The notes under the pieces are model-generated. The model saw only the letters and a list, made by a program, of their open reading frames with translations. It made no database searches and had not been told where the DNA came from. Made by a program: the position numbers and the translations under genes. From Prauserella muralis (GTDB lineage Bacteria > Actinomycetota > Actinomycetes > Mycobacteriales > Pseudonocardiaceae), in contig NZ_MASW01000004.1 in assembly GCF_003202285.1 (NCBI RefSeq), positions 62,001-126,000 of the forward strand: 64,000 bases of DNA. Direction: 5' to 3'. Of this stretch, positions 1-64,000 are shown in pieces (the stretch's first letter is position 1; every line of letters starts with the position of its first letter).

Positions 1-318
1 CTGACCCAGCGGAAGCTGGTCGGCATGGCGCTGGAGCTCAACAAGGGCCTGCTGCTCGCCCTGCACCTCGGCCGCCGCAAGGACGAGGGCTCGCTGCCCC
101 CGGAGCTGGTCAGCTTCGGCAAGCTGAGCAACGTGCGGGCGGCGATCGACATCGCCCGCACGGCGCGCACCATCCTGGGCGCCAACGGGATCAGTCTCGA
201 GTATCCGGTCATCCGGCACGCAGCCAACCTGGAGTCGGTGCTCACCTACGAGGGCACCGAGGAGATGCACACGCTGGTGCTCGGGCAGCTGCTCACCGGG
301 CAGGCCGCCTTCCGCTGA
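1..318 (+). CDS. Acyl-CoA dehydrogenase C-terminus (glutaryl-CoA dehydrogenase-like), 5' truncated
   Basis: The reading frame is open from the first base and ends with TGA at 316-318, giving the last 105 residues of a flavin acyl-CoA dehydrogenase. The visible part holds the C-terminal helical domain with the motif GANGIS, then YPVIRHAANLESVLTYEGT, a pattern typical of glutaryl-CoA dehydrogenase, an FAD enzyme that oxidises and decarboxylates glutaryl-CoA to crotonyl-CoA in lysine and aromatic degradation. The Glu of the YEGT segment sits where this family has its catalytic base. The N-terminal and middle domains lie outside the window, so exact substrate assignment rests on the tail only. 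Confidence 0.85.
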   Translation: MTQRKLVGMALELNKGLLLALHLGRRKDEGSLPPELVSFGKLSNVRAAIDIARTARTILGANGISLEYPVIRHAANLESVLTYEGTEEMHTLVLGQLLTGQAAFR

Positions 319-426
319 CGGCACCGCAAGGGGCTACCCGGCAGGGCGGCCGTGCGTGAGAATCATCGTCGACGGGGCCGGTTCGCACCGGTGCGAGAGT
401 GGCCGACGTGACCGAAGGAGCTCATC

Positions 427-1329
427 GTGGAGCAGAACGCGCTGGTCGAGGTCGGCCTGCCGGTCGCCTTGTTCCTCATCATGATCGGCATCGGGCTGAC
501 GCTCACCTCGAGGGACTTCGCCAGGGAGGCCAGGGACCCGCGCGGGATCATCGTCGGGACGCTCGGCCAGATCGTGCTGATGCCCGCGGTGGCGTTCCTG
601 ATCGCGTACCTGCTGTCGCTTCCGGCCGCGATCGCCGTCGGCCTCGTCATCATCGCCGCGTGCCCCGGCGGAACGACCTCGAACGTCATCGCCTACCTGG
701 CGCGGGGCAACGTCGCGCTGTCCATCGTGCTGACCGTGCTGGCCAGCCTGATCACGATCGTGACCCTGCCGATCGCCGCCAACCTCGCGCTCCGGTGGCG
801 ACCCGCCGCGTCCGGCGCCTCGATCGAGGTGCCCGTGCTGCGCACCATCGCCCTGCTCGTCGCGATCGTGCTGGTCCCGGTGGCGATCGGCATGGCGATC
901 CGCGCCCGGTGGCCCCGGCGTGCCGCCGCGCTCGAACGGGCGGTGTCGCTCTTCGGCGGGGTGGTGCTGGCCGTCCTCATCGTGGCGATCGCCGTCTCGC
1001 TCGGCGCCGACATCTGGACCTACCTCCGGCAGGCGGGCCTGGCCGCCATCCTGCTCAACCTCGGCGGGCTCGCCGTCGGCTACGGGATCGTGCGGCTGGC
1101 CCGCCTTTCCTTCGAGAGCCGTCTCACGGGTGCGATCGAGCTGGGGATCAAGAACGCCACCCTCGGCATCCTCATCGCCGTCAACGTGATCGGATCCGAG
1201 GCGCTGGCGGTGCCCTCGGCCGTCTACGGCGTGCTCATGTACGTCTCCGCCATCGGCGTGGTGGTCTACGGCCGCCGCCGGAGCCTGCGGGCGGCCACCG
1301 CGGGCAGGGCGGTTCCCGAGTCGCCGTAG
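427..1329 (+). CDS. Bile acid:sodium symporter family (BASS) permease
   Basis: A 300-residue, very hydrophobic protein with about nine or ten predicted membrane spans. The segment ACPGGTTSNVIAYLARGN (around residues 78-95) is the conserved substrate/sodium-binding crossover motif of the BASS family, and a second conserved stretch, ELGIKNATLGI, lies near residue 240. Family members take up bile acids, pantoate, 2-oxoacids or other organic anions with sodium, so the substrate cannot be named. The GTG start at 427 is chosen because GGAG (417-420) lies six bases upstream and the protein starts directly before the first span. It is convergent with the aldehyde dehydrogenase gene that follows. Confidence 0.85.
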   Translation: MEQNALVEVGLPVALFLIMIGIGLTLTSRDFAREARDPRGIIVGTLGQIVLMPAVAFLIAYLLSLPAAIAVGLVIIAACPGGTTSNVIAYLARGNVALSIVLTVLASLITIVTLPIAANLALRWRPAASGASIEVPVLRTIALLVAIVLVPVAIGMAIRARWPRRAAALERAVSLFGGVVLAVLIVAIAVSLGADIWTYLRQAGLAAILLNLGGLAVGYGIVRLARLSFESRLTGAIELGIKNATLGILIAVNVIGSEALAVPSAVYGVLMYVSAIGVVVYGRRRSLRAATAGRAVPESP

Positions 1330-1342
1330 GCGCCCGACCCGG

Positions 1343-2839
1343 TCAGCCCGCCACCGCGAGGTACTTGACCTCGAGATACTCCTCGATGCCCTCGTCGCCG
1401 CCTTCCCTGCCGAGTCCGGAGTGCTTGACGCCGCCGAACGGGCCGGCAGGGTTGCTGACCAGTCCCTGGTTGATGCCGACCATGCCCGTCTCGAGCTGCT
1501 CCCCGACGCGCAGGGCGCGGGCGAGGTCCCGGGTGAACACGTAGCCGACGAGGCCGTACCGGGTGTCGTTCGCCGCCGCGACCACCTCCTGCTCCTCGCG
1601 GAAGGTGCTCACCGCCGCGACCGGCCCGAAGATCTCCTCCCGGGTGAGCCGCGCCGTGCCGGGCACCTCGGTCAGCACCGCCGGGGCGTAGAAGAACCCG
1701 ACGTCACCGCGGGGGCCGCCGCCGTGCAGCACGGCACCGTGCGCCACCGCATCGTCCACCAGTGCGCCGACCTTGTTCCGCTGCCGGGCGTCGATCAGCG
1801 GGCCGACGTCCGTTCCCGGTTCGGTGCCCCGGCCCACCCGCAGGGCCGTCATCCCGGCGGTCAGCCGCTCGGCGTACTCCCCGGCCACCGACTCGTGCAC
1901 GAACACCCGGTTCGCGGCCACACAGGACTGCCCCATGTTGCGCATCTTGGCGAGCAGGGTGCCCTCGATCGCGGCGTCGAGGTCGGCGTCGTCGAACACG
2001 ATCAGCGGTGCGTTGCCACCCAGCTCCATCGAGGTGCGCAGCACGTTGTCCGCCGCCTGCCGCAGCAGCAGCGCGCCCACGTCGGTCGAGCCGGTGAACG
2101 ACAGCTTCCGCAGCCGCGGGTCGGCCAGCAGCGGCGCCACCACGGCCGCCGGATCGGTGGTGCTCACCACGTTGAGCACCCCCGGCGGCAGCCCCGCCTC
2201 GGCGAGCACGTCGGCCAGCACGAAGCTCGCCAGCGGGGTCAGCTCGGCGGGCTTGAGCACCATGGTGCACCCCGCCGCGACCGCGGCCCCGACCTTGCGG
2301 GTGCCCATCGCGAGCGGGAAGTTCCACGGCGTGATGAGCAGGCTCGGCCCCACCGGCTGCCGGTGGGTGATGAGCCGCTGCCCGCCGCCGGGTGCGGCCC
2401 GGTAACCGCCGCCCACGTGGGCGGCCTGCTCGGAGAACCACCGCAGGAACTCCGCCGCGTAGGCGACCTCGGCGCGGGACTCCGGCAACGGCTTGCCCAT
2501 CTCCAGGGTGATCAGCAGCGCCAGGTCGTCGGTGCGGGCGACGAGTGCGTCGAAGGCCCGGCGCAGGATCTCGGCACGTTCCCTCGCCGCCGTCGCCGCC
2601 CACCCGTCCTGGGCGGCGACGGCGGCCTCGAGCGCGGCCGCCGCGTCGCCCGGCCCGCCGTCGGCCACCGCGGCGGTCAGCGGCAGTTCCGTCGCGGGGT
2701 CGGTCACCTCGAACGTCCGGCCGGACGCCGGGGCGCGCCACTCGCCCGCGACGAACACGCCGGCAGGCACGCTGGCCAGCACCCGGCGTTCCGCCTCGGC
2801 GCCGGGCTCGGACGTCGTGGTCTTCTCGATGGTCGGCAT
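1343..2839 (-). CDS. NAD(P)-dependent aldehyde dehydrogenase, succinate-semialdehyde dehydrogenase type
   Basis: A 498-residue member of the aldehyde dehydrogenase superfamily that would oxidise an aldehyde to its acid in the cytoplasm. Seen in order are the nucleotide-binding segment with PWNFPLAMGTRKVG, the glycine-rich FTGSTDVG, the general-base Glu in MELGGNAP and the nucleophile Cys in GQSCVAANRV; the C-terminal PFGGVKHSGLGREGG is typical of the GabD/SSADH branch. The frame stays open far upstream, but the ATG at 2839 is preferred because it gives the normal family length and clears the preceding gene by 29 bases. It is the last gene of the operon that begins at 11560. Confidence 0.88.
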   Translation of the reverse strand: MPTIEKTTTSEPGAEAERRVLASVPAGVFVAGEWRAPASGRTFEVTDPATELPLTAAVADGGPGDAAAALEAAVAAQDGWAATAARERAEILRRAFDALVARTDDLALLITLEMGKPLPESRAEVAYAAEFLRWFSEQAAHVGGGYRAAPGGGQRLITHRQPVGPSLLITPWNFPLAMGTRKVGAAVAAGCTMVLKPAELTPLASFVLADVLAEAGLPPGVLNVVSTTDPAAVVAPLLADPRLRKLSFTGSTDVGALLLRQAADNVLRTSMELGGNAPLIVFDDADLDAAIEGTLLAKMRNMGQSCVAANRVFVHESVAGEYAERLTAGMTALRVGRGTEPGTDVGPLIDARQRNKVGALVDDAVAHGAVLHGGGPRGDVGFFYAPAVLTEVPGTARLTREEIFGPVAAVSTFREEQEVVAAANDTRYGLVGYVFTRDLARALRVGEQLETGMVGINQGLVSNPAGPFGGVKHSGLGREGGDEGIEEYLEVKYLAVAG

Positions 2840-2868
2840 GGTCGTGTCCCTGGGTGTGCGGGCGGCGG

Positions 2869-4044
2869 TCACAGCGCGGCGGTGAGGATGGTCTCGACGT
2901 CGCGCCCGCTGAACTCCTTCGGATGGTTCACGCTCACGATGTCGTCGAGGGCGCCGCGGGCGATGCCGGGGATCATGCCCGCGTCGACACCGAGCTCGCG
3001 CAGCGGCAGCCGCGCCCCGACGTCCTCGGCGAGGTCGCGCACCGCGCCGATGGCGACGGCCGCGTCCTGGTCGGGGTTGCCCGAGCCCGGCAGCCCCATC
3101 GCCTGCGCCACCAGCGCGTAGGGTGCCGCGGCCACGTCGGCGGACCACTGCATGACCCGGTCGAGCACGGAGGTGAGCGCGAGGCCGTGCACGGCGCCGG
3201 TGTGGTTGGTGACGCTGTGCGCGATGCCGTGCACCAGGCCGAGTCCGCTCAGGGTGAGCGCGAGCCCGGCCAGGTGCGCTCCCATGATGAGCCTCGACCT
3301 GGCCTCCAGGTCCGTGCCGTCGTCGACCGCGGTGGCCAGGCTGGAGCCGACCAGGCGGATGGCCTGCGTGGCGTAGGCCGCCGACACGGGGTTGGCGCCC
3401 TTGGCCGCCAGCGACTCGATGCCGTGCACCAGGGCGTCCATCCCGGTCGCCGCGGTGGCGCGCGGAGGCAGCCCGACGGTCAGCTCCGGATCCAGCAGCG
3501 CGAACCGGGGCCGCACGCTGGCATGTCCGATGTAGACCTTGCAGCGGCGGGCCGGGTCCTCGAGGACGCCGAACCCGTTGGTCTCCGCGCCGGTTCCCGC
3601 CGTGGTGGGCACGGCGATGACCGGCAGCCCGGGCCACGGCGGCTCGGCGGTGTAGTCGAAGTCCCTGGCGACACCCGTGTTCGCGGCCACGATGGCGATA
3701 CCCTTGGCGGCGTCCAGCGCCGAACCGCCGCCCACCGCGACCACGGCGGCCGCGCCGAACCGGCGGGCCTCGGCCGCTCCCTCGTCCACGGTCCGCGTGG
3801 TCGGGTTGGGCTCGACGCCCTCGTAGCAGGCGGTCTCGATCCCGGCACGGTCCAGGATCGCCAGCACCTTGCCGAGGATGCCGGTGGCGCGCATGCCCTG
3901 GTCGGTGACGACGAAGGCGCGCCGGTGCCCGACGCGGTCGACCGCGTCCGGCAGGTGCTCCACCACCGAGGCCCCGAAGTCGATGTGGGCGTGGGGCTCG
4001 ATCCGCAACGCGGTCCCCGCCGGCGTGTCGAACGACTCGTTCAT
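2869..4044 (-). CDS. Iron-containing alcohol dehydrogenase
   Basis: A 391-residue group III alcohol dehydrogenase. The dinucleotide-binding motif GGGSALDAAKG is clear, followed by TTAGTGAE, and the metal-binding histidine clusters appear in TGMDALVHGIE and in LVHGIAHSVTNHTGAVHG. Family members interconvert alcohols and aldehydes using NAD(P) with one Fe or Zn; some actinobacterial members are nicotinoproteins for methanol or other simple alcohols, but this gene cannot be assigned to them from sequence alone. GGGAGGGTGAC precedes the ATG. It starts one base after the reductase stop and ends 29 bases before the aldehyde dehydrogenase, so alcohol, aldehyde and acid steps are encoded next to one another. 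Confidence 0.88.
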   Translation of the reverse strand: MNESFDTPAGTALRIEPHAHIDFGASVVEHLPDAVDRVGHRRAFVVTDQGMRATGILGKVLAILDRAGIETACYEGVEPNPTTRTVDEGAAEARRFGAAAVVAVGGGSALDAAKGIAIVAANTGVARDFDYTAEPPWPGLPVIAVPTTAGTGAETNGFGVLEDPARRCKVYIGHASVRPRFALLDPELTVGLPPRATAATGMDALVHGIESLAAKGANPVSAAYATQAIRLVGSSLATAVDDGTDLEARSRLIMGAHLAGLALTLSGLGLVHGIAHSVTNHTGAVHGLALTSVLDRVMQWSADVAAAPYALVAQAMGLPGSGNPDQDAAVAIGAVRDLAEDVGARLPLRELGVDAGMIPGIARGALDDIVSVNHPKEFSGRDVETILTAAL

Positions 4045-4045
4045 G

Positions 4046-4948
4046 TCACCCTCCCACCGCGGCCCGCAGGTTCACGCCCGCCAGGTCCTCGTAGAGGCGT
4101 ACCGGGATCATCTCTCCGGCCAGGTCGCCGTAGGTCGTCTTGGCGCGCCGGTAGATCTGCTCCACCAGCGCGGACAGCTCGACCGGGACACCGGCCTCGC
4201 GCGAGACGTCCACGGCCAGCCCGAGATCCTTGCAGGCCAGCGCCATCGCGAAGGACTCGTCGTAGTCGCCACGTTCGATGATGCCGACGAGATCGTGCTC
4301 CACGACGTTGGAGTTGGCCGGGCTCGCGACGAGGGAGCGCCGCAGCACGCCGAGGTCGACGCCGACCTTGACCCCCAGGGTGAGCACCTCGGCGGCGGCG
4401 ACGAGGTGCGCGAACCACAGCAGGTTGACCATCAGCTTGACGGTGTAGCCGGCGCCGTGCCCGCCGACAAGGAAGATCCGCTCGGGATCGCCGAGGATCC
4501 GCAGCAGCGGCAGGCACCGCTCGAACACCGCGGCGTCGCCGCCCGCGAAGATCTGCAGCGTGCCGTCGGCCGCGCCCCGTGCCATGCCGCTCACCGGGGC
4601 GTCCATGCGGTGCGCGCCGCGTGCCGCGATGCGCTCACCGGGTGCGTGTGCCGCCGCCGGGGTCGACGTCGACATGTCCAGCCACACGGCGCCCGCGGGC
4701 AGCGCGTCGGCCGCCCCTGCTCCGAGCAGGACGTCGGCCACCTGGCGCGGCCCGGGCAGCATCGTGATGAGCACGTCGGCCCGCGCCGCCGCCTCCGCCG
4801 GTGTCGCGGCCCACGTCGCGCCCAGCGCGACGTGGCGTTCGGCCGCGTGTCCGTCCCGGTCGTGCACCACGAGCGGGATGCCCGCGCGGAGGATGTTGAG
4901 CGCCATGGGACCACCCATGTGCCCGAGTCCGATGAATCCTACGTTCAC
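4046..4948 (-). CDS. NAD(P)-binding oxidoreductase of the 3-hydroxyisobutyrate dehydrogenase family
   Basis: A beta-hydroxyacid dehydrogenase of 300 residues. The N-terminal Rossmann motif GFIGLGHMGGPMA, the substrate-binding segment DAPVSGMARGAADGTL and the catalytic Lys in the GYTVKLMVNLL helix are all present. Relatives act on 3-hydroxyisobutyrate, tartronate semialdehyde, sulfolactaldehyde and similar small hydroxyacids, so the substrate is open. Three in-frame starts exist; GTG at 4948 is chosen because GAGG lies six bases upstream and the protein then begins MNVGFIG as in the family. Alternatives are ATG at 4960 and GTG at 4969. It belongs to the tight minus-strand operon with the dehydrogenases on either side. 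Confidence 0.85.
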   Translation of the reverse strand: MNVGFIGLGHMGGPMALNILRAGIPLVVHDRDGHAAERHVALGATWAATPAEAAARADVLITMLPGPRQVADVLLGAGAADALPAGAVWLDMSTSTPAAAHAPGERIAARGAHRMDAPVSGMARGAADGTLQIFAGGDAAVFERCLPLLRILGDPERIFLVGGHGAGYTVKLMVNLLWFAHLVAAAEVLTLGVKVGVDLGVLRRSLVASPANSNVVEHDLVGIIERGDYDESFAMALACKDLGLAVDVSREAGVPVELSALVEQIYRRAKTTYGDLAGEMIPVRLYEDLAGVNLRAAVGG

Positions 4949-4988
4949 GACTGACCTCATTCGTCGCACGAGTAATGCCGGTGGTGGA

Positions 4989-6503
4989 TCAGGACAGGTC
5001 GATCCAGGTGGTCTTCAGGGCGGTGTACTCGTCGATGGCGTGCAGCGACTTGTCCCGCCCCGATCCTGATGCCTTCACTCCGCCGAACGGGGCGAAGACG
5101 TCGGTGGCGTCGAAGGTGTTGACCCACACCGTGCCTGCGCGCAGCTCCCGTGCGACGCGGTGGGCGACGGTCAGCTCACTCGTCCACACCGAGGCCGCGA
5201 GGCCGTAGGCGGTCTGGTTGGCCAGTGCCAGCCCTTCCTCGATGCCGGCGAACTCCGCCACCGCCAGCACGGGGCCGAAGATCTCCTCCTGCACGGCACG
5301 GCTGCCGTGCGGCACCCGGTCGAGCACGGCGGGCCGCAGGAAGTACCCGCCGCTTCCGGGATCGAGCCGGTCGCCCCCGGTCACCTCGGCGCCGTCACGC
5401 CTCGCGATGTCCACGTAGGACAGCACGCGGTCGAGCTGGGCCTGGTCGACGATCGGCCCCATCGTGGTCGCGGGATCGAGTGGGTCGCCGACGGTGAAGC
5501 CGTGGATGACATCGACGACCCTGCCCAGCAGGTCCTCCTTGATCGCGCGGTCGGCGAGCAGCCGGGATCCCGCGTTGCAGGTCTGCCCCGCGTTGTAGCA
5601 GATGCCCCAGGCGATCGCCTCCGCCGCCGCGTCCAGGTTCGCGCTGTCGGCCAGCACGAGCTGCGGTGACTTGCCCCCGGCCTCCAGCTGCACCTGCTTG
5701 CCGTTGGACTCGCCCGCGTAGCGGAGGAACAGCTTGCCGACCTGGCCGGAGCCGGTGAAGGCGATCTTGTCGACGTCGCCGTGCCTGCCCAGCGCCTGGC
5801 CTGCCTCCTGCCCCGTCCCGGGCACGACGTTGAACACCCCGTCGGGCAGCCCGGCCTCGACGGCGAGCCTGGCCAGCAGCAGCGCCGACAGCGACGACTG
5901 CTCGGCGGGCTTGAGCACGACGCTGTTGCCCGCCGCCAGCGCGGGAGCGATCTTCCACGAGGCGATGATCAGCGGGTAGTTCCACGGCACCACGGCACCG
6001 ACCACGCCCAGCGGCTCGCGGGTGACGGTGACCAGCGCGCCCGGCCCGCTCGGTGCCACCTCGTCGTAGTGCTTGTCCAGCGCCTCGGCGTACCACTGGA
6101 TGCAGAACGCGGCCGAGGCGACGTCGACGCGGACGGACTCGGTGATCGGCTTGCCGACGTCGAGCGTCTCCAGCAGGGCCAGCTCCTCGGTGTGCTCGCG
6201 GATACGCCCTGCCCACCGCAGCAGCACCTCCTTGCGCTCGCGCGGCGAGAGTCCCCGCCACCTGCCGTCCTCGAAGGCTCGGCGAGCGGCCCGCACGGCG
6301 GCGTCGACGTCCTGCTCGCCACCGCGCGCGACGAGGGCGACGACGCTGCCGTCGCGGGGGGTGCGCGACTCGAACGTGGCGCCGGATGCCGCGTCCCGGT
6401 AGCCGCCGTCGACGAACATCCTGCCCTCCGGCGTGACGTTCTCGGCCGCCCGCAGCCAGTCGTCGTGGCGTCGCCGCAGCAGCGCGGTCAGGTCAGCGCC
6501 CAT
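4989..6503 (-). CDS. Aldehyde dehydrogenase, betaine/aminobutyraldehyde dehydrogenase type
   Basis: A second aldehyde dehydrogenase of 504 residues, clearly distinct from the one at 1343. It carries PWNYPLIIASWKIAPALAAGN, FTGSGQVGK, the Glu-containing LEAGGKSPQLV and the Cys motif AGQTCNAGSRLL, followed by EEIFGPVLAV. This pattern is nearest to betaine-aldehyde and gamma-glutamyl-aminobutyraldehyde dehydrogenases. The start at 6503 overlaps the end of the upstream enolase-superfamily gene by 16 bases, indicating translational coupling. In an operon with a quaternary-amine importer, betaine aldehyde or a related amino aldehyde is an attractive but unproved substrate. Confidence 0.87.
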   Translation of the reverse strand: MGADLTALLRRRHDDWLRAAENVTPEGRMFVDGGYRDAASGATFESRTPRDGSVVALVARGGEQDVDAAVRAARRAFEDGRWRGLSPRERKEVLLRWAGRIREHTEELALLETLDVGKPITESVRVDVASAAFCIQWYAEALDKHYDEVAPSGPGALVTVTREPLGVVGAVVPWNYPLIIASWKIAPALAAGNSVVLKPAEQSSLSALLLARLAVEAGLPDGVFNVVPGTGQEAGQALGRHGDVDKIAFTGSGQVGKLFLRYAGESNGKQVQLEAGGKSPQLVLADSANLDAAAEAIAWGICYNAGQTCNAGSRLLADRAIKEDLLGRVVDVIHGFTVGDPLDPATTMGPIVDQAQLDRVLSYVDIARRDGAEVTGGDRLDPGSGGYFLRPAVLDRVPHGSRAVQEEIFGPVLAVAEFAGIEEGLALANQTAYGLAASVWTSELTVAHRVARELRAGTVWVNTFDATDVFAPFGGVKASGSGRDKSLHAIDEYTALKTTWIDLS

Positions 6504-7597
6504 CGTCCGATGGCCTCCTCGTCCAGCTCGATGCCGAGGCCCGGCGCGTCGGGAACGGCCACACAGCCGTCGGCGTCGATCCACAGTGGTCTGGTGAGCA
6601 TGAAGTCGCGGCGGCCGGGGGTCCATCCCGGCGGGTCGTAGGGGAACTCGAAGTAGGGCCCGCCCCCGACGCCCGCGGCGACCTGCAGGTTGGCGAGCAC
6701 GCCGATACCGTTGGTCCAGCTGTGCGGTGTGAACTGGCGGTTGCGGTGCAGGGCCAGCTCCGCCGCGGTCCGGCTGCGGTGCATCCCGGTCGAGAGCACG
6801 CAGTCCATCTGGTAGATGTCGAGCAGGTCATGGTCCAGATGCGACAACACGTCGTCGAAGGACGGCAGCATCTCCCCGCCCGCGATCCGTACTCCTGCCG
6901 ACCGCCGCAGCTCGCGGAGGCCGCGCGTGTCGGAGTACGGCAGCGGTTCCTCGACCCAGAACACGCCGAGCTCCTCGAGCCTGCGCACGGTGCGCGTGAC
7001 GGTTTTGAGGTCGAGCGCCGGCTCGACGTCACCGGCCATCCGCCACGACTGGTTCAGATCGACCATGATCGTGAAGTCGTCGCCGAGCGCCTCGCGGACG
7101 GCGCGGACGCCGCTGATGCCGCCCTCGATGTCACCGCGGTCGATGCGGATCTTCATCGCGCGGAAGCCCTGTTCCCGCGCGAGCAACGCCGACTCGGCGC
7201 GGGCCTGCGGCGGCTTCAGCTCCGCGGTCGACACGTAGGCGGGGAGCCGGTCGGCGACGTTGCCGAACAGCGCGGCGACGCTGGTGCCGGTGACCTGCCC
7301 GATGATGTCCCACAGGGCGGCCTCGAGTGGCCAGAACCGGCCCGCGTGGAAGTTGATCGTCTCGATGGTCCTGATGTGGCGCATGATCCGCAGCGGGTCA
7401 GTTCCGACGAACAGGTCCTCGAACGCCTCGAAACCGGCCATGGTGTCCCCCGATCCGACACCGACGATCCCCTGGTCGGTCTCCACCCGCACGAGGGTGG
7501 CGTCGAAGTGCGTGCGCGGCACGGGGTCCCAGGCCGCATGGAACGGCGGGTCGAGGTCGAGACGGAGCCGGTCCAGCCGAATGTTGGTGATCTTCAT
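6488..7597 (-). CDS. Mandelate racemase/muconate lactonizing enzyme family protein (enolase superfamily)
   Basis: A 369-residue enolase-superfamily enzyme with the N-terminal capping domain and C-terminal barrel. Catalytic signatures visible are the Lys of AMKIRID on the second strand, the metal ligands Asp in VDLNQ, Glu in EEPLP and Glu in GGEML, and the His in FTPHSWTNGIG, arranged as in the mandelate racemase subgroup. Such enzymes abstract an alpha proton from a carboxylate substrate and act as racemases or acid-sugar dehydratases. The stretch WPLEAALWDIIGQ is also typical. It starts two bases after the fae stop codon and overlaps the next gene by 16 bases. Confidence 0.87.
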   Translation of the reverse strand: MKITNIRLDRLRLDLDPPFHAAWDPVPRTHFDATLVRVETDQGIVGVGSGDTMAGFEAFEDLFVGTDPLRIMRHIRTIETINFHAGRFWPLEAALWDIIGQVTGTSVAALFGNVADRLPAYVSTAELKPPQARAESALLAREQGFRAMKIRIDRGDIEGGISGVRAVREALGDDFTIMVDLNQSWRMAGDVEPALDLKTVTRTVRRLEELGVFWVEEPLPYSDTRGLRELRRSAGVRIAGGEMLPSFDDVLSHLDHDLLDIYQMDCVLSTGMHRSRTAAELALHRNRQFTPHSWTNGIGVLANLQVAAGVGGGPYFEFPYDPPGWTPGRRDFMLTRPLWIDADGCVAVPDAPGLGIELDEEAIGRWALT

Positions 7598-7599
7598 CC

Positions 7600-8115
7600 T
7601 CAGTCCGCCGAGTAGAAGGGGTTGCGGGGGGCGTCGCGAGCGTGGAGCACGTCGTCGAGGGCAGGTTCGGCCCGCGCCCCCGCACGCAGCGCGGTGCGCA
7701 CCGCCTCGCGGTTGTTGCGGTAGATCTGGTCGGGGTCCGAGGCGGCCGGGTTCACCCAGACCGCCGTGATCAGTGCCAGGTCGTCGACCTCGCCGGCCGG
7801 GATCACGCCGTCGGCCACGGCGTCGGCGACACCCGCCGCCACCCCGGCCTGCGCCGGTCCCCAGTGCAGGTGGCCGTGCTCGTCGCCGGTGATGGTGGCC
7901 TTGTTGACGAACAGCGTCGCCGGTTTGACCGGCAGCCCGGGCCGGATGATCGCGACGAACGGCTGGTGTCCCGCGCTCGGACCGGCCAGCGCGGTGGACC
8001 ACGCCGTGCCGACCGCGCCGTTGCGGGGCCCGAGCACGGTGTTGATGTGTGCCGCGTTGGCGCCGTCGCCGACGAAGCTCTCGCCGATCTGCACTCCGGT
8101 CACAGCTGAAGTCAC
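7600..8115 (-). CDS. fae: Formaldehyde-activating enzyme (Fae) homologue
   Basis: A 171-residue protein that matches Fae over its whole core: QIGESFVGDG, the AHIN segment carrying the conserved catalytic His (residue 23), LGPRNGAVGTAW, KPATLFVNKATI and GPAQAGVAAGVADAVADG. Fae condenses formaldehyde with tetrahydromethanopterin in methylotrophs and methanogens. A homologue in an actinomycete is unusual, because this phylum generally detoxifies formaldehyde through mycothiol and no methanopterin gene is visible here. The GTG start at 8115 overlaps the stop of the solute-binding gene by four bases (GTGA). Context with a quaternary-amine importer suggests formaldehyde from demethylation, or a related aldehyde, as substrate; that is inference. 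Confidence 0.88.
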   Translation of the reverse strand: MTSAVTGVQIGESFVGDGANAAHINTVLGPRNGAVGTAWSTALAGPSAGHQPFVAIIRPGLPVKPATLFVNKATITGDEHGHLHWGPAQAGVAAGVADAVADGVIPAGEVDDLALITAVWVNPAASDPDQIYRNNREAVRTALRAGARAEPALDDVLHARDAPRNPFYSAD

Positions 8116-9044
8116 AGCAGTCCCTCCTCCTGCAGCCAGCGCTGCGCCACGTCCTCGGCGTCGAGGCCTTCGACGTCGACCTGGGCGTTGAGCTGCTGCA
8201 TCGTCGTGGTGTCGAGCCGCTCCGCCAGCGGCCCGAGGATGTCGGCGATCTCCGGATGCTGTTGCAGCGTCTGCTGTTTCAGCGTCGGAGCGCCCTGGTA
8301 GACGGGGAAGAATCGCTTGTCGTCATCGAGGACGGTGAGGCCGAGGTTCGCGATCCGGCCGTCGGTGGCGAACACCTCCCCGAAGTTGCAGGCGTCGCCC
8401 TTGCCGGTCTCGGCGTAGATGACGCCGGTGTCGAGCGTCTTGATCTGCTGGCGGGGGACGTCGATGCCGTAGGTCCGCAGCAGGCCGCTCAGCCCGTCGT
8501 CGCGGGCGGCGAACTCGCTCTCGACGCAGATGGTGACGGCCTGCGGCTGCGACCGCGCCAGCTCGGCGACGTCCGACAGGGTCTTCAGGCCGTGCTGCTC
8601 GGCGAAGCCGGTCCTGACCGCGAGCGCGTAGGTGTTGTTGAAGCCGGCGGGTTCGAGCCAGGCGATGCCGTTCTCGGCCGCGTCGTTCCGCTTCACCGCC
8701 TCGTACTGCTCGGCGGGGTCACTGATCGGCGTGGTGTTGCCGAGGTAGGTGATCCAGCCCGTGCCGGTGTACTCCCAGTAGAGGTCGACCTCGCCGGATT
8801 CGAGTGCCTTGCGGGTGTTGACCGACCCGGTGATGCGTTTCGGCTCCGCGTCGGCGCCGCGGGCCTCGAGCAGCTGCGCCGTCATCGCGGCGAGGATGTC
8901 CTGCTCGCTGAAGTCCTTGGCGCCGACGACGAAGGACGTCCCGGCGAGCGGGCCTTCCCCGCCGGAGGCGTCACCGCCGCATCCGGCGAGGCCGATCGCG
9001 GCGGCGCCCGCGACGGCGAGGGTCAGTACTGTGCGCATGGACAT
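8112..9044 (-). CDS. Glycine betaine/carnitine/choline-type ABC transporter substrate-binding lipoprotein
   Basis: A 310-residue extracytoplasmic binding protein. It begins with a short hydrophobic signal ending in the lipobox LAGC, so the mature protein is lipid-anchored at its Cys. The mature part opens VVGAKDFSEQDIL and contains YWEYTGTGW, both hallmarks of the OpuAC/OpuCC/ProX fold that binds quaternary ammonium compounds. GGGAG lies six bases before the ATG at 9044. It is 45 bases downstream of the second permease gene and overlaps fae by four bases, so importer and Fae are translated from one message. Confidence 0.88.
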   Translation of the reverse strand: MSMRTVLTLAVAGAAAIGLAGCGGDASGGEGPLAGTSFVVGAKDFSEQDILAAMTAQLLEARGADAEPKRITGSVNTRKALESGEVDLYWEYTGTGWITYLGNTTPISDPAEQYEAVKRNDAAENGIAWLEPAGFNNTYALAVRTGFAEQHGLKTLSDVAELARSQPQAVTICVESEFAARDDGLSGLLRTYGIDVPRQQIKTLDTGVIYAETGKGDACNFGEVFATDGRIANLGLTVLDDDKRFFPVYQGAPTLKQQTLQQHPEIADILGPLAERLDTTTMQQLNAQVDVEGLDAEDVAQRWLQEEGLL

Positions 9045-9089
9045 GGCGCTCTCCCGATACAGGTGAGGGATTCGACGGGCGGGTGCGGA

Positions 9090-9869
9090 TCAGAGCCCGC
9101 GGGGACGGACGGAGTGTTCGAGGACGCCGGCGAGCCAGTCGAGGGCGAAGGCGACCACGGTGGTGAGCACGGCACCGGTGAGCAGGATCGGCGTCCGGGT
9201 GGTCTTGATCCCGGCCACGATGATGTCGCCGAGGCCGCCGGCGTTGACGAACGTCGCCACGGTGGCGACGCCGACGGACAGCACGATCGTGGTCCGCAGC
9301 CCGGCGAGCATCACCGGGACCGCGAGCGGCAGTTCGATCTTGCGCAGCACCTGTCCCGGGGTGAGGCCCATGCCGAACGCCGCCTCGACCAGGCTCCGGT
9401 CGACCTGCTGGATGCCGATGATCGTGTTGCGCAGCACCGGCAGGATCGCGGTGACCACCAGTGCCGCGATCGCCACGGTCTGCCCGATCGAGAACAGCAT
9501 CGCCATGATCACGAGCACACCGAGTGCGGGCGCCGCCTGGCCCATGTTGGCCGCGGCGAGGGCCACCGGGGTGATCCAGCGTGCTCGCGGGCGGGTGAGC
9601 AGGATCCCCAGCGGCATCGCGATCGCCACGATGAGCAGGGACGCGATGGCGGTGAGCTTGAGATGCCGCAGGGTGGCGTCGCCGATCGCGCCCGCGTCGA
9701 GCACGCGTGCCTCGATGCTGTCCAGCTCCTGGCCGCTGACCCAGAGATACAGGGCGAGCAGGACGACGGCCAGTGCGGCGGGCGTGACCAGGTGCCGGGC
9801 CAGCTGCCCGCGCGACCAGCGGCGGCCCGGCCTGGCCGCGGAGGACGTCCCGAGGGTGTCAGCCGACAT
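9090..9869 (-). CDS. Quaternary-amine ABC transporter permease (OpuCB/ProW type)
   Basis: A 259-residue membrane protein with about six spans and the inner-membrane-component signature near ILPVLRNTIIGIQQVDRSLVEAAFGMGL, followed by LRKIELPLAVPVMLAGLR, the EAA loop contacting the ATPase. It pairs with the other permease at 10913 and the ATPase at 9859. The start ATG at 9869 overlaps the end of the ATPase gene by 11 bases; the longer open frame upstream would run inside that gene and is not used. Confidence 0.86.
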   Translation of the reverse strand: MSADTLGTSSAARPGRRWSRGQLARHLVTPAALAVVLLALYLWVSGQELDSIEARVLDAGAIGDATLRHLKLTAIASLLIVAIAMPLGILLTRPRARWITPVALAAANMGQAAPALGVLVIMAMLFSIGQTVAIAALVVTAILPVLRNTIIGIQQVDRSLVEAAFGMGLTPGQVLRKIELPLAVPVMLAGLRTTIVLSVGVATVATFVNAGGLGDIIVAGIKTTRTPILLTGAVLTTVVAFALDWLAGVLEHSVRPRGL

Positions 9870-10920
9870 CGCGACCCCCCGGCTGCCCCGCTCGTGCCCA
9901 CAGCTCGCAGATCCGGGTGAAGTCGAGGCTGCCGAGTACGGCCCCGTCCCGGTCGGTGACGTGGATGCGGTCCCTGCCGTTGCGCAACATCGCGTCGATG
10001 GCATCCCGGACGGTGTCCTCACCGGACACCGAAAGGCCACCGGAATCGTCACCCGGCGGGGCCAGCGCGATGTGCCGCAGCGCGTCGTCCACTGTGGTCA
10101 GCCCGGAGCGGCGGATGGCCGCCGCCGACCCGACGAACCCGGCGACGTACTCGTCGGCGGGTGCGGACAGGATCCGCTCCGGCGTGTCGAACTGGGCGAT
10201 GACCGAGCGCTCCCGCAGCACGGCGATCCGGTCACCGAGCCGCAGCGCCTCGTCGAAGTCGTGGGTGACGAACACGATCGTCTTCCGCAGCTCCCGCTGC
10301 AGCTTGTGGAACTCGGTCTGCAGGTGTTCGCGCGTGATGGGGTCGGTGGCGCCGAACGGCTCGTCCATGAGCATCACCGGAGGGTCGGCGGCGAGCGCCC
10401 TGGCGACGCCGACGCGCTGCTGCTGGCCTCCGGACAGCTGCCGCGGGTAGCGGCCGCGGTAGGCGGACGGGTCGAGGCCGACGAGCTCCAGGAGCTCGTC
10501 GACGCGAGCGGCGATGGTGACCGCCTTCCAGCCGAGCAGCCTCGGCACCAGCCCGATGTTCTCCGCGATCGTCAGGTGCGGGAACAGGCCGATCTGCTGG
10601 ATGACGTAACCAATGCGCCGTCGCAGCTCGGCAGGGTCGAGCCGCAGCACGTCCTCGCCGTTGATCAGGACGTGGCCGCTGGTGGGCTCGATGAGGCGGT
10701 TGATCATCTTCATGGTCGTGGTCTTGCCGCAGCCGGACGGCCCGAGCAGCATCACCAGCTCGCCCGCGGCGATGTCCATGGAGACGTCGTCGACCGCGGG
10801 TTCGGACTGTCCTGGATACCGCTTGGTGAGCGCGACCAGCTCAATGCGCGCGCCACCCTCGGCGGGTGCGGACCGGCGGCCTGCGGGACGGGACACGACG
10901 GTGGAACTGGACTCAGACAC
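9859..10920 (-). CDS. Quaternary-amine ABC transporter ATP-binding protein (OpuCA/ProV type)
   Basis: The ATPase of the importer, about 353 residues from GTG at 10920. Walker A is GPSGCGKTT, the signature is LSGGQQQRVGVARAL, Walker B is VMLMDEPFGATD and the switch His lies in VTHDFDEA. The C-terminal 100 residues resemble the tandem CBS region that senses ionic strength in OpuA-type ATPases (IRRSGLTTVDDALRHI and DGAVLGSLDFTRI), though the domain looks short. GTG at 10920 is preferred because it limits the overlap with the upstream permease to 8 bases and is preceded by AGGGG; an upstream in-frame ATG at 10968 would lie inside that gene. Confidence 0.86.
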   Translation of the reverse strand: MSESSSTVVSRPAGRRSAPAEGGARIELVALTKRYPGQSEPAVDDVSMDIAAGELVMLLGPSGCGKTTTMKMINRLIEPTSGHVLINGEDVLRLDPAELRRRIGYVIQQIGLFPHLTIAENIGLVPRLLGWKAVTIAARVDELLELVGLDPSAYRGRYPRQLSGGQQQRVGVARALAADPPVMLMDEPFGATDPITREHLQTEFHKLQRELRKTIVFVTHDFDEALRLGDRIAVLRERSVIAQFDTPERILSAPADEYVAGFVGSAAAIRRSGLTTVDDALRHIALAPPGDDSGGLSVSGEDTVRDAIDAMLRNGRDRIHVTDRDGAVLGSLDFTRICELWARAGQPGGRDVG

Positions 10921-11560
10921 GGAGGCCCCTTGAGGTCGTGAGTCGGCGGATGACGATGAAGGCGGCATCGAAGACCAGCGCGAGGGCGACGACGCCGAGC
11001 GTGCCCGCGATGGCCTGGTTGAGGGCGTTGGCCGCCCCCAGCCGCGCCAGCCCGGCGAAGATCTCGTGGCCGAAGCCGGGTCCGGCGACGTAGGCCGCGA
11101 TGGTGGCGATCGCGAACAGCAGCTGCGCCGACACCCTGATCCCGGTGATGATCACGGGCCAGGCCATCGGCAGCTGGACGCGCCACATCGCCCCCGTGCG
11201 GGACAGCCCCATGCCGTCCGCGGCCTCGAGAATCGCCGGGTCGACCGCGCGCAGCCCGGCGACGGTGTTGCGCACGATCGGCAGCAGGGAGTAGAGCACC
11301 AGCGCCGTCACCGACGGCACCCAGCCGAGCCCGAGCACCGGGATCAGCAGGGCGAGCAGGGCCAGCGAGGGAATCGTGAGCAGGCCCCCGGAGGCGGCCA
11401 GTGCGACGCCCGACCAGCGCGGGCTCTGCCAGGTCAGCATGCCGACGCTCACTCCGATGAGGACGGCCAGAGCCAGCGCGACCACGACGACCGCGAGATG
11501 CTCGGCGGCCATGGTCAGCAGGTCGTCCCAGTTGAACTCGAGGTACTCGGCGAACGACAC
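10913..11560 (-). CDS. Quaternary-amine ABC transporter permease, first gene of the ten-gene operon
   Basis: A 215-residue permease with about five or six spans and the conserved LPIVRNTVAGLRAVDPAILEAADGMGLS loop followed by LPMAWPVIITGIR. The open frame extends far upstream, but GTG at 11560 is clearly the start: an almost perfect Shine-Dalgarno sequence, AAAGGAGGTG, lies at 11568-11577 and the protein then begins at its first hydrophobic region. It opens the operon that runs to 1343, and is divergent from the IclR gene with a 108-base gap that must contain both promoters. Confidence 0.87.
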   Translation of the reverse strand: MSFAEYLEFNWDDLLTMAAEHLAVVVVALALAVLIGVSVGMLTWQSPRWSGVALAASGGLLTIPSLALLALLIPVLGLGWVPSVTALVLYSLLPIVRNTVAGLRAVDPAILEAADGMGLSRTGAMWRVQLPMAWPVIITGIRVSAQLLFAIATIAAYVAGPGFGHEIFAGLARLGAANALNQAIAGTLGVVALALVFDAAFIVIRRLTTSRGLRV

Positions 11561-11629
11561 CCGCCCACCTCCTTTGGTGTGACGTCGGTGTTCAGAAGGT
11601 AGAACCGCGGTGTCATATGGACAATGATG

Positions 11630-11646
11630 GTTGCTCTGACGGCAAC
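11630..11646. promoter_or_regulatory. Palindrome GTTGC-N7-GCAAC between the importer operon and the IclR gene
   Basis: A perfect 5+7+5 inverted repeat, GTTGC TCTGACG GCAAC, in the divergent gap, 23 bases before the probable IclR start. A looser TGTC-N5-GACA element overlaps just upstream (around 11612-11624). IclR regulators bind short palindromes in such divergent regions, so this is the best operator candidate; no footprint or consensus comparison was possible. Confidence 0.4.
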
Positions 11647-11668
11647 TGATGCGAACGGAGGGATGGCC

Positions 11669-12445
11669 ATGGCCGCCCGGGTGAACGCCGCGGGACTGCG
11701 CCGCGACCTGGAGATTCTCGACGTCCTCGCCCACGAGGCCGGGCCCCGCGGCGAGCCGCTCGGCGTCACGAGGGTCGCCGAGCTCGTCGGCAGGGAGAAG
11801 TCGCAGATCTCGCGTGCCCTGTCCTCCCTCGCCGAGGAGGGGCTGGTGGAACGTGACGACCGCTCGTCGGGCTACCGGCTGGGCTGGCGCCTCTACGCGC
11901 TCGCCGCCCGCACCTTCGAGTCGCGGCTGGTCGCGATCGCGACTCCGTACCTGCGCGCGGTCGTGACGCGGGTGCAGGAGACGACCGTGCTCTGCGTCCT
12001 GCGCGGCGACGACGTGCTCACCATCGCGAGCGAGACGCCGCCGCACGCGTTCCGGGGCGTGGGCTGGGAAGGCGTCTCCGTGCCCGCCGCGGCGACCTCC
12101 GCCGGGCGTGTGCTCGTGTCCGACTGGGACGCCGACACGATCCGGTCCTTTTTCACCGAACGCAAGCTGGCGGCCGCGGGCGAGCATCCCGCCATCCGCA
12201 CCCCGGACCAGTTACTGGCCGAGCTGGAGCGGATCCGCGCCCGCGGCTACGCCACGGTGGACGAGGAGTTCGAACACGGTGTCGTCGGGTGTTCGGCTCC
12301 CGTGCGCGACTTCAACGGCCGCATCGTGGCGGCCGTGAACATCACCGCACCGAAGACCCGGCTCGGCGAGCGGCTGGACGCGGCGGGCCGCTTCGTCGCC
12401 AACGCCGCCCAGCAGCTCACCAGGCGACTCGTGGAGTCGCGGTAG
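11669..12445 (+). CDS. IclR family transcriptional regulator
   Basis: A 258-residue regulator with an N-terminal winged helix-turn-helix (LRRDLEILDVLAH to SQISRALSSLAEEGLVERDD) and a C-terminal IclR effector-binding domain, including the usual end segment GRIVAAVNITAP. It is divergent from the ten-gene importer/dehydrogenase operon and is the obvious candidate to control it in response to a small organic ligand. In-frame ATGs exist at 11624, 11663 and 11669; 11669 is chosen because GGAGGG (11657-11662) is then six bases upstream, whereas it would directly touch the ATG at 11663. Confidence 0.88.
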   Translation: MAARVNAAGLRRDLEILDVLAHEAGPRGEPLGVTRVAELVGREKSQISRALSSLAEEGLVERDDRSSGYRLGWRLYALAARTFESRLVAIATPYLRAVVTRVQETTVLCVLRGDDVLTIASETPPHAFRGVGWEGVSVPAAATSAGRVLVSDWDADTIRSFFTERKLAAAGEHPAIRTPDQLLAELERIRARGYATVDEEFEHGVVGCSAPVRDFNGRIVAAVNITAPKTRLGERLDAAGRFVANAAQQLTRRLVESR

Positions 12446-12482
12446 GTCGAGCCCACGGCGCCGGCGACGCGCAGGGTTTCGC

Positions 12483-13049
12483 CTAGTTCCTGATGCCGTA
12501 GCGCAGCAGTGTCAGGCCGTTGTCGAACAGGGTGGCCTCGACGGGCGTCAGGTCGTGCCGGTCCGCGAACACGCGCGTTCCCCTCCCCCGCGACACCGGG
12601 CAGACCAGCAGCCGGACCTCGTCGACGAGGCCTGCGCCCAGCAGCGAGTGCATGAGCGTCAGGCTCCCCCACAGCCAGATGTCCTTGCCGTCCTGCTCCT
12701 TCAGCTGCCGGACGGTCGCGGCCGGGTCGGAGGTCACGGTTGCGGCGGGAAAGTCGCCCCACGGGGCGTCGTCCAGGGTCGACGAGGCGACGAACTTGGT
12801 GAGGTTGTTGAGCTTCTCGCCGTACTCGCCCTGGTCGTCGGCGTGCGGCCAGTAGTCCTTGGTCTGCGCGTAGGTGTTCGCGCCGAGAATCATCGTGTCC
12901 ACCGAGTCGATGAACCCCATCAGGCTCGTCTTGAACGCGGGGTTGGTCTTCTCGGAAAACGGCTCCACCGACACGAAGCTGAGCCCGCCGTCCTCCTCCG
13001 CGGCGATGTTGTCGGCGGTGACCCACTGCTGGACCACGAGCTTGCGCAT
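12483..13049 (-). CDS. Dihydrofolate-reductase-fold protein (RibD C-terminal-like)
   Basis: A 188-residue protein of the DHFR/RibD C-terminal superfamily often found in actinobacteria as a stand-alone reductase of unknown substrate. It starts MRKLVVQQWVTADN, has the motif DTMILGANTYAQ, then KDIWLWGSLTLMHSLLGAGLVDEVRLLVCPV, which lines the NADPH site in relatives, and ends with a typical LTLLRYG. GGGAGG lies six bases before the ATG. It is a single-gene unit, divergent from the LysR gene across 176 bases. True dihydrofolate reductase activity is unlikely from this family. Confidence 0.8.
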   Translation of the reverse strand: MRKLVVQQWVTADNIAAEEDGGLSFVSVEPFSEKTNPAFKTSLMGFIDSVDTMILGANTYAQTKDYWPHADDQGEYGEKLNNLTKFVASSTLDDAPWGDFPAATVTSDPAATVRQLKEQDGKDIWLWGSLTLMHSLLGAGLVDEVRLLVCPVSRGRGTRVFADRHDLTPVEATLFDNGLTLLRYGIRN

Positions 13050-13225
13050 GGCTGTCCTCCCGGTACGTGTGACGGTGCGGCCACGGTGGCCGCCTCTGCC
13101 CTGAGACGGAGCCACCACGACGGTCTCGACATCGCGGCCCACCTGTCTTCCCGGAAGTCCTCGCCGCGGGGATCACATGACGTCTGAAGCCGCCCGATCC
13201 AGACTCGCATCAGTACTCTTTATGC

Positions 13226-14086
13226 ATGCTGACTCTGACCCAGCTCACCGTGCTGGCCGCTGTCGCCCGGCACGGTTCGGTGACCGAGGCGGCGAAGGAA
13301 CTGCACTACACCCAGCCTGCGGTCAGCCACCACCTCGCGCGGCTCGAAGCGGCCACCGGCGCGAAGCTGATCCAGCGGGTCGGCCGCGGCATCCGGCTCA
13401 CCCCCGAAGGCGAGCTGCTGGCCGCCCGTGCCGCCGAGATCGTCGGCCGGGTGGACGCCGCGGCGACCGAGCTGGCCGCCCGGGTCGGGTTGCGGGCCGG
13501 GCGGGTCCGGATGGCCGGGTTCCAGTCGATCCTGAGCACCATCGTGCCCACGGCCGCCGCCACGCTGGCCAGGGCCCACCCCGGGATCGAGCTGGGACTC
13601 GTCGACGTCCATCCGGTCGAGGCGCTGCGGATGCTGCGCGCGGGCCAGGTCGACGTCGCGTTGGTCTTCCGCTACGCCGACACGCCGCGCGACGAGGACG
13701 GGTTCCGGCTCGTCCATCTGCTCGACGACCCGCTGTACCTGGTGACCTACGAGCCCGGGCGCACCATCGCCGACCACCGTGACGACACCTGGATCGGCGG
13801 GTGCGCACGGTGCCAGGAGGAACTGACCAGCGTGTGCCGGGCCGCCGGTTTCACCCCGCGCATCTCCTTGGTCAGCGACGACATGGTCGTCATGCAGGCC
13901 CTGGTCGCCGCCCGCATGGGCGTCACCACCCTGCCCGGGCTCGCCCTCCGCGCGCATCGGACGCCCGGGATCCACACCACCGAACTGCCCGACAACCCTC
14001 GCCACATCTACGCGGTCACCTACGGCGACCCGCCCGACCCACCGGCCACCACCGCACTCCTCCACGCCATCCAGGCCAGCATCTGA
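13226..14086 (+). CDS. LysR-type transcriptional regulator
   Basis: A 286-residue LysR protein. The N-terminal winged helix-turn-helix reads LTLTQLTVLAAVARHGSVTEAAKELHYTQ and continues PAVSHHLARLEAATGAKLIQR; the rest forms the periplasmic-binding-like effector domain. The C-terminus ends convergent with, and 52 bases from, the MFS exporter gene. The MFS/methyltransferase promoter region beyond that gene holds three T-N11-A dyads of LysR type (15872-16116), so control of the exporter by this regulator is a fair hypothesis. Its ligand is unknown. Confidence 0.87.
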   Translation: MLTLTQLTVLAAVARHGSVTEAAKELHYTQPAVSHHLARLEAATGAKLIQRVGRGIRLTPEGELLAARAAEIVGRVDAAATELAARVGLRAGRVRMAGFQSILSTIVPTAAATLARAHPGIELGLVDVHPVEALRMLRAGQVDVALVFRYADTPRDEDGFRLVHLLDDPLYLVTYEPGRTIADHRDDTWIGGCARCQEELTSVCRAAGFTPRISLVSDDMVVMQALVAARMGVTTLPGLALRAHRTPGIHTTELPDNPRHIYAVTYGDPPDPPATTALLHAIQASI

Positions 14087-14138
14087 CAACACCAGCGCCT
14101 GGCGATCCCGGCGTTCACCGGCCGGTGGTTCCCCGTGG

Positions 14139-15737
14139 TCATCCGGCGGGAATCGACTCGGCCGTTTCCGCCTCGTCCGCTGCCCTGGGGGTGGCGTTGT
14201 CCGGGCCGCGCAGGGCGATGTAGACCAGCAGCGCGCCGGTGACGACGACGCCTGCCCACATGGCCTGCTGCCAGCCATCCACAAAGGACTGCTGGGCGGC
14301 CTGGACGATCTGTGGCGCGTGCGGGCCGGCGCCGGCCGCGACCTCGACGGCGTTGGCGACGCCTTCGCGGGCGGTGTCCGCCGCCTGTGGGGGGACGCCG
14401 TCGAGCCGGCCGTCCATCGCGCCGCGGTAGCCTGCGGCCACCAGTGCGCCCAGCATGGCGACGCCCAGCGCGGTACCGAACTCGCGGGTGATGTCGTTGA
14501 GCGCGGAGGCAACGCCCTGCTTTCCACGCGGCAACGAACGGGTGATCGCCTCGGTGGACGGCGTCATGGACAGGCCCATGCCGATGCCCATGGCCACCAT
14601 GCCCGGCAGGATGGCCACGTAGCCGCCGTCGACGGAAACGAACAGCGCCATCAGCAGCAGGCCCACACCGGCAAGGGTGACGCCCGCGGCCATGGTCGAC
14701 CGGGAGCCAACGCGGGCGGCGAGGTGGGGGGCCAGGCCGGACGCCAGCATCATCATCAGCGCCATCGGCATCATGGCCGCCGTCGACAGCAGTCCCGACC
14801 AGCCGAGCACCGCCTGGAAGAACGGGAACAGGACCACGGCGATGCCCGCCTGGACGCCGAACACCACCAGCAGTGTGATCGAGCCGCCAGCCAGGCCGCG
14901 CTCGCGGAACAGGCGCACGTCCAGCAGTGAGGCATCGCGGCGGTACCGCTCCCAGACGACGAAACCGAGGGCGGCGGCGAGGCCGACACCGAGAGCGATC
15001 AGCGTCACGAGGGCGGTCCAGCCGCGTTCGGGGCCCTCCTGCAGCACGAAGATGAGGCTGACGACGGCGATGGTGGACAGCAGCGCGCCGATGGTGTCGA
15101 AGGAATGTGCCGAGCGCTCACGGGAGTTGGGCACCGACCTCAGTGCCATGCTCAACGCCACGATGATCAGGGCCACCGGCAGCGCGAACAGCCAGCGCCA
15201 GTCCGCGACGTCGACCAGCAGCGCGGACAGGAACATGCCGAGGACGCCGCCCCCTCCGGCGACGCCGGTCCACACGCCGATCGCCTTGCCACGCTTCTCG
15301 TCGGGGAAGGTGGAGGTGATGACGGCGAGGGTGATCGGCATGATCATCGCGGCGCCGACACCACCGGCCGCACGTGCCGCGATCATGACCTCGGCGGCCG
15401 GGGCCAGGGCCGCCACGACGTTGGCGATGCCGAACAGGCCGAGTCCGGCGATCAGCATCGGCTTGCGGCCGAGCCGGTCGCCGACCGCGCCGAGCGGGAG
15501 CAGCAGCGCGGCCAGGGCCAAGGGGTAGACGTTGATGATCCACAGAACCGTGTCGTAGGACGCGCCGAACTCGACCGCCAGGTGGGTCTGGGCGACGTTG
15601 AGCCCGGTCACCGACGCGATGACGGCCATCAGCGCGATCGAGACGGCGATCAGGATGGTCCGCAGCTGACGCGCGTCCGGTGCGCCGTCCCCGCTCCCGG
15701 CCGCGGCGGCCCCCTGTGCGGGCTGGTTCGTTGTCAT
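14139..15737 (-). CDS. MFS transporter, DHA2 (EmrB/QacA-like, 14-span) family
   Basis: A 532-residue drug:proton antiporter-type protein with about 14 membrane segments. The loop motif GDRLGRKPMLIAGL (motif A) follows the second span, and the motif-C type sequence GVAGGGGVLGMFLSALLVD is in span five. DHA2 proteins export lipophilic cations, antibiotics or metabolites. ATG at 15737 is chosen, preceded by GAGAGGAACCC; the open frame upstream has no homologous sequence. It diverges from a SAM methyltransferase gene; a shared set of palindromes suggests joint control. Such exporter/methyltransferase pairs often serve resistance, but the compound cannot be inferred. Confidence 0.87.
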   Translation of the reverse strand: MTTNQPAQGAAAAGSGDGAPDARQLRTILIAVSIALMAVIASVTGLNVAQTHLAVEFGASYDTVLWIINVYPLALAALLLPLGAVGDRLGRKPMLIAGLGLFGIANVVAALAPAAEVMIAARAAGGVGAAMIMPITLAVITSTFPDEKRGKAIGVWTGVAGGGGVLGMFLSALLVDVADWRWLFALPVALIIVALSMALRSVPNSRERSAHSFDTIGALLSTIAVVSLIFVLQEGPERGWTALVTLIALGVGLAAALGFVVWERYRRDASLLDVRLFRERGLAGGSITLLVVFGVQAGIAVVLFPFFQAVLGWSGLLSTAAMMPMALMMMLASGLAPHLAARVGSRSTMAAGVTLAGVGLLLMALFVSVDGGYVAILPGMVAMGIGMGLSMTPSTEAITRSLPRGKQGVASALNDITREFGTALGVAMLGALVAAGYRGAMDGRLDGVPPQAADTAREGVANAVEVAAGAGPHAPQIVQAAQQSFVDGWQQAMWAGVVVTGALLVYIALRGPDNATPRAADEAETAESIPAG

Positions 15738-15871
15738 GGGTTCCTCTCCGTAAGGCAGTGTGGAGGTCGGCACGGGCATCCCCCCTCGTGCCGTTTCCGT
15801 CGGGTGCGGCCCGATTCGATCCGGGCAGCTGACGTCGACGTTAGGCCGGGCTTGCACAGAGGGCATATGAC

Positions 15872-15888
15872 GTTGCTTAAGACGCAAG
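15872..15888. promoter_or_regulatory. Palindrome TTGC-N7-GCAA, copy 1, exporter side
   Basis: GTTGCTTAAGACGCAAG, with TTGC and GCAA arms seven bases apart. It lies 135 bases upstream of the MFS start. The same arms and spacing recur at 16079-16095 and, in a weaker form, at 16100-16116. TGC-N7-GCA fits the T-N11-A pattern with dyad symmetry used by LysR regulators. The 398-base gap 15738-16135 holds no gene that I can recognise; these sites are the only structure seen in it. Confidence 0.5.
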
Positions 15889-16078
15889 AAGAGAGTTCGC
15901 TGGACGGCCTCGTACGCAAACGCCTCCGCGCTCCACGGATGGCGCGCGCCCCCACAACCAGTCCTCACTGGGCCGCATCGGGAACGGTCGGCGCCGCCTG
16001 GCGGTGACCCAGCCTTCGACCGCGACGCCCGGCGCGGACACCGGCCCTTGCGCGCCCGGCAGCACGCGCGACACAAGC

Positions 16079-16116
16079 CTTGCCTATAACGCAAGACTGT
16101 GTGCTTACGGCGCATA
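16079..16116. promoter_or_regulatory. Two tandem palindromes of the same type, methyltransferase side
   Basis: CTTGCCTATAACGCAAG (16079-16095) is a perfect 5+7+5 dyad; TGTGCTTACGGCGCATA (16100-16116) is a related 3+7+3 dyad. Their centres are 21 bases apart, two turns of the helix, as for neighbouring recognition and activation sites of a LysR tetramer. They lie 20-57 bases upstream of the methyltransferase start. Confidence 0.5.
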
Positions 16117-16135
16117 CCGCGGTTAAGGTGGCGGC

Positions 16136-17002
16136 ATGGCGCACACATCCGGCCCTCACCAGGGCCACCCCGAGCACGGCCACCAGCACGACGCCGGCAG
16201 CGGACAGGCGGAGGTCCTCGACCTGGACGCCGACGTCCTCGCCGAGCACATCGCCGCCATCACCGAGTGGCTGCCCCTGAACAGCGAACCCCGGCAGATC
16301 GTGGACCTGGCCTCCGGCACGGGAGCGGGCACCTTCGCGCTGCTCGACCACTTCCCCGAGGCGCACGTCACGGCCGTGGACGCCGTGCCAGGACACCTGC
16401 AACGCCTGCGGGACAAGGCGTGCGCGCGCGGTGTGGGCGAGCACGTGCACACCGTGCTGGCCGACCTCGACGACGCCACGTGGCCCGATCTCGGAACGCC
16501 CGACCTGGTGTGGGCCTCGGCCGCGATGCACCACATGGCCGACCCAGGCCGCGCCCTGCGCACCGTCCGCGACCTGCTCGCGCCCGACGGCCTGTTCGCC
16601 GTCATCGAACTCGCCGGCCTGCCCCGCTTCCTGCCCCCCGGCGCTCCCGCAGGCCGGCCCGGCCTGGAAGACCGTCTCCACGCGGCGGCCGACCGCCTCC
16701 ACGCCGCGCACGTGCCCCACCGCGGCGCCGACTGGGGGCCCATGCTGAACGCCGCCGGATTCACCGTGGCAGGCAAACTCACCGTCGCCGTCGACCTCGA
16801 CGGGTCCCGCAACCCGGCGATCAGCCACTACGCCCTCACCGTGTTGCGGCGCATCCGCGCCGTCGCCGCCGCGGAACTCGCCAAGGACGACCTCGCCGCC
16901 CTCGACGAACTGCTCGACACCACCAGCCCGCACAGCATCCCGCGCCGGAAGGACCTCGTGCTGCGCACCGAACGCACCGTGTGGGCCGCGCGCCGCGACT
17001 GA
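16136..17002 (+). CDS. Class I SAM-dependent methyltransferase
   Basis: A 288-residue methyltransferase. Motif I of the SAM-binding fold is IVDLASGTGAGTFAL, the acidic residue that holds the ribose is in VTAVDAVPGHL, and motif IV appears as PDLVWASAAMHHMADP; the C-terminal half is helical and would form the substrate side. The N-terminus is rich in His and Gly (residues 1-20), which is uncommon and might bind metal or simply be disordered. No obvious Shine-Dalgarno sequence precedes the ATG; a short or leaderless message is possible. It diverges from the MFS exporter. Confidence 0.83.
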   Translation: MAHTSGPHQGHPEHGHQHDAGSGQAEVLDLDADVLAEHIAAITEWLPLNSEPRQIVDLASGTGAGTFALLDHFPEAHVTAVDAVPGHLQRLRDKACARGVGEHVHTVLADLDDATWPDLGTPDLVWASAAMHHMADPGRALRTVRDLLAPDGLFAVIELAGLPRFLPPGAPAGRPGLEDRLHAAADRLHAAHVPHRGADWGPMLNAAGFTVAGKLTVAVDLDGSRNPAISHYALTVLRRIRAVAAAELAKDDLAALDELLDTTSPHSIPRRKDLVLRTERTVWAARRD

Positions 17003-17127
17003 TGCGCCGGTAGCGGGGAAAGGGTGCACTGTCAAAAGTCCGGCACAGGACGGGATTCGCCCCAGCGGCAGGACCCTCCTCCCGCGCACTGTAGCTCGGA
17101 CTGCTCATGTCGGGCCGGGACGACCGT

Positions 17128-17925
17128 TCAGCGTGAGGGCGGCTTGATGTTGTCGCGGGAGGGGAAGGCCGCCGGACGCCGTTCGGCGAAGGCACGGAGG
17201 CCTTCGCGGGCGTCGGGAGACGCGAAGGCCTTCTGCCCGTACAGGGCCTCACTGTGGAACGCCTGGTCTTGCGGGAGGTCGCCAAGCCGCAGGACCGCTT
17301 CCTTGATGGTCGCGAGGGCCGTGCCGCTCTTGCCCACCAGCCGATGCGCGCGCCGCAACGCCGTGTCGAGCAACTCGCCGGCCGGAACCACCTCATTCAG
17401 CAACCCGTACCGCAGCGCCTGCGCTGCGGGTATCCGGTCGCCCTCGAGCATCAGCTCCATCGCCCAGACGTACGGGATCTGCCGCGTCAGCCGCGTGAGC
17501 GTGCCACCGGCCGGCACGACCCCGACACCGCTCTCGGGAAAGCCGAACGAAGCGGTGTCAGCCGCGATCCGGATGTCAGTGGACAGCATGATCTCGAAGC
17601 CACCGCCCAGGCAGAGGCCGTTGACCGCGGCGATCACCGGCTTGAACAAGGTGGTGTGCTTCTGGTGCGCACCGTCCCACTCCGAGATGTCGAACCGGCC
17701 GTCGGCCAGGGCCGGGATCGACTCCGTGAGGTCGGCACCGACACAGAAGGCGCTGTCGCCTCGGCCGGTGAGGATCGCGACAGCGAGCGATTCGTCGTCG
17801 CGCACCTCGGTGAAGGCCGCAGCGAGTTCCTCGTACATCGCGAGCGTGAGCGCGTTGAGCTTGTCCGGCCGGTCGAATCTGATGATCGCCACCGCGCCGT
17901 CGCGCTCGAAACTGATCCCGCCCAT
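17128..17925 (-). CDS. Enoyl-CoA hydratase/isomerase family protein
   Basis: A 265-residue crotonase-fold protein acting on acyl-CoA thioesters. The oxyanion-hole segments are FCVGADLTE and VNGLCLGGGFEIMLSTDIRIA, and ASFGFPESGVGVVPAGGT carries Glu at one of the two usual catalytic Glu positions. It could hydrate an unsaturated acyl-CoA, such as a branched enoyl-CoA. Its ATG shares one base with the stop codon of the upstream CoA-transferase gene (TGATG), so the two proteins are made together, consistent with an acid being activated as CoA ester and then hydrated. Confidence 0.87.
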   Translation of the reverse strand: MGGISFERDGAVAIIRFDRPDKLNALTLAMYEELAAAFTEVRDDESLAVAILTGRGDSAFCVGADLTESIPALADGRFDISEWDGAHQKHTTLFKPVIAAVNGLCLGGGFEIMLSTDIRIAADTASFGFPESGVGVVPAGGTLTRLTRQIPYVWAMELMLEGDRIPAAQALRYGLLNEVVPAGELLDTALRRAHRLVGKSGTALATIKEAVLRLGDLPQDQAFHSEALYGQKAFASPDAREGLRAFAERRPAAFPSRDNIKPPSR

Positions 17926-19184
17926 CAGATCACGCCCTTCTCGCGCAGCTCGGCGATGCGCAGATCGTCGACGTCGGCGAGCGCCCGCAGAACGGTGTCC
18001 GCGTGCTCCCCGACCTTCGGTGCGAGCCCGCGCGGCTGGGTCGGCGTAACGCCCAGCTTGATCGGCGAGCCGACCATCCGCAGCTCCCCGAACTCGGGGT
18101 AGTCGACGCCGACCACCATGTCCCGCGCGGCGATCTGCGGGTCCTCGACCACCTCCCCGATGTCCTTGATCGCGCTCAACGGTACGGCGTCACCGACGAT
18201 CTCCTCCAGCTCCGTCTTCGTCCTGTCCTCGAACCAGGTGTGCAGCAATGGCCGCACCCGCCGTTCGTACACCTCGGGAACGAACCGTTTGGCCATCGTG
18301 TCGATCTCGGGGTCCTCGGCGAGTTCGGGTTGTCCGAACAGGTGGCAGGACAGCCGCCAGAACTTGTCGGTGTACCCGCCGAAGAACACGAATCCGTCCT
18401 TGCACGGGTAGAGCTCGTAGGGCTTGACGAAGGGATGCTCGTTGCCCAGCGGTCCCGGCACTGTGCCGTCCACGGTGTATGTCACCACGGCGTTCTCGGT
18501 CAGACTGAGTACCGAGTCCTGCTGCGACACATCGACCATTTGTCCCTGCCCCGATCTCTCCGCGTGCCGGAGCGCGGCGAGCGTTCCGATGACGGCGTAG
18601 AGGGTCGCGGACAGGTCGCCGATGATGGTGCCCACCCGCGCCGGCGGCCGATCGGGGAATCCGTTCATCGACCACAGTCCGCCTGTGGCCTGGGCGCTGT
18701 TGTCGTAGGCAGGCCGCCGCCGGTACGGCCCTGTCTGCCCATAACCCGAGATCGCCGTGTAGACGAGGCGGGGATTCTCCGTGCGCAGCACATTGTAACC
18801 GACGCCGAGCTTGTCCATCGTTCCCGGCCGGAAGTTCTCGACGAGGACATCGGCGCGCCGCACAAGCTTCTTGAGCAGGTCCTTTCCATCCTGAGTGGAC
18901 AGATCGATCGTGAGCCCGAACTTGTTGCGGTTGTACTGGGCGAAGAACGCGCTCAGTTCCTCGCCGGTGCCGGCCTGCAGCTTCGGCGGGAAAGCCCTGG
19001 CGTAGTCTGGTTCCTTCGGGTTCTCGATCTTGATCACGGTCGCACCGAGATCGGCCAGCAGCATCGAACAGAACGGACCAGCCACGACCCGCGTGATGTC
19101 GAGGACCACGATGCCGCGCAGCGCACCCCGGGACAGTCCACCGGGAAGCATCCCCGCGATCCCACCGTCGTCGTTGATCGTCAT
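17925..19184 (-). CDS. Family III CoA-transferase (CaiB/BaiF type)
   Basis: A 419-residue type III CoA-transferase moving CoA from an acyl-CoA donor to a free acid. It begins GIVVLDITRVVAGPFCSMLLADLGA, contains ENFRPGTMDKLG, and places the catalytic Asp at residue 161 in PAYDNSAQATGG, where formyl-CoA transferase has its nucleophile. The C-terminal HADTVLRAL is also standard. It is directly coupled to the enoyl-CoA hydratase and 27 bases downstream of the HyuB-like gene, forming one operon from 23452 to 17128. Confidence 0.9.
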   Translation of the reverse strand: MTINDDGGIAGMLPGGLSRGALRGIVVLDITRVVAGPFCSMLLADLGATVIKIENPKEPDYARAFPPKLQAGTGEELSAFFAQYNRNKFGLTIDLSTQDGKDLLKKLVRRADVLVENFRPGTMDKLGVGYNVLRTENPRLVYTAISGYGQTGPYRRRPAYDNSAQATGGLWSMNGFPDRPPARVGTIIGDLSATLYAVIGTLAALRHAERSGQGQMVDVSQQDSVLSLTENAVVTYTVDGTVPGPLGNEHPFVKPYELYPCKDGFVFFGGYTDKFWRLSCHLFGQPELAEDPEIDTMAKRFVPEVYERRVRPLLHTWFEDRTKTELEEIVGDAVPLSAIKDIGEVVEDPQIAARDMVVGVDYPEFGELRMVGSPIKLGVTPTQPRGLAPKVGEHADTVLRALADVDDLRIAELREKGVI

Positions 19185-19211
19185 GCTTGCCTCTCATCCC
19201 TCGATGACATG

Positions 19212-21365
19212 TCAGCTGGTCGCCACATCCACCCGGACACGTGCCTCCAGCAGGGTTCCGCAGGAAGGACTGTAGAACTCGTCGATCAGCACGCGGCGGC
19301 CCTCGGTGCGCGGGCGGGCGCGGACACCGTGCTCGGCCAGCCGCCCGGCGGCGACATGCGTGACCTTCCGCGCCTCGTCACGCCAGTCGTCGCCGTCGCC
19401 GAGGCGGGCGCCACTGGCGGGCACGTACCAGCCCTCGGCGTCGCGGCGCGGCGCCGACGATCCGGCCGGGGACGTCGGCGGAACCTGTCGGGCGGGAGTG
19501 TCACCGCCGAGCCGTTCCCGGCGCAGCGCGGCACGGGTTCGCCGTGTGGTGGCCTCGTCGACGGTTCCGTCGGTGACAATCACGCCGTAGGTGCGCTGGG
19601 CGGTCTCCGCGGTGACGTAGCCGTCGCGGACATCGGCGGCGACGAGCTGTGGGTCGCGCAGCAACGGATCACCGTAACCGCCGCCACCGGCGATCCACTG
19701 CACCAGCACGTCCCCGGCGCGGATCGTGACCGACTGCTGGTTGATCGCCAGGAGCTCCTGTTCGGCCGCGCTCACCGTGTCGCGAGTGGGAACCTGGCCG
19801 TCGGCCAGGAGCCGGGCGACGTCCGTCCGGCGCCAGACCTCGTGGCCACTGCCGCCGCCCGGCAGACCGCCACCGAACCCGTCGGCGACCACCTGGGCGT
19901 TGGGCGCGAACACCGTCTGCGTGACCTCCTGGGCACCGTGCAGCGTCCACGCGAAGCGCAACCCGAGCCCGCCACGGTGGGCACCGTGCCCGGCACTTTC
20001 GGTGCTGAGCTGTTTCCACAGGTACAGCACCGGATACAGCATCTCGTTCATCTCGACGTCCGGCAGCATGTTGTTCACCTGCGTCATCATCCCGGCGCAG
20101 TCGAGCCCGTCGTGGTCCGGCTGCGCGCCCGCGCCCATGCCACCACCGTCCATGTTGAACAGCACGAAGTAGTCGCCGTCGTCGGTAGTGCCGGCCGAGA
20201 TGCCGCCGGTCCACGAATCGCCCCACACACCCTGGGTGCGGTCGCGCACCGTGTCGTCATCGCTACGACGGCAGGCCTCGTTCATCAGCTTGGTGACGAC
20301 GCGGCTGACGCGTGCGCCGGTGGTGAGGTGGCCGTTGCTGATCGGCGCCGGTGGCCGGGGGTTCACGATCGATCCGGGCTCGGCGATGATGTCGAACGCG
20401 GTCATCACGCCCTCGTTGAACGGGACATCCCAGGCGAGGATCGGAACGATCGCGGTCGCGACACTGCCGACCAATGCGCCGTAGCTGCAGTTGACGAACC
20501 CGTCGGTCTGCTCGCTGGAGCCGGTGAAGTCGAAGGTGATCTGGTCGTCGCGTTTGGTCATGGTGCACGCGACGCGGTAGAGCTCGTCAACGTGTCCGTT
20601 GTGCTCGGTCCACTCATCAGCGTGGTAGATGCCGTCTGGGATGCGCGAGATGCGGTCCCGTACGACCTGCTCGGCCAGCTGGAAGGACAGCTTCGTGTAC
20701 TCGCGGAACCGCTCGAGCCCGAACTCCTCGATGCTGCCCAGCAGCCGCCGGATGCCGGTGTTGTTGCTCGCGACGAGACTCCGCACGTCGTTCCAGAAGA
20801 GCGCGGGGACACGCACGTTGTTGAGCAGGATCCGGCGCACCCACTCCACGGGCTCGCCCCGGTCGAAGATCTTGACCCCTGGCGGCAACCGGAGCGCCTC
20901 GGCATAGCAGTCGTGGGCACCGGGCGCGAACCCGCCCGGGGTCATCCCGCCGACGTCGATCAGGTGCGCCTGGGACTGCGCCCAGCCGATCAGCTCGTCA
21001 CCGTGGAAGATTGGCGAGATCACGTTGGTGTCCGGCGGGTGGCTCGCGCCGGCGGTGTGCGGGTCGTTGCAGATGAACGCGTCCCCAGGAGCCAGCGTTT
21101 CGCCCTCGATGGCCTGCACCAGGTTCTGCACGGCGACGCTGCCGGAACCGATGTGGAACTGGACGTAATCGGAGTAGGCGTAGATGCGCCCGGCCGGGTC
21201 GAACAGCGCGGTGTTGAAGTCACCGGCCTCGGTGATCACCGGCGAGCCGGACGAGCGGATCATCGCGATGCCCATCTCCTCCACGATGGAGTCCAGGCGC
21301 ATGCGGATCACTTCGAGGGTGACCGGGTCGAAGCCATCGGGCAGGGCGATCGGAGTGCTGGTCAT
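19212..21365 (-). CDS. hyuB: Hydantoinase B/oxoprolinase family protein with a C-terminal zinc-ribbon-like extension
   Basis: A 717-residue HyuB-type subunit: DPVTLEVIRMRLDSIVEEMG opens the domain, ICNDPHTAGASHPPD and HLIDVGGMTPGG carry metal-site residues, and GGGGYGDPLLRDP closes it near residue 580. Homologues with HyuA form ATP-dependent hydantoinases, oxoprolinases or biotin-free ketone carboxylases (acetone and acetophenone carboxylase). After residue about 640 comes an extra 75-residue segment with EGWYVPASG and FYSPSCGTLLE, resembling the small zinc-containing subunit of acetone carboxylase-like enzymes. That favours the carboxylase reading over hydantoinase. GGAG precedes the ATG. 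Confidence 0.85.
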   Translation of the reverse strand: MTSTPIALPDGFDPVTLEVIRMRLDSIVEEMGIAMIRSSGSPVITEAGDFNTALFDPAGRIYAYSDYVQFHIGSGSVAVQNLVQAIEGETLAPGDAFICNDPHTAGASHPPDTNVISPIFHGDELIGWAQSQAHLIDVGGMTPGGFAPGAHDCYAEALRLPPGVKIFDRGEPVEWVRRILLNNVRVPALFWNDVRSLVASNNTGIRRLLGSIEEFGLERFREYTKLSFQLAEQVVRDRISRIPDGIYHADEWTEHNGHVDELYRVACTMTKRDDQITFDFTGSSEQTDGFVNCSYGALVGSVATAIVPILAWDVPFNEGVMTAFDIIAEPGSIVNPRPPAPISNGHLTTGARVSRVVTKLMNEACRRSDDDTVRDRTQGVWGDSWTGGISAGTTDDGDYFVLFNMDGGGMGAGAQPDHDGLDCAGMMTQVNNMLPDVEMNEMLYPVLYLWKQLSTESAGHGAHRGGLGLRFAWTLHGAQEVTQTVFAPNAQVVADGFGGGLPGGGSGHEVWRRTDVARLLADGQVPTRDTVSAAEQELLAINQQSVTIRAGDVLVQWIAGGGGYGDPLLRDPQLVAADVRDGYVTAETAQRTYGVIVTDGTVDEATTRRTRAALRRERLGGDTPARQVPPTSPAGSSAPRRDAEGWYVPASGARLGDGDDWRDEARKVTHVAAGRLAEHGVRARPRTEGRRVLIDEFYSPSCGTLLEARVRVDVATS

Positions 21366-21394
21366 GGTCGTCTCCTTCGACGAGTCGGGCGGGG

Positions 21395-23452
21395 TCAGCG
21401 GTCGGCGAGACGCAGCAGGAAGTCGCCGCCGCCGGTGAGCTCGACGGTGGCGCCGCCCGGCACGTACACCGTGGTGTCGGGCTCCTCCAACAGGCATGGG
21501 CCGTTCGCGCGGCCGAGCGCCCCGAACCCGCGGTGGACGTCGGCTTCCACACGCTCGCCCGTGAGCGGCTCGATCACTTCCCGGCGGGACAGCTCGTGCC
21601 GCTCCTCGCCAATGTCCGCGACCTGGTCGACGGTCTGCACGTCACTGCGACCGACGGCCCGCACGCGCGAGTTGACAAGCAGGATCTCCGCCTCGGTCCA
21701 GGCGGTGCCGGTACCGAACTCCTCCTCGTAGTCGGCGATGAACTGCGCGCGCAGCGCGTCCTTGTCCGCCTCCCCGAAGGTGCCCGCAGGCAGGCGTGTG
21801 GTCACCTCGAAAATCTGGCCCACGAACTTCATGTCCGCCTCGCGGTACAGCTCGCGCCTGCCCTCGGGTATCCCCTCGGCCTCGAACCACGCCTGGGCAC
21901 GTTCCTCGAGCGCGGCGAACTCCTTGTCCAGCGTGGCGGCAGGCTGGTCCATCGTCCACGGACTCGTCTGCACCGCGGAGAACACCGAATCGGCGTGCAT
22001 GAGACCATGCGCCGAGAACACCGCCGCGTTACGCGGGATCACGACCTCACGCACCCCGGCTTCGGCGGCGATACTCGCCGCGAACAGCCCGCACGCGCCA
22101 CCGAAACCGACGAGGGTGAACTCGCGCGGGTCGTGACCGCGGTTGACGGTGATCTTGCGCAGAGCGTTGGACATCTGCGACGTGGCCAGCCGGTACACGC
22201 CTTCGGCGGCCGCCTCCTCGGTGATGCCCAGTGGCTCGGCCACGTGTTTGCGCAGCGCCTCCCGCGCCTGGCCCTCGTACAGCGGGACCGCGCCGCCGAG
22301 GTAGTAGTCGGGGTTGATCAGTCCGAGCACCAGCACGGCGTCGGTCACCGCGGGCCGGGTTCCGCCCTTGCCGTAGCACGCAGGCCCCGGCGTCGAACCG
22401 GCGCTGTGTGGGCCGACGCGCAGCAGGTTCCGGCCATCCACCCAGGCCAGGCTTCCGCCGCCCGCACCGATGGTCTCGATGTCCACGGCCGTCAGGCTCG
22501 TGGGCAGGCCGCCGATCTCGGCACGCGGCAACAGCCGGAACTCGTCGTCGATGATCGCCGCCGCGTCGAGGCTCGTGCCGCCCATGTCCGCGGTCAGCAC
22601 TCGGCGGCGGCCGAGGTGCCTGCCCAGCAGACGCGCTCCGGTGACACCGCCCACCGGGCCGGAGTTGAACATCGAGATCGGCGCCTTGCCGGTTTCCTCC
22701 ACCGACAGGAACCCACCGTGGACCTGCATGATCTGCACGCGAGCCCGCAGCCCTCTCCTCCGCAGTTCGTCGGCGAGGTGGTCGAAGTGCGACGCGACGA
22801 TCGGCTTCACCGCGGCGTCCAGCGCGGTGGTGACCATGCGTTCGTATTCCCGGTAGACCGGGGTGAGCTCGCTGGACAGCGTGTACGGGACGTCCGGGTG
22901 GTGTTTGTCGAGGTAGTCGCCGATTGCCTGCTCGTGGGCGGCGTTGCGGAAGGACCACAGCAGGCAGACCGCGATCGTCTCGGCGCCCATCGCCAGCACT
23001 GCGTCCACGGAGGTGGCGATCGCGTCGCCGGTGAGCGGGACGAGCACGGTGCCGTGGGCATCGACCCGTTCCGGGACCTCGATGATCCGGCGGCGCTCCA
23101 CGATGTCAGGTGGTGCCGTCATCTGGTGCGGGTCGCGCTCGTCGGTCCGCGCCGACCGGGCGATGCGCAGCGTGTCGCGGAAACCCTGGGTGGTCAGCAG
23201 CCCGACGGCGGCATACTTCTGCTCGTCAACGGCGTTGGTGACGATGGTGTTGCCCAGGACGAACCGGTCGACCGCGGAGAAGAACTCGGCTTCGGTCAGC
23301 CCCGCGCGGTCCTGCAGAACCCCCAGGGCGCCGAGGATCCCGGTGGTCACGTCCTTGGTCGAGAACGCCTTGCCCCGGATCGCGCGCCCGTCGACGATCG
23401 CCACGGCGTCGGTGAACGTGCCACCCACGTCAATTCCCACGTGAAGCGTCAT
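21395..23452 (-). CDS. hyuA: Hydantoinase A/oxoprolinase family protein (ATP-dependent subunit)
   Basis: A 685-residue HyuA-type subunit with the actin/Hsp70-like nucleotide-binding fold. It starts GIDVGGTFTDAVAI, has NTIVTNAV, TADMGGTSLDAA and GAGGGSLAWVDG, and the C-terminal GFGGACGLFAASIA. In this family the subunit binds ATP and activates the carbonyl or bicarbonate. ATG at 23452 gives the standard N-terminus; longer upstream frame is ignored. It is the first gene of the operon (hyuA, hyuB, CoA-transferase, enoyl-CoA hydratase) and diverges from a PucR-type regulator across 140 bases. Confidence 0.88.
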   Translation of the reverse strand: MTLHVGIDVGGTFTDAVAIVDGRAIRGKAFSTKDVTTGILGALGVLQDRAGLTEAEFFSAVDRFVLGNTIVTNAVDEQKYAAVGLLTTQGFRDTLRIARSARTDERDPHQMTAPPDIVERRRIIEVPERVDAHGTVLVPLTGDAIATSVDAVLAMGAETIAVCLLWSFRNAAHEQAIGDYLDKHHPDVPYTLSSELTPVYREYERMVTTALDAAVKPIVASHFDHLADELRRRGLRARVQIMQVHGGFLSVEETGKAPISMFNSGPVGGVTGARLLGRHLGRRRVLTADMGGTSLDAAAIIDDEFRLLPRAEIGGLPTSLTAVDIETIGAGGGSLAWVDGRNLLRVGPHSAGSTPGPACYGKGGTRPAVTDAVLVLGLINPDYYLGGAVPLYEGQAREALRKHVAEPLGITEEAAAEGVYRLATSQMSNALRKITVNRGHDPREFTLVGFGGACGLFAASIAAEAGVREVVIPRNAAVFSAHGLMHADSVFSAVQTSPWTMDQPAATLDKEFAALEERAQAWFEAEGIPEGRRELYREADMKFVGQIFEVTTRLPAGTFGEADKDALRAQFIADYEEEFGTGTAWTEAEILLVNSRVRAVGRSDVQTVDQVADIGEERHELSRREVIEPLTGERVEADVHRGFGALGRANGPCLLEEPDTTVYVPGGATVELTGGGDFLLRLADR

Positions 23453-23592
23453 GCTCGCTGTCTCCTTTGACTGCGTCGGTGCGGATCGTGGTGTGGACGC
23501 TACGAGCGCGCGGGTCCCCAGAGTATGTATCGTCCGCCCAGAATGCACGGTCCCGTCCTGGACCATCGGCATAGGAAGGCGAGGTGGTCGTC

Positions 23593-25425
23593 ATGGCCGA
23601 CACCATCCCGGTCGAGGTCGTCATCGGCCTGATGCAGGCGGCGTCGGCGGCGGAGGACGTCGATGTCAGCGGCCTGCTCGCGGACGTGGACCTGCCCGAG
23701 GAAGACACCACACGGATCGCCTACGAGGTGCGGCGGCTGCGCGCGACCTCGGACCGCTGGCGCCGCCGGGGCCAGGAGCTGGCGGCGCTGTTCTCGTCCG
23801 CGCGCGAACTCGCCCAGCTCCGTGACGTCGATGAGCTGCTCGGCCGCCTCGTGGAGCGAGCGCACGATCTGGTGGGCACCGACGTCACCTACCTGTCGGA
23901 GTTCGACGCGGAAAGCCGGGAGCTGCGGGTGCGCACCACCTTGGGGACCATCGCGCCGTCGTTCCTCGGCCTCCGGGTGCCGCCTGGGATAGGCCTGGCC
24001 AGCCAGGTCGTCGAAGGACGCCGTCCGTATTGGACGTCCAAGTACGCGGCGATGACCCAGGCGCCGCACGATTCGGCGATCGACGCCGTTGTCGCTGCGG
24101 AGGGCCTCGTATCGTTGCTCGGCGTCCCGCTGCTCGCCGGCGACGAGGTCATCGGTGTACTGTTCGCCGCGAACCGCGTCGAGCATGCCTTCGCCCCCGA
24201 GGAGATCTCGCTGCTGTCGGCATTCGCCGACCACGCCGCGATCGTCCTGCAGACTGCCCGCCTGCTAGCCCGCACCCAGGACCTGGCCGACGAGGCGCAG
24301 CGCGCCTACGCCGAGCTCACGCGGCACGTCGAGGCGATGGAACGGGCCAGCGAGGTGCACAGCGATCTCACCAGTCTGGTACTCGAAGGCGGTGAAGCGC
24401 CGGACGTCGCGACCGCGCTGGGCCGGGCGCTGCGCTGCCGTGTCACGCTCCTCGAGCCTGGACAGCTCGACGGGCCGGTCGCCGAAGCGGTCGATCAGAG
24501 CCGCCGCAGTGGACGGTGCGCGCCCGCGGGCTACGGCAGCTGCGCGGTCGCCGTTGTCGCCGGGCCGACGCTTCTGGGCGCTCTGCTCCTGGAGGAAGGC
24601 GAGGTCGAGTTCGGCCCGGTGGAGCGGCGCACGGCCGAACGCGCCGCCCAGATCACCGCGTTGCTCAACCTCAAGGAGGACGCCCTGGTCGAAGCCGAGC
24701 AGCGGGTGCGCGGCGACCTGCTGGCCGACATGCTCGCCGACGACCCGGACCGTCGCCACGACATCGCCGCCCGCGCCCGCGCCCGCGGTATCCGGCTTGA
24801 CGAGTTCCGGTCGGCGGTCGTCGTCGCGGTGCCGGCCGAACTGCGCCGCGAGGCCGTGCGCGCGCTGCGGCGGACCGGTGGCCTGGTCGGTGAGCACACC
24901 GACCGAGTCGTGGCACTCACCGCCGACCCCGATCCGGCCGTGGCGAGCACGGTCATCCACTCCACGGTGAGCCGCTCGGTCCGCGCACCGATCCTGGCCG
25001 TCGGCGCGGGCTTCGCCGACGGCGACGACCTCCGCGCCCAGGTCGACGGGGCCTCGGCCTGCCTGCGCGTCCTGCCGTCGCTCGGGTTGAGCGACGCCGC
25101 GGTCACCGCCGACGAGTACCTGCCCTACACCGCCCTGTTCGGACCGGGGGAAACCCGCGTGACCGCCTACCTGCAGCGAGTGATCGGCCCTGTGCTGAAG
25201 TGGGACGCCGAGCACGCGGGCAAGCTCCTGCCCACACTGGCCGCCTACCTCGGCAACCGCATGAGCCCGGTCGCCACAGCCCGTGCCCTGCATCTGCACA
25301 AGAACACCGTGCTCCAGCGGCTGGAACGCGCGAGTGAGCTGCTCGGTGAGGATTGGCAGGAGCCCGACCGGCTGTTCCGGATCACCGTGGCCGTCCGACT
25401 CGCCGAGGTGACCAGAAGTCCATAG
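23593..25425 (+). CDS. GAF domain-containing PucR/CdaR-type transcriptional regulator
   Basis: A 610-residue regulator. A GAF sensor domain occupies about residues 75-225 (ARELAQLRDVDELLGRLVERA to FADHAAIVLQTARLLAR), followed by a middle region and the PucR C-terminal helix-turn-helix near residues 545-600 (SPVATARALHLHKNTVLQRLERASELLG). Relatives activate neighbouring catabolic operons when the GAF domain binds an aromatic or CoA-type ligand. It diverges from hyuA and precedes the HMG-CoA reductase gene, so it could control both. GTG at 23584 in the same frame is an alternative start. Confidence 0.87.
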   Translation: MADTIPVEVVIGLMQAASAAEDVDVSGLLADVDLPEEDTTRIAYEVRRLRATSDRWRRRGQELAALFSSARELAQLRDVDELLGRLVERAHDLVGTDVTYLSEFDAESRELRVRTTLGTIAPSFLGLRVPPGIGLASQVVEGRRPYWTSKYAAMTQAPHDSAIDAVVAAEGLVSLLGVPLLAGDEVIGVLFAANRVEHAFAPEEISLLSAFADHAAIVLQTARLLARTQDLADEAQRAYAELTRHVEAMERASEVHSDLTSLVLEGGEAPDVATALGRALRCRVTLLEPGQLDGPVAEAVDQSRRSGRCAPAGYGSCAVAVVAGPTLLGALLLEEGEVEFGPVERRTAERAAQITALLNLKEDALVEAEQRVRGDLLADMLADDPDRRHDIAARARARGIRLDEFRSAVVVAVPAELRREAVRALRRTGGLVGEHTDRVVALTADPDPAVASTVIHSTVSRSVRAPILAVGAGFADGDDLRAQVDGASACLRVLPSLGLSDAAVTADEYLPYTALFGPGETRVTAYLQRVIGPVLKWDAEHAGKLLPTLAAYLGNRMSPVATARALHLHKNTVLQRLERASELLGEDWQEPDRLFRITVAVRLAEVTRSP

Positions 25426-25523
25426 TGGCCCCAGCAGAATTGGATGATCGGTCCGTTCCGGGCCGGTGGCACGCGAACTAGCGTCCTCCCCGTATCGCGC
25501 CACAGCGAGGTGGGAGGAGCGCC

Positions 25524-26798
25524 ATGCCGCGCACGAGTCGTATCCAGGGTCTGCGGGACCTCACCGTCGAGGCCCGGCGCAAGTCGGTCGCCGAGGCCGC
25601 CGGCGTCGACCCCGAGTCGATCGCTGCTTTCGACCCCGCTCATGGGCTGGGCCTCGGGCACGCCGACCATATGATCGAGAACGTGGCCGGGATCCTCGGC
25701 GTCCCGCTGGGTATCGCGACGAACTTCGTGGTCAACAGGGCCGAGGTCCTGGTGCCGATGGCAACCGAGGAAGCCTCCGTGGTGGCCGCGGCAAGCAACG
25801 CCGCCAAGATCGCGCGCGTGCACGGCGGATTCACCACGTCCTCGACCGCGCCGGTCATGCAGGCGCAGGTCCAGATCGTGGGTGTCGCGGACCCCGAGGC
25901 CGGGCGCGTCCGGCTGCTGGAGGCCCGGGAGGAGCTGATCGCGCTCGCGAACGCCCAGGACGAGAGGCTCGTCGAGTTCGGCGGCGGGGTCCGCGACATC
26001 GCCGTCCGGCTCGTGTCGTCGCGCGTCGGTACCTACGTGGTAGCGCACCTGCAGGTGGACGTGCGTGACGCGATGGGCGCCAATGCGGTCAACACCATGG
26101 CCGAGGCCGTTGCCGGGCGTGCGGCCGACATCGCGGGCGGGCGGCCCCTGCTGCGGATCCTCACCAACAAGGCCGATCTCCGGCTTTGCCGCGCCCGGGC
26201 CGTGTTCGACGCGGCGACGCTCGGCGGCGCCGAGGTCGTCGACGACATCATCCACGCCGCCGCCCTCGCCGAAGCCGACCCGTACCGTGCCGCCACCCAC
26301 AACAAGGGCATCATGAACGGCGTCAGCGCCGTGGTGCTCGCCACCGGCAACGACACCCGCGCGGTCGAAGCCGGCGCCCACTCCCACGCGATCTCGGAGT
26401 CCGGGCGCTACACCTCGCTGTCGCGCTTCGAACGGGACTCCGACGGCAACGTGGTCGCCACCCTGGAGTTGCCCATGCCCGTCGGTCTCGTCGGCGGTGC
26501 CACGAAAGTGCACCCGGCCGCGCAGGCCGCGCTCACCCTGCTCGGCGTCCGTACTGCCGCCGAACTGGCGGAGATCATCACCGCGGTCGGCCTGGCGCAG
26601 AACTTCGCCGCGGTGCGGGCGCTGGCGACCGAGGGCATCCAGCGTGGCCACATGGCGTTGCATGCGCGCAACATCGCCACGACCGTCGGCGCCACCGCCG
26701 AGGAGGTGCCTGCCGTTGTCGCCCGGATCATCGCCGACAAGAAGGTCCACGCCGACCACGCCGAGCGAGTCCTCGCCGACCTTCGCGCCGGACGATGA
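25524..26798 (+). CDS. mvaA: Class II (catabolic type) hydroxymethylglutaryl-CoA reductase
   Basis: A 424-residue soluble HMG-CoA reductase. The catalytic residues of the family are all in place: Glu83 in MATEEAS, Lys261 in THNKGIMNG, Asp277 in LATGNDTRA and the His of GIQRGHMALHARN; the ENVAGILGVPLGIATNF and DAMGAN motifs bind HMG-CoA and dinucleotide. Class II enzymes of bacteria such as Pseudomonas mevalonii oxidise mevalonate to HMG-CoA with NAD during mevalonate degradation; others work in synthesis. GGGAGGAGCGCC precedes the ATG. With no mevalonate kinase or HMG-CoA synthase next to it and CoA-ester catabolic genes upstream, the degradative role is more likely here. Confidence 0.9.
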   Translation: MPRTSRIQGLRDLTVEARRKSVAEAAGVDPESIAAFDPAHGLGLGHADHMIENVAGILGVPLGIATNFVVNRAEVLVPMATEEASVVAAASNAAKIARVHGGFTTSSTAPVMQAQVQIVGVADPEAGRVRLLEAREELIALANAQDERLVEFGGGVRDIAVRLVSSRVGTYVVAHLQVDVRDAMGANAVNTMAEAVAGRAADIAGGRPLLRILTNKADLRLCRARAVFDAATLGGAEVVDDIIHAAALAEADPYRAATHNKGIMNGVSAVVLATGNDTRAVEAGAHSHAISESGRYTSLSRFERDSDGNVVATLELPMPVGLVGGATKVHPAAQAALTLLGVRTAAELAEIITAVGLAQNFAAVRALATEGIQRGHMALHARNIATTVGATAEEVPAVVARIIADKKVHADHAERVLADLRAGR

Positions 26799-26892
26799 GG
26801 GCCACGACAGCGAACGGCTCGCTGGCCTTCGGGAGGAGGTCGCGCCGCCACCCGGGCCGCCGGAACGGCCTCCAGCGGCCCGGAACGTCCGA

Positions 26893-28086
26893 TCAGGACC
26901 GCAGCGGCACCGGATCGATGCTCTGGTCGTTCGCCGTCAGGTCGATCCCGTAGTCCTTGGCGAAGACCATGTAGGTGCTCTCCAGCACGTCCTCGGTGTG
27001 CTCGTTCAGGGTGTACACACGGGCCCCGCGCAGCCGGTTGCGCTCGGCACCGGACAGTCCGTAGGTGCCGAAGCCGGTGTTGCCGGCGTAACCGAGGAGC
27101 ACGCCGTAGTAGTTGCCGTGGTAGGTGTTGACGTGGTCGTGCCCGCAGAAGACGCCCTTGACGTCACCGCGGGCGAGGATCGCGTTGAACATGCCACTGT
27201 TGAACGGCCCGGGGCACTCCTCCTCGTTGCGCTCACCGACGATGCCATGCCGGGCCACGGCGCGCGCGTGGTCGGCGTCGGTGCGGCCGTCGACGCTGCC
27301 GAACCACATGAAGCGGTACTCCCACAACGGAATGTGGATGAACATCAGCCCCGGCACCGTGCGGCCGACCTGCCGCTCGATCTCCACGGACCGCTGGAAG
27401 TACCAGGCCACCTGGTCCATCCGCAGCCAGTCCCAGGTGGGGTAGCCCGCGAAGTCCTGCCCGGCGATGGTGTCGGGCGCGTAGCGGCCGCTGTCGAGCA
27501 GCCACAGGTTGAACACCGGCTTGGTGCCCCGTGAACCGTGGATGAACAGGTTCATGTTGCCGGTGCCGGTGACGCCGCGCGGGCCCCGCTCGTTGACGTT
27601 GTAGGCGTAGGAACGGTAGAACTCCAGCATCGCGGGCTCGTCGAGACCGCCCTTCGCGGTGGAGTCCTCGTCGTGGTTGCCGTAGGTGATGGCCCACGGG
27701 ATCCTTCGGTCCTCCATCGGCCGCACGACGTTGTTCATCGCCTGCCGCATCTCCAGCTCGCTGTCGCAGCCGCCGGTGATGTTGTCGCCGTTGAGGATGA
27801 CCAGGCCAGGCCGCTGGTCGTCCAGCACGGCGTCCATCAGCTCCAGGGTGCGGCGGTCGATGCGCTCGTCGTCCTGGGTGTCGTTGAACTGCACGATCTT
27901 GTACGTGCCGTCGGCCCGGAAACGCAGCTTCCGGCTGGCCGGCGCGGGCGCCGCCGACGCGGCAGGAGTCGCGGCGCCGAGCGCCACGGTCGCGGCGCCC
28001 AGGCCGCCCAGCGCCATGAACTGGCGTCTGCCGACGCCGGCTTCGATCGATTCGGGGGTCGCGGAAAGGTCGGGCTGTTCGTTCAT
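26893..28086 (-). CDS. Tat-exported metallophosphoesterase
   Basis: A 397-residue calcineurin-like phosphoesterase. The N-terminus has a twin-arginine signal (GRRQFMALGG followed by an Ala-rich hydrophobic stretch ending about residue 46), so it is exported folded. Metal-ligand motifs follow: FNDTQDDE, ILNGDNI, TYGNHDE, then MFIHIPLWEY and the late GHDHVNTY. This set matches the secreted purple-acid-phosphatase/Icc-like group that hydrolyses phosphomonoesters or diesters. The start at 28086 places the RR motif correctly and has AAGGA upstream. It is a single-gene unit, convergent with the HMG-CoA reductase gene. Confidence 0.88.
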   Translation of the reverse strand: MNEQPDLSATPESIEAGVGRRQFMALGGLGAATVALGAATPAASAAPAPASRKLRFRADGTYKIVQFNDTQDDERIDRRTLELMDAVLDDQRPGLVILNGDNITGGCDSELEMRQAMNNVVRPMEDRRIPWAITYGNHDEDSTAKGGLDEPAMLEFYRSYAYNVNERGPRGVTGTGNMNLFIHGSRGTKPVFNLWLLDSGRYAPDTIAGQDFAGYPTWDWLRMDQVAWYFQRSVEIERQVGRTVPGLMFIHIPLWEYRFMWFGSVDGRTDADHARAVARHGIVGERNEEECPGPFNSGMFNAILARGDVKGVFCGHDHVNTYHGNYYGVLLGYAGNTGFGTYGLSGAERNRLRGARVYTLNEHTEDVLESTYMVFAKDYGIDLTANDQSIDPVPLRS

Positions 28087-28296
28087 CGTCGTCCTTGGGT
28101 GTCGGTTCTCGGGCACGCGGACGTTATCGGCGGATCGCGACCGCACGGTGCGGCATGGCTAGCTCCATGCGGCGAAACCGTGAACATCTGGGCAACTTAC
28201 GCCCGGTGCTCTGACCGTGCCGGTCTGCACCGAGCACCGAATACCCACTGCGGCCGTCGTCGCTCGGCGACCGCATCCGAGACGGACTGGGGCGTT

Positions 28297-28737
28297 TCAA
28301 CGGCTGCTGTCGCTCAACAGCAATCGCTCGACGATGGCCTTGAGTGCTGACGCGTCGTCGGGCCCGAGCCGGTCCAGCAGGTGGCGACGGGTCGAGGCGT
28401 TCAGGGCTGGCACCGACGCCTCGATCGTGCGGCGACCCTCCGGTCGCAGCGCGACTTCAACGCCGTTCGCCACCTTGTCGCGCGCCACGTAGCCACGTTT
28501 CTCCATCCTGGTCAGTTGGTGCGAGAGCCGGGTCCGATCCCAGCCCAGGACGGCGGCGAGGGCGTTCTGCCGGAGGACGCCGCCCGATTCGTACAGACAC
28601 ACCAGGACGCTCAGCTCGGACTCCGAGAGGCCGGACGCTGTGGTCATGTCGGCGACGACCGCGGCGCGAACCGTCTCGTGCGCGCGCTTCCACAGCAGCC
28701 ACAGCTCAGTGGCCTCCCCCGGGCCTACTGTTGACAT
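28297..28737 (-). CDS. MarR family transcriptional regulator
   Basis: A 146-residue winged-helix regulator: GLSESELSVLVCLYESGGVLRQNALAAVLG leads into the recognition segment WDRTRLSHQLTRMEKRGYV and the wing VANGVEVALRPEGR. MarR proteins are dimeric repressors released by small phenolic or oxidising ligands. Its start codon lies inside the palindrome GTTGA-CATA-TCAAC, which also overlaps the -35 element of the divergent membrane-protein promoter. It therefore most likely represses both itself and that gene. Confidence 0.87.
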   Translation of the reverse strand: MSTVGPGEATELWLLWKRAHETVRAAVVADMTTASGLSESELSVLVCLYESGGVLRQNALAAVLGWDRTRLSHQLTRMEKRGYVARDKVANGVEVALRPEGRRTIEASVPALNASTRRHLLDRLGPDDASALKAIVERLLLSDSSR

Positions 28738-28760
28738 ATCAACATCACCCCTTCTAGTAT
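28730..28760 (+). promoter_or_regulatory. Sigma-70-type promoter with overlapping MarR palindrome
   Basis: TTGACA (28731-28736) and TAGTAT (28755-28760) are spaced 18 bases apart and face the membrane-protein gene at 28800. The inverted repeat GTTGA-N4-TCAAC (28730-28743) covers the -35 box and the MarR start codon on the other strand. A bound MarR dimer would block both transcripts. Confidence 0.6.
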
Positions 28761-28799
28761 TCGACCTTACAAGGCGACCCGCACGTAAGGACTTCTGCG

Positions 28800-29330
28800 A
28801 TGCTCGATGCCCGACGGCACTACCTCAGCCTGCGCGCTGTGGCGCTTCTTCCACTCGTGCTGTTCTTCCCAGCTGTCATCGCCTTCTTCGTGAATCCAGA
28901 CGTGGCGTGGGGGGAATACCTGGGCGTCTTCTTCCACCTTTCCATCCTCTTCCTCATTTCGCGCCTGGATGCGCCATCGTGGGCCAAGGCCGCCGGCTAC
29001 GGCTGGGTGACTCTGGACGTGCTCGCCGGCATCCTGATGATCAACGACATCCCGTACGACACGGCCTGGGCAGTCCGGCTCGGCGGGCATGTGCTCGCCG
29101 GCGTGTGGATCGTGTCGAGTTCGCTGGTCAGTAAGGCCTGGCCGGTCACCGTCGTCGGCACGATCACGGGGCTCTGGCTCGCCTCGTATTCCTTTGTGGG
29201 GAACGTACTTCCTGAGTCGTTCCTCAGTCCGGCCGGCATCTGCATCCTGGTCTGGTTTGCCCTCGTGGCCATCTTTCACCGATCGGTGGAGGAGCGATCG
29301 GCGGCGCCGACGAGCCCAGCATCCGTGTAA
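28800..29330 (+). CDS. Multi-span membrane protein under MarR control, function unknown
   Basis: A 176-residue hydrophobic protein with five or six predicted spans (for example LRAVALLPLVLFFPAVIAFF at residues 11-30 and TGLWLASYSFVGNVLPESF later) and a short charged tail. I do not recognise the family with certainty. AAGGA lies nine bases before the ATG. The promoter overlaps a MarR palindrome, so it is probably an inducible membrane function linked to the regulator's ligand. Confidence 0.75.
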   Translation: MLDARRHYLSLRAVALLPLVLFFPAVIAFFVNPDVAWGEYLGVFFHLSILFLISRLDAPSWAKAAGYGWVTLDVLAGILMINDIPYDTAWAVRLGGHVLAGVWIVSSSLVSKAWPVTVVGTITGLWLASYSFVGNVLPESFLSPAGICILVWFALVAIFHRSVEERSAAPTSPASV

Positions 29331-29624
29331 CGGACCTCGCGCCTGCCCCGGTCGGCGCGGTACGCCCGGAATCGCGGCGGCCGTGCCGGCCGTGACTGGC
29401 ACCCGGAACCACCTGGCGGATCTCACGCCAGCGCCAGTCCGGCGCCGACGAAGCGCGACTGCGATCGCACCCGCAGAATCCTCCGTGCCACGCCTCTGCG
29501 AGTACTGTCCCGCCGCGGGAAAGCGCCGGTTCCGCCCGCGCGACCCCCGGTAGAACGACTCGTAACAGTACAGAAAGTCCTCACACTGTCAGACGGACGA
29601 AATCATCCGCATGGAGGTATCGAT
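29331..29624. other. Gene-free stretch leading into a low-GC patch
   Basis: No credible gene is seen. The first 220 bases keep the GC-rich composition of the surroundings; from about 29560 the base composition drops noticeably and stays low until about 30050, marking the edge of foreign or decayed DNA. Confidence 0.5.
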
Positions 29625-29657
29625 ATGGCGGCAGGTCCTGCAAATCTGACTTCATGA
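29625..29657 (+). CDS. Possible 10-codon leader peptide coupled to the next small gene
   Basis: A tiny frame encoding MAAGPANLTS begins at ATG 29625, preceded by GGAGG (29613-29617) at good distance, and its TGA overlaps the ATG at 29654 by four bases (ATGA). The strong ribosome site and coupling are suggestive; the function may only be to deliver ribosomes to the following frame. It may equally be chance. Confidence 0.3.
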   Translation: MAAGPANLTS

Positions 29658-30048
29658 GAGCTGCTACCAAGAGAAAGATTGGGCAGCTGTGGGGGTACCT
29701 ACTTCTGGGGGTCGTAGGCTACGGCTGGTTCGGTGCTGACTTCTCACCACTTTGGATGCGGTCTTGTCCACACTCGTTCTGATCTACACGCTCTTTCAAG
29801 CACCCATGTGGTGCTGCGCGGTTACACGGAACGAAGAGCCATGCAGAAACAATGCTTATGGAATATTACTCGGATGCCATCTTCGTCAACATAAGTGGCA
29901 AAAGCTCAAAATGTCCATGCAGTTCAGCATGTGGGGTAAACTTGCTGGTCGCGTTCTATCCAACATTGGCGGGGTAGCTGCGTCGATTTCAGCGATCGCA
30001 GCCAGCGCATCAGCCGCGATCGCCCTGGCATCCCTGGCTCTGAACTAA
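29654..30048 (+). pseudogene. Low-GC small membrane protein gene, split by a one-base frameshift
   Basis: Two frames together make one plausible protein of about 131 residues. The first, from ATG 29654, begins MRAATKRKIGQLWGYLLLGV and ends GYGWFGADFSPL before running out of frame; the second continues from about 29752 as DAVLSTLVLIYTLFQAPMWC, then CAVTRNEEPCRNNAYG and GCHLRQHKWQKLKM, ending in an Ala/Ser-rich hydrophobic tail. The Cys/His-rich core with flanking hydrophobic segments recalls small actinobacterial proteins of unknown function. If read straight, the break requires a -1 shift near 29752. The second part alone could also start at TTG 29752 or ATG 29806. Base composition is far lower in GC than any neighbour. 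Confidence 0.55.
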
Positions 30049-30218
30049 GTATCCGGGCGTGAAGCCAGCGCTCACGCCCCCGAACGCGACCAGATCGGGT
30101 GGTGCTGGCGAACAAGGCCTACTCCGCGCGGGCCCACCGTGCTTCCCTGCGTGGCCGTCGGATACTGGCGACCATCCCGGTCAGGAGTGACCAGAAGGCG
30201 CACCGAACATCGCCGGGC

Positions 30219-30310
30219 GGCACACGCGGCAGGCCGTCCACCGGTGCACTTCCTGCACTGTCCACACGGGACCATGGGGGCGAAGACGACCATGTCGCCG
30301 ACCTTGGTGC
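30219..30310 (-). pseudogene. Remnant of a zinc-dependent alcohol dehydrogenase
   Basis: About 30 residues read KVGDMVVFAPMVPCGQCRKC and then TGGRPAACAA, the structural zinc-lobe region of medium-chain zinc alcohol dehydrogenases (normal form: GDRVV..F.P.CG.C..C..G....C). No cofactor-binding domain or catalytic ends are found around it, so it is a fragment. Confidence 0.5.
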
Positions 30311-30369
30311 AGCTGTGGCGACCCCGTGGCACCGCCTCGTTCAACCGCGGCACCACACCGGTCGACCTC

Positions 30370-30597
30370 CCGGGCCGCGTCACGGTCTTTCGACCCGGCC
30401 GGGACCGTCGTCGCCCGCTGGGGCGCGTCGACCACAATGCGCGGCCGGGGACTTTCGTCGCTCCGCACGCGATCGCCGTGGACTCCGTGGGCGACGTCTA
30501 TGTCGCGGAGGTGACCGGCACCTTCGGCGTCCAGGCCGGCCGGGTCCCCGCGAGCCTCGGCGACCACCAACTCCAGAAGTTCGTCCGAACCACCTGA
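30370..30597 (+). pseudogene. Remnant of an NHL-repeat protein C-terminus, frameshifted
   Basis: Two frames contribute: FDPAGTVVARWGAS in one, then GTFVAPHAIAVDSVGDVYVAEV and a closing LQKFVRT in another, ending at TGA 30595-30597. APH-IAVDS-GDVYVAEV is the typical last NHL beta-propeller blade. At least two single-base indels are needed to restore it and the upstream blades are missing. Confidence 0.55.
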
Positions 30598-30609
30598 GGC
30601 GGGAACATC

Positions 30610-30762
30610 ATGCGACGCAACGACGGACATATCAGGACATCCCACGGCGGCGGTACGGATTGCGGGATCGGTTCCCGCGTCGGGCACGAGGGGATCGCGT
30701 GGGCGAAGCTGCGTGCACTCGGCGAGGGCGCGGCGATCGCGAGCGAGAGGTTGTGGCCCTGA
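30610..30762 (+). pseudogene. Internally deleted remnant of a cobalamin-independent methionine synthase (MetE C-terminal)-like gene
   Basis: A 50-residue frame joins the start of such a protein (MRRNDGHIRTSHGG, compare the usual ..RI-T-SHVG..LPRP opening) directly to its end (GTDCGIGSRVG and IAWAKLRALGEGAAIASERLW). Intact relatives have roughly 300 residues between the two. The junction is in frame, so a clean internal deletion is the simplest reading. From 30763 to 31007 nothing recognisable remains. Confidence 0.6.
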
Positions 30763-31007
30763 GCAGCTGGCCGACGCCGTTCCGGCCGCGGAGATCCGCG
30801 CGATCTCGATACGAGCGAGGACAGGTTGAGCGCGCACCCGCAACCGGCGAAGTGCCAAGTCCGCCAGGAACCTTCATGAGTGCGGGTCAGGCCGTCGCTG
30901 GCGTCGTCATCGTACGTCGCGCACCAGGACTACGACACCGTTGGCGAGCGAGATCCACTCCGCCCGTGGACGGTGAGCGGTCTTGGCGGCCGGCGTGCGG
31001 CATGAGG

Positions 31008-31865
31008 TCAGCCGAGCCGGAACCGGGCTACCGCGCCACCCTTGGGCTCGACCCACATGTCGAGCACGAGATCCGCTTCGGATCCGCCGTTGAGGTAGCG
31101 ACTGAAGTCGGTGACACCGGCTTCGGAGAGGATGTCGTCGTCGATGACGAGGTTGCCCGTGTAGGTGCGGCTGTCCCGCACCAGGATCGCGTGTGCGGCG
31201 TCTGCCATGATGGCCGCTGTGCGCGATCGGCGTGCCAGATCGCCGCCAATGACGTTGCGAACGGCAGCGGTGTCGATGGCGGTCCGGGGCCACAGCGAAT
31301 TTGCCGCGATGCCGTCGTTGCGCAACTCCTCGCTCAGGCCGATGGTCAGAAGGCTCATCCCGTACTTGGCTATGGTGTAGGCGGTGTGCGTGGAGAACCA
31401 TTTGCGGTCGAGCGAGATGGGCGGCGACAGGGTCAAGATGTGCGGGTTCTCCGACGCCCGAAGGTAGGGGATGCTCCGCTGAGACAGGTGGAAGGCGCCC
31501 CGCGTATTGATGTCACTCATCAGGTCGTACTTCTTCATGGAGATGTACCCGGTCGACGACAGGTCGATCGCGCTGGCGTTGTTGACAACCACGTCGATAC
31601 CACCGAATGTGTCCGCGACCTCACGCACGGCGGCCTCCACGAACGCGTCGTCCCGGATGTCGCCCACGAGGGGGAGCGCACGGCCGCCGGCTTCCTCGAT
31701 CGCCGCCGCGGCTGTGTGGATCGTGCCAGGTAGTGCGGGATGGGGCTCCGACGTCTTCGCCAGGAGTGCGACATTCGCGCCGTCCCGAGCAGCGCGTACC
31801 GCGATGGCCTCGCCTATGCCGCGGCTCCCTCCGGAGATCACGAGAGTCCTGCCTACCAGTGTCAT
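31008..31865 (-). CDS. Short-chain dehydrogenase/reductase, HSDL2-like
   Basis: A 285-residue SDR. The cofactor motif is SGGSRGIGEA, followed by VVVNNASAI, and the active site Tyr and Lys are in AYTIAKYGM. The stretches NPHILTLSPP and IMADAAHAILVRDSRTYTGN are characteristic of the HSDL2/SDR13C branch, whose members reduce or oxidise acyl-CoA or hydrophobic alcohol substrates. It is 16 bases downstream of the amidohydrolase gene and ends the operon starting at 35235. The longer upstream frame overlaps the neighbour and is not used. Confidence 0.86.
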   Translation of the reverse strand: MTLVGRTLVISGGSRGIGEAIAVRAARDGANVALLAKTSEPHPALPGTIHTAAAAIEEAGGRALPLVGDIRDDAFVEAAVREVADTFGGIDVVVNNASAIDLSSTGYISMKKYDLMSDINTRGAFHLSQRSIPYLRASENPHILTLSPPISLDRKWFSTHTAYTIAKYGMSLLTIGLSEELRNDGIAANSLWPRTAIDTAAVRNVIGGDLARRSRTAAIMADAAHAILVRDSRTYTGNLVIDDDILSEAGVTDFSRYLNGGSEADLVLDMWVEPKGGAVARFRLG

Positions 31866-31881
31866 CTGGCGCTCCTTGTCG

Positions 31882-33294
31882 TCAGAAGTTCCATGTTGGA
31901 CTCGCCTCGTCACCACGGCGGACCCGATGCTGATCGAGGATGCGCGACCCGAGCTCGCCGAGTTCTCCGGCCAGGCCGGCCAGCCCGGCGTGCGCGATGG
32001 CGTGGTCTCGTTTGAGGATGCGTCCGCGCACGAGGACATGGCGTACGTCTCCGGCGTGTGCGAACAGTACGACCGCTGCGACGGGGTCCCGGACCCCCGA
32101 GAGGTGGACTCCGCGGCGATCGACCAGCGTGACGTCGGCGTCCTTGCCGGGGCTCAGACTGCCGATCCGGCGCTCCAAGCCGAGGAATCGCGCAGCCGCG
32201 GTCGTCGCAGCGCCGAGCGCGCTGAGAGCGGGGACGAGGGGTGGCTCATCGCGTTGCAGATCGTAGGCACGGCTGGCAGCCCGGCCCCGGGCGAGCATCA
32301 GCATCGTCCGCATCGCGGAGAGCAGGGAGGGGGCGACGTACGTGGCGACGTCCGTCGACAGCGCGAGCGTCAGACCGGGCTGGACGAGGTCGCGTCCGAA
32401 CACGGGGAGTCCGTACCCGCTGAGCATCTCCACCTCCGGCGCGACGCTCAACCCCGCACCGTGGTCAGCGATCAGCGCCAGCTCGTCCTCGGTCAGATGG
32501 TTGCCATGCACGAACCCCATATCCGGGCCCAGAAGTCCAGACCGGACCAGTCCGGCGATCGTCCGGTGGTCCTCGTGAGACCACCGTGAGACTTCGCCTC
32601 CGCCGCCCGTCGCCGCCCCGATCCCGTCATAGATCAGGCGGACACCGAGTTCGCGCGCTACCGCGACGTCGTCCTCCATCACCCCCTGTGCGACGCAGTG
32701 CCGCGGGCGTGCCCCCATCGCCAGCGTGACGAGCGCGTCGTCGCCGTGCAGGATGTCTCGGAGCCAGCGGATCTCCCGTGGATGCCTCCGCTCGCTCGCG
32801 GCGTACCAGTTCTTGCTGTCGCCGTTCGGCGGCGTGTGAGCGAGGACCGCCCGGATCTCGGAGTCCTGGTGGCCTTGCACCGACGCCTCGAGATGATCGC
32901 GCGTCCTCCCGATGTGCGCCAGATCGGCGACAGTGGTGATCCCAGCCTCCAGCGCTACCAGATCGCCGACCAGCGTGGCGAGGCGTACGGCTTCGGGCGT
33001 GACGTGCTCGGCGAGCCCAGACTTCGTCAGCTGCCGATAGTCGCGGACCGTCATATCGGCCGTCAGGCCGCGGAAGAGTTCCAGCCAGGCATGGCGATGC
33101 GTGTCGATCAGTCCTGGGATGGCGATCAGCCCGTCACCGTCGAGGACGTCGGTCACGCCCTCCGGCATCGGTGACGGCGACTCGGCGACGTCCAGAATCC
33201 GGCCGTTATCGCCGATGAGAATGTCGCACCGGTCGACGATACCGAGCGACGGGTCCATCGTGACGGCCTGGACGCCGCCGATGAGCACTGACAT
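31882..33294 (-). CDS. Amidohydrolase family protein (TrzA/AtzA-like metal hydrolase)
   Basis: A 470-residue metal-dependent hydrolase of the cytosine deaminase/chlorohydrolase group. The metal-binding HxH is in GLIDTHRHAWLELFRG, another His in GFVHGNHLTEDE, the acidic ligand in LALSTDVATY, and the C-terminal GSLSPGKDADVTLVD closes the beta-sandwich. Such enzymes hydrolyse C-N or C-Cl bonds on heterocycles. It begins directly before the stop of the acetoacetyl-CoA synthetase gene, with no gap. A second, related amidohydrolase is encoded at 38623, suggesting two successive hydrolytic steps or divergent paralogues. Confidence 0.86.
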   Translation of the reverse strand: MSVLIGGVQAVTMDPSLGIVDRCDILIGDNGRILDVAESPSPMPEGVTDVLDGDGLIAIPGLIDTHRHAWLELFRGLTADMTVRDYRQLTKSGLAEHVTPEAVRLATLVGDLVALEAGITTVADLAHIGRTRDHLEASVQGHQDSEIRAVLAHTPPNGDSKNWYAASERRHPREIRWLRDILHGDDALVTLAMGARPRHCVAQGVMEDDVAVARELGVRLIYDGIGAATGGGGEVSRWSHEDHRTIAGLVRSGLLGPDMGFVHGNHLTEDELALIADHGAGLSVAPEVEMLSGYGLPVFGRDLVQPGLTLALSTDVATYVAPSLLSAMRTMLMLARGRAASRAYDLQRDEPPLVPALSALGAATTAAARFLGLERRIGSLSPGKDADVTLVDRRGVHLSGVRDPVAAVVLFAHAGDVRHVLVRGRILKRDHAIAHAGLAGLAGELGELGSRILDQHRVRRGDEASPTWNF

Positions 33295-35235
33295 CTAGCT
33301 GTCTGAAGCGCTGGTGACGCCGGTGAGCTGGTCGATGAACCATTCCAGGGCCGACGGATCGTCGACCGCGCTGAGCTCCAGGCTGGCCGCCGCATCATGG
33401 CCCTGGGCGATCCGCTTGAGAGGAACCTCCAGCTTCTTGCCCGTCCTGGTGCGCGGAATCGCCGGCGCCCACAGGATCTCGTCGGGCACGTGCCGGGGTG
33501 AGGCGTAGTCGCGGATCACGGCACGGATGCGTTCCCGCAACCGGTCGTCCATGCTGGTCTCTGGTGCCGGCACGACGTAGAGGGGCATCCAGTAGCCACC
33601 GCCGGGCAACTCGATCCCGAGCACCAGGGAGTCGGCGATCTCGGGCAGGCGCTCGACGGCCTGGTAGAGGTCCGCACTACCCATGCGGACTCCGTTGCGG
33701 TTGAGCGTCGAGTCCGATCGCCCGTGGACGATCACGCTGCCCCGGGACGTGCAGGTCACCCAGTCACCGTGGGTCCACACCCCCGGACGCCGGTCGTAGT
33801 AGGCGGCGCGGTATCGCTGCCCATTCGGGTCGTTCCAGAGTCCGATCGGCATGGTCGGCATCGGCTGGGTGATCACCAGATCGCCCACCGCGTCGACAAC
33901 CGGACGATCGTTGTCGTCCCACGCCTCGAGTGCGACGCCCAGTGCCGGCGCCGAGATCTCCCCCGGCGTCACCGGAAGGCCCGGTGCCCACCCCGCCAGT
34001 GCCGTGACGACATCGGTGCCGCCCGTGCTGGAGACCAGCGGCATGTCTCCGAGCGCCGTGGCTGCCCATCGGGAGGTGGCCGCAGGCAGCGTGGATCCGG
34101 TGGAGCCGACGACCCGCAGCCGGCGCAGGTCGTAGTCCGTTCCCGGGCGGTGGCCTGCCCGCTCCGTCGCCATGAGGTAGGCGGGGCTCGTGCCGAGTAC
34201 CGTCACGTCCAGCTCGGCCGCGGTGCTCCAGACGGTGTCCGCGGTGGGCCAGGCAGGGCTGCCCGAGTAGCACACGATGGTCGACCCGACGAGCAGGGCC
34301 GCCACCTGGATGTTCCACACCATCCAGGTCGGGCTGGTGTACCACCAGAAGACGTCGTCCGGTCCCAGGTCGTAGTGAAGCGCCATCGTCTTGAGGTGCT
34401 CCAGGGTCACGCCGCCATGGGAGTGGACGATGCCCTTGGGAAGCCCGGTCGTGCCGGACGAGAACAGCACCCAGAGCGGGTGGGAGAACGAGAGCGGGTC
34501 AGGCTCCCACGGTGCGTCGTGCTCGACACACGATGCCCAGGTCCGCGCGTCAACCCCGGCAACGGGGCCGGTGAGTACCACAGTGCACAGCTGGGGCAGG
34601 GCGTCGACCAGGGCACGTACGTCATCGCCGCAATCACGGTAGCGGCCACCGAACTGGTATCCCGGGCCGGTGATGAGCACGGCCGGATCGAGCTGCGCGA
34701 GCCGGTCGATGGCGGCGGGTCCGGGGTAGTCTTGCCCGACGACCGACCATGTCGCCCCGACGCTCGCCGCCGCGAGGAATGCCACCACCGCCTCTGGGCC
34801 GTTCGGCAGGTACGCCACGACTCGGTCGGCCGCGCCGACCCCGGCGTCCCGGAGAGTCGTGGCGAAGGCACCGACCTGACGGGCGAGTTCTGCCCGGGTC
34901 ACCCGGGTTGGTGGCCCGTCCTCGGTCAGAGCGATCAGCGCGAGCGAGTCCGGTCGTGACTCGGCGGCGATACCCGTCTTGGCCGCGGCGGCATAGCTCA
35001 GTGTCTCTCCGGCGTACCACGTCCTCACCGGCATCCTGGTCGACTGCACCGCGGGCGCGCCGTGCCGGCCGAGGCCGGTCAGCGAGTCCCAGACGGCGTT
35101 CCAGAAGGCACCCGGCTCGTCGATGGACCAGCGCCACAGACGCCAGTAGTCCGACAGGTCGGTCCCGTGCCTTCCGTCGACGAACCGGGCGAACTCGGCG
35201 ATGCGGGATCCGGTGGGATGAACCGAGGTCTTCAT
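33295..35235 (-). CDS. acsA: Acetoacetate--CoA ligase (acetoacetyl-CoA synthetase)
   Basis: A 646-residue member of the ANL adenylating family. The ATP motif is SSGTTGLPKGIVHSHGG, the FWWYTSPTWMVWN segment and HGRSDSTLNRNGVRMGSADLY are specific to acetoacetyl-CoA synthetases, and PRTRTGKKLEVPLKRI carries the catalytic Lys region. It converts acetoacetate, ATP and CoA to acetoacetyl-CoA, which thiolase can split. Start ATG 35235 gives the usual family length. It heads a three-gene operon with an amidohydrolase and an SDR, so the pathway may end in acetoacetate or a close 3-oxoacid. Confidence 0.87.
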   Translation of the reverse strand: MKTSVHPTGSRIAEFARFVDGRHGTDLSDYWRLWRWSIDEPGAFWNAVWDSLTGLGRHGAPAVQSTRMPVRTWYAGETLSYAAAAKTGIAAESRPDSLALIALTEDGPPTRVTRAELARQVGAFATTLRDAGVGAADRVVAYLPNGPEAVVAFLAAASVGATWSVVGQDYPGPAAIDRLAQLDPAVLITGPGYQFGGRYRDCGDDVRALVDALPQLCTVVLTGPVAGVDARTWASCVEHDAPWEPDPLSFSHPLWVLFSSGTTGLPKGIVHSHGGVTLEHLKTMALHYDLGPDDVFWWYTSPTWMVWNIQVAALLVGSTIVCYSGSPAWPTADTVWSTAAELDVTVLGTSPAYLMATERAGHRPGTDYDLRRLRVVGSTGSTLPAATSRWAATALGDMPLVSSTGGTDVVTALAGWAPGLPVTPGEISAPALGVALEAWDDNDRPVVDAVGDLVITQPMPTMPIGLWNDPNGQRYRAAYYDRRPGVWTHGDWVTCTSRGSVIVHGRSDSTLNRNGVRMGSADLYQAVERLPEIADSLVLGIELPGGGYWMPLYVVPAPETSMDDRLRERIRAVIRDYASPRHVPDEILWAPAIPRTRTGKKLEVPLKRIAQGHDAAASLELSAVDDPSALEWFIDQLTGVTSASDS

Positions 35236-35256
35236 GCGCGGCGGCACCCGTCTGTT

Positions 35257-35321
35257 TCCGTGACGTCTGACGCTGCGATTATTCGGCGGTGAACACCCGT
35301 TGGGGATGGCGTAATCCGTGA
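35257..35321. promoter_or_regulatory. Repeated TCCGTGA motif upstream of acetoacetyl-CoA synthetase
   Basis: TCCGTGACGTC at 35257-35267 and AATCCGTGA at 35313-35321 lie in the 122-base gap before the operon. Both strings recur combined as AATCCGTGACGTC at 38612-38624, upstream of the monooxygenase operon. A common regulator, perhaps the PucR protein encoded between them, could bind here. Confidence 0.35.
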
Positions 35322-35357
35322 AATGAGCTCGACCATGGTGGTTCGAGCCGACTGGTC

Positions 35358-36605
35358 TCAACCCGAAGTGTCCAGAAGCCGCTTGATCCTCAGCGCCACC
35401 TGAAGCTCGATCCGCCGGGTTGCCAGCGTGCCTCCAAGGATCTCCTCGATGCGGGCCAGCCGATTGCGGACCGTGTGCTCGTGCACGTTGATCATCTCGG
35501 CTGTCGCCACGTGGCTTCCGGCGCTGAAGGAAGCAAGGAGGGTCTCCCGGAGCCGGCGCGCGGCCGGCGTGTCCTCGGCCAGCTCACCCAGTTCCTTGGC
35601 GACGAACTTCTCAGCCGTCTCGAGGTCATCGACCAGCATCGACTCGAGGCTGACCTCCGAGTAGCGCAGAACCGCTGGGGGTTTCTGCCAGACTCGGCGC
35701 ACGGCTTGGGCACGGGTCGCGTCGCGATAGGAGCTGCGGAACCCCTCGGTGCCCGCTCCCGGGTCACCGAGCGAGACAGTGACGCCGCAGCGCATGAGCT
35801 GCTCCACCAGCTCCGCGACCTGCGCCGGCCTCCACTGCTTCGGACGGCCGAACCACACCCCGACCGTCGCCGCGTCGAGCCTCGCCACCAGGGTGCTGAC
35901 CGAGGGCAGCGCACCACGCACCCGTTGCGCGACCTGCGCCGCGACGGCGTTGGCCACTCCGGGGAACAGGCCGCACACGTGGTTGATCGACAGGTCGTAC
36001 TGGAGGGTCATGAAGCTGTCCGCCGGGTGCACCGAGTCGTTGCCGGCGATGAGGTCGCGCACCAGGCCGAGGCGGAGCTGTTCACCGGTGCGGCGCAGCG
36101 ACTGCTCATGGTCGGTGAAGCTCGTCGAGACGAGCCCCATGGCGAAGTCCTGGTACGTGAAGATGCGATCGGTCATGATGCGCATCGCCTCGGCCAGGTC
36201 ATGGTCGGCCACGTCGGACGATTCTGCCGTGGCTGTCAGCCGTTCGCTCCAGTCACGCCAGAGGGTGAGCGTGCCCAGGCGGTACGAGCTCTGGAGAACA
36301 CCGTGCGAGATGCCCAACTGCGCCTGGGTGCGAGCGAACTCGCGAGGGTCCTGCAGGTCGAGCAGACCGAGGTCGACGTCGCCGAGGACGTAGCCGTGGA
36401 GACGTCTCACGTTCTCCGAGACGCTCGACCGCAGCTGGTCTACGAAGCCCGCCTCGCCCTCGCGTTCGGCATAGATACGCGCTGACTCTGCGTCCACGAT
36501 CAGCTCGATCGTGTCCGCGATGTTCCAGGAAGCGATCTCGGACCTCGCCCATTCCGGGAGATGTCCCGGCCACCCCAGCGGGCCGCCTGTGTGCCCCAGG
36601 GTCAT
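35358..36605 (-). CDS. PucR/CdaR-type transcriptional regulator
   Basis: A 415-residue regulator with an N-terminal sensor region (RsbT-co-antagonist-like, rich in helices; FTYQDFAMGLVSTSF around residue 155), a central GGDEF-like/CdaR region and a C-terminal PucR helix-turn-helix, MINVHEHTVRNRLARIEEILG. It lies 10 bases downstream of the CMD-family gene in the same operon and just before the acetoacetyl-CoA synthetase operon, so it probably controls this cluster. Confidence 0.86.
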   Translation of the reverse strand: MTLGHTGGPLGWPGHLPEWARSEIASWNIADTIELIVDAESARIYAEREGEAGFVDQLRSSVSENVRRLHGYVLGDVDLGLLDLQDPREFARTQAQLGISHGVLQSSYRLGTLTLWRDWSERLTATAESSDVADHDLAEAMRIMTDRIFTYQDFAMGLVSTSFTDHEQSLRRTGEQLRLGLVRDLIAGNDSVHPADSFMTLQYDLSINHVCGLFPGVANAVAAQVAQRVRGALPSVSTLVARLDAATVGVWFGRPKQWRPAQVAELVEQLMRCGVTVSLGDPGAGTEGFRSSYRDATRAQAVRRVWQKPPAVLRYSEVSLESMLVDDLETAEKFVAKELGELAEDTPAARRLRETLLASFSAGSHVATAEMINVHEHTVRNRLARIEEILGGTLATRRIELQVALRIKRLLDTSG

Positions 36606-36615
36606 CCTCCTCGTC

Positions 36616-37416
36616 TCAGCGGCTCCGTAGCGCCTCGATCGCTACGACCATGGTGGCGGATCCTGTCATGGGAAGCACAGCCGAAACCGCCTCGAGGATC
36701 TGCCGCTCGTCGGCGCCGGCGTCGAGGGCGAGGCGCATGTGCTGGCGGGCAAGTTCGGCTAGGCCCCTGGCACACAAGGCGGCGATCGCGATGAGCTGGC
36801 GGGCCGTCGACGGGAGCACACGCTCCTCGTCGGACCAGAAGAGGCAGTGGGCTACGAAGGTTTCGAACCTCCTCGCCAGTTCCGCGTCGAGCTCGGCGAC
36901 CTTCGACCAGGTGCCCAGCAGTGCTGTCCCGTCAGCACGATGGTCGCGGCCGAGATCGGGAAGGCCCATCTCCGCGAATGGGACCAGGTCGCGCGGGCGG
37001 CCACCCTCAGGCATCTCCCCTGCGGGGTACGAGGAGTCGTTGGCGGTCTCGATCGCCCGGCAGACTCCGCCGATCGTCGACCATCCCTCCACCGGCGCGA
37101 CGGCTTCGGCAGCTTCGATGATCACGCAGTCGGTGACACCCATGCGATAGAGGCGCCGCACGTGGTTCGGAGCGAAGTTGTGGTCGCGTCGAGCGACGAG
37201 CTGCGCGGTGGCGATGAGCTCGCGGAACTGCGGGGACAGCACCTGGTCATCGGCCGTCTGCCCGGCGTAGTGATGGACGTAGCCAGCACACTGGTGCATG
37301 AACTGGAGTGTGCGGGGACGCTCGAACGCGAGCAACTCGAACTCCCGGAAGATGTCTCCACGTTCGGACACCAGTTGGTCAATCAGCGCGGCCCCGGACC
37401 GCGGCTCCTCCTTCAC
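36616..37416 (-). CDS. Carboxymuconolactone decarboxylase (CMD)-like protein
   Basis: A 266-residue protein with two CMD-like helical repeats: LSPQFRELIATAQLVARRDHNFAPNHVRR and LPSTARQLIAIAALCARGLAELARQHMRLALDAGADERQI. The CxxC pair of AhpD-type peroxidase reductants is absent (only a single Cys in ALCARG), so a lactone- or decarboxylase-type or structural role is more likely. GTG at 37416 overlaps the monooxygenase stop by four bases (GTGA), showing translational coupling of the two. Confidence 0.8.
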   Translation of the reverse strand: MKEEPRSGAALIDQLVSERGDIFREFELLAFERPRTLQFMHQCAGYVHHYAGQTADDQVLSPQFRELIATAQLVARRDHNFAPNHVRRLYRMGVTDCVIIEAAEAVAPVEGWSTIGGVCRAIETANDSSYPAGEMPEGGRPRDLVPFAEMGLPDLGRDHRADGTALLGTWSKVAELDAELARRFETFVAHCLFWSDEERVLPSTARQLIAIAALCARGLAELARQHMRLALDAGADERQILEAVSAVLPMTGSATMVVAIEALRSR

Positions 37417-38513
37417 GCGACCCGCTCCTTCGCCAGCCAGTCGTTCACCAGGGGCATCACCTGCTCGGCCATCAGCGTCATCGACGTGCGCCCCAACTCG
37501 GCGTCGACCCAGTCCAGGCCAGCGTACACAATCTCCCCGAAATCACCCGTCGTCTCGATGAGCTGGATGATCTGCTCGGCGACGTGCTGCGGCGAGCCGC
37601 AGATGACCAGACTGTCCAGGATCGACTCAAGCGTGACCTCCTCGTCGGGCTGGCTACGGCTGTGCTTGAACAACTCGAGACGACCGCCGTAGGTCATCTT
37701 CCGCAGCATCTGATCGTAGTAGAAGCGGTACGGGCTGCGAGCATCCTCGAGCGCGTAGCGGCGCGCGGTCCGGTCGTCGGCGGCGACGAAGATCGTGCGC
37801 GCCACCCGCCAGTCCGCCGTGTCGGCACGCTCCCCAGCCCCCGTCAGGTAGTTGTCCCAGTGGCCGCGGAGCCACTGCGGAAGGAGGAAGTTGGCCGACA
37901 ACGGATGGAAGTCCCGCTGTCCCATGGCGATGACTCCCTTGGAGAAGGGAGCGACCACCGTGCCGACGATCTCCGGACGCGGCTGCTGCAGGGGCCCGCG
38001 GACGGCGCCGAGACCGAGGCCGGCGTGGTATGTGCGCGTGGTTCTCGCCGTGAAGAAGCCGTTGCTGGATTCGATGTCGTATGGCGCCTTGTCCTGCCAG
38101 ATCCGGAGGATCGTGTCGATCGCGTCGGCGAACATTACGTTGCGGTCCTCGTCGAGGATGCCGAGGATCTCGGCATCGGAGGGCAGCGCCCCGGGGCTGA
38201 CGCCGAGGATGAACCGCCCGCCGCTCAGGTGGTCCATCATGGCGGCGTTCGCAGCCACCAGTGCTGGGTGCATGTGGGACAGGTTGGTGGTGCCCGTCGC
38301 GAGCCTGATCTGCTGGGTGCTGTGAATGAGCGAAGCTTGGAAGATCATGCTGTTTGTGATGTTCTCCAGGCGATCAGTCAGGTGCTCGCCGATGAAGGCG
38401 TCGTGAAAGCCCAGGCGGTCGGCCAGGATTACCGCGTCGCGGTCGTCGGCAAGCGTCTCTGCCCAGGGTCGGGTATCTGGATGCATGGGCATCGCGAAGT
38501 AACCAAGTCGCAT
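37413..38513 (-). CDS. LLM-class flavin-dependent monooxygenase (luciferase-like)
   Basis: A 366-residue bacterial-luciferase-fold enzyme. It begins MRLGYFAMPMHP, has the typical HLSGGRFILGVSPGALPSD strand-loop and a C-terminal GSPQHVAEQIIQLIETTG. Such enzymes use reduced FMN (or F420) and oxygen to hydroxylate or cleave C-C, C-N or C-S bonds, needing a separate flavin reductase; one is encoded at 45797. ATG 38513 is preferred over 38525 because GGAG is six bases upstream and the protein then starts like its relatives. Confidence 0.86.
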   Translation of the reverse strand: MRLGYFAMPMHPDTRPWAETLADDRDAVILADRLGFHDAFIGEHLTDRLENITNSMIFQASLIHSTQQIRLATGTTNLSHMHPALVAANAAMMDHLSGGRFILGVSPGALPSDAEILGILDEDRNVMFADAIDTILRIWQDKAPYDIESSNGFFTARTTRTYHAGLGLGAVRGPLQQPRPEIVGTVVAPFSKGVIAMGQRDFHPLSANFLLPQWLRGHWDNYLTGAGERADTADWRVARTIFVAADDRTARRYALEDARSPYRFYYDQMLRKMTYGGRLELFKHSRSQPDEEVTLESILDSLVICGSPQHVAEQIIQLIETTGDFGEIVYAGLDWVDAELGRTSMTLMAEQVMPLVNDWLAKERVA

Positions 38514-38613
38514 CGGGAACTCCATTGTCGTCAGGCGGCAAGGTCAGTAGATCCGAACGACTCCCGCGTGACCCTGACGTCGGTCGTCCAATTTCGCCTG
38601 CGAATTGCCGCAA

Positions 38614-38624
38614 TCCGTGACGTC
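38614..38624. promoter_or_regulatory. TCCGTGACGTC motif upstream of the monooxygenase gene
   Basis: An exact 11-base copy of the motif at 35257-35267 (13 bases shared if combined with 35313-35321). It overlaps the last codon of the amidohydrolase gene, about 100 bases before the monooxygenase start. Confidence 0.35.
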
Positions 38625-40044
38625 AGCGAGCAGCGGCGGAGCGCCTCGCGTCCTCGCTGGTGTAGCCGGTGGTCGGCGGGTTCCAGCTGCCGTCGGTGGC
38701 GGGGCGCTGACCGGTGCTCTGGGCGATGCGGTCCAAAATGCGCTCGCGCGAGTCGACCAGTCGCGCCACGAGCCCCGCGATGTCCACGCCGACCGGCCGG
38801 CCGGCCCGCTTGACCACGCGACCGGCGACGAGGACGTCGCGAACGAGCCCGGGATGTCCCGACCCCACGATGGCGCCGACCGGATGGTTCGCCGGGGCCA
38901 TCGACAGATCGGAGATGTCCAGGACGATCAAGTCGGCCTGGGCGCCGACCCGGATCATCCCCAGGTCCTCGAAGCCGCAGGCGCGTGCGCCTCGGTAGGT
39001 GGCGAACTCGAACACGTCCGCGGCGCGAAGCGCGAGCCCTCGGCGGTCCGGTGCTCGGTCGTCGGCCGCGCTCGCCACACCGCGCTCGGCGACGAGTGTA
39101 GAGTGCAACGCTCGGAACATGTCGCCACCGACGGCGGCGCAGTCGTCGATCGACAGACTGGGCCGCACACCGGCAGCCAGCAGCCTGCCCGTGGCGGGCC
39201 AGCCGAATCCCATGTGGATCTCGGCGTCGGCACTGACCGAGGCGGACGCGCCCCGGTCCGCGATCATCCGGAGTTCATCATCGGCCAGTGTGTTGCCGTG
39301 GATCACGGTCGTCCGCTCGTCCAGCAGCCCGGCCTTCTCGAGCTGGCCGACGGGCCGGTTCCTGCCCCAGCCCGCCGAGCCACCGTGGACGCTGACGGGG
39401 ATGTCCAGAGACCGAGCCGTGCGAACGTCGTCAGCGGTCGTCGCGAGGGAGCTGTACTGCGGCCCACGCAGGCCGAGCGCCGGCGTGAGGAGGTCGGAGC
39501 CGGCGGCCCGGACCGCGGCGGTGACCCGTGCGATCTCCTCGCCGATCGGCTCGTCGCTGTTCAACCCCCAGCCGCCGGCGTAGGCGAGCACTGAACGGCC
39601 GGGCACATCCAGCAGGCCGCTAAGGACGGCGTCGGCATGCTCCGGAGACGACACGCCGTGGGCCCAGTCCACCATGGTCGTCACACCGCTGAGGAGCGCC
39701 TCGGCCCTGCCCGCGACGACGGCCAGAGCCATATCCTCGGGCGTCATGTGCGGCTTCACCAGTCCGTGGATCGCGTTCGCGTACTGTGCGAGTGTCCAGT
39801 CCGAGGCGACAGATCGGAACGCCGCCTGCCAGTTGTGTCGATGGGTGTCGACGAACCCCGGGATGACCAGTGTCCCGTCGGCGGCGAGCAGCTCGACGTC
39901 GGGCGCCGCGATCTCGGGCTCGATCCGCGCGATGCGACCGTCAACCACGAGCAGATCCGCGACCACCGCCTCGTAGTGTGGTCGCTCTCCCCCGCCAGGT
40001 CCGAGGAGCACCTGTCCTCCGCGGATCAGGATTGAGCTGGTCAT
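38623..40044 (-). CDS. Amidohydrolase family protein (AtzA/TrzN-like), second copy
   Basis: A 473-residue metal-dependent hydrolase: metal site HxH in GFVDTHRHNWQAAFRS, His in TTVIHGNTLADDE, acidic ligand in PSLSIDDCAAVGG and closing IRVGAQADLIVLDIS. It shares fold and layout with the protein at 31882 but has clearly diverged, so the two probably act on different substrates. GGGAG precedes the ATG at 40044. It heads the minus-strand run into the monooxygenase, CMD and PucR genes and diverges from a TRAP-type binding protein gene. Confidence 0.86.
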   Translation of the reverse strand: MTSSILIRGGQVLLGPGGGERPHYEAVVADLLVVDGRIARIEPEIAAPDVELLAADGTLVIPGFVDTHRHNWQAAFRSVASDWTLAQYANAIHGLVKPHMTPEDMALAVVAGRAEALLSGVTTMVDWAHGVSSPEHADAVLSGLLDVPGRSVLAYAGGWGLNSDEPIGEEIARVTAAVRAAGSDLLTPALGLRGPQYSSLATTADDVRTARSLDIPVSVHGGSAGWGRNRPVGQLEKAGLLDERTTVIHGNTLADDELRMIADRGASASVSADAEIHMGFGWPATGRLLAAGVRPSLSIDDCAAVGGDMFRALHSTLVAERGVASAADDRAPDRRGLALRAADVFEFATYRGARACGFEDLGMIRVGAQADLIVLDISDLSMAPANHPVGAIVGSGHPGLVRDVLVAGRVVKRAGRPVGVDIAGLVARLVDSRERILDRIAQSTGQRPATDGSWNPPTTGYTSEDARRSAAAR

Positions 40045-40230
40045 AGCGATCTCCCGCCTCACTGCGGTAGCCGGCTCGATCAGCGGCGCGATGAGGTAAC
40101 CGTAGCCGGGCTCGGAGCCGCCGTCGATGTGGTATCGGGGCAGGAGGGCGCACGAGAACTCACGGGTTCGGACATGTTCACGACCCTCCTCTGCGGCGAC
40201 GCTGGCTGGACCCGGTTCGAAGGAGCACCT

Positions 40231-41166
40231 ATGACCGAGCCAGTACCACTGCGGTGCGTCCATGACATGCCGTCCGATTCGACGTTCAACCAGCACATCA
40301 TGGTGCTCTGGGACGATGTTGCCCAGCTCACGCGAGGTGCGCTCGCAGTCAGTGTGGTGCCGTGGGGCGCGACGGGTAACTCCGGCACGATGCTCGAGAA
40401 GGCGCTGCGCGGGGATGTGCACTTCTATCCGGTTTCGGGGATGCCGCTCGCCAGTGTGTGTCCGCAGGTCGCGTTCGAAGGCATCCCGTACGCGTTCGAC
40501 TCGGACGAGCACGCGATCGAGGTGTTCTCGGGCGTGCTGGGAGAACGGGTGCGGGCCAGCGTCTCGGAGATCGGGCTGCACGTGATCCCGGGTCTGTGGC
40601 CCCAGGGCCACAACCAGATTCCGGCGGTACGGGCGTCCCCGTTCGAGACGGCGGCGCAGATGCGCGGGTTTCGGATCCGCACTGCCAATTCTCCGTTCCT
40701 GGTGGACCTCTACGTCGCACTGGGCATGGACCCGCGACGGGTGCATCTCCAGGGAGTCCGCGCTGCCTTGGAAGAGGGGGCGGTGCAAGGCGTCGAGATG
40801 CCTCCACACGGGATCGAGCAGCTCGGCATCGCCGGTCTCCATCACTCGATGACCGTGCTTGACATCCGGTGGGCGACCTTCTGGATGACCGCGCACGGAC
40901 CGACCTGGCACGCTCTGGACCCTCGCCTTCGCGACGTCGTCACCGATGCCTGCATGCGACACGCCAACGCCTACGCCGCCGACATCAGGAGGGAGAACCA
41001 GTGCGCGCTGCGAAGCTTCGAGCGGGTCGGCGTGGTCGGCGCGCTGGAGCACGCTGCCGTGCAGGACGTGCTGTCGCGAGCCGGGTTCTACCAGCGTTGG
41101 CGCGAGCGCCTCGGCGTCGACCGCTGGGCCCTGCTCGAGAGCGAGATCGGCCGAAGGCTCCGTTAG
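40231..41166 (+). CDS. TRAP-type solute-binding protein (DctP family) without a signal peptide
   Basis: A 311-residue protein with the DctP fold: STFNQHIMVLWDDVAQLTRG, MLEKALRGDVHFYPV, FETAAQMRGFRIRT with the conserved Arg that binds carboxylates, and EEGAVQGVEMPP. GAAGGAG lies six bases before ATG 40231, so the protein starts MTEPVPLRCVHDMPSDS, straight into the first strand; upstream in-frame codons to 40129 give no hydrophobic signal either. No small or large TRAP permease is adjacent. It may act in the cytoplasm as a carboxylate binder or enzyme-associated protein, or lack its signal through misplacement. Confidence 0.8.
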   Translation: MTEPVPLRCVHDMPSDSTFNQHIMVLWDDVAQLTRGALAVSVVPWGATGNSGTMLEKALRGDVHFYPVSGMPLASVCPQVAFEGIPYAFDSDEHAIEVFSGVLGERVRASVSEIGLHVIPGLWPQGHNQIPAVRASPFETAAQMRGFRIRTANSPFLVDLYVALGMDPRRVHLQGVRAALEEGAVQGVEMPPHGIEQLGIAGLHHSMTVLDIRWATFWMTAHGPTWHALDPRLRDVVTDACMRHANAYAADIRRENQCALRSFERVGVVGALEHAAVQDVLSRAGFYQRWRERLGVDRWALLESEIGRRLR

Positions 41167-41175
41167 CCGACGCCG

Positions 41176-41952
41176 TCACAGCTCCATGCTCAGGCCACGC
41201 ACGATCCTCGCCAGGTCGCCGGGCTGATCGATGCTCACGAAGTGGCCGGCGTCGGCCACGAGCTCGACTCTGCCGCGTCCGTCGAGGCACGCCTCGACGG
41301 CGGATGCGTTCGCCGCCGTCGGACCGCTGTTGCCGAAGACGGCGACCACAGGCGTCTCGATCGCCCGGACGGCCTCCGCCACGTCGTATCGACCGATGGC
41401 CCGCATCACGCCCATCATGGACCGACTGCCGGCCTTGTTGCGGTCGATGTTCCACCGAGCGAAGAGAGCGTCGGTGCTCGGGTGAACGAGGCGCCCGTCG
41501 ACCGCGTCCCGGCTCATAGTGGGCACGGCGAACAGCCTCTCGACCGTCTCCCAGTTCGCCGCGAACCAGGCAGGTCCAGCGAACTGGAACTCGATGAGGC
41601 ACAGACCCGCCACCAGGTCCGGCCGGTGGCGCGCCAGCGACATGGCGATGAACGCGCCGACCGACGTACCGACGACAAGTGCGGGCTCCACCTCGAGCTC
41701 GGTCAACAGCTCGGCGGCCGTGTCGGCATAATCGTCGATGGACAGATCCCAGGGGATTGGGTCCGAGTCCCCTTGACCCGGCATGTCCCAGGCGATCACC
41801 TCGTGGTCGGCTTCGAGCCGTTCGATGACCGCTGCCGACTCATGCCACGACAGGCCATTGCTGTGAAGCATCAGGAGCGGCCGCCCACCGCCGCTCAGCC
41901 GGACGTGAACCGTCCCGCCGCTCAGCCGGATGAATCGATGGCCGGTCTTCAT
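41176..41952 (-). CDS. Alpha/beta hydrolase
   Basis: A 258-residue alpha/beta-hydrolase. LMLHSNGLSWHESAAVI carries the oxyanion-hole region, the nucleophile elbow is VVGTSVGAF (Ser), and the catalytic His lies in LVADAGHFVSIDQPG; the Asp is probably in VVAVFGNSGPT region. The family hydrolyses esters, lactones, C-C bonds or haloalkanes. It is the last gene of the ABC importer operon that starts at 45533, so it most likely acts on the imported compound or its first product. Confidence 0.84.
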   Translation of the reverse strand: MKTGHRFIRLSGGTVHVRLSGGGRPLLMLHSNGLSWHESAAVIERLEADHEVIAWDMPGQGDSDPIPWDLSIDDYADTAAELLTELEVEPALVVGTSVGAFIAMSLARHRPDLVAGLCLIEFQFAGPAWFAANWETVERLFAVPTMSRDAVDGRLVHPSTDALFARWNIDRNKAGSRSMMGVMRAIGRYDVAEAVRAIETPVVAVFGNSGPTAANASAVEACLDGRGRVELVADAGHFVSIDQPGDLARIVRGLSMEL

Positions 41953-41991
41953 AGTTTCCTCTCTGACGCGTGCAGGCCGGGACGGGGAAGG

Positions 41992-42798
41992 TCAGTCACG
42001 CTGGCTGGGATGCCACCGTGTGACACGTCGCTCGAGCACTCCGAAGACCTGGGAGACGGCGATGCCGAGAACGGCCGCGACGACGATGGTCGCCCACATC
42101 TCCGCTCCCTGACCCGACGTCTGATGGAAGAAGATCAGCTGGCCGACGCCAGCCGCGCCGGCGAGAAGCTCGACGCCGATGCAGACCAGCAGCGCCATGA
42201 CCGCGGCGATACGCAGGCCGGTGCCGATGTAGGGCATCGCGGCGGGGACTGTGACGAAGCGAAGCACTTGGCGCCGGTTCATGTGCATCGAACGTGCCGC
42301 GTCCTTCGCCAGCGGTTCGACGTCGTGGACGCCGGACATGGTCTGCAGCAGGACCGGCCAGGTGCAGACCCAGACGACGAGTACGATCTTCAGGTCCGCG
42401 GTGACGCCCAGGATCAGTACCGCCAACGGAATCAACGCGATCGGCGGGACGGACCGCAGGAAATCAAAGGTGCCCTTGGTCGCCCCGTAGGCAAGGTCGG
42501 AGCTTCCGACCAGCGCGCCAAGTGCGACGCCCGCGACGGCGGACAGTGCGAGACCGACGAACCACGCTCTGACGGTGTCCCAGACCGCGAGTGCCAGCTC
42601 GCCGGTCGGTACCTCGGCCACCAGGGCCCTCAGTACCTCAACTGGCGACGGAATCGTGCCGGCACCGCCGACGTCGGCGGAGGCAAGCAGGTGAACGAAG
42701 CCCAGTAGGGCGGCCACAACGGCCGCCCTGCCGAGCCACACACCGCGGGCCGATGGTCCGCGCCGACGAGGTACGATGCGATCGACCAGAGTGGACAT
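41992..42798 (-). CDS. ABC transporter permease, nitrate/sulfonate/taurine type (first of two)
   Basis: A 268-residue inner-membrane permease with about six spans, FDFLRSVPPIALIPLAVLILG and the EAA-type loop RRQVLRFVTVPAAMPYIGTGLR. ATG 42798 has GGAG upstream; the slightly longer frame from 42834 overlaps the binding-protein gene. A second permease of the same type is encoded at 44634, an unusual pair suggesting a heterodimeric channel. Confidence 0.85.
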   Translation of the reverse strand: MSTLVDRIVPRRRGPSARGVWLGRAAVVAALLGFVHLLASADVGGAGTIPSPVEVLRALVAEVPTGELALAVWDTVRAWFVGLALSAVAGVALGALVGSSDLAYGATKGTFDFLRSVPPIALIPLAVLILGVTADLKIVLVVWVCTWPVLLQTMSGVHDVEPLAKDAARSMHMNRRQVLRFVTVPAAMPYIGTGLRIAAVMALLVCIGVELLAGAAGVGQLIFFHQTSGQGAEMWATIVVAAVLGIAVSQVFGVLERRVTRWHPSQRD

Positions 42799-42809
42799 GG
42801 GAGGCTCCG

Positions 42810-43802
42810 TCACGCCTGCGGGTCCAGGACCCACTGGTCCGCTCGTGGAAGACTCGTGGCGAGACCGTTCTCGGTGAGCAGGTCACCCAGTTCGGCGAAC
42901 TTGGCCACGGGAATTTCGTCGGTGAACTGGCCGACGTTCCGAACGTTGGCCGCGACGGCTGGGTCGATCTTGCCGTACTTCTCGAGCGCCGTACGAACCA
43001 GACCGGGATCCTTGGCCGCAGCGACGGCCGCCCTGCCGATCGCCCGCTGGAATGCCGCGAGCTCCTTCGGGTGTTCGTCTGCCCACGAGGCGGACGTCCA
43101 GTAGGCGAATTCTGGTGCGCCGGGCAGGATGTTGCCGATCGACAGCAACTCACGGAGCTTCAGCTCCCGGGCCTGCTGAAGGAACGGCTCGAGGCCCTGG
43201 CCGGCGTCGACCTTGCCCTCGTCGATTGCCTTGGGGATGTTCTGGACCGGCAGTTGGACGAAATCGACCTGGTCGGGATCTCCGCCGTCCTCCTCGACGG
43301 CGAGCCGGACCAGCGCCTCCTGGGCGCCGCCGATCGTGTTGAAGGCCACGGTACGGCCCTCCAGATCCTTGGCGCTGGTGATGGCCGGGTCCTTGTAGAT
43401 CAGCATGTTCGAGGACTTCTCGAGGTCCTCGGTGAGCACGCTGCCTGCGTTGGCCAGGAGTTTCAACGGCGCGCCCGTGGCGATCGCCGGGATGACGTCG
43501 GCCGCGCTGGACGCTCCGATGTCGAGCTTGCCGCTGGTGACAAGCGGTAGCTGCACGGTCGCGCCCCCGTTGTTGATGACCAGCTCGACGGGAAGGCCCT
43601 CGTCCTCGAAGTAGCCGAGTTCCTGTGCGACCCAGGGCAGCGTGAAGTTGGCGAACGGCCCGACGTCGATTGACGTCTCACGGAGGCCGTCGGTGGATGC
43701 CGCTTGCGAGGATTCACCGCCACATGCCGCCAGCAACGCGAGGCCCATCGCGGAGACGACCGCGGCGGCTGTCGAGCGCCGCGACCGGAAACGTTCGATC
43801 AT
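42810..43802 (-). CDS. ABC transporter substrate-binding lipoprotein, SsuA/TauA (NMT1-like) type
   Basis: A 330-residue binding protein. A signal peptide with lipobox LLAAC ends at about residue 27; the mature part has FANFTLPWVAQELGYFEDEGL, DIGASSAADVIPAIATGAPLKLL and NTIGGAQEALV, as in sulfonate, nitrate and thiamine-precursor receptors. It would deliver the ligand to the two permeases. It lies between ATPase and permease genes (gaps 46 and 11 bases). Confidence 0.87.
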   Translation of the reverse strand: MIERFRSRRSTAAAVVSAMGLALLAACGGESSQAASTDGLRETSIDVGPFANFTLPWVAQELGYFEDEGLPVELVINNGGATVQLPLVTSGKLDIGASSAADVIPAIATGAPLKLLANAGSVLTEDLEKSSNMLIYKDPAITSAKDLEGRTVAFNTIGGAQEALVRLAVEEDGGDPDQVDFVQLPVQNIPKAIDEGKVDAGQGLEPFLQQARELKLRELLSIGNILPGAPEFAYWTSASWADEHPKELAAFQRAIGRAAVAAAKDPGLVRTALEKYGKIDPAVAANVRNVGQFTDEIPVAKFAELGDLLTENGLATSLPRADQWVLDPQA

Positions 43803-43848
43803 GATTCTCACTTCTTTCCTGTACGCGGACCGGGGGGAGGGCTCGTGG

Positions 43849-44634
43849 TCAGTAACGGCGAATCTCACGCAGGACTTCGCTGCGAAGCTCGCCGAAGCGA
43901 TGGCCGGCGCGCGTCGAGAGCTGGTCGCGCGGCTGACCAAGGTCGACGTCGACCGAGCGGGCGATCGTCGCTGGCGCTCCCGAGAGCACGAGCACCCGGT
44001 CTCCCAGGTAAACGGCCTCATCGATGTCGTGTGTCACGAGCACCGCGGCGACACCGGTCTCAGCGCGGATGCGCAGCGTGAGGTCCTCGAGTTCGAACCG
44101 TGTCTGGGCGTCGACCGAGGCGAACGGCTCATCCATGAGCAGCACGCGCGGGTTGTCCACCAACGCCCGGGCGATGGCGACCCGCTGCTGCATGCCGCCG
44201 GACAGTTGCCAGGGGTACATGTCGCTGGTGCCCTCAAGGCCGACCTCGCCGAGGACCTGTTCGGCCCGGCGCGTCCGCTCGCTCCTGCCGACGCCGGCTG
44301 CCCGGAGGGGGAGCGCCACGTTCGCTCCTACACGCATCCAGGGCAGCAGCGACCGGCTGTAGTCCTGGAAGACAACAGACATGTGGCGCGGCGTCCCACC
44401 GAGGGCCGAACCGTGGGTCCGGACTGACCCAGTCGTGGCGATCTGGAGTCCGCCAAGGCACCGCAGGAGAGTGGTCTTGCCGATGCCGGACGGCCCCACC
44501 AGGCACACGATCTCTGCCGGCCGCACCTCGAAGGAGATGTCCGCGAGAACAGTCTTCGTCGGATAGGTCATCCGGAGGGAATCGACGGCGAGGACCGCCG
44601 TCGCCTCGGCGGGGTATGACGCGTCGGCAGCCAT
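43849..44634 (-). CDS. ABC transporter ATP-binding protein, SsuB/TauB type
   Basis: A 261-residue ATPase. Walker A GPSGIGKTT, Q-loop VVFQDYSRSLLPW, signature LSGGMQQRVAIARAL, Walker B VLLMDEPFASVD and switch VTHDIDEA are present. Its ATG shares one base with the stop of the upstream permease (TGATG). The longer frame upstream lies in that permease and is not used. Confidence 0.88.
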   Translation of the reverse strand: MAADASYPAEATAVLAVDSLRMTYPTKTVLADISFEVRPAEIVCLVGPSGIGKTTLLRCLGGLQIATTGSVRTHGSALGGTPRHMSVVFQDYSRSLLPWMRVGANVALPLRAAGVGRSERTRRAEQVLGEVGLEGTSDMYPWQLSGGMQQRVAIARALVDNPRVLLMDEPFASVDAQTRFELEDLTLRIRAETGVAAVLVTHDIDEAVYLGDRVLVLSGAPATIARSVDVDLGQPRDQLSTRAGHRFGELRSEVLREIRRY

Positions 44635-45533
44635 CAGCGCTTCCCCTTCTGTGCCTCGTAGTGCCATGCGAGCAGCCAACGGCGCTCGATCAGCCGCAGG
44701 ACGCCGCTGACCGCGTAGCCGAGGACGCCCGCCGCCAGCGCGCCCGCGAAGGACGCGGCGATGTCGAAACTGCGCTGCGCCCGCGTCAGGTACAGGCCGA
44801 TGCCTTGAGACGCTGAGAACATCTCGATCGCCACCATTGCCGTAATCGCGATACCGGTGGCCGTGTTGACCCCCGCCATGATCCGAGGAGCTGCCGCCGG
44901 GAGCCTGATCAGCCGGAACTCGAGCCATCGCGACATGCGCAGAGCACGGCGGGTGTCCCTGAAACCGGGTTCGAGACCGGCCACGCCATCGATGGTCGAC
45001 AGCAGAATCGGCCAGACGGCCGACCACGCGATGAGGAGCACCTCGCTCAGCCGCCCGATACCGAAGATGGCGATGAAGGGCGGGATCAACGCGATGACTG
45101 GGGTGGACCGGAAGAGGTCCAGGATCGGCCCGAAGACCGCACGGCCGCCCCTGGTGAGGCCGAGGGGGTAGCCCACGCCGACACCAACCAGCACAGCCAG
45201 TCCGAATCCTTGGGCCAGCGCCGAGAGGCTCGGCATGAGGTTTGTCGTGACAGCCCCGCCGGCGAACCCGTCCCGCAGGTCGGCAAGGATCGCCGGCAAC
45301 GGCGGGAAGTACAGCGCCGTACTGCCCCTAGACGTGAGGTACCAGGCCAGGAGAAGCCCGGCCGGTAGGACGAGCGGCACGATCAGGTGAAGCGCTCGGC
45401 GTGTGGTCCGGGTGACGATCACCGGCGCCGTTGTTCCTGAGGCGCCGGGCCGGGCGGAATCGCCGTCCGGCCGTGCTGGCGCAGGCGAGGCGTCGGCAAG
45501 GCCGCGCGGATCAGCCAGGGGTACGTGCCGCAC
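44634..45533 (-). CDS. ABC transporter permease, nitrate/sulfonate/taurine type (second of two, first in operon)
   Basis: A 299-residue permease with a polar, Pro/Ala-rich N-terminus of about 45 residues, then about six spans with LDLFRSTPVIALIPPFIAIFG and the loop SRWLEFRLIRLPAAAPRIMAGVN. GTG at 45533 is the start: AGGAGGT lies seven bases upstream. It opens the operon permease, ATPase, binding protein, permease, hydrolase and diverges from the flavin reductase gene across 263 bases. Confidence 0.86.
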   Translation of the reverse strand: MRHVPLADPRGLADASPAPARPDGDSARPGASGTTAPVIVTRTTRRALHLIVPLVLPAGLLLAWYLTSRGSTALYFPPLPAILADLRDGFAGGAVTTNLMPSLSALAQGFGLAVLVGVGVGYPLGLTRGGRAVFGPILDLFRSTPVIALIPPFIAIFGIGRLSEVLLIAWSAVWPILLSTIDGVAGLEPGFRDTRRALRMSRWLEFRLIRLPAAAPRIMAGVNTATGIAITAMVAIEMFSASQGIGLYLTRAQRSFDIAASFAGALAAGVLGYAVSGVLRLIERRWLLAWHYEAQKGKR

Positions 45534-45796
45534 TGCAGACCTCCTGTGTTCGGCGTCACCAGAACATCGGGATGCAATGCAAACACGAGCACCCGGGACG
45601 TCGGCTGCTGTTGGCCGTCAGATGTACAGGACGCTGTTCACGGATCCAGACAATTGGCCGCGCGCGGCCGCAACCGCGGACGCAACCCACACGTGATCCG
45701 AGTCCTGGCCGAACGAAGTTCTACGCGAACGTCATGGAGGTGGCCGCCGGGACATTCGAGAGTGGAGTCAAGCCAGTCACAGGAAGGAGTCGTCCC

Positions 45797-46354
45797 ATGC
45801 CTGACATCACCCGGGACCACGTGGCGCACGCCGTGGCCGCAGCCGGCATCGACCAGGCGGCTTTTCGCGACGCGCTCTCCACATTCGCCAGTGGCGTCAC
45901 CGTGCTGACGACGGTCGACGCCAGTGGGCAGAAGTACGGCATCACCGCCAGCTCGTTCACCTCCCTGTCGATTGACCCTCCGCTCGTGCTGATCTGTGTC
46001 GCCCGGTCCGCCTACAGCTACGCGGCCTTCGAGGAGTCGAGGCACTTCGGTATCTCGGTATTGCACGACGGCCAGGCCGACCTCGCCACGCGGTACGCCG
46101 TTCAGGGCGGGGCGAAGTTTCTGGACGACGAGTACGCGATCGATGGGAGGACAGGAGTGCCACTGATCCGCGCAGCGCTGACGACCTTGCTGTGTTCCAC
46201 GCACGAGGTCATGCCCGGCGGGGACCACGGAATCCTCATCGGTGCGGTAGAAGACGTCGCCACCCACGCCGGCCTTCCACTCGTCAACTACGCCCGAGAG
46301 CTCACGACCGTCCAGGTTGGAGGCGGGTCCCGGACACACGCGTTCGGACGGTAG
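45797..46354 (+). CDS. Flavin reductase family protein (FMN-binding, split-barrel)
   Basis: A 185-residue protein of the HpaC/DIM6-NTAB family. AFRDALSTFASGVTVLTTVD, KYGITASSFTSLSIDPPLVLICV and FGISVLHDGQADLATRYA are characteristic; the first part binds FMN. It would supply reduced flavin to luciferase-like or other two-component monooxygenases such as those at 37413 or 50481. ATG 45797 is preceded by AGGAAGGAG. The in-frame upstream ATG at 45734 would add an unrelated extension. Confidence 0.87.
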   Translation: MPDITRDHVAHAVAAAGIDQAAFRDALSTFASGVTVLTTVDASGQKYGITASSFTSLSIDPPLVLICVARSAYSYAAFEESRHFGISVLHDGQADLATRYAVQGGAKFLDDEYAIDGRTGVPLIRAALTTLLCSTHEVMPGGDHGILIGAVEDVATHAGLPLVNYARELTTVQVGGGSRTHAFGR

Positions 46355-46691
46355 GGCGACCGTGACGAAGGGCGACGTGCTGCCTTCCGCCCGGGGCCGA
46401 CGGATCCAGGCGCCTCGTCGGCGGTATACTGAACCCCCTCACACAGGACACTCAACCGCGCCACGGCACTGTCATGCGTCAAGAGTTGGCAGGGTCAATC
46501 TTGGTTTGGCTGGGCTCGGTACGTGTATGTTCAGCCTCCGGTTGGTGAGATTTTCACCGTTCGGGGTATCTGCAACAGCGCAGGTCACAGTGGTGGGGGC
46601 GGGCTCGTCTCCTCCCCACCGGTACGTCCTGGCGGGGTTCGCGCCGACGATGTTGGTCTCATTCGACACCGCTTCCAAGCCGAGTGCTCGC
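46355..46691. other. Gene-free stretch next to the broken insertion element
   Basis: No intact gene. A short perfect dyad, GGTGA-N5-TCACC, is at 46544-46558. TGTCATGCGTCAAG (46470-46483) might mark the outer end of the IS21-type element, but the opposite end is lost, so it cannot be confirmed. Confidence 0.4.
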
Positions 46692-47470
46692 TCAGCCCGT
46701 CCGCTGTTTGGTGGCTTGGGCCAGACGGTAGGAGTCGGTGCCGGTCTCGAGGATGGTGCCGCCGAAAGTGAGCCGGTCGACGATGGCGGCGCAGAGCCGG
46801 GGATCGGTGAAGGTCTTGGTCCAGCCGCCGAAGGATTCGTTGGACGCGATCGCGACCGACGCCTTCTCCTCGCGCTCGGTGAGGACCTGGAAGAGGAGTT
46901 CGGCGCCTCGTCGGTCGAGTTGCATGTAGCCGAATTCGTCGATGCACAGAAGGTCCACGCGGCCGTAGCGGGCGATGGTCTTCGCGAGCGTCATCTCGTC
47001 GGCGGCCTCCACGAGCTCGTTGGCAAGCTGGGTCGCGAGTGTGTACTTGACCCGGTAGCCGCCCATGGCAGCCTCGGTGCCCAGCGCGATCAGCAGATGC
47101 GACTTGCCTGTGCCGGAGTCCCCGATCAGGCATAGCGGTTGACCCTTTTGCACCCATTCGCACTTGGCGAGCGTGTGCACAACGGCGGGATCGATGTGGG
47201 GTTGGCTTCGAAGTCAAAGGTCCGCAGGGACTTCTCGCGCGGGAACTTCGCCGCCTTGATCCGCCGCTCGGAACGGCGGCGGGCGCGATCGTCGCATTCG
47301 GCGAGCAGCAGTTCGGCGAGGAACCCGCGGTAGGACATCTGCTCGCGCCCGGCGCGGTCGGCGTACTCGGTGAACGAGTTCCGGATGGTCGGCATCCTCA
47401 GCATCCGGCATGCCTGGTCAATGGCGGCGTCGGCTGCCTCCTCGGTCATCCCTCGGCGTTTGGTGGTCAC
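46692..47470 (-). pseudogene. istB: istB, IS21 transposition helper ATPase, frameshifted
   Basis: Two overlapping frames give a normal IstB of about 259 residues: the first has ACRMLRMPTIRNSF and YRGFLAELLLAE, the second the P-loop GDSGTGKSHL, LLCIDEFGYMQLDRRGAELL and SNESFGGW. The switch is explained by loss of one base in the G run at 47198-47201 (one extra G restores FDFEANPHIDPAVVHTLA). All catalytic motifs are intact, so the damage is recent or a sequencing error in a homopolymer. Confidence 0.8.
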
Positions 47471-48035
47471 GGTGCGGCTCCTTCGTTCGGGGTGTCACGG
47501 CGGCTGGGCAGCAGCTGGTCGTACTTGTCCACGGTCGGTAGCGCCCGATCGTCGGCGGGCAGTTGGACACGCAGGCGGTGCTCGGTCAGCGAGCAGACCG
47601 CTGGTGCCTCCGGCGGTGCGTTGGTGCCGGTGTCGGGCTCGACGACCTGGTCGTCAGACACGTCGTCGTGTTTGCGCGCTTCGAGTGCGACGGCGTCGGC
47701 GGTGAGCGCGCCGGCCGATAGGGCGGTGGCAAGCCCGGCGACGACGCTTTCGTGCCGGAGGTGCCGTTGGAGCATCAGGACCTCGATCAGAGCGCGGGTG
47801 CCTTCGGCATCGCCGTGCGCCTTGCACACGGCGGCCCACCAGGCGTCGTGCACGCGTGTGAACCGTCCCACCGCACGGGCTTGCTCCAACGCTGTGGCTC
47901 CGCGCAATGCGCCCGGTTTGCGCAGGAGGACTTCCAGGTAATGGTCGAGGTCGACCCGGGTGCCGCCCTTGGTCATCAGCCGCTCGTGGCGGGCGATCTC
48001 GGTCTTGCCGTCGTAGACGACCAGGTCGCTTCCTG
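47467..48035 (-). pseudogene. istA: istA, IS21 transposase, only the C-terminal third remains
   Basis: About 190 residues starting near LVVYDGKTEIARHERL and continuing HYLEVLLRKPGALRGATAL and CKAHGDAEGTRALIEVL, the C-terminal part of IS21 transposases. The catalytic DDE domain and helix-turn-helix are missing; upstream sequence to 48285 shows no transposase and nothing else I recognise. Confidence 0.75.
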
Positions 48036-48285
48036 ATGGTGCTCTCCGAGCGTCTGTCAAGCTCGATCGGACAGGCCCTGTTACAGGCCGCCATCGCAGC
48101 TCCCGGGAACACGGATCTCGATGAGGCAGTTCGGGCTGGCCGAGAAGATCGTCGACGTCGTCCTGCCCGGCATCCACGCCACCACGCCGTAAAGCTCCGA
48201 TCACCTTGGCCCGGGCGCCACGGTTGTGTGGCCGTATGAGCAGGAATCCTATCCCGGCTCCGCCGGGCTGCTGTGCTGAACGAGT

Positions 48286-48767
48286 TCAACATGAACGACG
48301 TTCTGCCGCCCCGCGAGCCACCGGCACTTTATCTCCGCGCGAACGGGTTTCCGGCGGTGCGATCCCCTGTGGTTCGAAGCCGAACGAGCTCGCGAACTGC
48401 TTTGGCGCAAGCAGCATCTCGACGGAGAGGTTGTCTACCAGGCGCAGATAGAATCCGCCGGAAATCTCCGGCATTTCGGCGTCGAACGGATCCCGAGCCG
48501 CTCGGACGCTTCGCGCGCACGCAGGAGTTCGTCGCGGTCGCGGTCGCGGTACCCCATGGCGACGTTCATGAAGCCCTGACCGCTCAAGAGCGCGCCCGGG
48601 TCCGGAGCCTTCGGCTCGGGGGTGTCGTACTCCATCACCTCGAGGAGCACGTCGCCGGCTTGGAACCGATCCGCAGTCGCCCGACGACCGGGATGCGACT
48701 TGCCGAAGGCGGTGCGAAGATGGTCGCGCCGCTGCGCCCGTACCCCCGAATGCCGGGTAGCCTGACG
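48286..48767 (-). pseudogene. Broken VOC-family (glyoxalase/dioxygenase-like) gene
   Basis: Pieces of one protein occur in three frames: TIFAPPSASRIPVVGRLRIGS, then DVLLEVMEYDTPEPKAPDPG with SGQGFMNVAMGYRDRD, then EISGGFYLRLVDNLSVEMLL to the end. Restoring it needs at least two frameshifts, and the N-terminal part is missing against the stop of the CMD gene at 48768. It resembles actinobacterial VOC proteins of unknown substrate. Confidence 0.65.
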
Positions 48768-49292
48768 CTACCCGGCCTGCTGGAATGCCCGAATCGCGGC
48801 CGTGCCGATGATCCGGTGCCCGTCCCTGTCGTAGGTGACCGGGGTGCCCTCCTCCTGAGGAATGTCCACGCGCAGTGATACGAGCGCCTTCTGACAGCTC
48901 CACTTCATGATGCTGAACAGCAGCTGGCTGATCTGGTCGTCGTCGAAATGCCGCCGCACGTCAGCGCGAAGATCCTCCCCCACCGCGCCCGGCATCATGA
49001 TCACGGCATCGGCGAGCCGCAGCGCCGCCTTCCAGGCGTCCGGCAGGTCGCTGCTCTCGTAGCGGTCGATCTTCGCCGCCATCGGATCGTCCAGCTCGGC
49101 GTCCAGCACGCGCACCGACGCGCAGAGCCGGCAGTCGTGGTAACGAGCACAGCGCAGTCGTACGATCTCGACGATCCGCGGATCAACGGCGCCGCGGAGC
49201 TGCCTGCGCACCGTTGCCCGCGAGAACTCGTCGAACGTCCGCATCACTGGGCTCGCGCCCATCAGGTCGGGAGACACGCGGGGAGCCGTCAT
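48768..49292 (-). CDS. CMD/AhpD-like protein with CxxC motif
   Basis: A 174-residue carboxymuconolactone-decarboxylase-family protein with the redox-type pair in RCARYHDCRLCASVR, where two Cys are separated by two residues and a His precedes, as in AhpD-type alkylhydroperoxidases. Such proteins reduce peroxides or act on lactones. It overlaps the next upstream gene by four bases (ATGA) and forms a two-gene operon whose promoter region has the CCTAT-N5-ATAGG palindrome. Confidence 0.82.
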   Translation of the reverse strand: MTAPRVSPDLMGASPVMRTFDEFSRATVRRQLRGAVDPRIVEIVRLRCARYHDCRLCASVRVLDAELDDPMAAKIDRYESSDLPDAWKAALRLADAVIMMPGAVGEDLRADVRRHFDDDQISQLLFSIMKWSCQKALVSLRVDIPQEEGTPVTYDRDGHRIIGTAAIRAFQQAG

Positions 49293-49753
49293 GCCACTTC
49301 CTCCATGGTGAGTAGGGCGCTAGCCACCATCTTGAGGCGCATCTCCACCTCGATGACATAGACCGCGCCGACGAAGGCACACACCTGCTCGGGGTTCAGG
49401 TGCGCGAGGAGATCGTTGATGTGCTCATCGGTGACCGCCGATACCGACATCGTGAACTGTTCCGCGAACGCCAGATGCGCCCGGTCAGCCGCATCGAACC
49501 AGGTGGAGTCCGGCCACCGGTCGAGCTGCGCGACCTTGTCCTCGGAGAGCCCGGCGGCAACCGCCGCCGGTGTGCGCGTGCGTGCCGCTGTGGGGTGCCC
49601 GAGCAGGGCGGCGAGTCGCAGGCGGCACAACTCGAGCCGGACCGGATCGGTCGACGTCCACGCGACCTCCCGCATCTCGTCGAGCTCACGAGCACTCTCC
49701 GGCTGCAGGTCTCGCAACCGCGCGTCAATAGTTGACCAAGTGTCCAGGGCCAT
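49289..49753 (-). CDS. CMD-family-like protein, partner of the AhpD-like protein
   Basis: A 154-residue protein related to the CMD family (ELCRLRLAALLGHPTA, then AFAEQFTMSVSAVTDEHINDLLAHLNPEQVCAFVGAVYVIEVEMRLKM) but without the CxxC pair. It probably forms a complex with the neighbouring CxxC protein. ATG 49753 is used; the Shine-Dalgarno AGGAAAC is partly formed by the palindrome at 49761-49775, so a regulator bound there would also block its start region. Confidence 0.78.
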   Translation of the reverse strand: MALDTWSTIDARLRDLQPESARELDEMREVAWTSTDPVRLELCRLRLAALLGHPTAARTRTPAAVAAGLSEDKVAQLDRWPDSTWFDAADRAHLAFAEQFTMSVSAVTDEHINDLLAHLNPEQVCAFVGAVYVIEVEMRLKMVASALLTMEEVA

Positions 49754-49760
49754 GTTGTTT

Positions 49761-49775
49761 CCTATACTCGATAGG
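49761..49775. promoter_or_regulatory. TetR-type operator, site 1 (CCTAT-N5-ATAGG)
   Basis: CCTATACTCGATAGG, perfect 5-base arms, between the divergent CMD operon and the TetR gene. TATACT on the plus strand (49763-49768) is a good -10 for the TetR gene, so the site could serve autoregulation. Same arms and spacing at 55924-55938 and 56073-56087. Confidence 0.65.
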
Positions 49776-49857
49776 GGCAATCTAGCGGTGTCATCAAACA
49801 CGGTCAAGCCGCGATCGCTGTGGCCATGACGGCAAACCGTCGCAGGAAGGGCTCATC

Positions 49858-50478
49858 ATTTCCACGACAGCAGAGCCGCGCCGCCGACGCACCAGGTCCA
49901 TGGGCGGCCGGCCAACTCACAAAGGCGTCTCGATCGACCGCATCGTCGATGCGGCAGTCCAGGTCCTCGCCGACCATGGTTATGAAGGGCTTACGACGGC
50001 GGAGGTCGCCCGGCGCCTCGACATCTCGCAGCCCACGCTCTACAGCCATGTCCGCAACCTCGACCAGCTCCGGTCGTTGATCGCGGTGCGCGGGATGCGG
50101 GAGCTGAGCCACCGGGTGAGGGTCGCGGTGCAGGGCAGGGAAGGCGACGACGCGATGCGTGCGATGGCCTACGCGTACCGTGGATTCGTACGCAACTACC
50201 CGGCCCTGTACATGATCCAGCAACGCGCACCGTCCACTCAGGAGTACTGGGACGCCGCACCGAAAGCGGCTCAGGCGGTTCAGGACGTGCTCCGCGGCTA
50301 CGGGATCGACGACGAGCAGCTCCCGCACGTGCACCTGGTGTTCCGGACGTCGATCCACGGCTTCGTCGACCAGGAGATCAACAATGCGATCCCCGACGTC
50401 CAGAACATCGACGCCAGCTTCGATCTGTTCCTGCGGTTCCTCACCGACGGGATCAAGATGCTCGCCGCGGACACGTAG
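49858..50478 (+). CDS. TetR family regulator, first of two paralogues, probable ATT start
   Basis: A TetR protein of 206 residues from ATT 49858 or 192 from ATG 49900. The helix-turn-helix is LTTAEVARRLDISQPTLYSHV, and the C-terminal half contains YRGFVRNYPALYMIQQRAPS and HGFVDQEINNAIPDV. It is close to the regulator at 62612 over its whole length. ATT is proposed because AGGAAGG lies seven bases before it, ATG 49900 has no such site, and the paralogue has an ATT at exactly the same position, 15 codons before GGRP. It is convergent with the monooxygenase gene and is the prime candidate to bind the three CCTAT-N5-ATAGG sites. Confidence 0.85.
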   Translation: MSTTAEPRRRRTRSMGGRPTHKGVSIDRIVDAAVQVLADHGYEGLTTAEVARRLDISQPTLYSHVRNLDQLRSLIAVRGMRELSHRVRVAVQGREGDDAMRAMAYAYRGFVRNYPALYMIQQRAPSTQEYWDAAPKAAQAVQDVLRGYGIDDEQLPHVHLVFRTSIHGFVDQEINNAIPDVQNIDASFDLFLRFLTDGIKMLAADT

Positions 50479-50480
50479 CG

Positions 50481-51647
50481 TCAGAACTTTCGCAACCCCG
50501 CCTCAACCAGCAGTGGCCTGATCGTTTCGTCGTAGCGCGCAATGCCATCGTCGTAGTCGGGGAACGAAACGGCCATGCCGGCCATCCCACCGTCGGCCAT
50601 TGTCTTGATTCCCTCGAACACCTGCTCGGCGGTACCGACGAGCGGGAAGCCCCAGTTCCCGGCCGCGGTGCGTATCACCATCTGTTCGCGGGCCACCACG
50701 TCCACGCTACGCATCTTTCCCATCGACATCTCGATAAAGGTCTCGGTCGAATGGCGGTCGAGCTTCTCCTCGACGAGATACGTGAACTTCTTCCGTGCGT
50801 CAGCCTCGGTATCCCCGCACACGATATAGGCATGCCCGCAGAACTTCAGATCCGCGCCACCCGCCGATGCCGCCGTGGCCTTGGCCCGAGCCAGCATGTC
50901 CGGGAACTCCTCGAGGCTCGGATAGATCCCGAAATTCACGTCCGCGTACCGCGCGGCGAACGCCAACCCCGCGGGGCTGGACCCGGCGCTCATGATCACC
51001 GGTCGGCGCCGCTGCACGGGCTTCGGCTCCGAGACGACCTCCGTCCCACTGAGGAAACGGCCGTGGAAGTCGAACGGCTCCTCGGACTCGAATGTCTTCA
51101 GGAGGAAGTCCATCCATTCCGCGGCATACTCGTAGCGCTTGTCGTGCTCGATCTCCGGCAGGCCGAACATCGCGAACTCGCTCTGATTCCACCCGGCCAC
51201 CACGTTCAACGCAAGCCTGCCCGACGAGATGTGATCGACCGTGGCGGCCATCTTCGCGACCATGACCGGATGGAAAAGCGGGATGTGCACCGTCGAGAAG
51301 AACTGAATTCGTTCGGTGACCGATGCGAGTCCAGCGGCGAACGTGATCGCGTCCCACATACGATCATACTGCGCGTGCGAACGAGCCCAGTTCTTCCAGT
51401 GCGCGATGGACAGGATCGCGTCGATTCCGGCCTTTTCCGCAGCTTTCGCGATGCGCACGGTCTCGTCCCAGGTGATCCGTAACGTGCCTTCGCCGTGAGT
51501 CAGGGTGGTGCCGCGAGCGGTGTTCAACGACAAGAGCACGAGCTTGAACATGTTCACGTCGTCGAGAATTGGCGTTTCGGAAGGCCGGACGACCGGGTCG
51601 ACGATCTCGTGCGGGGCGGGCTCAAGCGTTTCGTTCGCTGATGTCAT
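50481..51647 (-). CDS. LLM-class flavin-dependent monooxygenase (SsuD/RutA-like)
   Basis: A 388-residue luciferase-fold monooxygenase. FSTVHIPLFHPVMVAKM, then LALNVVAGWNQSEFAMFG and PVIMSAGSSPAGLAFAARYAD are the motifs of the FMNH2-dependent group that includes alkanesulfonate and pyrimidine monooxygenases. It needs free reduced FMN, which the FMN reductase encoded 13 bases upstream can supply. AAGGAG precedes ATG 51647. It ends the operon running from the TRAP genes through EthD and FMN reductase, so it likely attacks the imported compound first. Confidence 0.87.
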   Translation of the reverse strand: MTSANETLEPAPHEIVDPVVRPSETPILDDVNMFKLVLLSLNTARGTTLTHGEGTLRITWDETVRIAKAAEKAGIDAILSIAHWKNWARSHAQYDRMWDAITFAAGLASVTERIQFFSTVHIPLFHPVMVAKMAATVDHISSGRLALNVVAGWNQSEFAMFGLPEIEHDKRYEYAAEWMDFLLKTFESEEPFDFHGRFLSGTEVVSEPKPVQRRRPVIMSAGSSPAGLAFAARYADVNFGIYPSLEEFPDMLARAKATAASAGGADLKFCGHAYIVCGDTEADARKKFTYLVEEKLDRHSTETFIEMSMGKMRSVDVVAREQMVIRTAAGNWGFPLVGTAEQVFEGIKTMADGGMAGMAVSFPDYDDGIARYDETIRPLLVEAGLRKF

Positions 51648-51660
51648 GGGGAATGCTCCT

Positions 51661-52233
51661 TCAGGCTTCGACTGCTCTGGTCTGCATCTCGGCGAAGCGC
51701 ACTACTTGCTCCGCCAGCGCGACGAACTGCGGCTCGTTGCGCGCAATACCCTCCGCACCGTTCACGGCCACGCCGAGCGGCGTGGGCCAGCCGCGCAACG
51801 CATGCACAACCACACGCAGGCTGTGCAGGGTGGACACCGCGGCTTGCCATCCGTGTGCCACACCGATGCACCCGACGGCGCGGCCATCCAGGTACACACG
51901 CGCGTCACCGCGCAGGTCTTCCACGTAGTCGAGGGCGTTCTTGATCATTCCGGAAACGGCGCCGTGGTATCCGGGCGAAGCGATGATGATGCCGTCCGCG
52001 CTGCGAACCGAGGCGAGCAGGGCATGGGCTTGTTCCGTCCGCGCGCTCAGGTCCGGCTGGTACAGCGGTAGCAGCAACTCGGGCCCCGTCATCAGCTCGA
52101 CGGTCGCGCCACGTGCCTCCGCGGCGGCAGCCGCCGTGCGTAACGCGATCTCCGAGCTGGACCCAGGCCTGGTCGATCCGCCGAACGCCAGTATCCGGAC
52201 CGGTGTCGCGCTACGTCTGGCGTCACTGGGCAT
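51661..52233 (-). CDS. NADPH-dependent FMN reductase (flavodoxin-like)
   Basis: A 190-residue flavodoxin-like reductase with the phosphate-binding loop FGGSTRPGSSSE and the flavin-binding SPGYHGAVSGMIKNALDY. It supplies reduced FMN to two-component monooxygenases. It lies between the EthD gene (5 bases) and the monooxygenase gene (13 bases), a textbook reductase/oxygenase pairing within one operon. Confidence 0.86.
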   Translation of the reverse strand: MPSDARRSATPVRILAFGGSTRPGSSSEIALRTAAAAAEARGATVELMTGPELLLPLYQPDLSARTEQAHALLASVRSADGIIIASPGYHGAVSGMIKNALDYVEDLRGDARVYLDGRAVGCIGVAHGWQAAVSTLHSLRVVVHALRGWPTPLGVAVNGAEGIARNEPQFVALAEQVVRFAEMQTRAVEA

Positions 52234-52238
52234 GGGAG

Positions 52239-52616
52239 TCAGCTCTCACCGAACGGAACCCGGGGGCTGGCGTCCGGTACCCACGTCAGTCGCTCCGGCC
52301 GGAAGACATCAAAGTGGCTGATGAAACCGGCGCTGTCCGCTGCAGCCTCCGACCAGGCCTGCGACTGCATGCCCTGCTCCTTCGCCTGCTCGGAGGCGAA
52401 CTTCAGGACCACGACGGCGTCCGGAGACGGTGCCGCTGTGATCGGCCACTCGGCGGCGACGTCCTTGTTCAGGAAAGCCTCGTACCAGACCACTCCGGGC
52501 ACTCGCCGCACGAGCGGTGCGTGTACATCGATGTAGTGTTTCCGGAACTCGGCGGGAGATGTCCCTGCCCACCGGTAGATGTTGAAGGCCAGGTACACGT
52601 CGCCCTCGTCGGCCAT
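52239..52616 (-). CDS. EthD family protein
   Basis: A 125-residue dimeric alpha/beta-barrel protein of the EthD family. It begins DVYLAFNIYRWAGTSPAEFRKHYIDVHAP, where the YxxH-like pattern with a conserved His is typical, and WYEAFLNKD follows. Members assist P450 ether cleavage or act as decarboxylases, dehydratases or monooxygenases in polyketide and aromatic degradation. Here it stands with a flavin monooxygenase and TRAP importer; the role is open. Confidence 0.82.
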   Translation of the reverse strand: MADEGDVYLAFNIYRWAGTSPAEFRKHYIDVHAPLVRRVPGVVWYEAFLNKDVAAEWPITAAPSPDAVVVLKFASEQAKEQGMQSQAWSEAAADSAGFISHFDVFRPERLTWVPDASPRVPFGES

Positions 52617-52638
52617 TGATCGTTCCTTCCTCTTCGGA

Positions 52639-54114
52639 CTACTCGGCTTGGGACAGGTTCGGGAGCCACTCGACGAGTTCCGGCGCCGCGATCAGGGCCA
52701 GCACGACGAGCAGCGCCACGCCAAGGAACGGCATGGCATTGCGGAAGACGTCCTGCAGTTTGACCTCGTGTCCGAGGCTGATCTCCCGGTCCATCACAAG
52801 GCGATGAACGATGAACGTGAGCACGCCGATCGGCGGGGTGACCAGCCCGATCTCGGCCAGCAGGATGGAGAAGACGCCGTACCAGATCAGATCGACGCCG
52901 AACACCTCCAGAGCCGGCGCGACCACCGGGAAGGTGAGCAGGATGACCGAGGTGGGCTCGAGGAACATCCCGAGCAGCAGCAAGATCGCCACCAGCACCA
53001 GCAGGAAGGTGACGCGGCTCAGGTCGAGATCGACCAGCCACTGCGAGATCGACGTGGCGATGCCGCTCAGCGCCAATGCCCTGGTGAGCAGGTGAACGCC
53101 GATCAGAACGAGAAAGATGGTCGCCGTCTTGACGACGGCGTCGGCCACGGTGTCCCGTACGAACCTCGCCGCGGCACTGCGCCCTTCAGCATGCCGCAGC
53201 ACCGCACCGAGGCCGATCACGAGCGCGACGAGTGCCCCCACGGCCGCCGCCTCGGTCGCGGTGAACACACCGGTGAACATGCCTCCGACCACCGTCACGA
53301 CGACCAGCGCGGTCGGAACGACACCCTTCACCGACCTCAGACGGCTCGACCACGTGACGCCGGCCCGAGGCACGCGTGGCGCCAGTTCCGGGTTCATCGC
53401 CGAGCGAATCACGATCAGCAGTCCGTAACCCAGAGCCAGCACCAGGCCCGGCAGTAGCGCGGCCATCAGTTGCGGCCCCACCGGAGTCTGTGCCACGCCG
53501 GCGTAGATCACCAGCATGATGCTCGGCGGGATCAGCTGGCCGAGTGTGCCCGCCATCAGCACGGATGCGGTGGCGAAGCCCGGACTGTAGCGCGCTCGGA
53601 TCATCTCTGGAACGGCGACACGTCCCAGCGCGTGCGCGATCCCGATCGAGCTGCCGCTCGCCGCGGCGAGCCCGGCGCCCGCAAAGGTGGTGGACACCGC
53701 CAGGCCTCCGGGCACGCCGCCGACCCACTGCTTCGCGGCGTCGAACGCTCCGCCTGCGATGCCTCCCCTGCTCATGGCGGACCCCATCAGCACGAACAGC
53801 GGGATGACCGACAGCTGCCAGGTCGCCGTCGTGCCGAAAACGGTGTGCGACAACGTTCCGGCGACGGCCGTCCAACCGGACAGCGCCCAGATTCCCACGG
53901 TCGCCGCGACCATCATGCAGATCGCGACCGGGACGCCGATCAGCATGAGCAGGACGACCAACGCGATGATCAGGGCCCCGGTGATCTCCCCCGGCGGCGG
54001 CGCCAGCACGAGGATCGACAGGATGGCGACGACCCCGAGCGCACCGACTCCGGCGGCGACCAACGGGAACCGACCACGGGACGACGTGCTGCGGTGTTCA
54101 GTCATCGTGGCCAC
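52639..54114 (-). CDS. dctM: TRAP transporter large permease (DctM)
   Basis: A 491-residue membrane protein with about 12 or 13 spans, the main channel of a tripartite ATP-independent periplasmic transporter. Family segments include MGSAMSRGGIAGGAFDAAKQWVGGVPGGLAVS, AGTLGQLIPPSIMLVIYAG and the closing IGLVTPPIGVLTFIVH. It imports organic acids with sodium. The GTG start at 54114 overlaps dctQ by 17 bases; ATG 54105 is an alternative. Confidence 0.9.
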   Translation of the reverse strand: MATMTEHRSTSSRGRFPLVAAGVGALGVVAILSILVLAPPPGEITGALIIALVVLLMLIGVPVAICMMVAATVGIWALSGWTAVAGTLSHTVFGTTATWQLSVIPLFVLMGSAMSRGGIAGGAFDAAKQWVGGVPGGLAVSTTFAGAGLAAASGSSIGIAHALGRVAVPEMIRARYSPGFATASVLMAGTLGQLIPPSIMLVIYAGVAQTPVGPQLMAALLPGLVLALGYGLLIVIRSAMNPELAPRVPRAGVTWSSRLRSVKGVVPTALVVVTVVGGMFTGVFTATEAAAVGALVALVIGLGAVLRHAEGRSAAARFVRDTVADAVVKTATIFLVLIGVHLLTRALALSGIATSISQWLVDLDLSRVTFLLVLVAILLLLGMFLEPTSVILLTFPVVAPALEVFGVDLIWYGVFSILLAEIGLVTPPIGVLTFIVHRLVMDREISLGHEVKLQDVFRNAMPFLGVALLVVLALIAAPELVEWLPNLSQAE

Positions 54115-54628
54115 GGCTACCCACCCCTGCCTTGTCGACGGTCGAGTCGCCGCGCGTCATCCGGTGAATGGTGGCGATGATCTGTAGGAGGTAGACGGCG
54201 AGCCCGAACGCCGCGGCGAACTTGATCGGCCAAAGGGGCGCCGCCATCGTGCCTGCGACCGTCTCACCGATCTCGATGGATGCCCGCGCACTCTCGTAGG
54301 CGAAGTACGTCACACCGGCGATCATGAGCCCACTGATCACGAGTGCGCCGACATCGGCGGCCTTCTTGGCGCGCGGCGGCAGCACGCCGGTCAGGACCGT
54401 GATTCGGATGTGGTCGTCAGCGGATTGCGCCGCGCCGGCGGCCAGGAATACGATCAGTGGCATCCACCACGAGCTGACTGTCTCCAGGGTGCCGGGAAGC
54501 GGCTCGTTCAGTATCGCCCGCCCCGTGACATCGGCGGTCACCTGGACGGCCATGACCAGGCAGGCCAAGCTCCCCACGGCGAGCATGAACTTGGTGATCT
54601 TGTTCGCGGCACGCAGCACGGTCACCAC
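54098..54628 (-). CDS. dctQ: TRAP transporter small permease (DctQ)
   Basis: A 176-residue protein with four spans typical of DctQ: FMLAVGSLACLVMAVQVTADVTGRAIL, then LETVSSWWMPLIVFLAAGAAQSADDHIRI, with the usual D/H-I-R motif. It pairs with DctM. GTG 54628 or 54625 could start it (GAGG nearby). It overlaps dctM and follows dctP by 9 bases. Confidence 0.87.
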   Translation of the reverse strand: MVTVLRAANKITKFMLAVGSLACLVMAVQVTADVTGRAILNEPLPGTLETVSSWWMPLIVFLAAGAAQSADDHIRITVLTGVLPPRAKKAADVGALVISGLMIAGVTYFAYESARASIEIGETVAGTMAAPLWPIKFAAAFGLAVYLLQIIATIHRMTRGDSTVDKAGVGSRGHDD

Positions 54629-54637
54629 TCGCCTCGA

Positions 54638-55861
54638 TCAGCTTGCGGAAGGATCGAACAGTTCGGACTTCGCCTTCCCGAAGAAGGGCCCGAGCTTCAG
54701 GTCGCCAGCCGACTGGTAGGCCTTGAGTATCCGCTCTGGCGTTCGAGTGGAGTCCGATCCGAACTCGTACCCGAGCTCGACGACGATCTTCTTCCACCGA
54801 TCGAGCGAGCCGGCGAACTGCTCGTACAGGGGTTGGTTACTCGGTTCCCGCCGGAAATCAGCGATCGCCCGCTCCTGATGATCGGCCAGTATCGCGTCGA
54901 GCGAGCGCGTATCGTGGAAAAGGACGTCGTGTTCGCCCGTTGCCCTGTCCGCGAACCTCTTGTGGTCCTTGATGAACGTATCGAGGAATGTGGACCACAA
55001 GGTGTGCGTCGCGCCTTCGATCACGTCCTGCGCATCCCGTGGCAGACTGTTCCACCGGTCCAGGTTCATGACGATCGGGTTGGACATCAAGGTGGTGAAG
55101 ACCGTCGGATAGTAGTGCTTGGCCACCTCGGACAAGCCGAGCGCATAGTATCCGGTGGGCACCAGGATCGCGCAGTCGACGACGCCCCGCTGGAGCCCTT
55201 CGTACAGCTCAACCGCCGGTAGGCTCACCGGCACCATGCCGAGCGCCTTGGCCTCGTCCTCCCAGATCTTTCCCGGAGCCCGCACCCGCAGCCCACGCGC
55301 GTCAGCGGCCGAGTCGATTTCCTTGGTGCACATCATGTCGTAGGACGTGCCGATGTACTGCGCGGTCAGGAACTTCAGGTTGTTCTTCTCGTATTCCAGG
55401 GCAAGATCGCCATAGTTCGTGTACGTCTCCTGCTGCGCCGCCGCGGCCTGCAGTATTCCGGCAGGAAACGAATTCTCAGGCAATGAGCCCAGGACCGTGA
55501 GCCGATCCGTCAGCGGCAGTTCCTGCGGATGAACGGAGGCGGTCAGATAGCCGATGTCGACCAGACCGGTCGAGACGGCGTCCAGCATTTCATCCGCAGG
55601 GACCAGGGACGAACTCTCGTGGATGTCGAAAGTGATCTTTCCGCCGGTCTTGTCCCTCACCTCGTCCGCGAACACCTTCGACATTCCGCGATCCGGACCG
55701 AAATTGGCAACGACGAGGTTCATTGCATCCAAATCGTCAATGGACCCCGACGCTCCCGCACCAGCGCCGGCCGAGCATCCCGCCAGTGCACAGACCGCGA
55801 AGACACTCAGCGCCCTGACCAGCATTCCCGCCGAAGGCCGTACTTTTCTGCTTTCGAGCAT
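54638..55861 (-). CDS. dctP: TRAP transporter solute-binding lipoprotein (DctP)
   Basis: A 407-residue receptor with signal peptide and lipobox ALAGCS (Cys near residue 29). The mature part has DRGMSKVFADEVRDKTGGKITFDI, ARGLRVRAPGKIWEDEAKALGMVPVSLPAVELYEGLQRGVVDCA, the last carrying the conserved Arg and the binding motif. Ligands are organic acids. GGAG precedes ATG 55861. It heads the operon dctP-dctQ-dctM-ethD-FMN reductase-monooxygenase under the promoter at 55942-55971. Confidence 0.89.
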   Translation of the reverse strand: MLESRKVRPSAGMLVRALSVFAVCALAGCSAGAGAGASGSIDDLDAMNLVVANFGPDRGMSKVFADEVRDKTGGKITFDIHESSSLVPADEMLDAVSTGLVDIGYLTASVHPQELPLTDRLTVLGSLPENSFPAGILQAAAAQQETYTNYGDLALEYEKNNLKFLTAQYIGTSYDMMCTKEIDSAADARGLRVRAPGKIWEDEAKALGMVPVSLPAVELYEGLQRGVVDCAILVPTGYYALGLSEVAKHYYPTVFTTLMSNPIVMNLDRWNSLPRDAQDVIEGATHTLWSTFLDTFIKDHKRFADRATGEHDVLFHDTRSLDAILADHQERAIADFRREPSNQPLYEQFAGSLDRWKKIVVELGYEFGSDSTRTPERILKAYQSAGDLKLGPFFGKAKSELFDPSAS

Positions 55862-55923
55862 CGTCGCTCCTCAAACGTTGTCGGCCTCTCGGCCAGCAAC
55901 CATGTGCTCACCGGTCAGCTGCT

Positions 55924-55938
55924 GCCTATTGGCAATAG
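55924..55938. promoter_or_regulatory. TetR-type operator, site 2
   Basis: CCTATTGGCAATAGG, perfect 6-base arms around GGC. It covers the predicted start point of dctP transcription, 63 bases upstream of the dctP ATG. Confidence 0.7.
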
Positions 55939-55941
55939 GTA

Positions 55942-55971
55942 CCTTATAGGCCTCCGGCGATCCGATGTCAA
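55942..55971 (-). promoter_or_regulatory. Promoter of the dctP operon
   Basis: On the minus strand TTGACA (55971-55966) and TATAAG (55947-55942) are spaced 18 bases apart. The expected start site near 55935 falls in operator site 2, so a bound repressor would block it. Confidence 0.65.
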
Positions 55972-56072
55972 GACACAGGTGCGCTCTGCTCTAGACGTCC
56001 CTCCGCCGTCAACTTCGGCTCGACCAGGTCACCGACCCCCTCTTGACTTCATCCGGTACCGGCCACTACCTT

Positions 56073-56087
56073 CCTATTGACTATAGG
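56073..56087. promoter_or_regulatory. TetR-type operator, site 3
   Basis: CCTATTGACTATAGG, same arms and spacing as sites 1 and 2 and identical to site 2 over the first seven bases. It lies 30 bases before the DUF35 gene and includes TATAGG, a possible -10 element for that operon. Confidence 0.7.
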
Positions 56088-56117
56088 TTGGGTCTCTTCT
56101 GGGCAGGGTAGGAGCCA

Positions 56118-56552
56118 ATGACGACGCCGATCCCCGTATGGGAGCGTTACCCCGCAGCGCCGATAGACCAGGACAACGTCGCGCTCTACAAAGGCTGGCT
56201 ACGCCACGAACTGACGCTCCCTCGTTGCGGCAACTGCGGGAAATGGCATGCCCCCAGCTATCCGTTGTGCCCGTTCTGTTGGTCGTTCGACCTCATCCCG
56301 ACGCCGCTGTCCGGCCGGGGCACGGTGCATCTGTCGATCTTGCTGCATCAGGGTCCGTCCGCGAAGGGCGTGAGCTATCCCTACCCGGTCGTCACCGTCG
56401 AACTAGCCGAGCAGGCAGGGCTGAGGTTCACCAGCACGGCCGTGGAAGGCTGCGGACGCCTGGCCATCGGTACCCCGGTCGAACTCGCCTGGCTCGACCG
56501 GGACGGCGCCCCGTTTCCCGCTTTTCGCCCACGAGACGGAGCAACCCAGTGA
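56118..56552 (+). CDS. DUF35 / OB-fold zinc-ribbon protein
   Basis: A 144-residue protein with a zinc ribbon, CGNCGKWHAPSYPLCPFC (residues 37-54), followed by an OB-fold domain (GTVHLSILLHQGPSAKG, PVVTVELAEQ). Such proteins bind CoA-ester tails and partner thiolase-like enzymes; in steroid side-chain breakdown a DUF35 protein is needed by the aldolase Ltp2. Its stop overlaps the thiolase-like gene start by four bases (GTGA), so they are co-translated. Confidence 0.87.
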   Translation: MTTPIPVWERYPAAPIDQDNVALYKGWLRHELTLPRCGNCGKWHAPSYPLCPFCWSFDLIPTPLSGRGTVHLSILLHQGPSAKGVSYPYPVVTVELAEQAGLRFTSTAVEGCGRLAIGTPVELAWLDRDGAPFPAFRPRDGATQ

Positions 56553-57742
56553 CCGGCAACCGTATCCAGGACCGCATCGCCATCGCGGGAGTCGGTTCGA
56601 CAGGCTACACCCGCGACGGCAACCGTACCGCGCGATCACTGGCTGCCGAAGCCGCGGTGTCGGCCATCCGCGACGCCGGGCTCGACCGTGCGGACATCGG
56701 CGGCGTCATCTCGTCGGCTGGGGTGGGCAGCTGGACGATCGTGCCGCCCGGCGCCACCGAGATGGTCGCGATGCTCCGGCTACCGAACGTGACCTACTTC
56801 GGCGACGGAAACCCGGTGATCGTCAGCCCGCTGCTCGATGCCATGCACGCCATCTACTCGGGCACGTGCGACACCGTTCTGCTGTATCACTACAACTACC
56901 GGACGCCGTTCAGTTCCCGACGCGCCGCCGACGACCCCTTCCGCCGGCACATCCGCGGCTACGACAACCTCCCCCCAGAGAATGCCCGCAATGCGGCAGC
57001 GTACGCCGCATGGGCGAGCAGGTATCTGCACGAGAACTCCATCGACCGCGAACACCTGGGCCGCGTCGCCGTGAACAGCAGGACGAACGCCAGATCCAAC
57101 CCGCTCGCCGCGATGCGCTCACCCTTGACGCTGGACGAGTACCTGGCCGCCAGGCTTGTGCGCGAACCACTGGGGATGCTGGACATGGACCTCCCGGTCG
57201 ACGGAGCGGAAGCGTTCATCCTGACCACCAGCGAACACGCGCGGGACCTTCCCCACACACCGGTACTTGTCCACACCGCCGCCGAGGGCCTGGTCGACAC
57301 GGCCAGCGATGAGGAACAACTCGCCTCGCTCGCCCATCACGGCCAGGACATCGTCGTCCGGCAGCTGCGAGCCCGCAGCCAGCGATCGCTGAACGACGTC
57401 GACGTCGCCTACGTCTACGACGGCTTCACCTTCATCACCTTGTCCTGGTTCGAGAAGCTCGGCTGGTGCGCCCCCGGTGAAGCCGGCCCGTTCCTCGATC
57501 ACGCATGGCATGACGAGCAGCAGAGGCTGCTCGTCGACGGCCGGGTTCCTGTGAACCCACAAGGCGGGATGCTGTCCGAGGGAGGCACCCAGGGTGCCGG
57601 CTTCGTGCGTGACGCCGTCCACCAACTCCGCGGCACGGCGGGTGACCGCCAGATCGATGACCCCCGTACGGCGCTGCTCGCCATCGGTGGCTTCTTCTAC
57701 AACTCGCAAGGCGCCGTCCTCATCCGGGACGACAACCGGTGA
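56549..57742 (+). CDS. Thiolase-superfamily protein, aldolase (Ltp2)-like, without thiolase catalytic Cys/His
   Basis: A 397-residue thiolase-fold protein: RIAIAGVGSTGYTRDGNRT, SLAAEAAVSAIRDAGL, then YVYDGFTFITLSWFEKLGWC and NPQGGMLSEGGTQGAG. The nucleophile Cys expected near residue 90 is missing (segment GNPVIVSPLLDAMHAI), and the usual GHP motif is GGT (Gly346). Loss of both, with the adjacent DUF35 protein, fits the Ltp2-type retro-aldolase group rather than a condensing thiolase. A retro-aldol step on a 3-hydroxyacyl-CoA side chain is therefore proposed. Confidence 0.83.
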   Translation: MTGNRIQDRIAIAGVGSTGYTRDGNRTARSLAAEAAVSAIRDAGLDRADIGGVISSAGVGSWTIVPPGATEMVAMLRLPNVTYFGDGNPVIVSPLLDAMHAIYSGTCDTVLLYHYNYRTPFSSRRAADDPFRRHIRGYDNLPPENARNAAAYAAWASRYLHENSIDREHLGRVAVNSRTNARSNPLAAMRSPLTLDEYLAARLVREPLGMLDMDLPVDGAEAFILTTSEHARDLPHTPVLVHTAAEGLVDTASDEEQLASLAHHGQDIVVRQLRARSQRSLNDVDVAYVYDGFTFITLSWFEKLGWCAPGEAGPFLDHAWHDEQQRLLVDGRVPVNPQGGMLSEGGTQGAGFVRDAVHQLRGTAGDRQIDDPRTALLAIGGFFYNSQGAVLIRDDNR

Positions 57743-57770
57743 GTCCATTGCCAAGGAAGGGATCGACGCC

Positions 57771-60350
57771 ATGAGTTCTCCCACTGACGACACCTCGTCG
57801 TTCCTGGGTGGCCTTCGTGTCCTGGAGCTCGCCGACGAGCTCGGCGAGTACTGCGGGAAGCTCCTGGCCGGCTTGGGCGCCGACGTGGTCAAGGCCGAAC
57901 CACCCGCCGGCGAAGTCACCCGTGGCTACGGCCCGTTTCAGAACGACATCCCGCACGTCGACCGCAGCCTGTATTTCTGGCACTACAACTTCGGCAAGCG
58001 CAGCGTGGTGATCGATCTCGACACCGACGACGGCCGTGACCACTTCGCCGCGCTGGCCAAGGTCGCCGACGTCGTCATCGACACCCGCCGCCGTGACCAT
58101 CTCGCCGACCGCGGCCTCGACTACCCACACCTGGCCGAGACGAACCCCGGCCTGATCTACGCGCGGATCAGCCCATTCGGCGACGACGGTCCGTGGGCGG
58201 ATTACCACGGCAGCGATCTGGTACACCTCGCGCTGGGCGGGGTGATGATGAACTGCGGCTATGACCCCGACCCGCACGGCGTCTACGACACCCCGCCGAT
58301 CGCCCCGCAGATGTGGCAGTCCTACCAGATCGCTGGCGAGATGGCCGTGATGTCAATCCTCGGCGCGCTCTCCTACCGTCTGCGCTCAGGCCGGGGCCAG
58401 CGGCTCGACGTCAGCGTCCATCAGGCCGTCAGCACGAACACCGAGACGGATATGCCGGACTGGGTCTTCCTCCGCCAGGAGCACAGGCGCCTCACCGGCA
58501 GGCACTCCATGCCCGCCTCCACCGTCCCGTCGTTGTCCATCACGAAGGACGGCCGGTACATCATGCCCTACCGGTCCTATCTCAGCAGCTTCGGCGCGAG
58601 CTGGGAAGGCGAGCTACGCCTGCTCCGCAAGTACGGGATGCAGTCCGACCTGGAGGAGCCGCGTTACGCGGACGCGAACTACCGAGTACAACCACAGGTG
58701 ATGGACCATATCGCGCAGGTGACCGACAAACTGGTCGGCAGGCTGCTGTTCGACCGCGACATCTGGCGCGATGCACAGGCAGAGGGGCTGCCCTGGGCAC
58801 CCATCCGGCGGCCGGAGGAGAACGTCGACGACGATCACTGGCGGGCCAGGGACACGTTCTACGATGTGCATCACCCGGAGCTCGGTGAGACGTACACCTA
58901 CATCGGCGCCCGGTGGTACTGCCCGGAAGTACCCTGGAGACAAGGACCTCGGCCGCCGCTGCTGGGCGAACACACCAGCCAGGTGCTGGACGAGTGGACG
59001 CCGCGCACACCACTCCGGCCCACGCGTGTGCCGCGGCGCGACTCGGCGGCGGTCAGCAGCCGAGGCACACCCTTCGCGTTGGCGGGTGTGCGGGTCGTGG
59101 ATCTGAGCTGGATGCTGGCGAGTGCGGGTGCTGGCCGGTTCCTCGCCGCCATGGGCGCGGAAGTGATCAAGGTCGAGCACGAGTCACGCTGGGACAGCAT
59201 GCGATTCGGATTCGGCCTGTGCCCGCCTGGTGGGCGGGCACAGCGTGAGCGGGCGCACGAGCCGATCCCGACGCCGGAGGTCACCGACCCGAACCAATGC
59301 GGCAACTTCATGGAGGTCAACGCGGGCAAGCTGAGCCTGGCCCTGAACCTGAAGCACCCGCGCGGGCGGGAGATCCTGGAGGACTTGATTCGACAGGCGG
59401 ACATGGTCACCGAGGGATTCTCGCCGGGGACGATGGAGCGCATGGGGCTGGGTTACGACCGCCTCCGCGAGATCAACCCGTCGCTCATCTACGTGCAACA
59501 GTCGGGATTCGGCCAGCACGGCACCTACGGCCAGGCACGCGCCTACGGCCCCACCGCCCAGGGCTTCTCCGGTATCACCGACATGTCCGGGCTGCCCGCG
59601 CCCTTCCCTCCGGCGGGCATCGGCTACTCCTACCTGGACTGGTTCGGCGCGTACAACATGGCCAATGCCATGCTCGCTGCCCTGTACCGCCAGGCCGTCA
59701 CCGGTCAGGGTTGCCACATCGACGCTTCCCAGGGGGAGATCGGTATCTACCTCACCGGCACCGCGATCCTCGACCACGCGGTGAACGGCCGATCCTGGAC
59801 CCGCTACGCCAACCGATCCCCATACAAGCCGGCGGCCCCGTGCGGGGCATACCGCACCCGTGGCGAGGACCGGTGGATCGCGATCACCGCGTTCACCGAC
59901 GAGCAGTGGGCCGCGCTGGTGGCCGAACTCGGTCAACCCGCGTGGGCTTCGTGGCCGGAGTTCGCCACGCTGGCGTCGAGGTTGGCGCATCAGGACAAGC
60001 TGGATCAGCTCGTCGAGGAGGAGACCCGCTGCCGCGACGGCTTTGAACTGATGACAGCGCTGCAAGCTCGATCCGTTCCGGCCGGCGTGTGCCAGACCGC
60101 GCGGGACCGCTACGAGTCCGATCCCCAGCTGAGCAGCGACGGGTGGATGGTCGAGCTGGAACAGACCGACATCGGACGATGGCCGGTCAAGGAGGTCCCC
60201 GTGCGGATGAGCGAGACGCCCACCTACATCGGCGGACCGTACGATCGGTCCGGGCCCAGCTACGGAGAGGACACCGACTATGTGCTGCACACGATCCTGG
60301 GCCTGACCCGTGCACAGACGGATCAGCTTCGGGAAAGCGGCGCGCTGTGA
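57771..60350 (+). CDS. Double-length family III CoA-transferase (two fused CaiB/BaiF domains)
   Basis: An 859-residue protein with two complete CoA-transferase domains, LRVLELADELGEYCGKLLAGLGADVVK (from residue 14) and FALAGVRVVDLSWMLASAGAGRFLAAMGAEVIKVE (from 435). The first keeps the probable catalytic Asp149 in GSDLVHLALGG; in the second the matching segment is AYGPTAQGFSG with Gly593 where Asp is expected. Normal enzymes are interlocked homodimers, so the fusion probably makes one active site per chain. It would activate the acid substrate as CoA ester. AAGGAAGGG precedes ATG 57771. Confidence 0.88.
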   Translation: MSSPTDDTSSFLGGLRVLELADELGEYCGKLLAGLGADVVKAEPPAGEVTRGYGPFQNDIPHVDRSLYFWHYNFGKRSVVIDLDTDDGRDHFAALAKVADVVIDTRRRDHLADRGLDYPHLAETNPGLIYARISPFGDDGPWADYHGSDLVHLALGGVMMNCGYDPDPHGVYDTPPIAPQMWQSYQIAGEMAVMSILGALSYRLRSGRGQRLDVSVHQAVSTNTETDMPDWVFLRQEHRRLTGRHSMPASTVPSLSITKDGRYIMPYRSYLSSFGASWEGELRLLRKYGMQSDLEEPRYADANYRVQPQVMDHIAQVTDKLVGRLLFDRDIWRDAQAEGLPWAPIRRPEENVDDDHWRARDTFYDVHHPELGETYTYIGARWYCPEVPWRQGPRPPLLGEHTSQVLDEWTPRTPLRPTRVPRRDSAAVSSRGTPFALAGVRVVDLSWMLASAGAGRFLAAMGAEVIKVEHESRWDSMRFGFGLCPPGGRAQRERAHEPIPTPEVTDPNQCGNFMEVNAGKLSLALNLKHPRGREILEDLIRQADMVTEGFSPGTMERMGLGYDRLREINPSLIYVQQSGFGQHGTYGQARAYGPTAQGFSGITDMSGLPAPFPPAGIGYSYLDWFGAYNMANAMLAALYRQAVTGQGCHIDASQGEIGIYLTGTAILDHAVNGRSWTRYANRSPYKPAAPCGAYRTRGEDRWIAITAFTDEQWAALVAELGQPAWASWPEFATLASRLAHQDKLDQLVEEETRCRDGFELMTALQARSVPAGVCQTARDRYESDPQLSSDGWMVELEQTDIGRWPVKEVPVRMSETPTYIGGPYDRSGPSYGEDTDYVLHTILGLTRAQTDQLRESGAL

Positions 60351-61279
60351 CCACCGCGGCGGTCCGGTTCGGCATGGCGGCCACCGACGTCGACACCATC
60401 GTCGACACGGCTCGCGACATCGAACGGCTCGGCTACGACTACCTGGCTGTCGGTGAGCATCTGTTCTTCCACGTACCGACCCCCAACGCGATGACGGCAT
60501 TGGCGGCGGCCGCCGCCGTGACCCAGCGCGTGGAGCTGCTGTCCGCGGTCGTCCAGCTCCCGCTGTACCCGGCTCCCCTGTTGGCCAAGATGTCTGCCGT
60601 CATCGATACCATCTCGGGCGGCCGGTTCAACCTCGGCGTCGGCGTCGGCGGCGAGGAGCCACGGGAGTTCGAAGCGTGCGGAGTCGACGTGTCCTCCCGG
60701 GGGCGCCGCTCGGACGAGGCGCTCGAAGTGATGACTCGGCTGTGGACAGAGGAGGCCGTGTCGTATCGTGGTGACCACACCGTGCTCCGCGAGGTCACCC
60801 TCGACCCCGCGCCAAGCCGTAAGCCGCATCCCCCGATCTGGGTGTCCGGACGCAAGCGCGCGGCACTACGCCGAGCAGCACGTTTCGGCCAATGGTGGAT
60901 GCCCTACATGTACACGCCGGAGATGTTCGCGAGCGGCGTCAACGAGTTGGCCGAGCTCGCCAACAACGCGGGGCGCGACGCGAAGTGCGTCCGGCCTGGG
61001 CTGTTCACCTTCATCAGCTGCCACGGCGACCGGGAATACGCCGTCAATCAGGCGGTGCGGCTGCTCAGCGACCAGTACCACCAGGACTTCAGCCACCTCG
61101 TGGAGAAGTACGTCGTGACCGGCACGCCCGACGATTGCATCGGCAAGCTCACCCAATACACCGAGGCCGGCGCCGAGGCGATCATCCTCGTACCGCTCGG
61201 TGATGCCACGGCCGTAGCGGAGATGCGGGAACGACTCGCCATCGACGTCCTTCCGGCCTTCCCTCGGGAGTTTCCATGA
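60347..61279 (+). CDS. LLM-class (luciferase-like) oxidoreductase, second of the right-hand cluster
   Basis: A 310-residue luciferase-fold oxidoreductase: YDYLAVGEHLFFHVPTPNAM, VVQLPLYPAPLLAKMSAVIDTISGGRFNLGVGVGGEEPREFEACGVD and PPIWVSGRKRAALRRAARFG. This shape is common in F420-dependent oxidoreductases of actinobacteria; FMN is also possible. GTG 60347 overlaps the CoA-transferase stop by four bases (GTGA), and its stop overlaps the dioxygenase start (ATGA). It could reduce or oxidise the CoA-ester intermediate. Confidence 0.86.
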   Translation: MTTAAVRFGMAATDVDTIVDTARDIERLGYDYLAVGEHLFFHVPTPNAMTALAAAAAVTQRVELLSAVVQLPLYPAPLLAKMSAVIDTISGGRFNLGVGVGGEEPREFEACGVDVSSRGRRSDEALEVMTRLWTEEAVSYRGDHTVLREVTLDPAPSRKPHPPIWVSGRKRAALRRAARFGQWWMPYMYTPEMFASGVNELAELANNAGRDAKCVRPGLFTFISCHGDREYAVNQAVRLLSDQYHQDFSHLVEKYVVTGTPDDCIGKLTQYTEAGAEAIILVPLGDATAVAEMRERLAIDVLPAFPREFP

Positions 61280-61974
61280 GTCCTAGCGAGTTCGTCGACA
61301 TCGACATTCCCTACCTGCACTCCGAGTACCAGTCGACCGTGCTGCGAGCTCCCCAGAAACGACTGGTCGACCTGCCCCGGGACTGGTTCCACCATTCCCC
61401 GGGCCCGGTGTTCGGCCGCGTGCCGGTGCGACCCGGGGACAACGATCTGACAACGCAACACACGGGCAGGCCGCTCGGTCAGTTCATCGTCCTGTCTGGC
61501 CGCGTGCTGGACAGTGACGGCCGCGGTGTCCCCGACGCGCTCATCGAGGTCTGGCAGGCCAACGGCGCGGGCCGGTACGTGGACGCGGCAGACCCGGGGC
61601 TGATGCCGCTCGACCCGAACTTCACCGGAGCCGGCCGCACCCTCACCGACGCGAGCGGGCACTACACCTTCCGCACGATCAAACCCGCCGCCTATCCGGG
61701 CCGCTTTCGCGGGCTGTTTCGGCCCGCGCACATCCACGTGTCGGTGTTCGGCCCCGACCTGAGCAGCCGGATCATCACCCAATGCTACTTCGAGGGAGAT
61801 CCGCTGCTGCGCGTCGATCCGATTGCGCGCTCCGTTCCCGACCAGCGAGGTCTGGATCGGTTGACGGCCAAGCTGAACTGGGGCAAGACCGAACTCGGCG
61901 ACGTCGACGCCGCGCTCGCCTACGACTGGGACATCGTCCTGCGCGGACGCGACATGACCCCCCGGGAGCGGTGA
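61276..61974 (+). CDS. pcaH: Intradiol ring-cleavage dioxygenase, protocatechuate 3,4-dioxygenase beta subunit-like
   Basis: A 232-residue iron(III) dioxygenase subunit. The four iron ligands are visible as Tyr101 (GRYVDAAD), Tyr140 (AAYPGRF), His152 and His154 (PAHIHVSVFG), with spacing like protocatechuate 3,4-dioxygenase. The enzyme opens an ortho-dihydroxy aromatic ring between the hydroxyls. It is coupled to the luciferase-like gene (ATGA) and to the alpha-subunit gene. Rest of the beta-ketoadipate pathway (pcaB, C, D) is not seen, so a different catechol-type intermediate is possible. Confidence 0.88.
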   Translation: MSPSEFVDIDIPYLHSEYQSTVLRAPQKRLVDLPRDWFHHSPGPVFGRVPVRPGDNDLTTQHTGRPLGQFIVLSGRVLDSDGRGVPDALIEVWQANGAGRYVDAADPGLMPLDPNFTGAGRTLTDASGHYTFRTIKPAAYPGRFRGLFRPAHIHVSVFGPDLSSRIITQCYFEGDPLLRVDPIARSVPDQRGLDRLTAKLNWGKTELGDVDAALAYDWDIVLRGRDMTPRER

Positions 61975-61976
61975 GC

Positions 61977-62480
61977 ATGTCCGGTGTCTGCAGCCCGTCG
62001 CAAACGATCGGCCCGCTGTACGGGTACGCGCTCATGTTCGACGGCAGCAATCAGACGATAGAGCCGGATGCGGCGGGTGCGGTCCGGATCATAGGGTCGG
62101 TCGTGGATGGCAGCGGTGCCGCCATTGCCCACCCGGACGCGATGGTTGAGATCTGGCAGGCCGAGCAATGGGCGCGGGCCAGGGCCGACGAATCCGGGGA
62201 GTTCGAGTTCATCGTCCGGAAACCGGCCGTCACCCGATTGCCGGACGGGCGGAAGCAAGCGCCCCACTTCACGGTGGCGGTGTTCGCCAGCGGCCTGCTC
62301 AAGCAGGTCGTGACACGGTTGTACTTTCCCGACGAGCAAGCCGCCAACGCCGACGATCCGGTGCTCGGGTACGTACCGCGGGGCGATCGCGAACGGCTCA
62401 TCGCACAGGCCGTTCCGGGCGGCCTCAGGTTCGACATCCACCTCCAGGGGGCACAGGAGAGCGTCTTCTTCGCATTCTGA
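61977..62480 (+). CDS. pcaG: Intradiol dioxygenase, protocatechuate 3,4-dioxygenase alpha subunit-like
   Basis: A 167-residue partner subunit: SPSQTIGPLYGYAL (compare TPSQTVGPF in the family), PDAMVEIWQAEQWARA, FTVAVFASGLLKQVVTRLYFPDEQ and RFDIHLQGAQESVFF. As usual for the alpha chain, the iron ligands are absent. It is shorter than typical PcaG. ATG 61977 follows the beta stop by two bases; GTG 61971 in frame would overlap it. Confidence 0.86.
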   Translation: MSGVCSPSQTIGPLYGYALMFDGSNQTIEPDAAGAVRIIGSVVDGSGAAIAHPDAMVEIWQAEQWARARADESGEFEFIVRKPAVTRLPDGRKQAPHFTVAVFASGLLKQVVTRLYFPDEQAANADDPVLGYVPRGDRERLIAQAVPGGLRFDIHLQGAQESVFFAF

Positions 62481-62611
62481 GCCACCCAGGTGGTCAGCGC
62501 CGCCGCGGAGCCGTCGATCGCCTCGACCATGGCGGCGACCGGCACGGTAAGGTTGCCAGATCTGGCCGTGCACCGACCAGACTGGCAGAGGCGACACGAA
62601 GGGGGTGCCCC

Positions 62612-63247
62612 ATTCCCGCCAGAGCACGTTCCCGTGGCCGAGGTACCAAGTCCGTCGGCGGCCGGCCGGGCCACAAGGGCATCTCGATCGAGCGGATCGT
62701 CGACGTCGCTATCCAGATCCTGGAGGACCGGGGTTACGAAGGGCTGACGACGGCCGAAGTGGCACGGCGGCTGAGCATTTCCCAGCCCACCCTGTACAGC
62801 CATGTCGCCAACTTGAACGAGATCCGGTCGCTGGCGGCCATCCGCGGAATGGGCGAGCTGAGCGATCGGGTCAGGAAAGCGGTCCACGGACGGGAAGGCG
62901 ACGACGCGTTCCGTGCGATGGCCTACGCATACCGGGGCTTCGTTCAGGACCACCCTTCCCTGTACATGTTGCAGCAGCGCGCGCCATCCACTCCGGAGTT
63001 CTGGGAGGCCGCTGACCAGGCCGCGCGCGCCGTCCGGGATGTGCTGCGAAGTTACGGCCTGCGCGAGGAGCAGGTTCCGCATGTCCATTTGGTGTTCCGG
63101 ACGTCGGTGCATGGGTTCGTCGACCAGGAGATCAACAACGCCATCCCGGACGTACCGGACCCGGACACCAGTTTCGACCTGTTCCTGCGCTTCCTCACCG
63201 ATGGCATCAAGCAGTTGGTCGCGGAAGCCGGCAGCCCTCGCGGTTGA
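62612..63247 (+). CDS. TetR family regulator, second paralogue, ATT start
   Basis: A 211-residue TetR protein from ATT 62612. No ATG, GTG or TTG lies in frame anywhere near; AGGGGG is located six bases before ATT. The helix-turn-helix is LTTAEVARRLSISQPTLYSHV and it matches the 49858 regulator closely throughout (for example AYAYRGFV, QQRAPST, HGFVDQEINNAIPDV). Gene duplication at the two borders of the cluster suggests both regulators see related ligands and perhaps the same operator. Its end overlaps the E1-beta gene by 41 bases on the other strand. Confidence 0.85.
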   Translation: MPARARSRGRGTKSVGGRPGHKGISIERIVDVAIQILEDRGYEGLTTAEVARRLSISQPTLYSHVANLNEIRSLAAIRGMGELSDRVRKAVHGREGDDAFRAMAYAYRGFVQDHPSLYMLQQRAPSTPEFWEAADQAARAVRDVLRSYGLREEQVPHVHLVFRTSVHGFVDQEINNAIPDVPDPDTSFDLFLRFLTDGIKQLVAEAGSPRG

Positions 63248-64000
63248 GCTCGCGGCCGAGCGTGCGGAGCACGGCGTCGCGGATCTGTGGCGCCCGCGGG
63301 AGATAGGCGTCCTCCGCCACGGGACTGACCGCGATGGGCTCGAACGGTGCGGCAACGCGTTCAATCGGGGCGTCGAGGTGGTCGAAGGCCGCGCGACCGG
63401 TGGCGGCGGCGATCTCGGCGCCGATCCCGCCATCGCGGACAGCTTCGTGGGCGATCACGAGCCGGCCGGTGCGCCGGACCGAGGCGACGATGGTGTCCAG
63501 GTCCAGCGGCACCAGCGTCCTCGGGTCGATCACCGTCACCTCGATGCCGTCCGCGGCCAGCGCGTCCGCGGCGTGCAGCGCCTCAGGTACCAGCCCAGAG
63601 AGCGCAACGACGGTGACGTCGCGTCCCGTGCGGAGCACGGCGGCCTGCCCGAGCGGTACGGGCTCGACCGTGTCGGGGACTTCTTCCGACCGGAAGTAGA
63701 GCGTCTTGTTCTCCACCATCACCACGGGATTCGGATCCGCGATGGCGCTGGCCAGTAGGCCTGCCGCGTCCACCGCTCGGCTCGGCATCACGACCTTCAG
63801 CCCAGGTACGTGGCACAGCCAGCTCTCCAGACTCTGTGAATGCTGTGCGCCTGCCCGCTGACCGGCGCCGCCTTGGGTGCGCAGCACGAGCGGCACCGAC
63901 AGCTGCCCGCCGGACATGAAGTGCGCCTTGGCCGCCATGTTCGCGAGCTGATCGAGCGCGAGCGTGAGGAAATCGATGTACATGATCTCCAGCACGGGCC
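63207..64000 (-). CDS. 2-oxoacid dehydrogenase E1 beta-type subunit, 5' truncated by window end
   Basis: The reading frame is open to the window edge and gives about 264 residues of a transketolase-like E1 beta chain: PVLEIMYIDFLTLALDQLANMAAK, VLRTQGGAGQRAGAQHSQSLESW, AVLRTGRDVTVVALSGLV and VIDPRTLVPLDLDTIVASVRRTGRLVIAHEAV. The N-terminal part and the alpha subunit lie outside. Such enzymes decarboxylate a 2-oxoacid or cleave acetoin. Relation to the TetR regulon is unknown; it is convergent with the second TetR gene. Confidence 0.86.
   Translation of the reverse strand, partial: PVLEIMYIDFLTLALDQLANMAAKAHFMSGGQLSVPLVLRTQGGAGQRAGAQHSQSLESWLCHVPGLKVVMPSRAVDAAGLLASAIADPNPVVMVENKTLYFRSEEVPDTVEPVPLGQAAVLRTGRDVTVVALSGLVPEALHAADALAADGIEVTVIDPRTLVPLDLDTIVASVRRTGRLVIAHEAVRDGGIGAEIAAATGRAAFDHLDAPIERVAAPFEPIAVSPVAEDAYLPRAPQIRDAVLRTLGRELNREGCRLPRPTA

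What the first reader, a model, noticed from the sequence alone, without database searches (positions are those of the whole stretch)
7600..8115. Formaldehyde-activating-enzyme homologue in an actinobacterial quaternary-amine operon
Fae belongs to tetrahydromethanopterin-dependent C1 metabolism, absent from most actinobacteria. Here a full-length Fae with the conserved His is coupled (GTGA) to a betaine/choline-type binding protein gene and followed by an enolase-superfamily enzyme and dehydrogenases. It may capture formaldehyde from demethylation, use another pterin or thiol, or catalyse a new reaction.
Basis: partly seen in the sequence, partly recalled or inferred. Interest (0 to 1): 0.6.

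Follow-up and report, generated by a model that had tools for sequence, protein, structure and literature searches.

The report
Formaldehyde-enzyme relative without its usual cofactor
An enzyme family known only from one-carbon metabolism with the cofactor methanopterin is found, catalytically intact, in about 4% of sampled actinobacteria, and those checked lack that cofactor's pathway; it usually sits in what looks like a nutrient-degradation operon (often with a choline-type importer), so it probably does a different and still unknown job.

Summary
Window 7600-8115 (-) encodes a full-length Fae-family protein: PF08714 185 bits, TIGR03126 above cut-off, predicted fold TM 0.93 to M. extorquens Fae. 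It overlaps the gene of an OpuAC-type binding protein (GTGA) and precedes an enolase-superfamily enzyme and dehydrogenases. The genome (99.9% complete) lacks Mch and beta-RFAP synthase; Mch is also absent from 48 genomes with close relatives and 26 more Fae-bearing actinobacterial genomes. This Fae belongs to a mainly actinobacterial clade, separate from canonical Fae, that keeps the catalytic His, Lys and Gln but has fixed changes at many canonical positions. Across 85 loci the core is Fae + beta-hydroxyacid dehydrogenase + succinate-semialdehyde-type ALDH, often with a quaternary-amine ABC transporter and IclR regulator. Two gene trios replace each other on this core (one locus has both): enolase/PuuC-like ALDH/Fe-ADH, or SDR/alkyl-DHAP-synthase-like flavoprotein/FGGY kinase. 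I infer a catabolic pathway in which either trio cleaves a glyceryl ether, perhaps a betaine-lipid head group, and Fae acts at the aldehyde step without methanopterin. H4MPT-independence is well supported; substrate and Fae reaction are hypotheses. Fae groups of unknown function are already in the literature; this operon and module swap were not found there.

The parts
7600..8115 (-). Fae-family protein (H4MPT-independent clade), 171 aa; alternative start at 8103
   Evidence: PF08714, TIGR03126, PDB 1y5y, fold match to 1y60
8112..9044 (-). OpuAC-type substrate-binding protein; choline/acetylcholine/ergothioneine-binding relatives; aromatic residues Y89, W90, Y92, Y139, F225, Y249 invariant in 48 homologues
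   Evidence: PF04069, PDB matches, conservation
9090..9869 (-). ABC transporter permease (ProW/ChoW-like)
   Evidence: PF00528, NCBIfam
9859..10968 (-). ABC transporter ATPase, betaine/proline/choline family (TIGR01186 over cut-off); start uncertain (10896 also possible)
10913..12187 (-). ABC transporter permease, second; start uncertain
   Evidence: PF00528
6488..7597 (-). Enolase-superfamily (MR/MLE) enzyme; K149, R151, D180, E216, E242, D265, H292, E317 invariant in 29 homologues
   Evidence: PF13378/PF02746, conservation
4989..6503 (-). Aldehyde dehydrogenase, PuuC-like; member of trio 1
   Evidence: PF00171, NCBIfam; trio analysis
4046..4948 (-). HIBADH-type beta-hydroxyacid dehydrogenase; core partner of Fae; start uncertain (4969 also possible)
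   Evidence: PF03446/PF14833, PDB 3cky, present in 60 of 76 loci
2869..4044 (-). Iron-type alcohol dehydrogenase; member of trio 1
   Evidence: NCBIfam, PDB
1343..2839 (-). Aldehyde dehydrogenase, succinate-semialdehyde type; shared by both operon types
   Evidence: PF00171, TIGR01780 best match, below cut-off

Best explanation
Shown: this is a Fae-fold enzyme of a clade distinct from canonical Fae, in genomes without methanopterin C1 genes, inside a conserved catabolic-type operon with a choline/betaine-type importer. Inferred: the operon degrades an imported ammonium compound R-O-glyceryl, for example the deacylated head group of a betaine lipid. In this genome the Fe-ADH and PuuC-like ALDH would oxidise the glyceryl end to a glycerate ether, and the enolase-superfamily enzyme would abstract the alpha proton and expel R-OH, leaving pyruvate. 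In the sister operons an SDR would make a ketone, an alkyl-DHAP-synthase-like flavoprotein cleave the ether and an FGGY kinase trap dihydroxyacetone. The shared branch would then oxidise R-OH with the HIBADH-type dehydrogenase to a semialdehyde. Fae would act on that aldehyde (elimination of the amine, or release/transfer of formaldehyde) with the acid-base chemistry of canonical Fae, and the SSADH-like ALDH would finish. Fae thus works without H4MPT. Layered confidence: H4MPT-independent 0.95; catabolic operon of a cationic or zwitterionic substrate 0.8; Fae at the aldehyde stage of the core branch 0.5; glyceryl-ether substrate 0.35; betaine-lipid head group 0.2. The confidence given below is for Fae as a methanopterin-free step of this catabolic branch, not for the named substrate.
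For: No Mch, no beta-RFAP synthase in own genome; Mch in 0 of 48 and 0 of 26 further Fae-bearing genomes, with positive controls. Separate clade; H23/K72/Q89 kept, fixed changes at canonical positions. Core Fae + HIBADH + SSADH-type ALDH recurs (HIBADH 60/76, SSADH-type 53/76, IclR 56/76, OpuAC SBP 46/76); S. clavuligerus has the bare core. Trios nearly exclusive: 25 loci with 2-3 genes of trio 1 alone, 30 of trio 2 alone, 1 with both, with at least 4 switches on the Fae tree. Catalytic residues of the enolase and of the flavoprotein (aligned to alkyl-DHAP synthase R419, Y578, H615-617), and SBP aromatics, invariant. HIBADH nearest structure is 2-hydroxymethylglutarate dehydrogenase. In proteobacteria an aldo-keto reductase takes the HIBADH place while the SSADH-type ALDH stays.
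Against: No substrate is known; 30 of 76 loci lack the OpuAC SBP nearby and some use MFS or Opp-type transporters. 19 of 76 loci have neither trio. Seven loci pair Fae with a HalD-like oxygenase and none of the core enzymes. No experiment links this Fae to any aldehyde. The sample was selected by similarity to this Fae, so co-occurrence counts are not independent.
Confidence: 0.5

Rival explanations
1. Formaldehyde trap: the pathway releases formaldehyde (demethylation, or retro-aldol of a hydroxymethyl group), and this Fae speeds its condensation with a non-methanopterin carrier such as tetrahydrofolate or mycothiol.
For: Catalytic core of Fae kept; directly upstream HalD-like 2OG-Fe oxygenase in 7 other loci, which could demethylate; a tetrahydrofolate role has been suggested for unassigned Fae groups (PMC11748545).
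Against: No demethylase in the operon or among recurrent partners of the main types; two mycothiol-dependent formaldehyde dehydrogenases elsewhere in the genome make it redundant; it does not by itself explain the tie to HIBADH and SSADH-type ALDH.
Confidence: 0.3
2. Non-catalytic role: the Fae-like protein binds an aldehyde or formaldehyde as a sensor or buffer that tunes the operon.
For: Regulatory or sensing roles were suggested in the literature for unassigned Fae groups (PMC11748545); fae2/fae3 mutants of Methyloversatilis have no C1 phenotype (PMC5023235).
Against: Catalytic His, Lys and Gln are invariant in the clade; an IclR regulator is already present in most loci; translational coupling to pathway genes.
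Confidence: 0.1
3. Ordinary methanopterin-dependent Fae in an organism with an overlooked methanopterin pathway.
For: TIGR03126 score is above the equivalog cut-off.
Against: Mch and beta-RFAP synthase absent from a 99.9% complete genome while controls ring; Mch absent from all clade genomes tested; separate clade.
Confidence: 0.03

Closest known systems
[quoted passage not shown] extorquens, PDB 1y5y/1y60
   Same: whole-length homology, about 39% identity, same fold (TM 0.93), conserved His, Lys and Gln
   Different: separate clade, fixed changes at D24N, F38W, Q79H, F84W, F119W, H121N, W122P, H164N; genome lacks Mch and beta-RFAP synthase; different operon
Unassigned Fae groups 2-4 of PMC11748545 (fae1-2/fae3-type homologues)
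   Same: Fae-like proteins of unknown function, actinomycetes among the sequences used
   Different: no operon analysis reported in the text read; I could not map this clade onto a group because the tree figure is not held; fae3-type sequences near fhc genes fall outside this clade
OpuB/OpuC/EgtU-type quaternary-amine ABC transporters
   Same: SBP, two permeases, ATPase of the betaine/proline/choline family; aromatic residues kept
   Different: ligand unknown; fused into a catabolic operon, not osmoprotection
Mandelate racemase / acid-sugar dehydratase branch of the enolase superfamily
   Same: metal ligands, KxR, His-Asp pair and Glu present
   Different: no equivalog model reaches its cut-off; substrate unknown
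Alkyl-DHAP synthase (sister, type-2 operons only)
   Same: the type-2 flavoprotein keeps the HHHG motif and the residues aligned with Arg419 and Tyr578
   Different: bacterial, shorter (491 aa), next to an SDR and an FGGY kinase; function unknown; not encoded in this window

Membership tests
Fae protein family (PF08714 / Fae fold) | full-length profile match above curated cut-off | tested here: met
   185.5 bits vs 27; TIGR03126 165 vs 118
Fae protein family (PF08714 / Fae fold) | Fae fold | tested here: met
   model TM 0.93, rmsd 1.4 A to 1y60
Fae protein family (PF08714 / Fae fold) | invariant active-site His | tested here: met
   H23, invariant in 90 clade members
H4MPT-dependent Fae (EC 4.2.1.147) | methanopterin pathway in the genome (Mch, beta-RFAP synthase) | tested here: not met
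   absent in own genome; Mch absent from relatives' genomes
H4MPT-dependent Fae (EC 4.2.1.147) | groups with mch-linked Fae in the tree | tested here: not met
   canonical clade 99/99 without it
H4MPT-dependent Fae (EC 4.2.1.147) | canonical conserved residues beyond the catalytic core | tested here: not met
   fixed differences at eight or more positions
H4MPT-dependent Fae (EC 4.2.1.147) | accelerates formaldehyde + H4MPT condensation | not testable with these tools
   needs an enzyme assay
Quaternary-amine ABC importer | OpuAC-type SBP with aromatic cage residues | tested here: inconclusive
   family match and six invariant aromatics; cage geometry and ligand not tested
Enolase superfamily, MR branch | metal ligands and catalytic acid/base residues | tested here: met
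   D180, E216, E242, K149, R151, D265, H292, E317 invariant in 29 homologues
Glyceryl-ether betaine catabolic pathway (proposed, not a known family) | growth on, or turnover of, a glyceryl-ether betaine | not testable with these tools
   inference from the module swap only

The most novel reading that the evidence does not exclude
Fae has been recruited as a methanopterin-free lyase (for example an amine- or formaldehyde-releasing step on a betaine semialdehyde) in a bacterial pathway for glyceryl-ether betaines such as betaine-lipid head groups. In that pathway the ether is opened by either of two unrelated three-gene modules, an enolase-superfamily route or an alkyl-DHAP-synthase-like flavoprotein route.
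Probability: 0.2. Interest if true: 0.88.

Novelty: new variant of a known kind. Interest (0 to 1): 0.62.

Why it matters
Fae is a textbook marker of methanopterin-dependent C1 metabolism and can be used to call methylotrophy from genomes. In these bacteria that call would be wrong, and TIGR03126 would misname the clade. If the substrate were found it would define a new reaction for the fold and a soil catabolic pathway. If the betaine-lipid reading is right, it would suggest how bacteria consume a phosphorus-free membrane lipid of fungi, algae and mosses.

Tried and rejected
Ordinary methanopterin Fae: rejected. Puu-like gamma-glutamylation pathway, suspected from gene sizes: rejected when the 258/491/468-aa partners proved to be an SDR, an FAD enzyme and an FGGY kinase. 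Ergothioneine degradation, because EgtUC is among the SBP's relatives: left open, no positive evidence. Sugar-acid pathway with an aldolase: no aldolase among the recurrent partners. GlcD-like 2-hydroxyacid oxidase for the type-2 FAD enzyme: less likely, because the best PDB matches are alkyl-DHAP synthases and their catalytic residues are kept. PMC3160333 as prior art for Fae without H4MPT: it only cites glutathione-dependent Gfa, which is unrelated. Literature searches for this operon or for bacterial betaine-lipid head-group catabolism found no description, within the open-licence library only and mostly from titles and abstracts.

Full report
Observation. The ORF 7600-8115 on the minus strand encodes a complete Fae-family protein: PF08714 at 185.5 bits over the whole profile, TIGR03126 above its cut-off, closest solved relative Methylorubrum extorquens Fae. 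A model built from 25 relatives has pLDDT 91.7 and superposes on 1y60 with TM 0.93 and rmsd 1.4 A. The start GTG overlaps the stop of the OpuAC binding-protein gene, and the enolase ATG follows the Fae stop by 2 nt.

Genome. The assembly (7.47 Mb, 99.94% complete) has one Fae, no Mch and no beta-RFAP synthase, while methanogen controls ring in the same searches. It has two high-scoring mycothiol-dependent formaldehyde dehydrogenases, so formaldehyde removal need not depend on Fae.

Distribution. Fae occurs in 11 of 399 genomes of the order, and this clade in 17 of 396 sampled Actinomycetota. A scan of GTDB contigs returned 181 relatives; the best 80 are mostly from Microbacterium, Lentzea, Streptomyces, Nocardioides, Arthrobacter, Cryobacterium and similar, with a few Myxococcota. 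None of 48 of their genomes searched, nor the S. clavuligerus plasmid, has Mch; a Phyllobacterium plasmid with a canonical mch/fhc/fae locus is positive. 26 further Fae-bearing actinobacterial genomes are also negative.

Phylogeny and residues. Canonical Fae sequences (several of them mch-linked) form a 99/99 clade; the window protein lies in another clade (89/90) with actinobacterial, myxococcal and some Burkholderia, Caballeronia and Ensifer sequences. The bootstrap had not fully settled. The clade keeps H23, K72, T67 and Q89 (AM1 H22, K71, T66, Q88) but differs in a nearly fixed way at D24N, F38W, Q79H, F84W, F119W, H121N, W122P and H164N. This pattern suggests retained acid-base chemistry with a changed substrate pocket. 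Pocket contacts themselves were not inspected.

Neighbourhood. Genes of 85 loci were called with a script and clustered. The core is Fae, a HIBADH-type dehydrogenase, an SSADH-like ALDH, usually an IclR regulator and often an OpuAC-type ABC transporter. On this core one of two trios is present: MLE enolase + PuuC-like ALDH + Fe-ADH (type 1, this window), or KduD-like SDR + alkyl-DHAP-synthase-like flavoprotein + FGGY kinase (type 2). Of 76 well-covered loci, 25 have two or three genes of trio 1 alone, 30 of trio 2 alone and one of both; 19 have neither and one has a single trio-1 gene. The Fae tree needs at least four switches between types, of which strongly supported branches force two. This genome has no close homologue of the type-2 flavoprotein (best 38% over part of the length). 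S. clavuligerus carries the bare core. A distant Fae clade B sits near the type-2 trio in two of four loci. In proteobacteria an aldo-keto reductase takes the place of HIBADH while the SSADH-type ALDH remains.

Mechanism (inferred). Two unrelated trios that replace each other should do the same job. Trio 2 looks like oxidation of a secondary alcohol, redox-neutral ether cleavage next to a ketone, and phosphorylation of dihydroxyacetone. The flavoprotein's best structural relatives are alkyl-DHAP synthases, and it keeps the residues aligned with R419, Y578 and H615-617 in 32 of 32 members; the roles of those residues are from my own knowledge. Trio 1 can reach the same cleavage by oxidising the glyceryl CH2OH to a carboxylate and beta-eliminating the alkoxide, a reaction an enolase-superfamily enzyme could perform; 3,6-anhydrogalactonate cycloisomerase, an ether-opening member (own knowledge), is among the PDB matches. 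The remaining alcohol would be oxidised by the HIBADH-type enzyme, whose closest structure is 2-hydroxymethylglutarate dehydrogenase, and end at the SSADH-like ALDH, with Fae at the aldehyde stage between. With a binding protein of the choline/betaine type and an invariant aromatic set, a glyceryl-ether betaine such as a betaine-lipid head group is the simplest candidate I could find. Each step after 'the trios are exchangeable' is a hypothesis.

What speaks against it. Many loci use other transporters, and 7 loci couple Fae to a HalD-like 2OG-Fe oxygenase without the other genes. That supports the rival in which the protein still handles formaldehyde, on another carrier. The loci were picked by similarity to this Fae and are partly near-copies, so the co-occurrence counts are descriptive.

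Prior knowledge. Five Fae groups have been described, of which three (2-4) have no known function, and actinomycetes are among the sequences (PMC11748545); fae2 and fae3 mutants in Methyloversatilis had no phenotype on C1 substrates (PMC5023235). The existence of unexplained Fae homologues is therefore known. The Mch-free distribution, the conserved operon and the exchangeable modules were not found in the papers searched.

Noticed in passing
L051, L057, L060, L081, L091, L092, L099 (gene directly upstream of Fae): A HalD-like 2OG-Fe oxygenase (PF23169) sits directly upstream of clade-A Fae in seven loci, without the HIBADH/ALDH core; a possible two-gene oxygenase-Fae unit.
   Followed up: partly
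L020-L023: A second, distant actinobacterial Fae clade (about 30-35% identity, with an insert) occurs without Mch; in L020 and L023 it lies near the same SDR/flavoprotein/FGGY trio and a class III-like Zn-ADH.
   Followed up: partly
L121 (Aquabacterium olei pTB101) 7920-8456: A fae gene beside fhc genes aligns only from after the His region; it may be a Fae3-type protein that lacks the catalytic His.
   Followed up: no
L104 (Streptomyces clavuligerus plasmid): Bare core operon: ABC transporter, SBP, Fae, HIBADH-type dehydrogenase and SSADH-type ALDH, without either trio, on a megaplasmid next to biosynthetic genes.
   Followed up: partly
window 17128-23452: Hydantoinase/oxoprolinase A and B genes followed by a CoA-transferase III and an enoyl-CoA hydratase, a separate catabolic cluster.
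   Followed up: no
window 25524-26798: HMG-CoA reductase (PF00368).
   Followed up: no
L019 (G266:C4, around 3937671-3938144): A good Fae-profile match (1.4e-45) lies in an open frame given as 1080 aa, opposite a long called gene; gene structure unclear.
   Followed up: no
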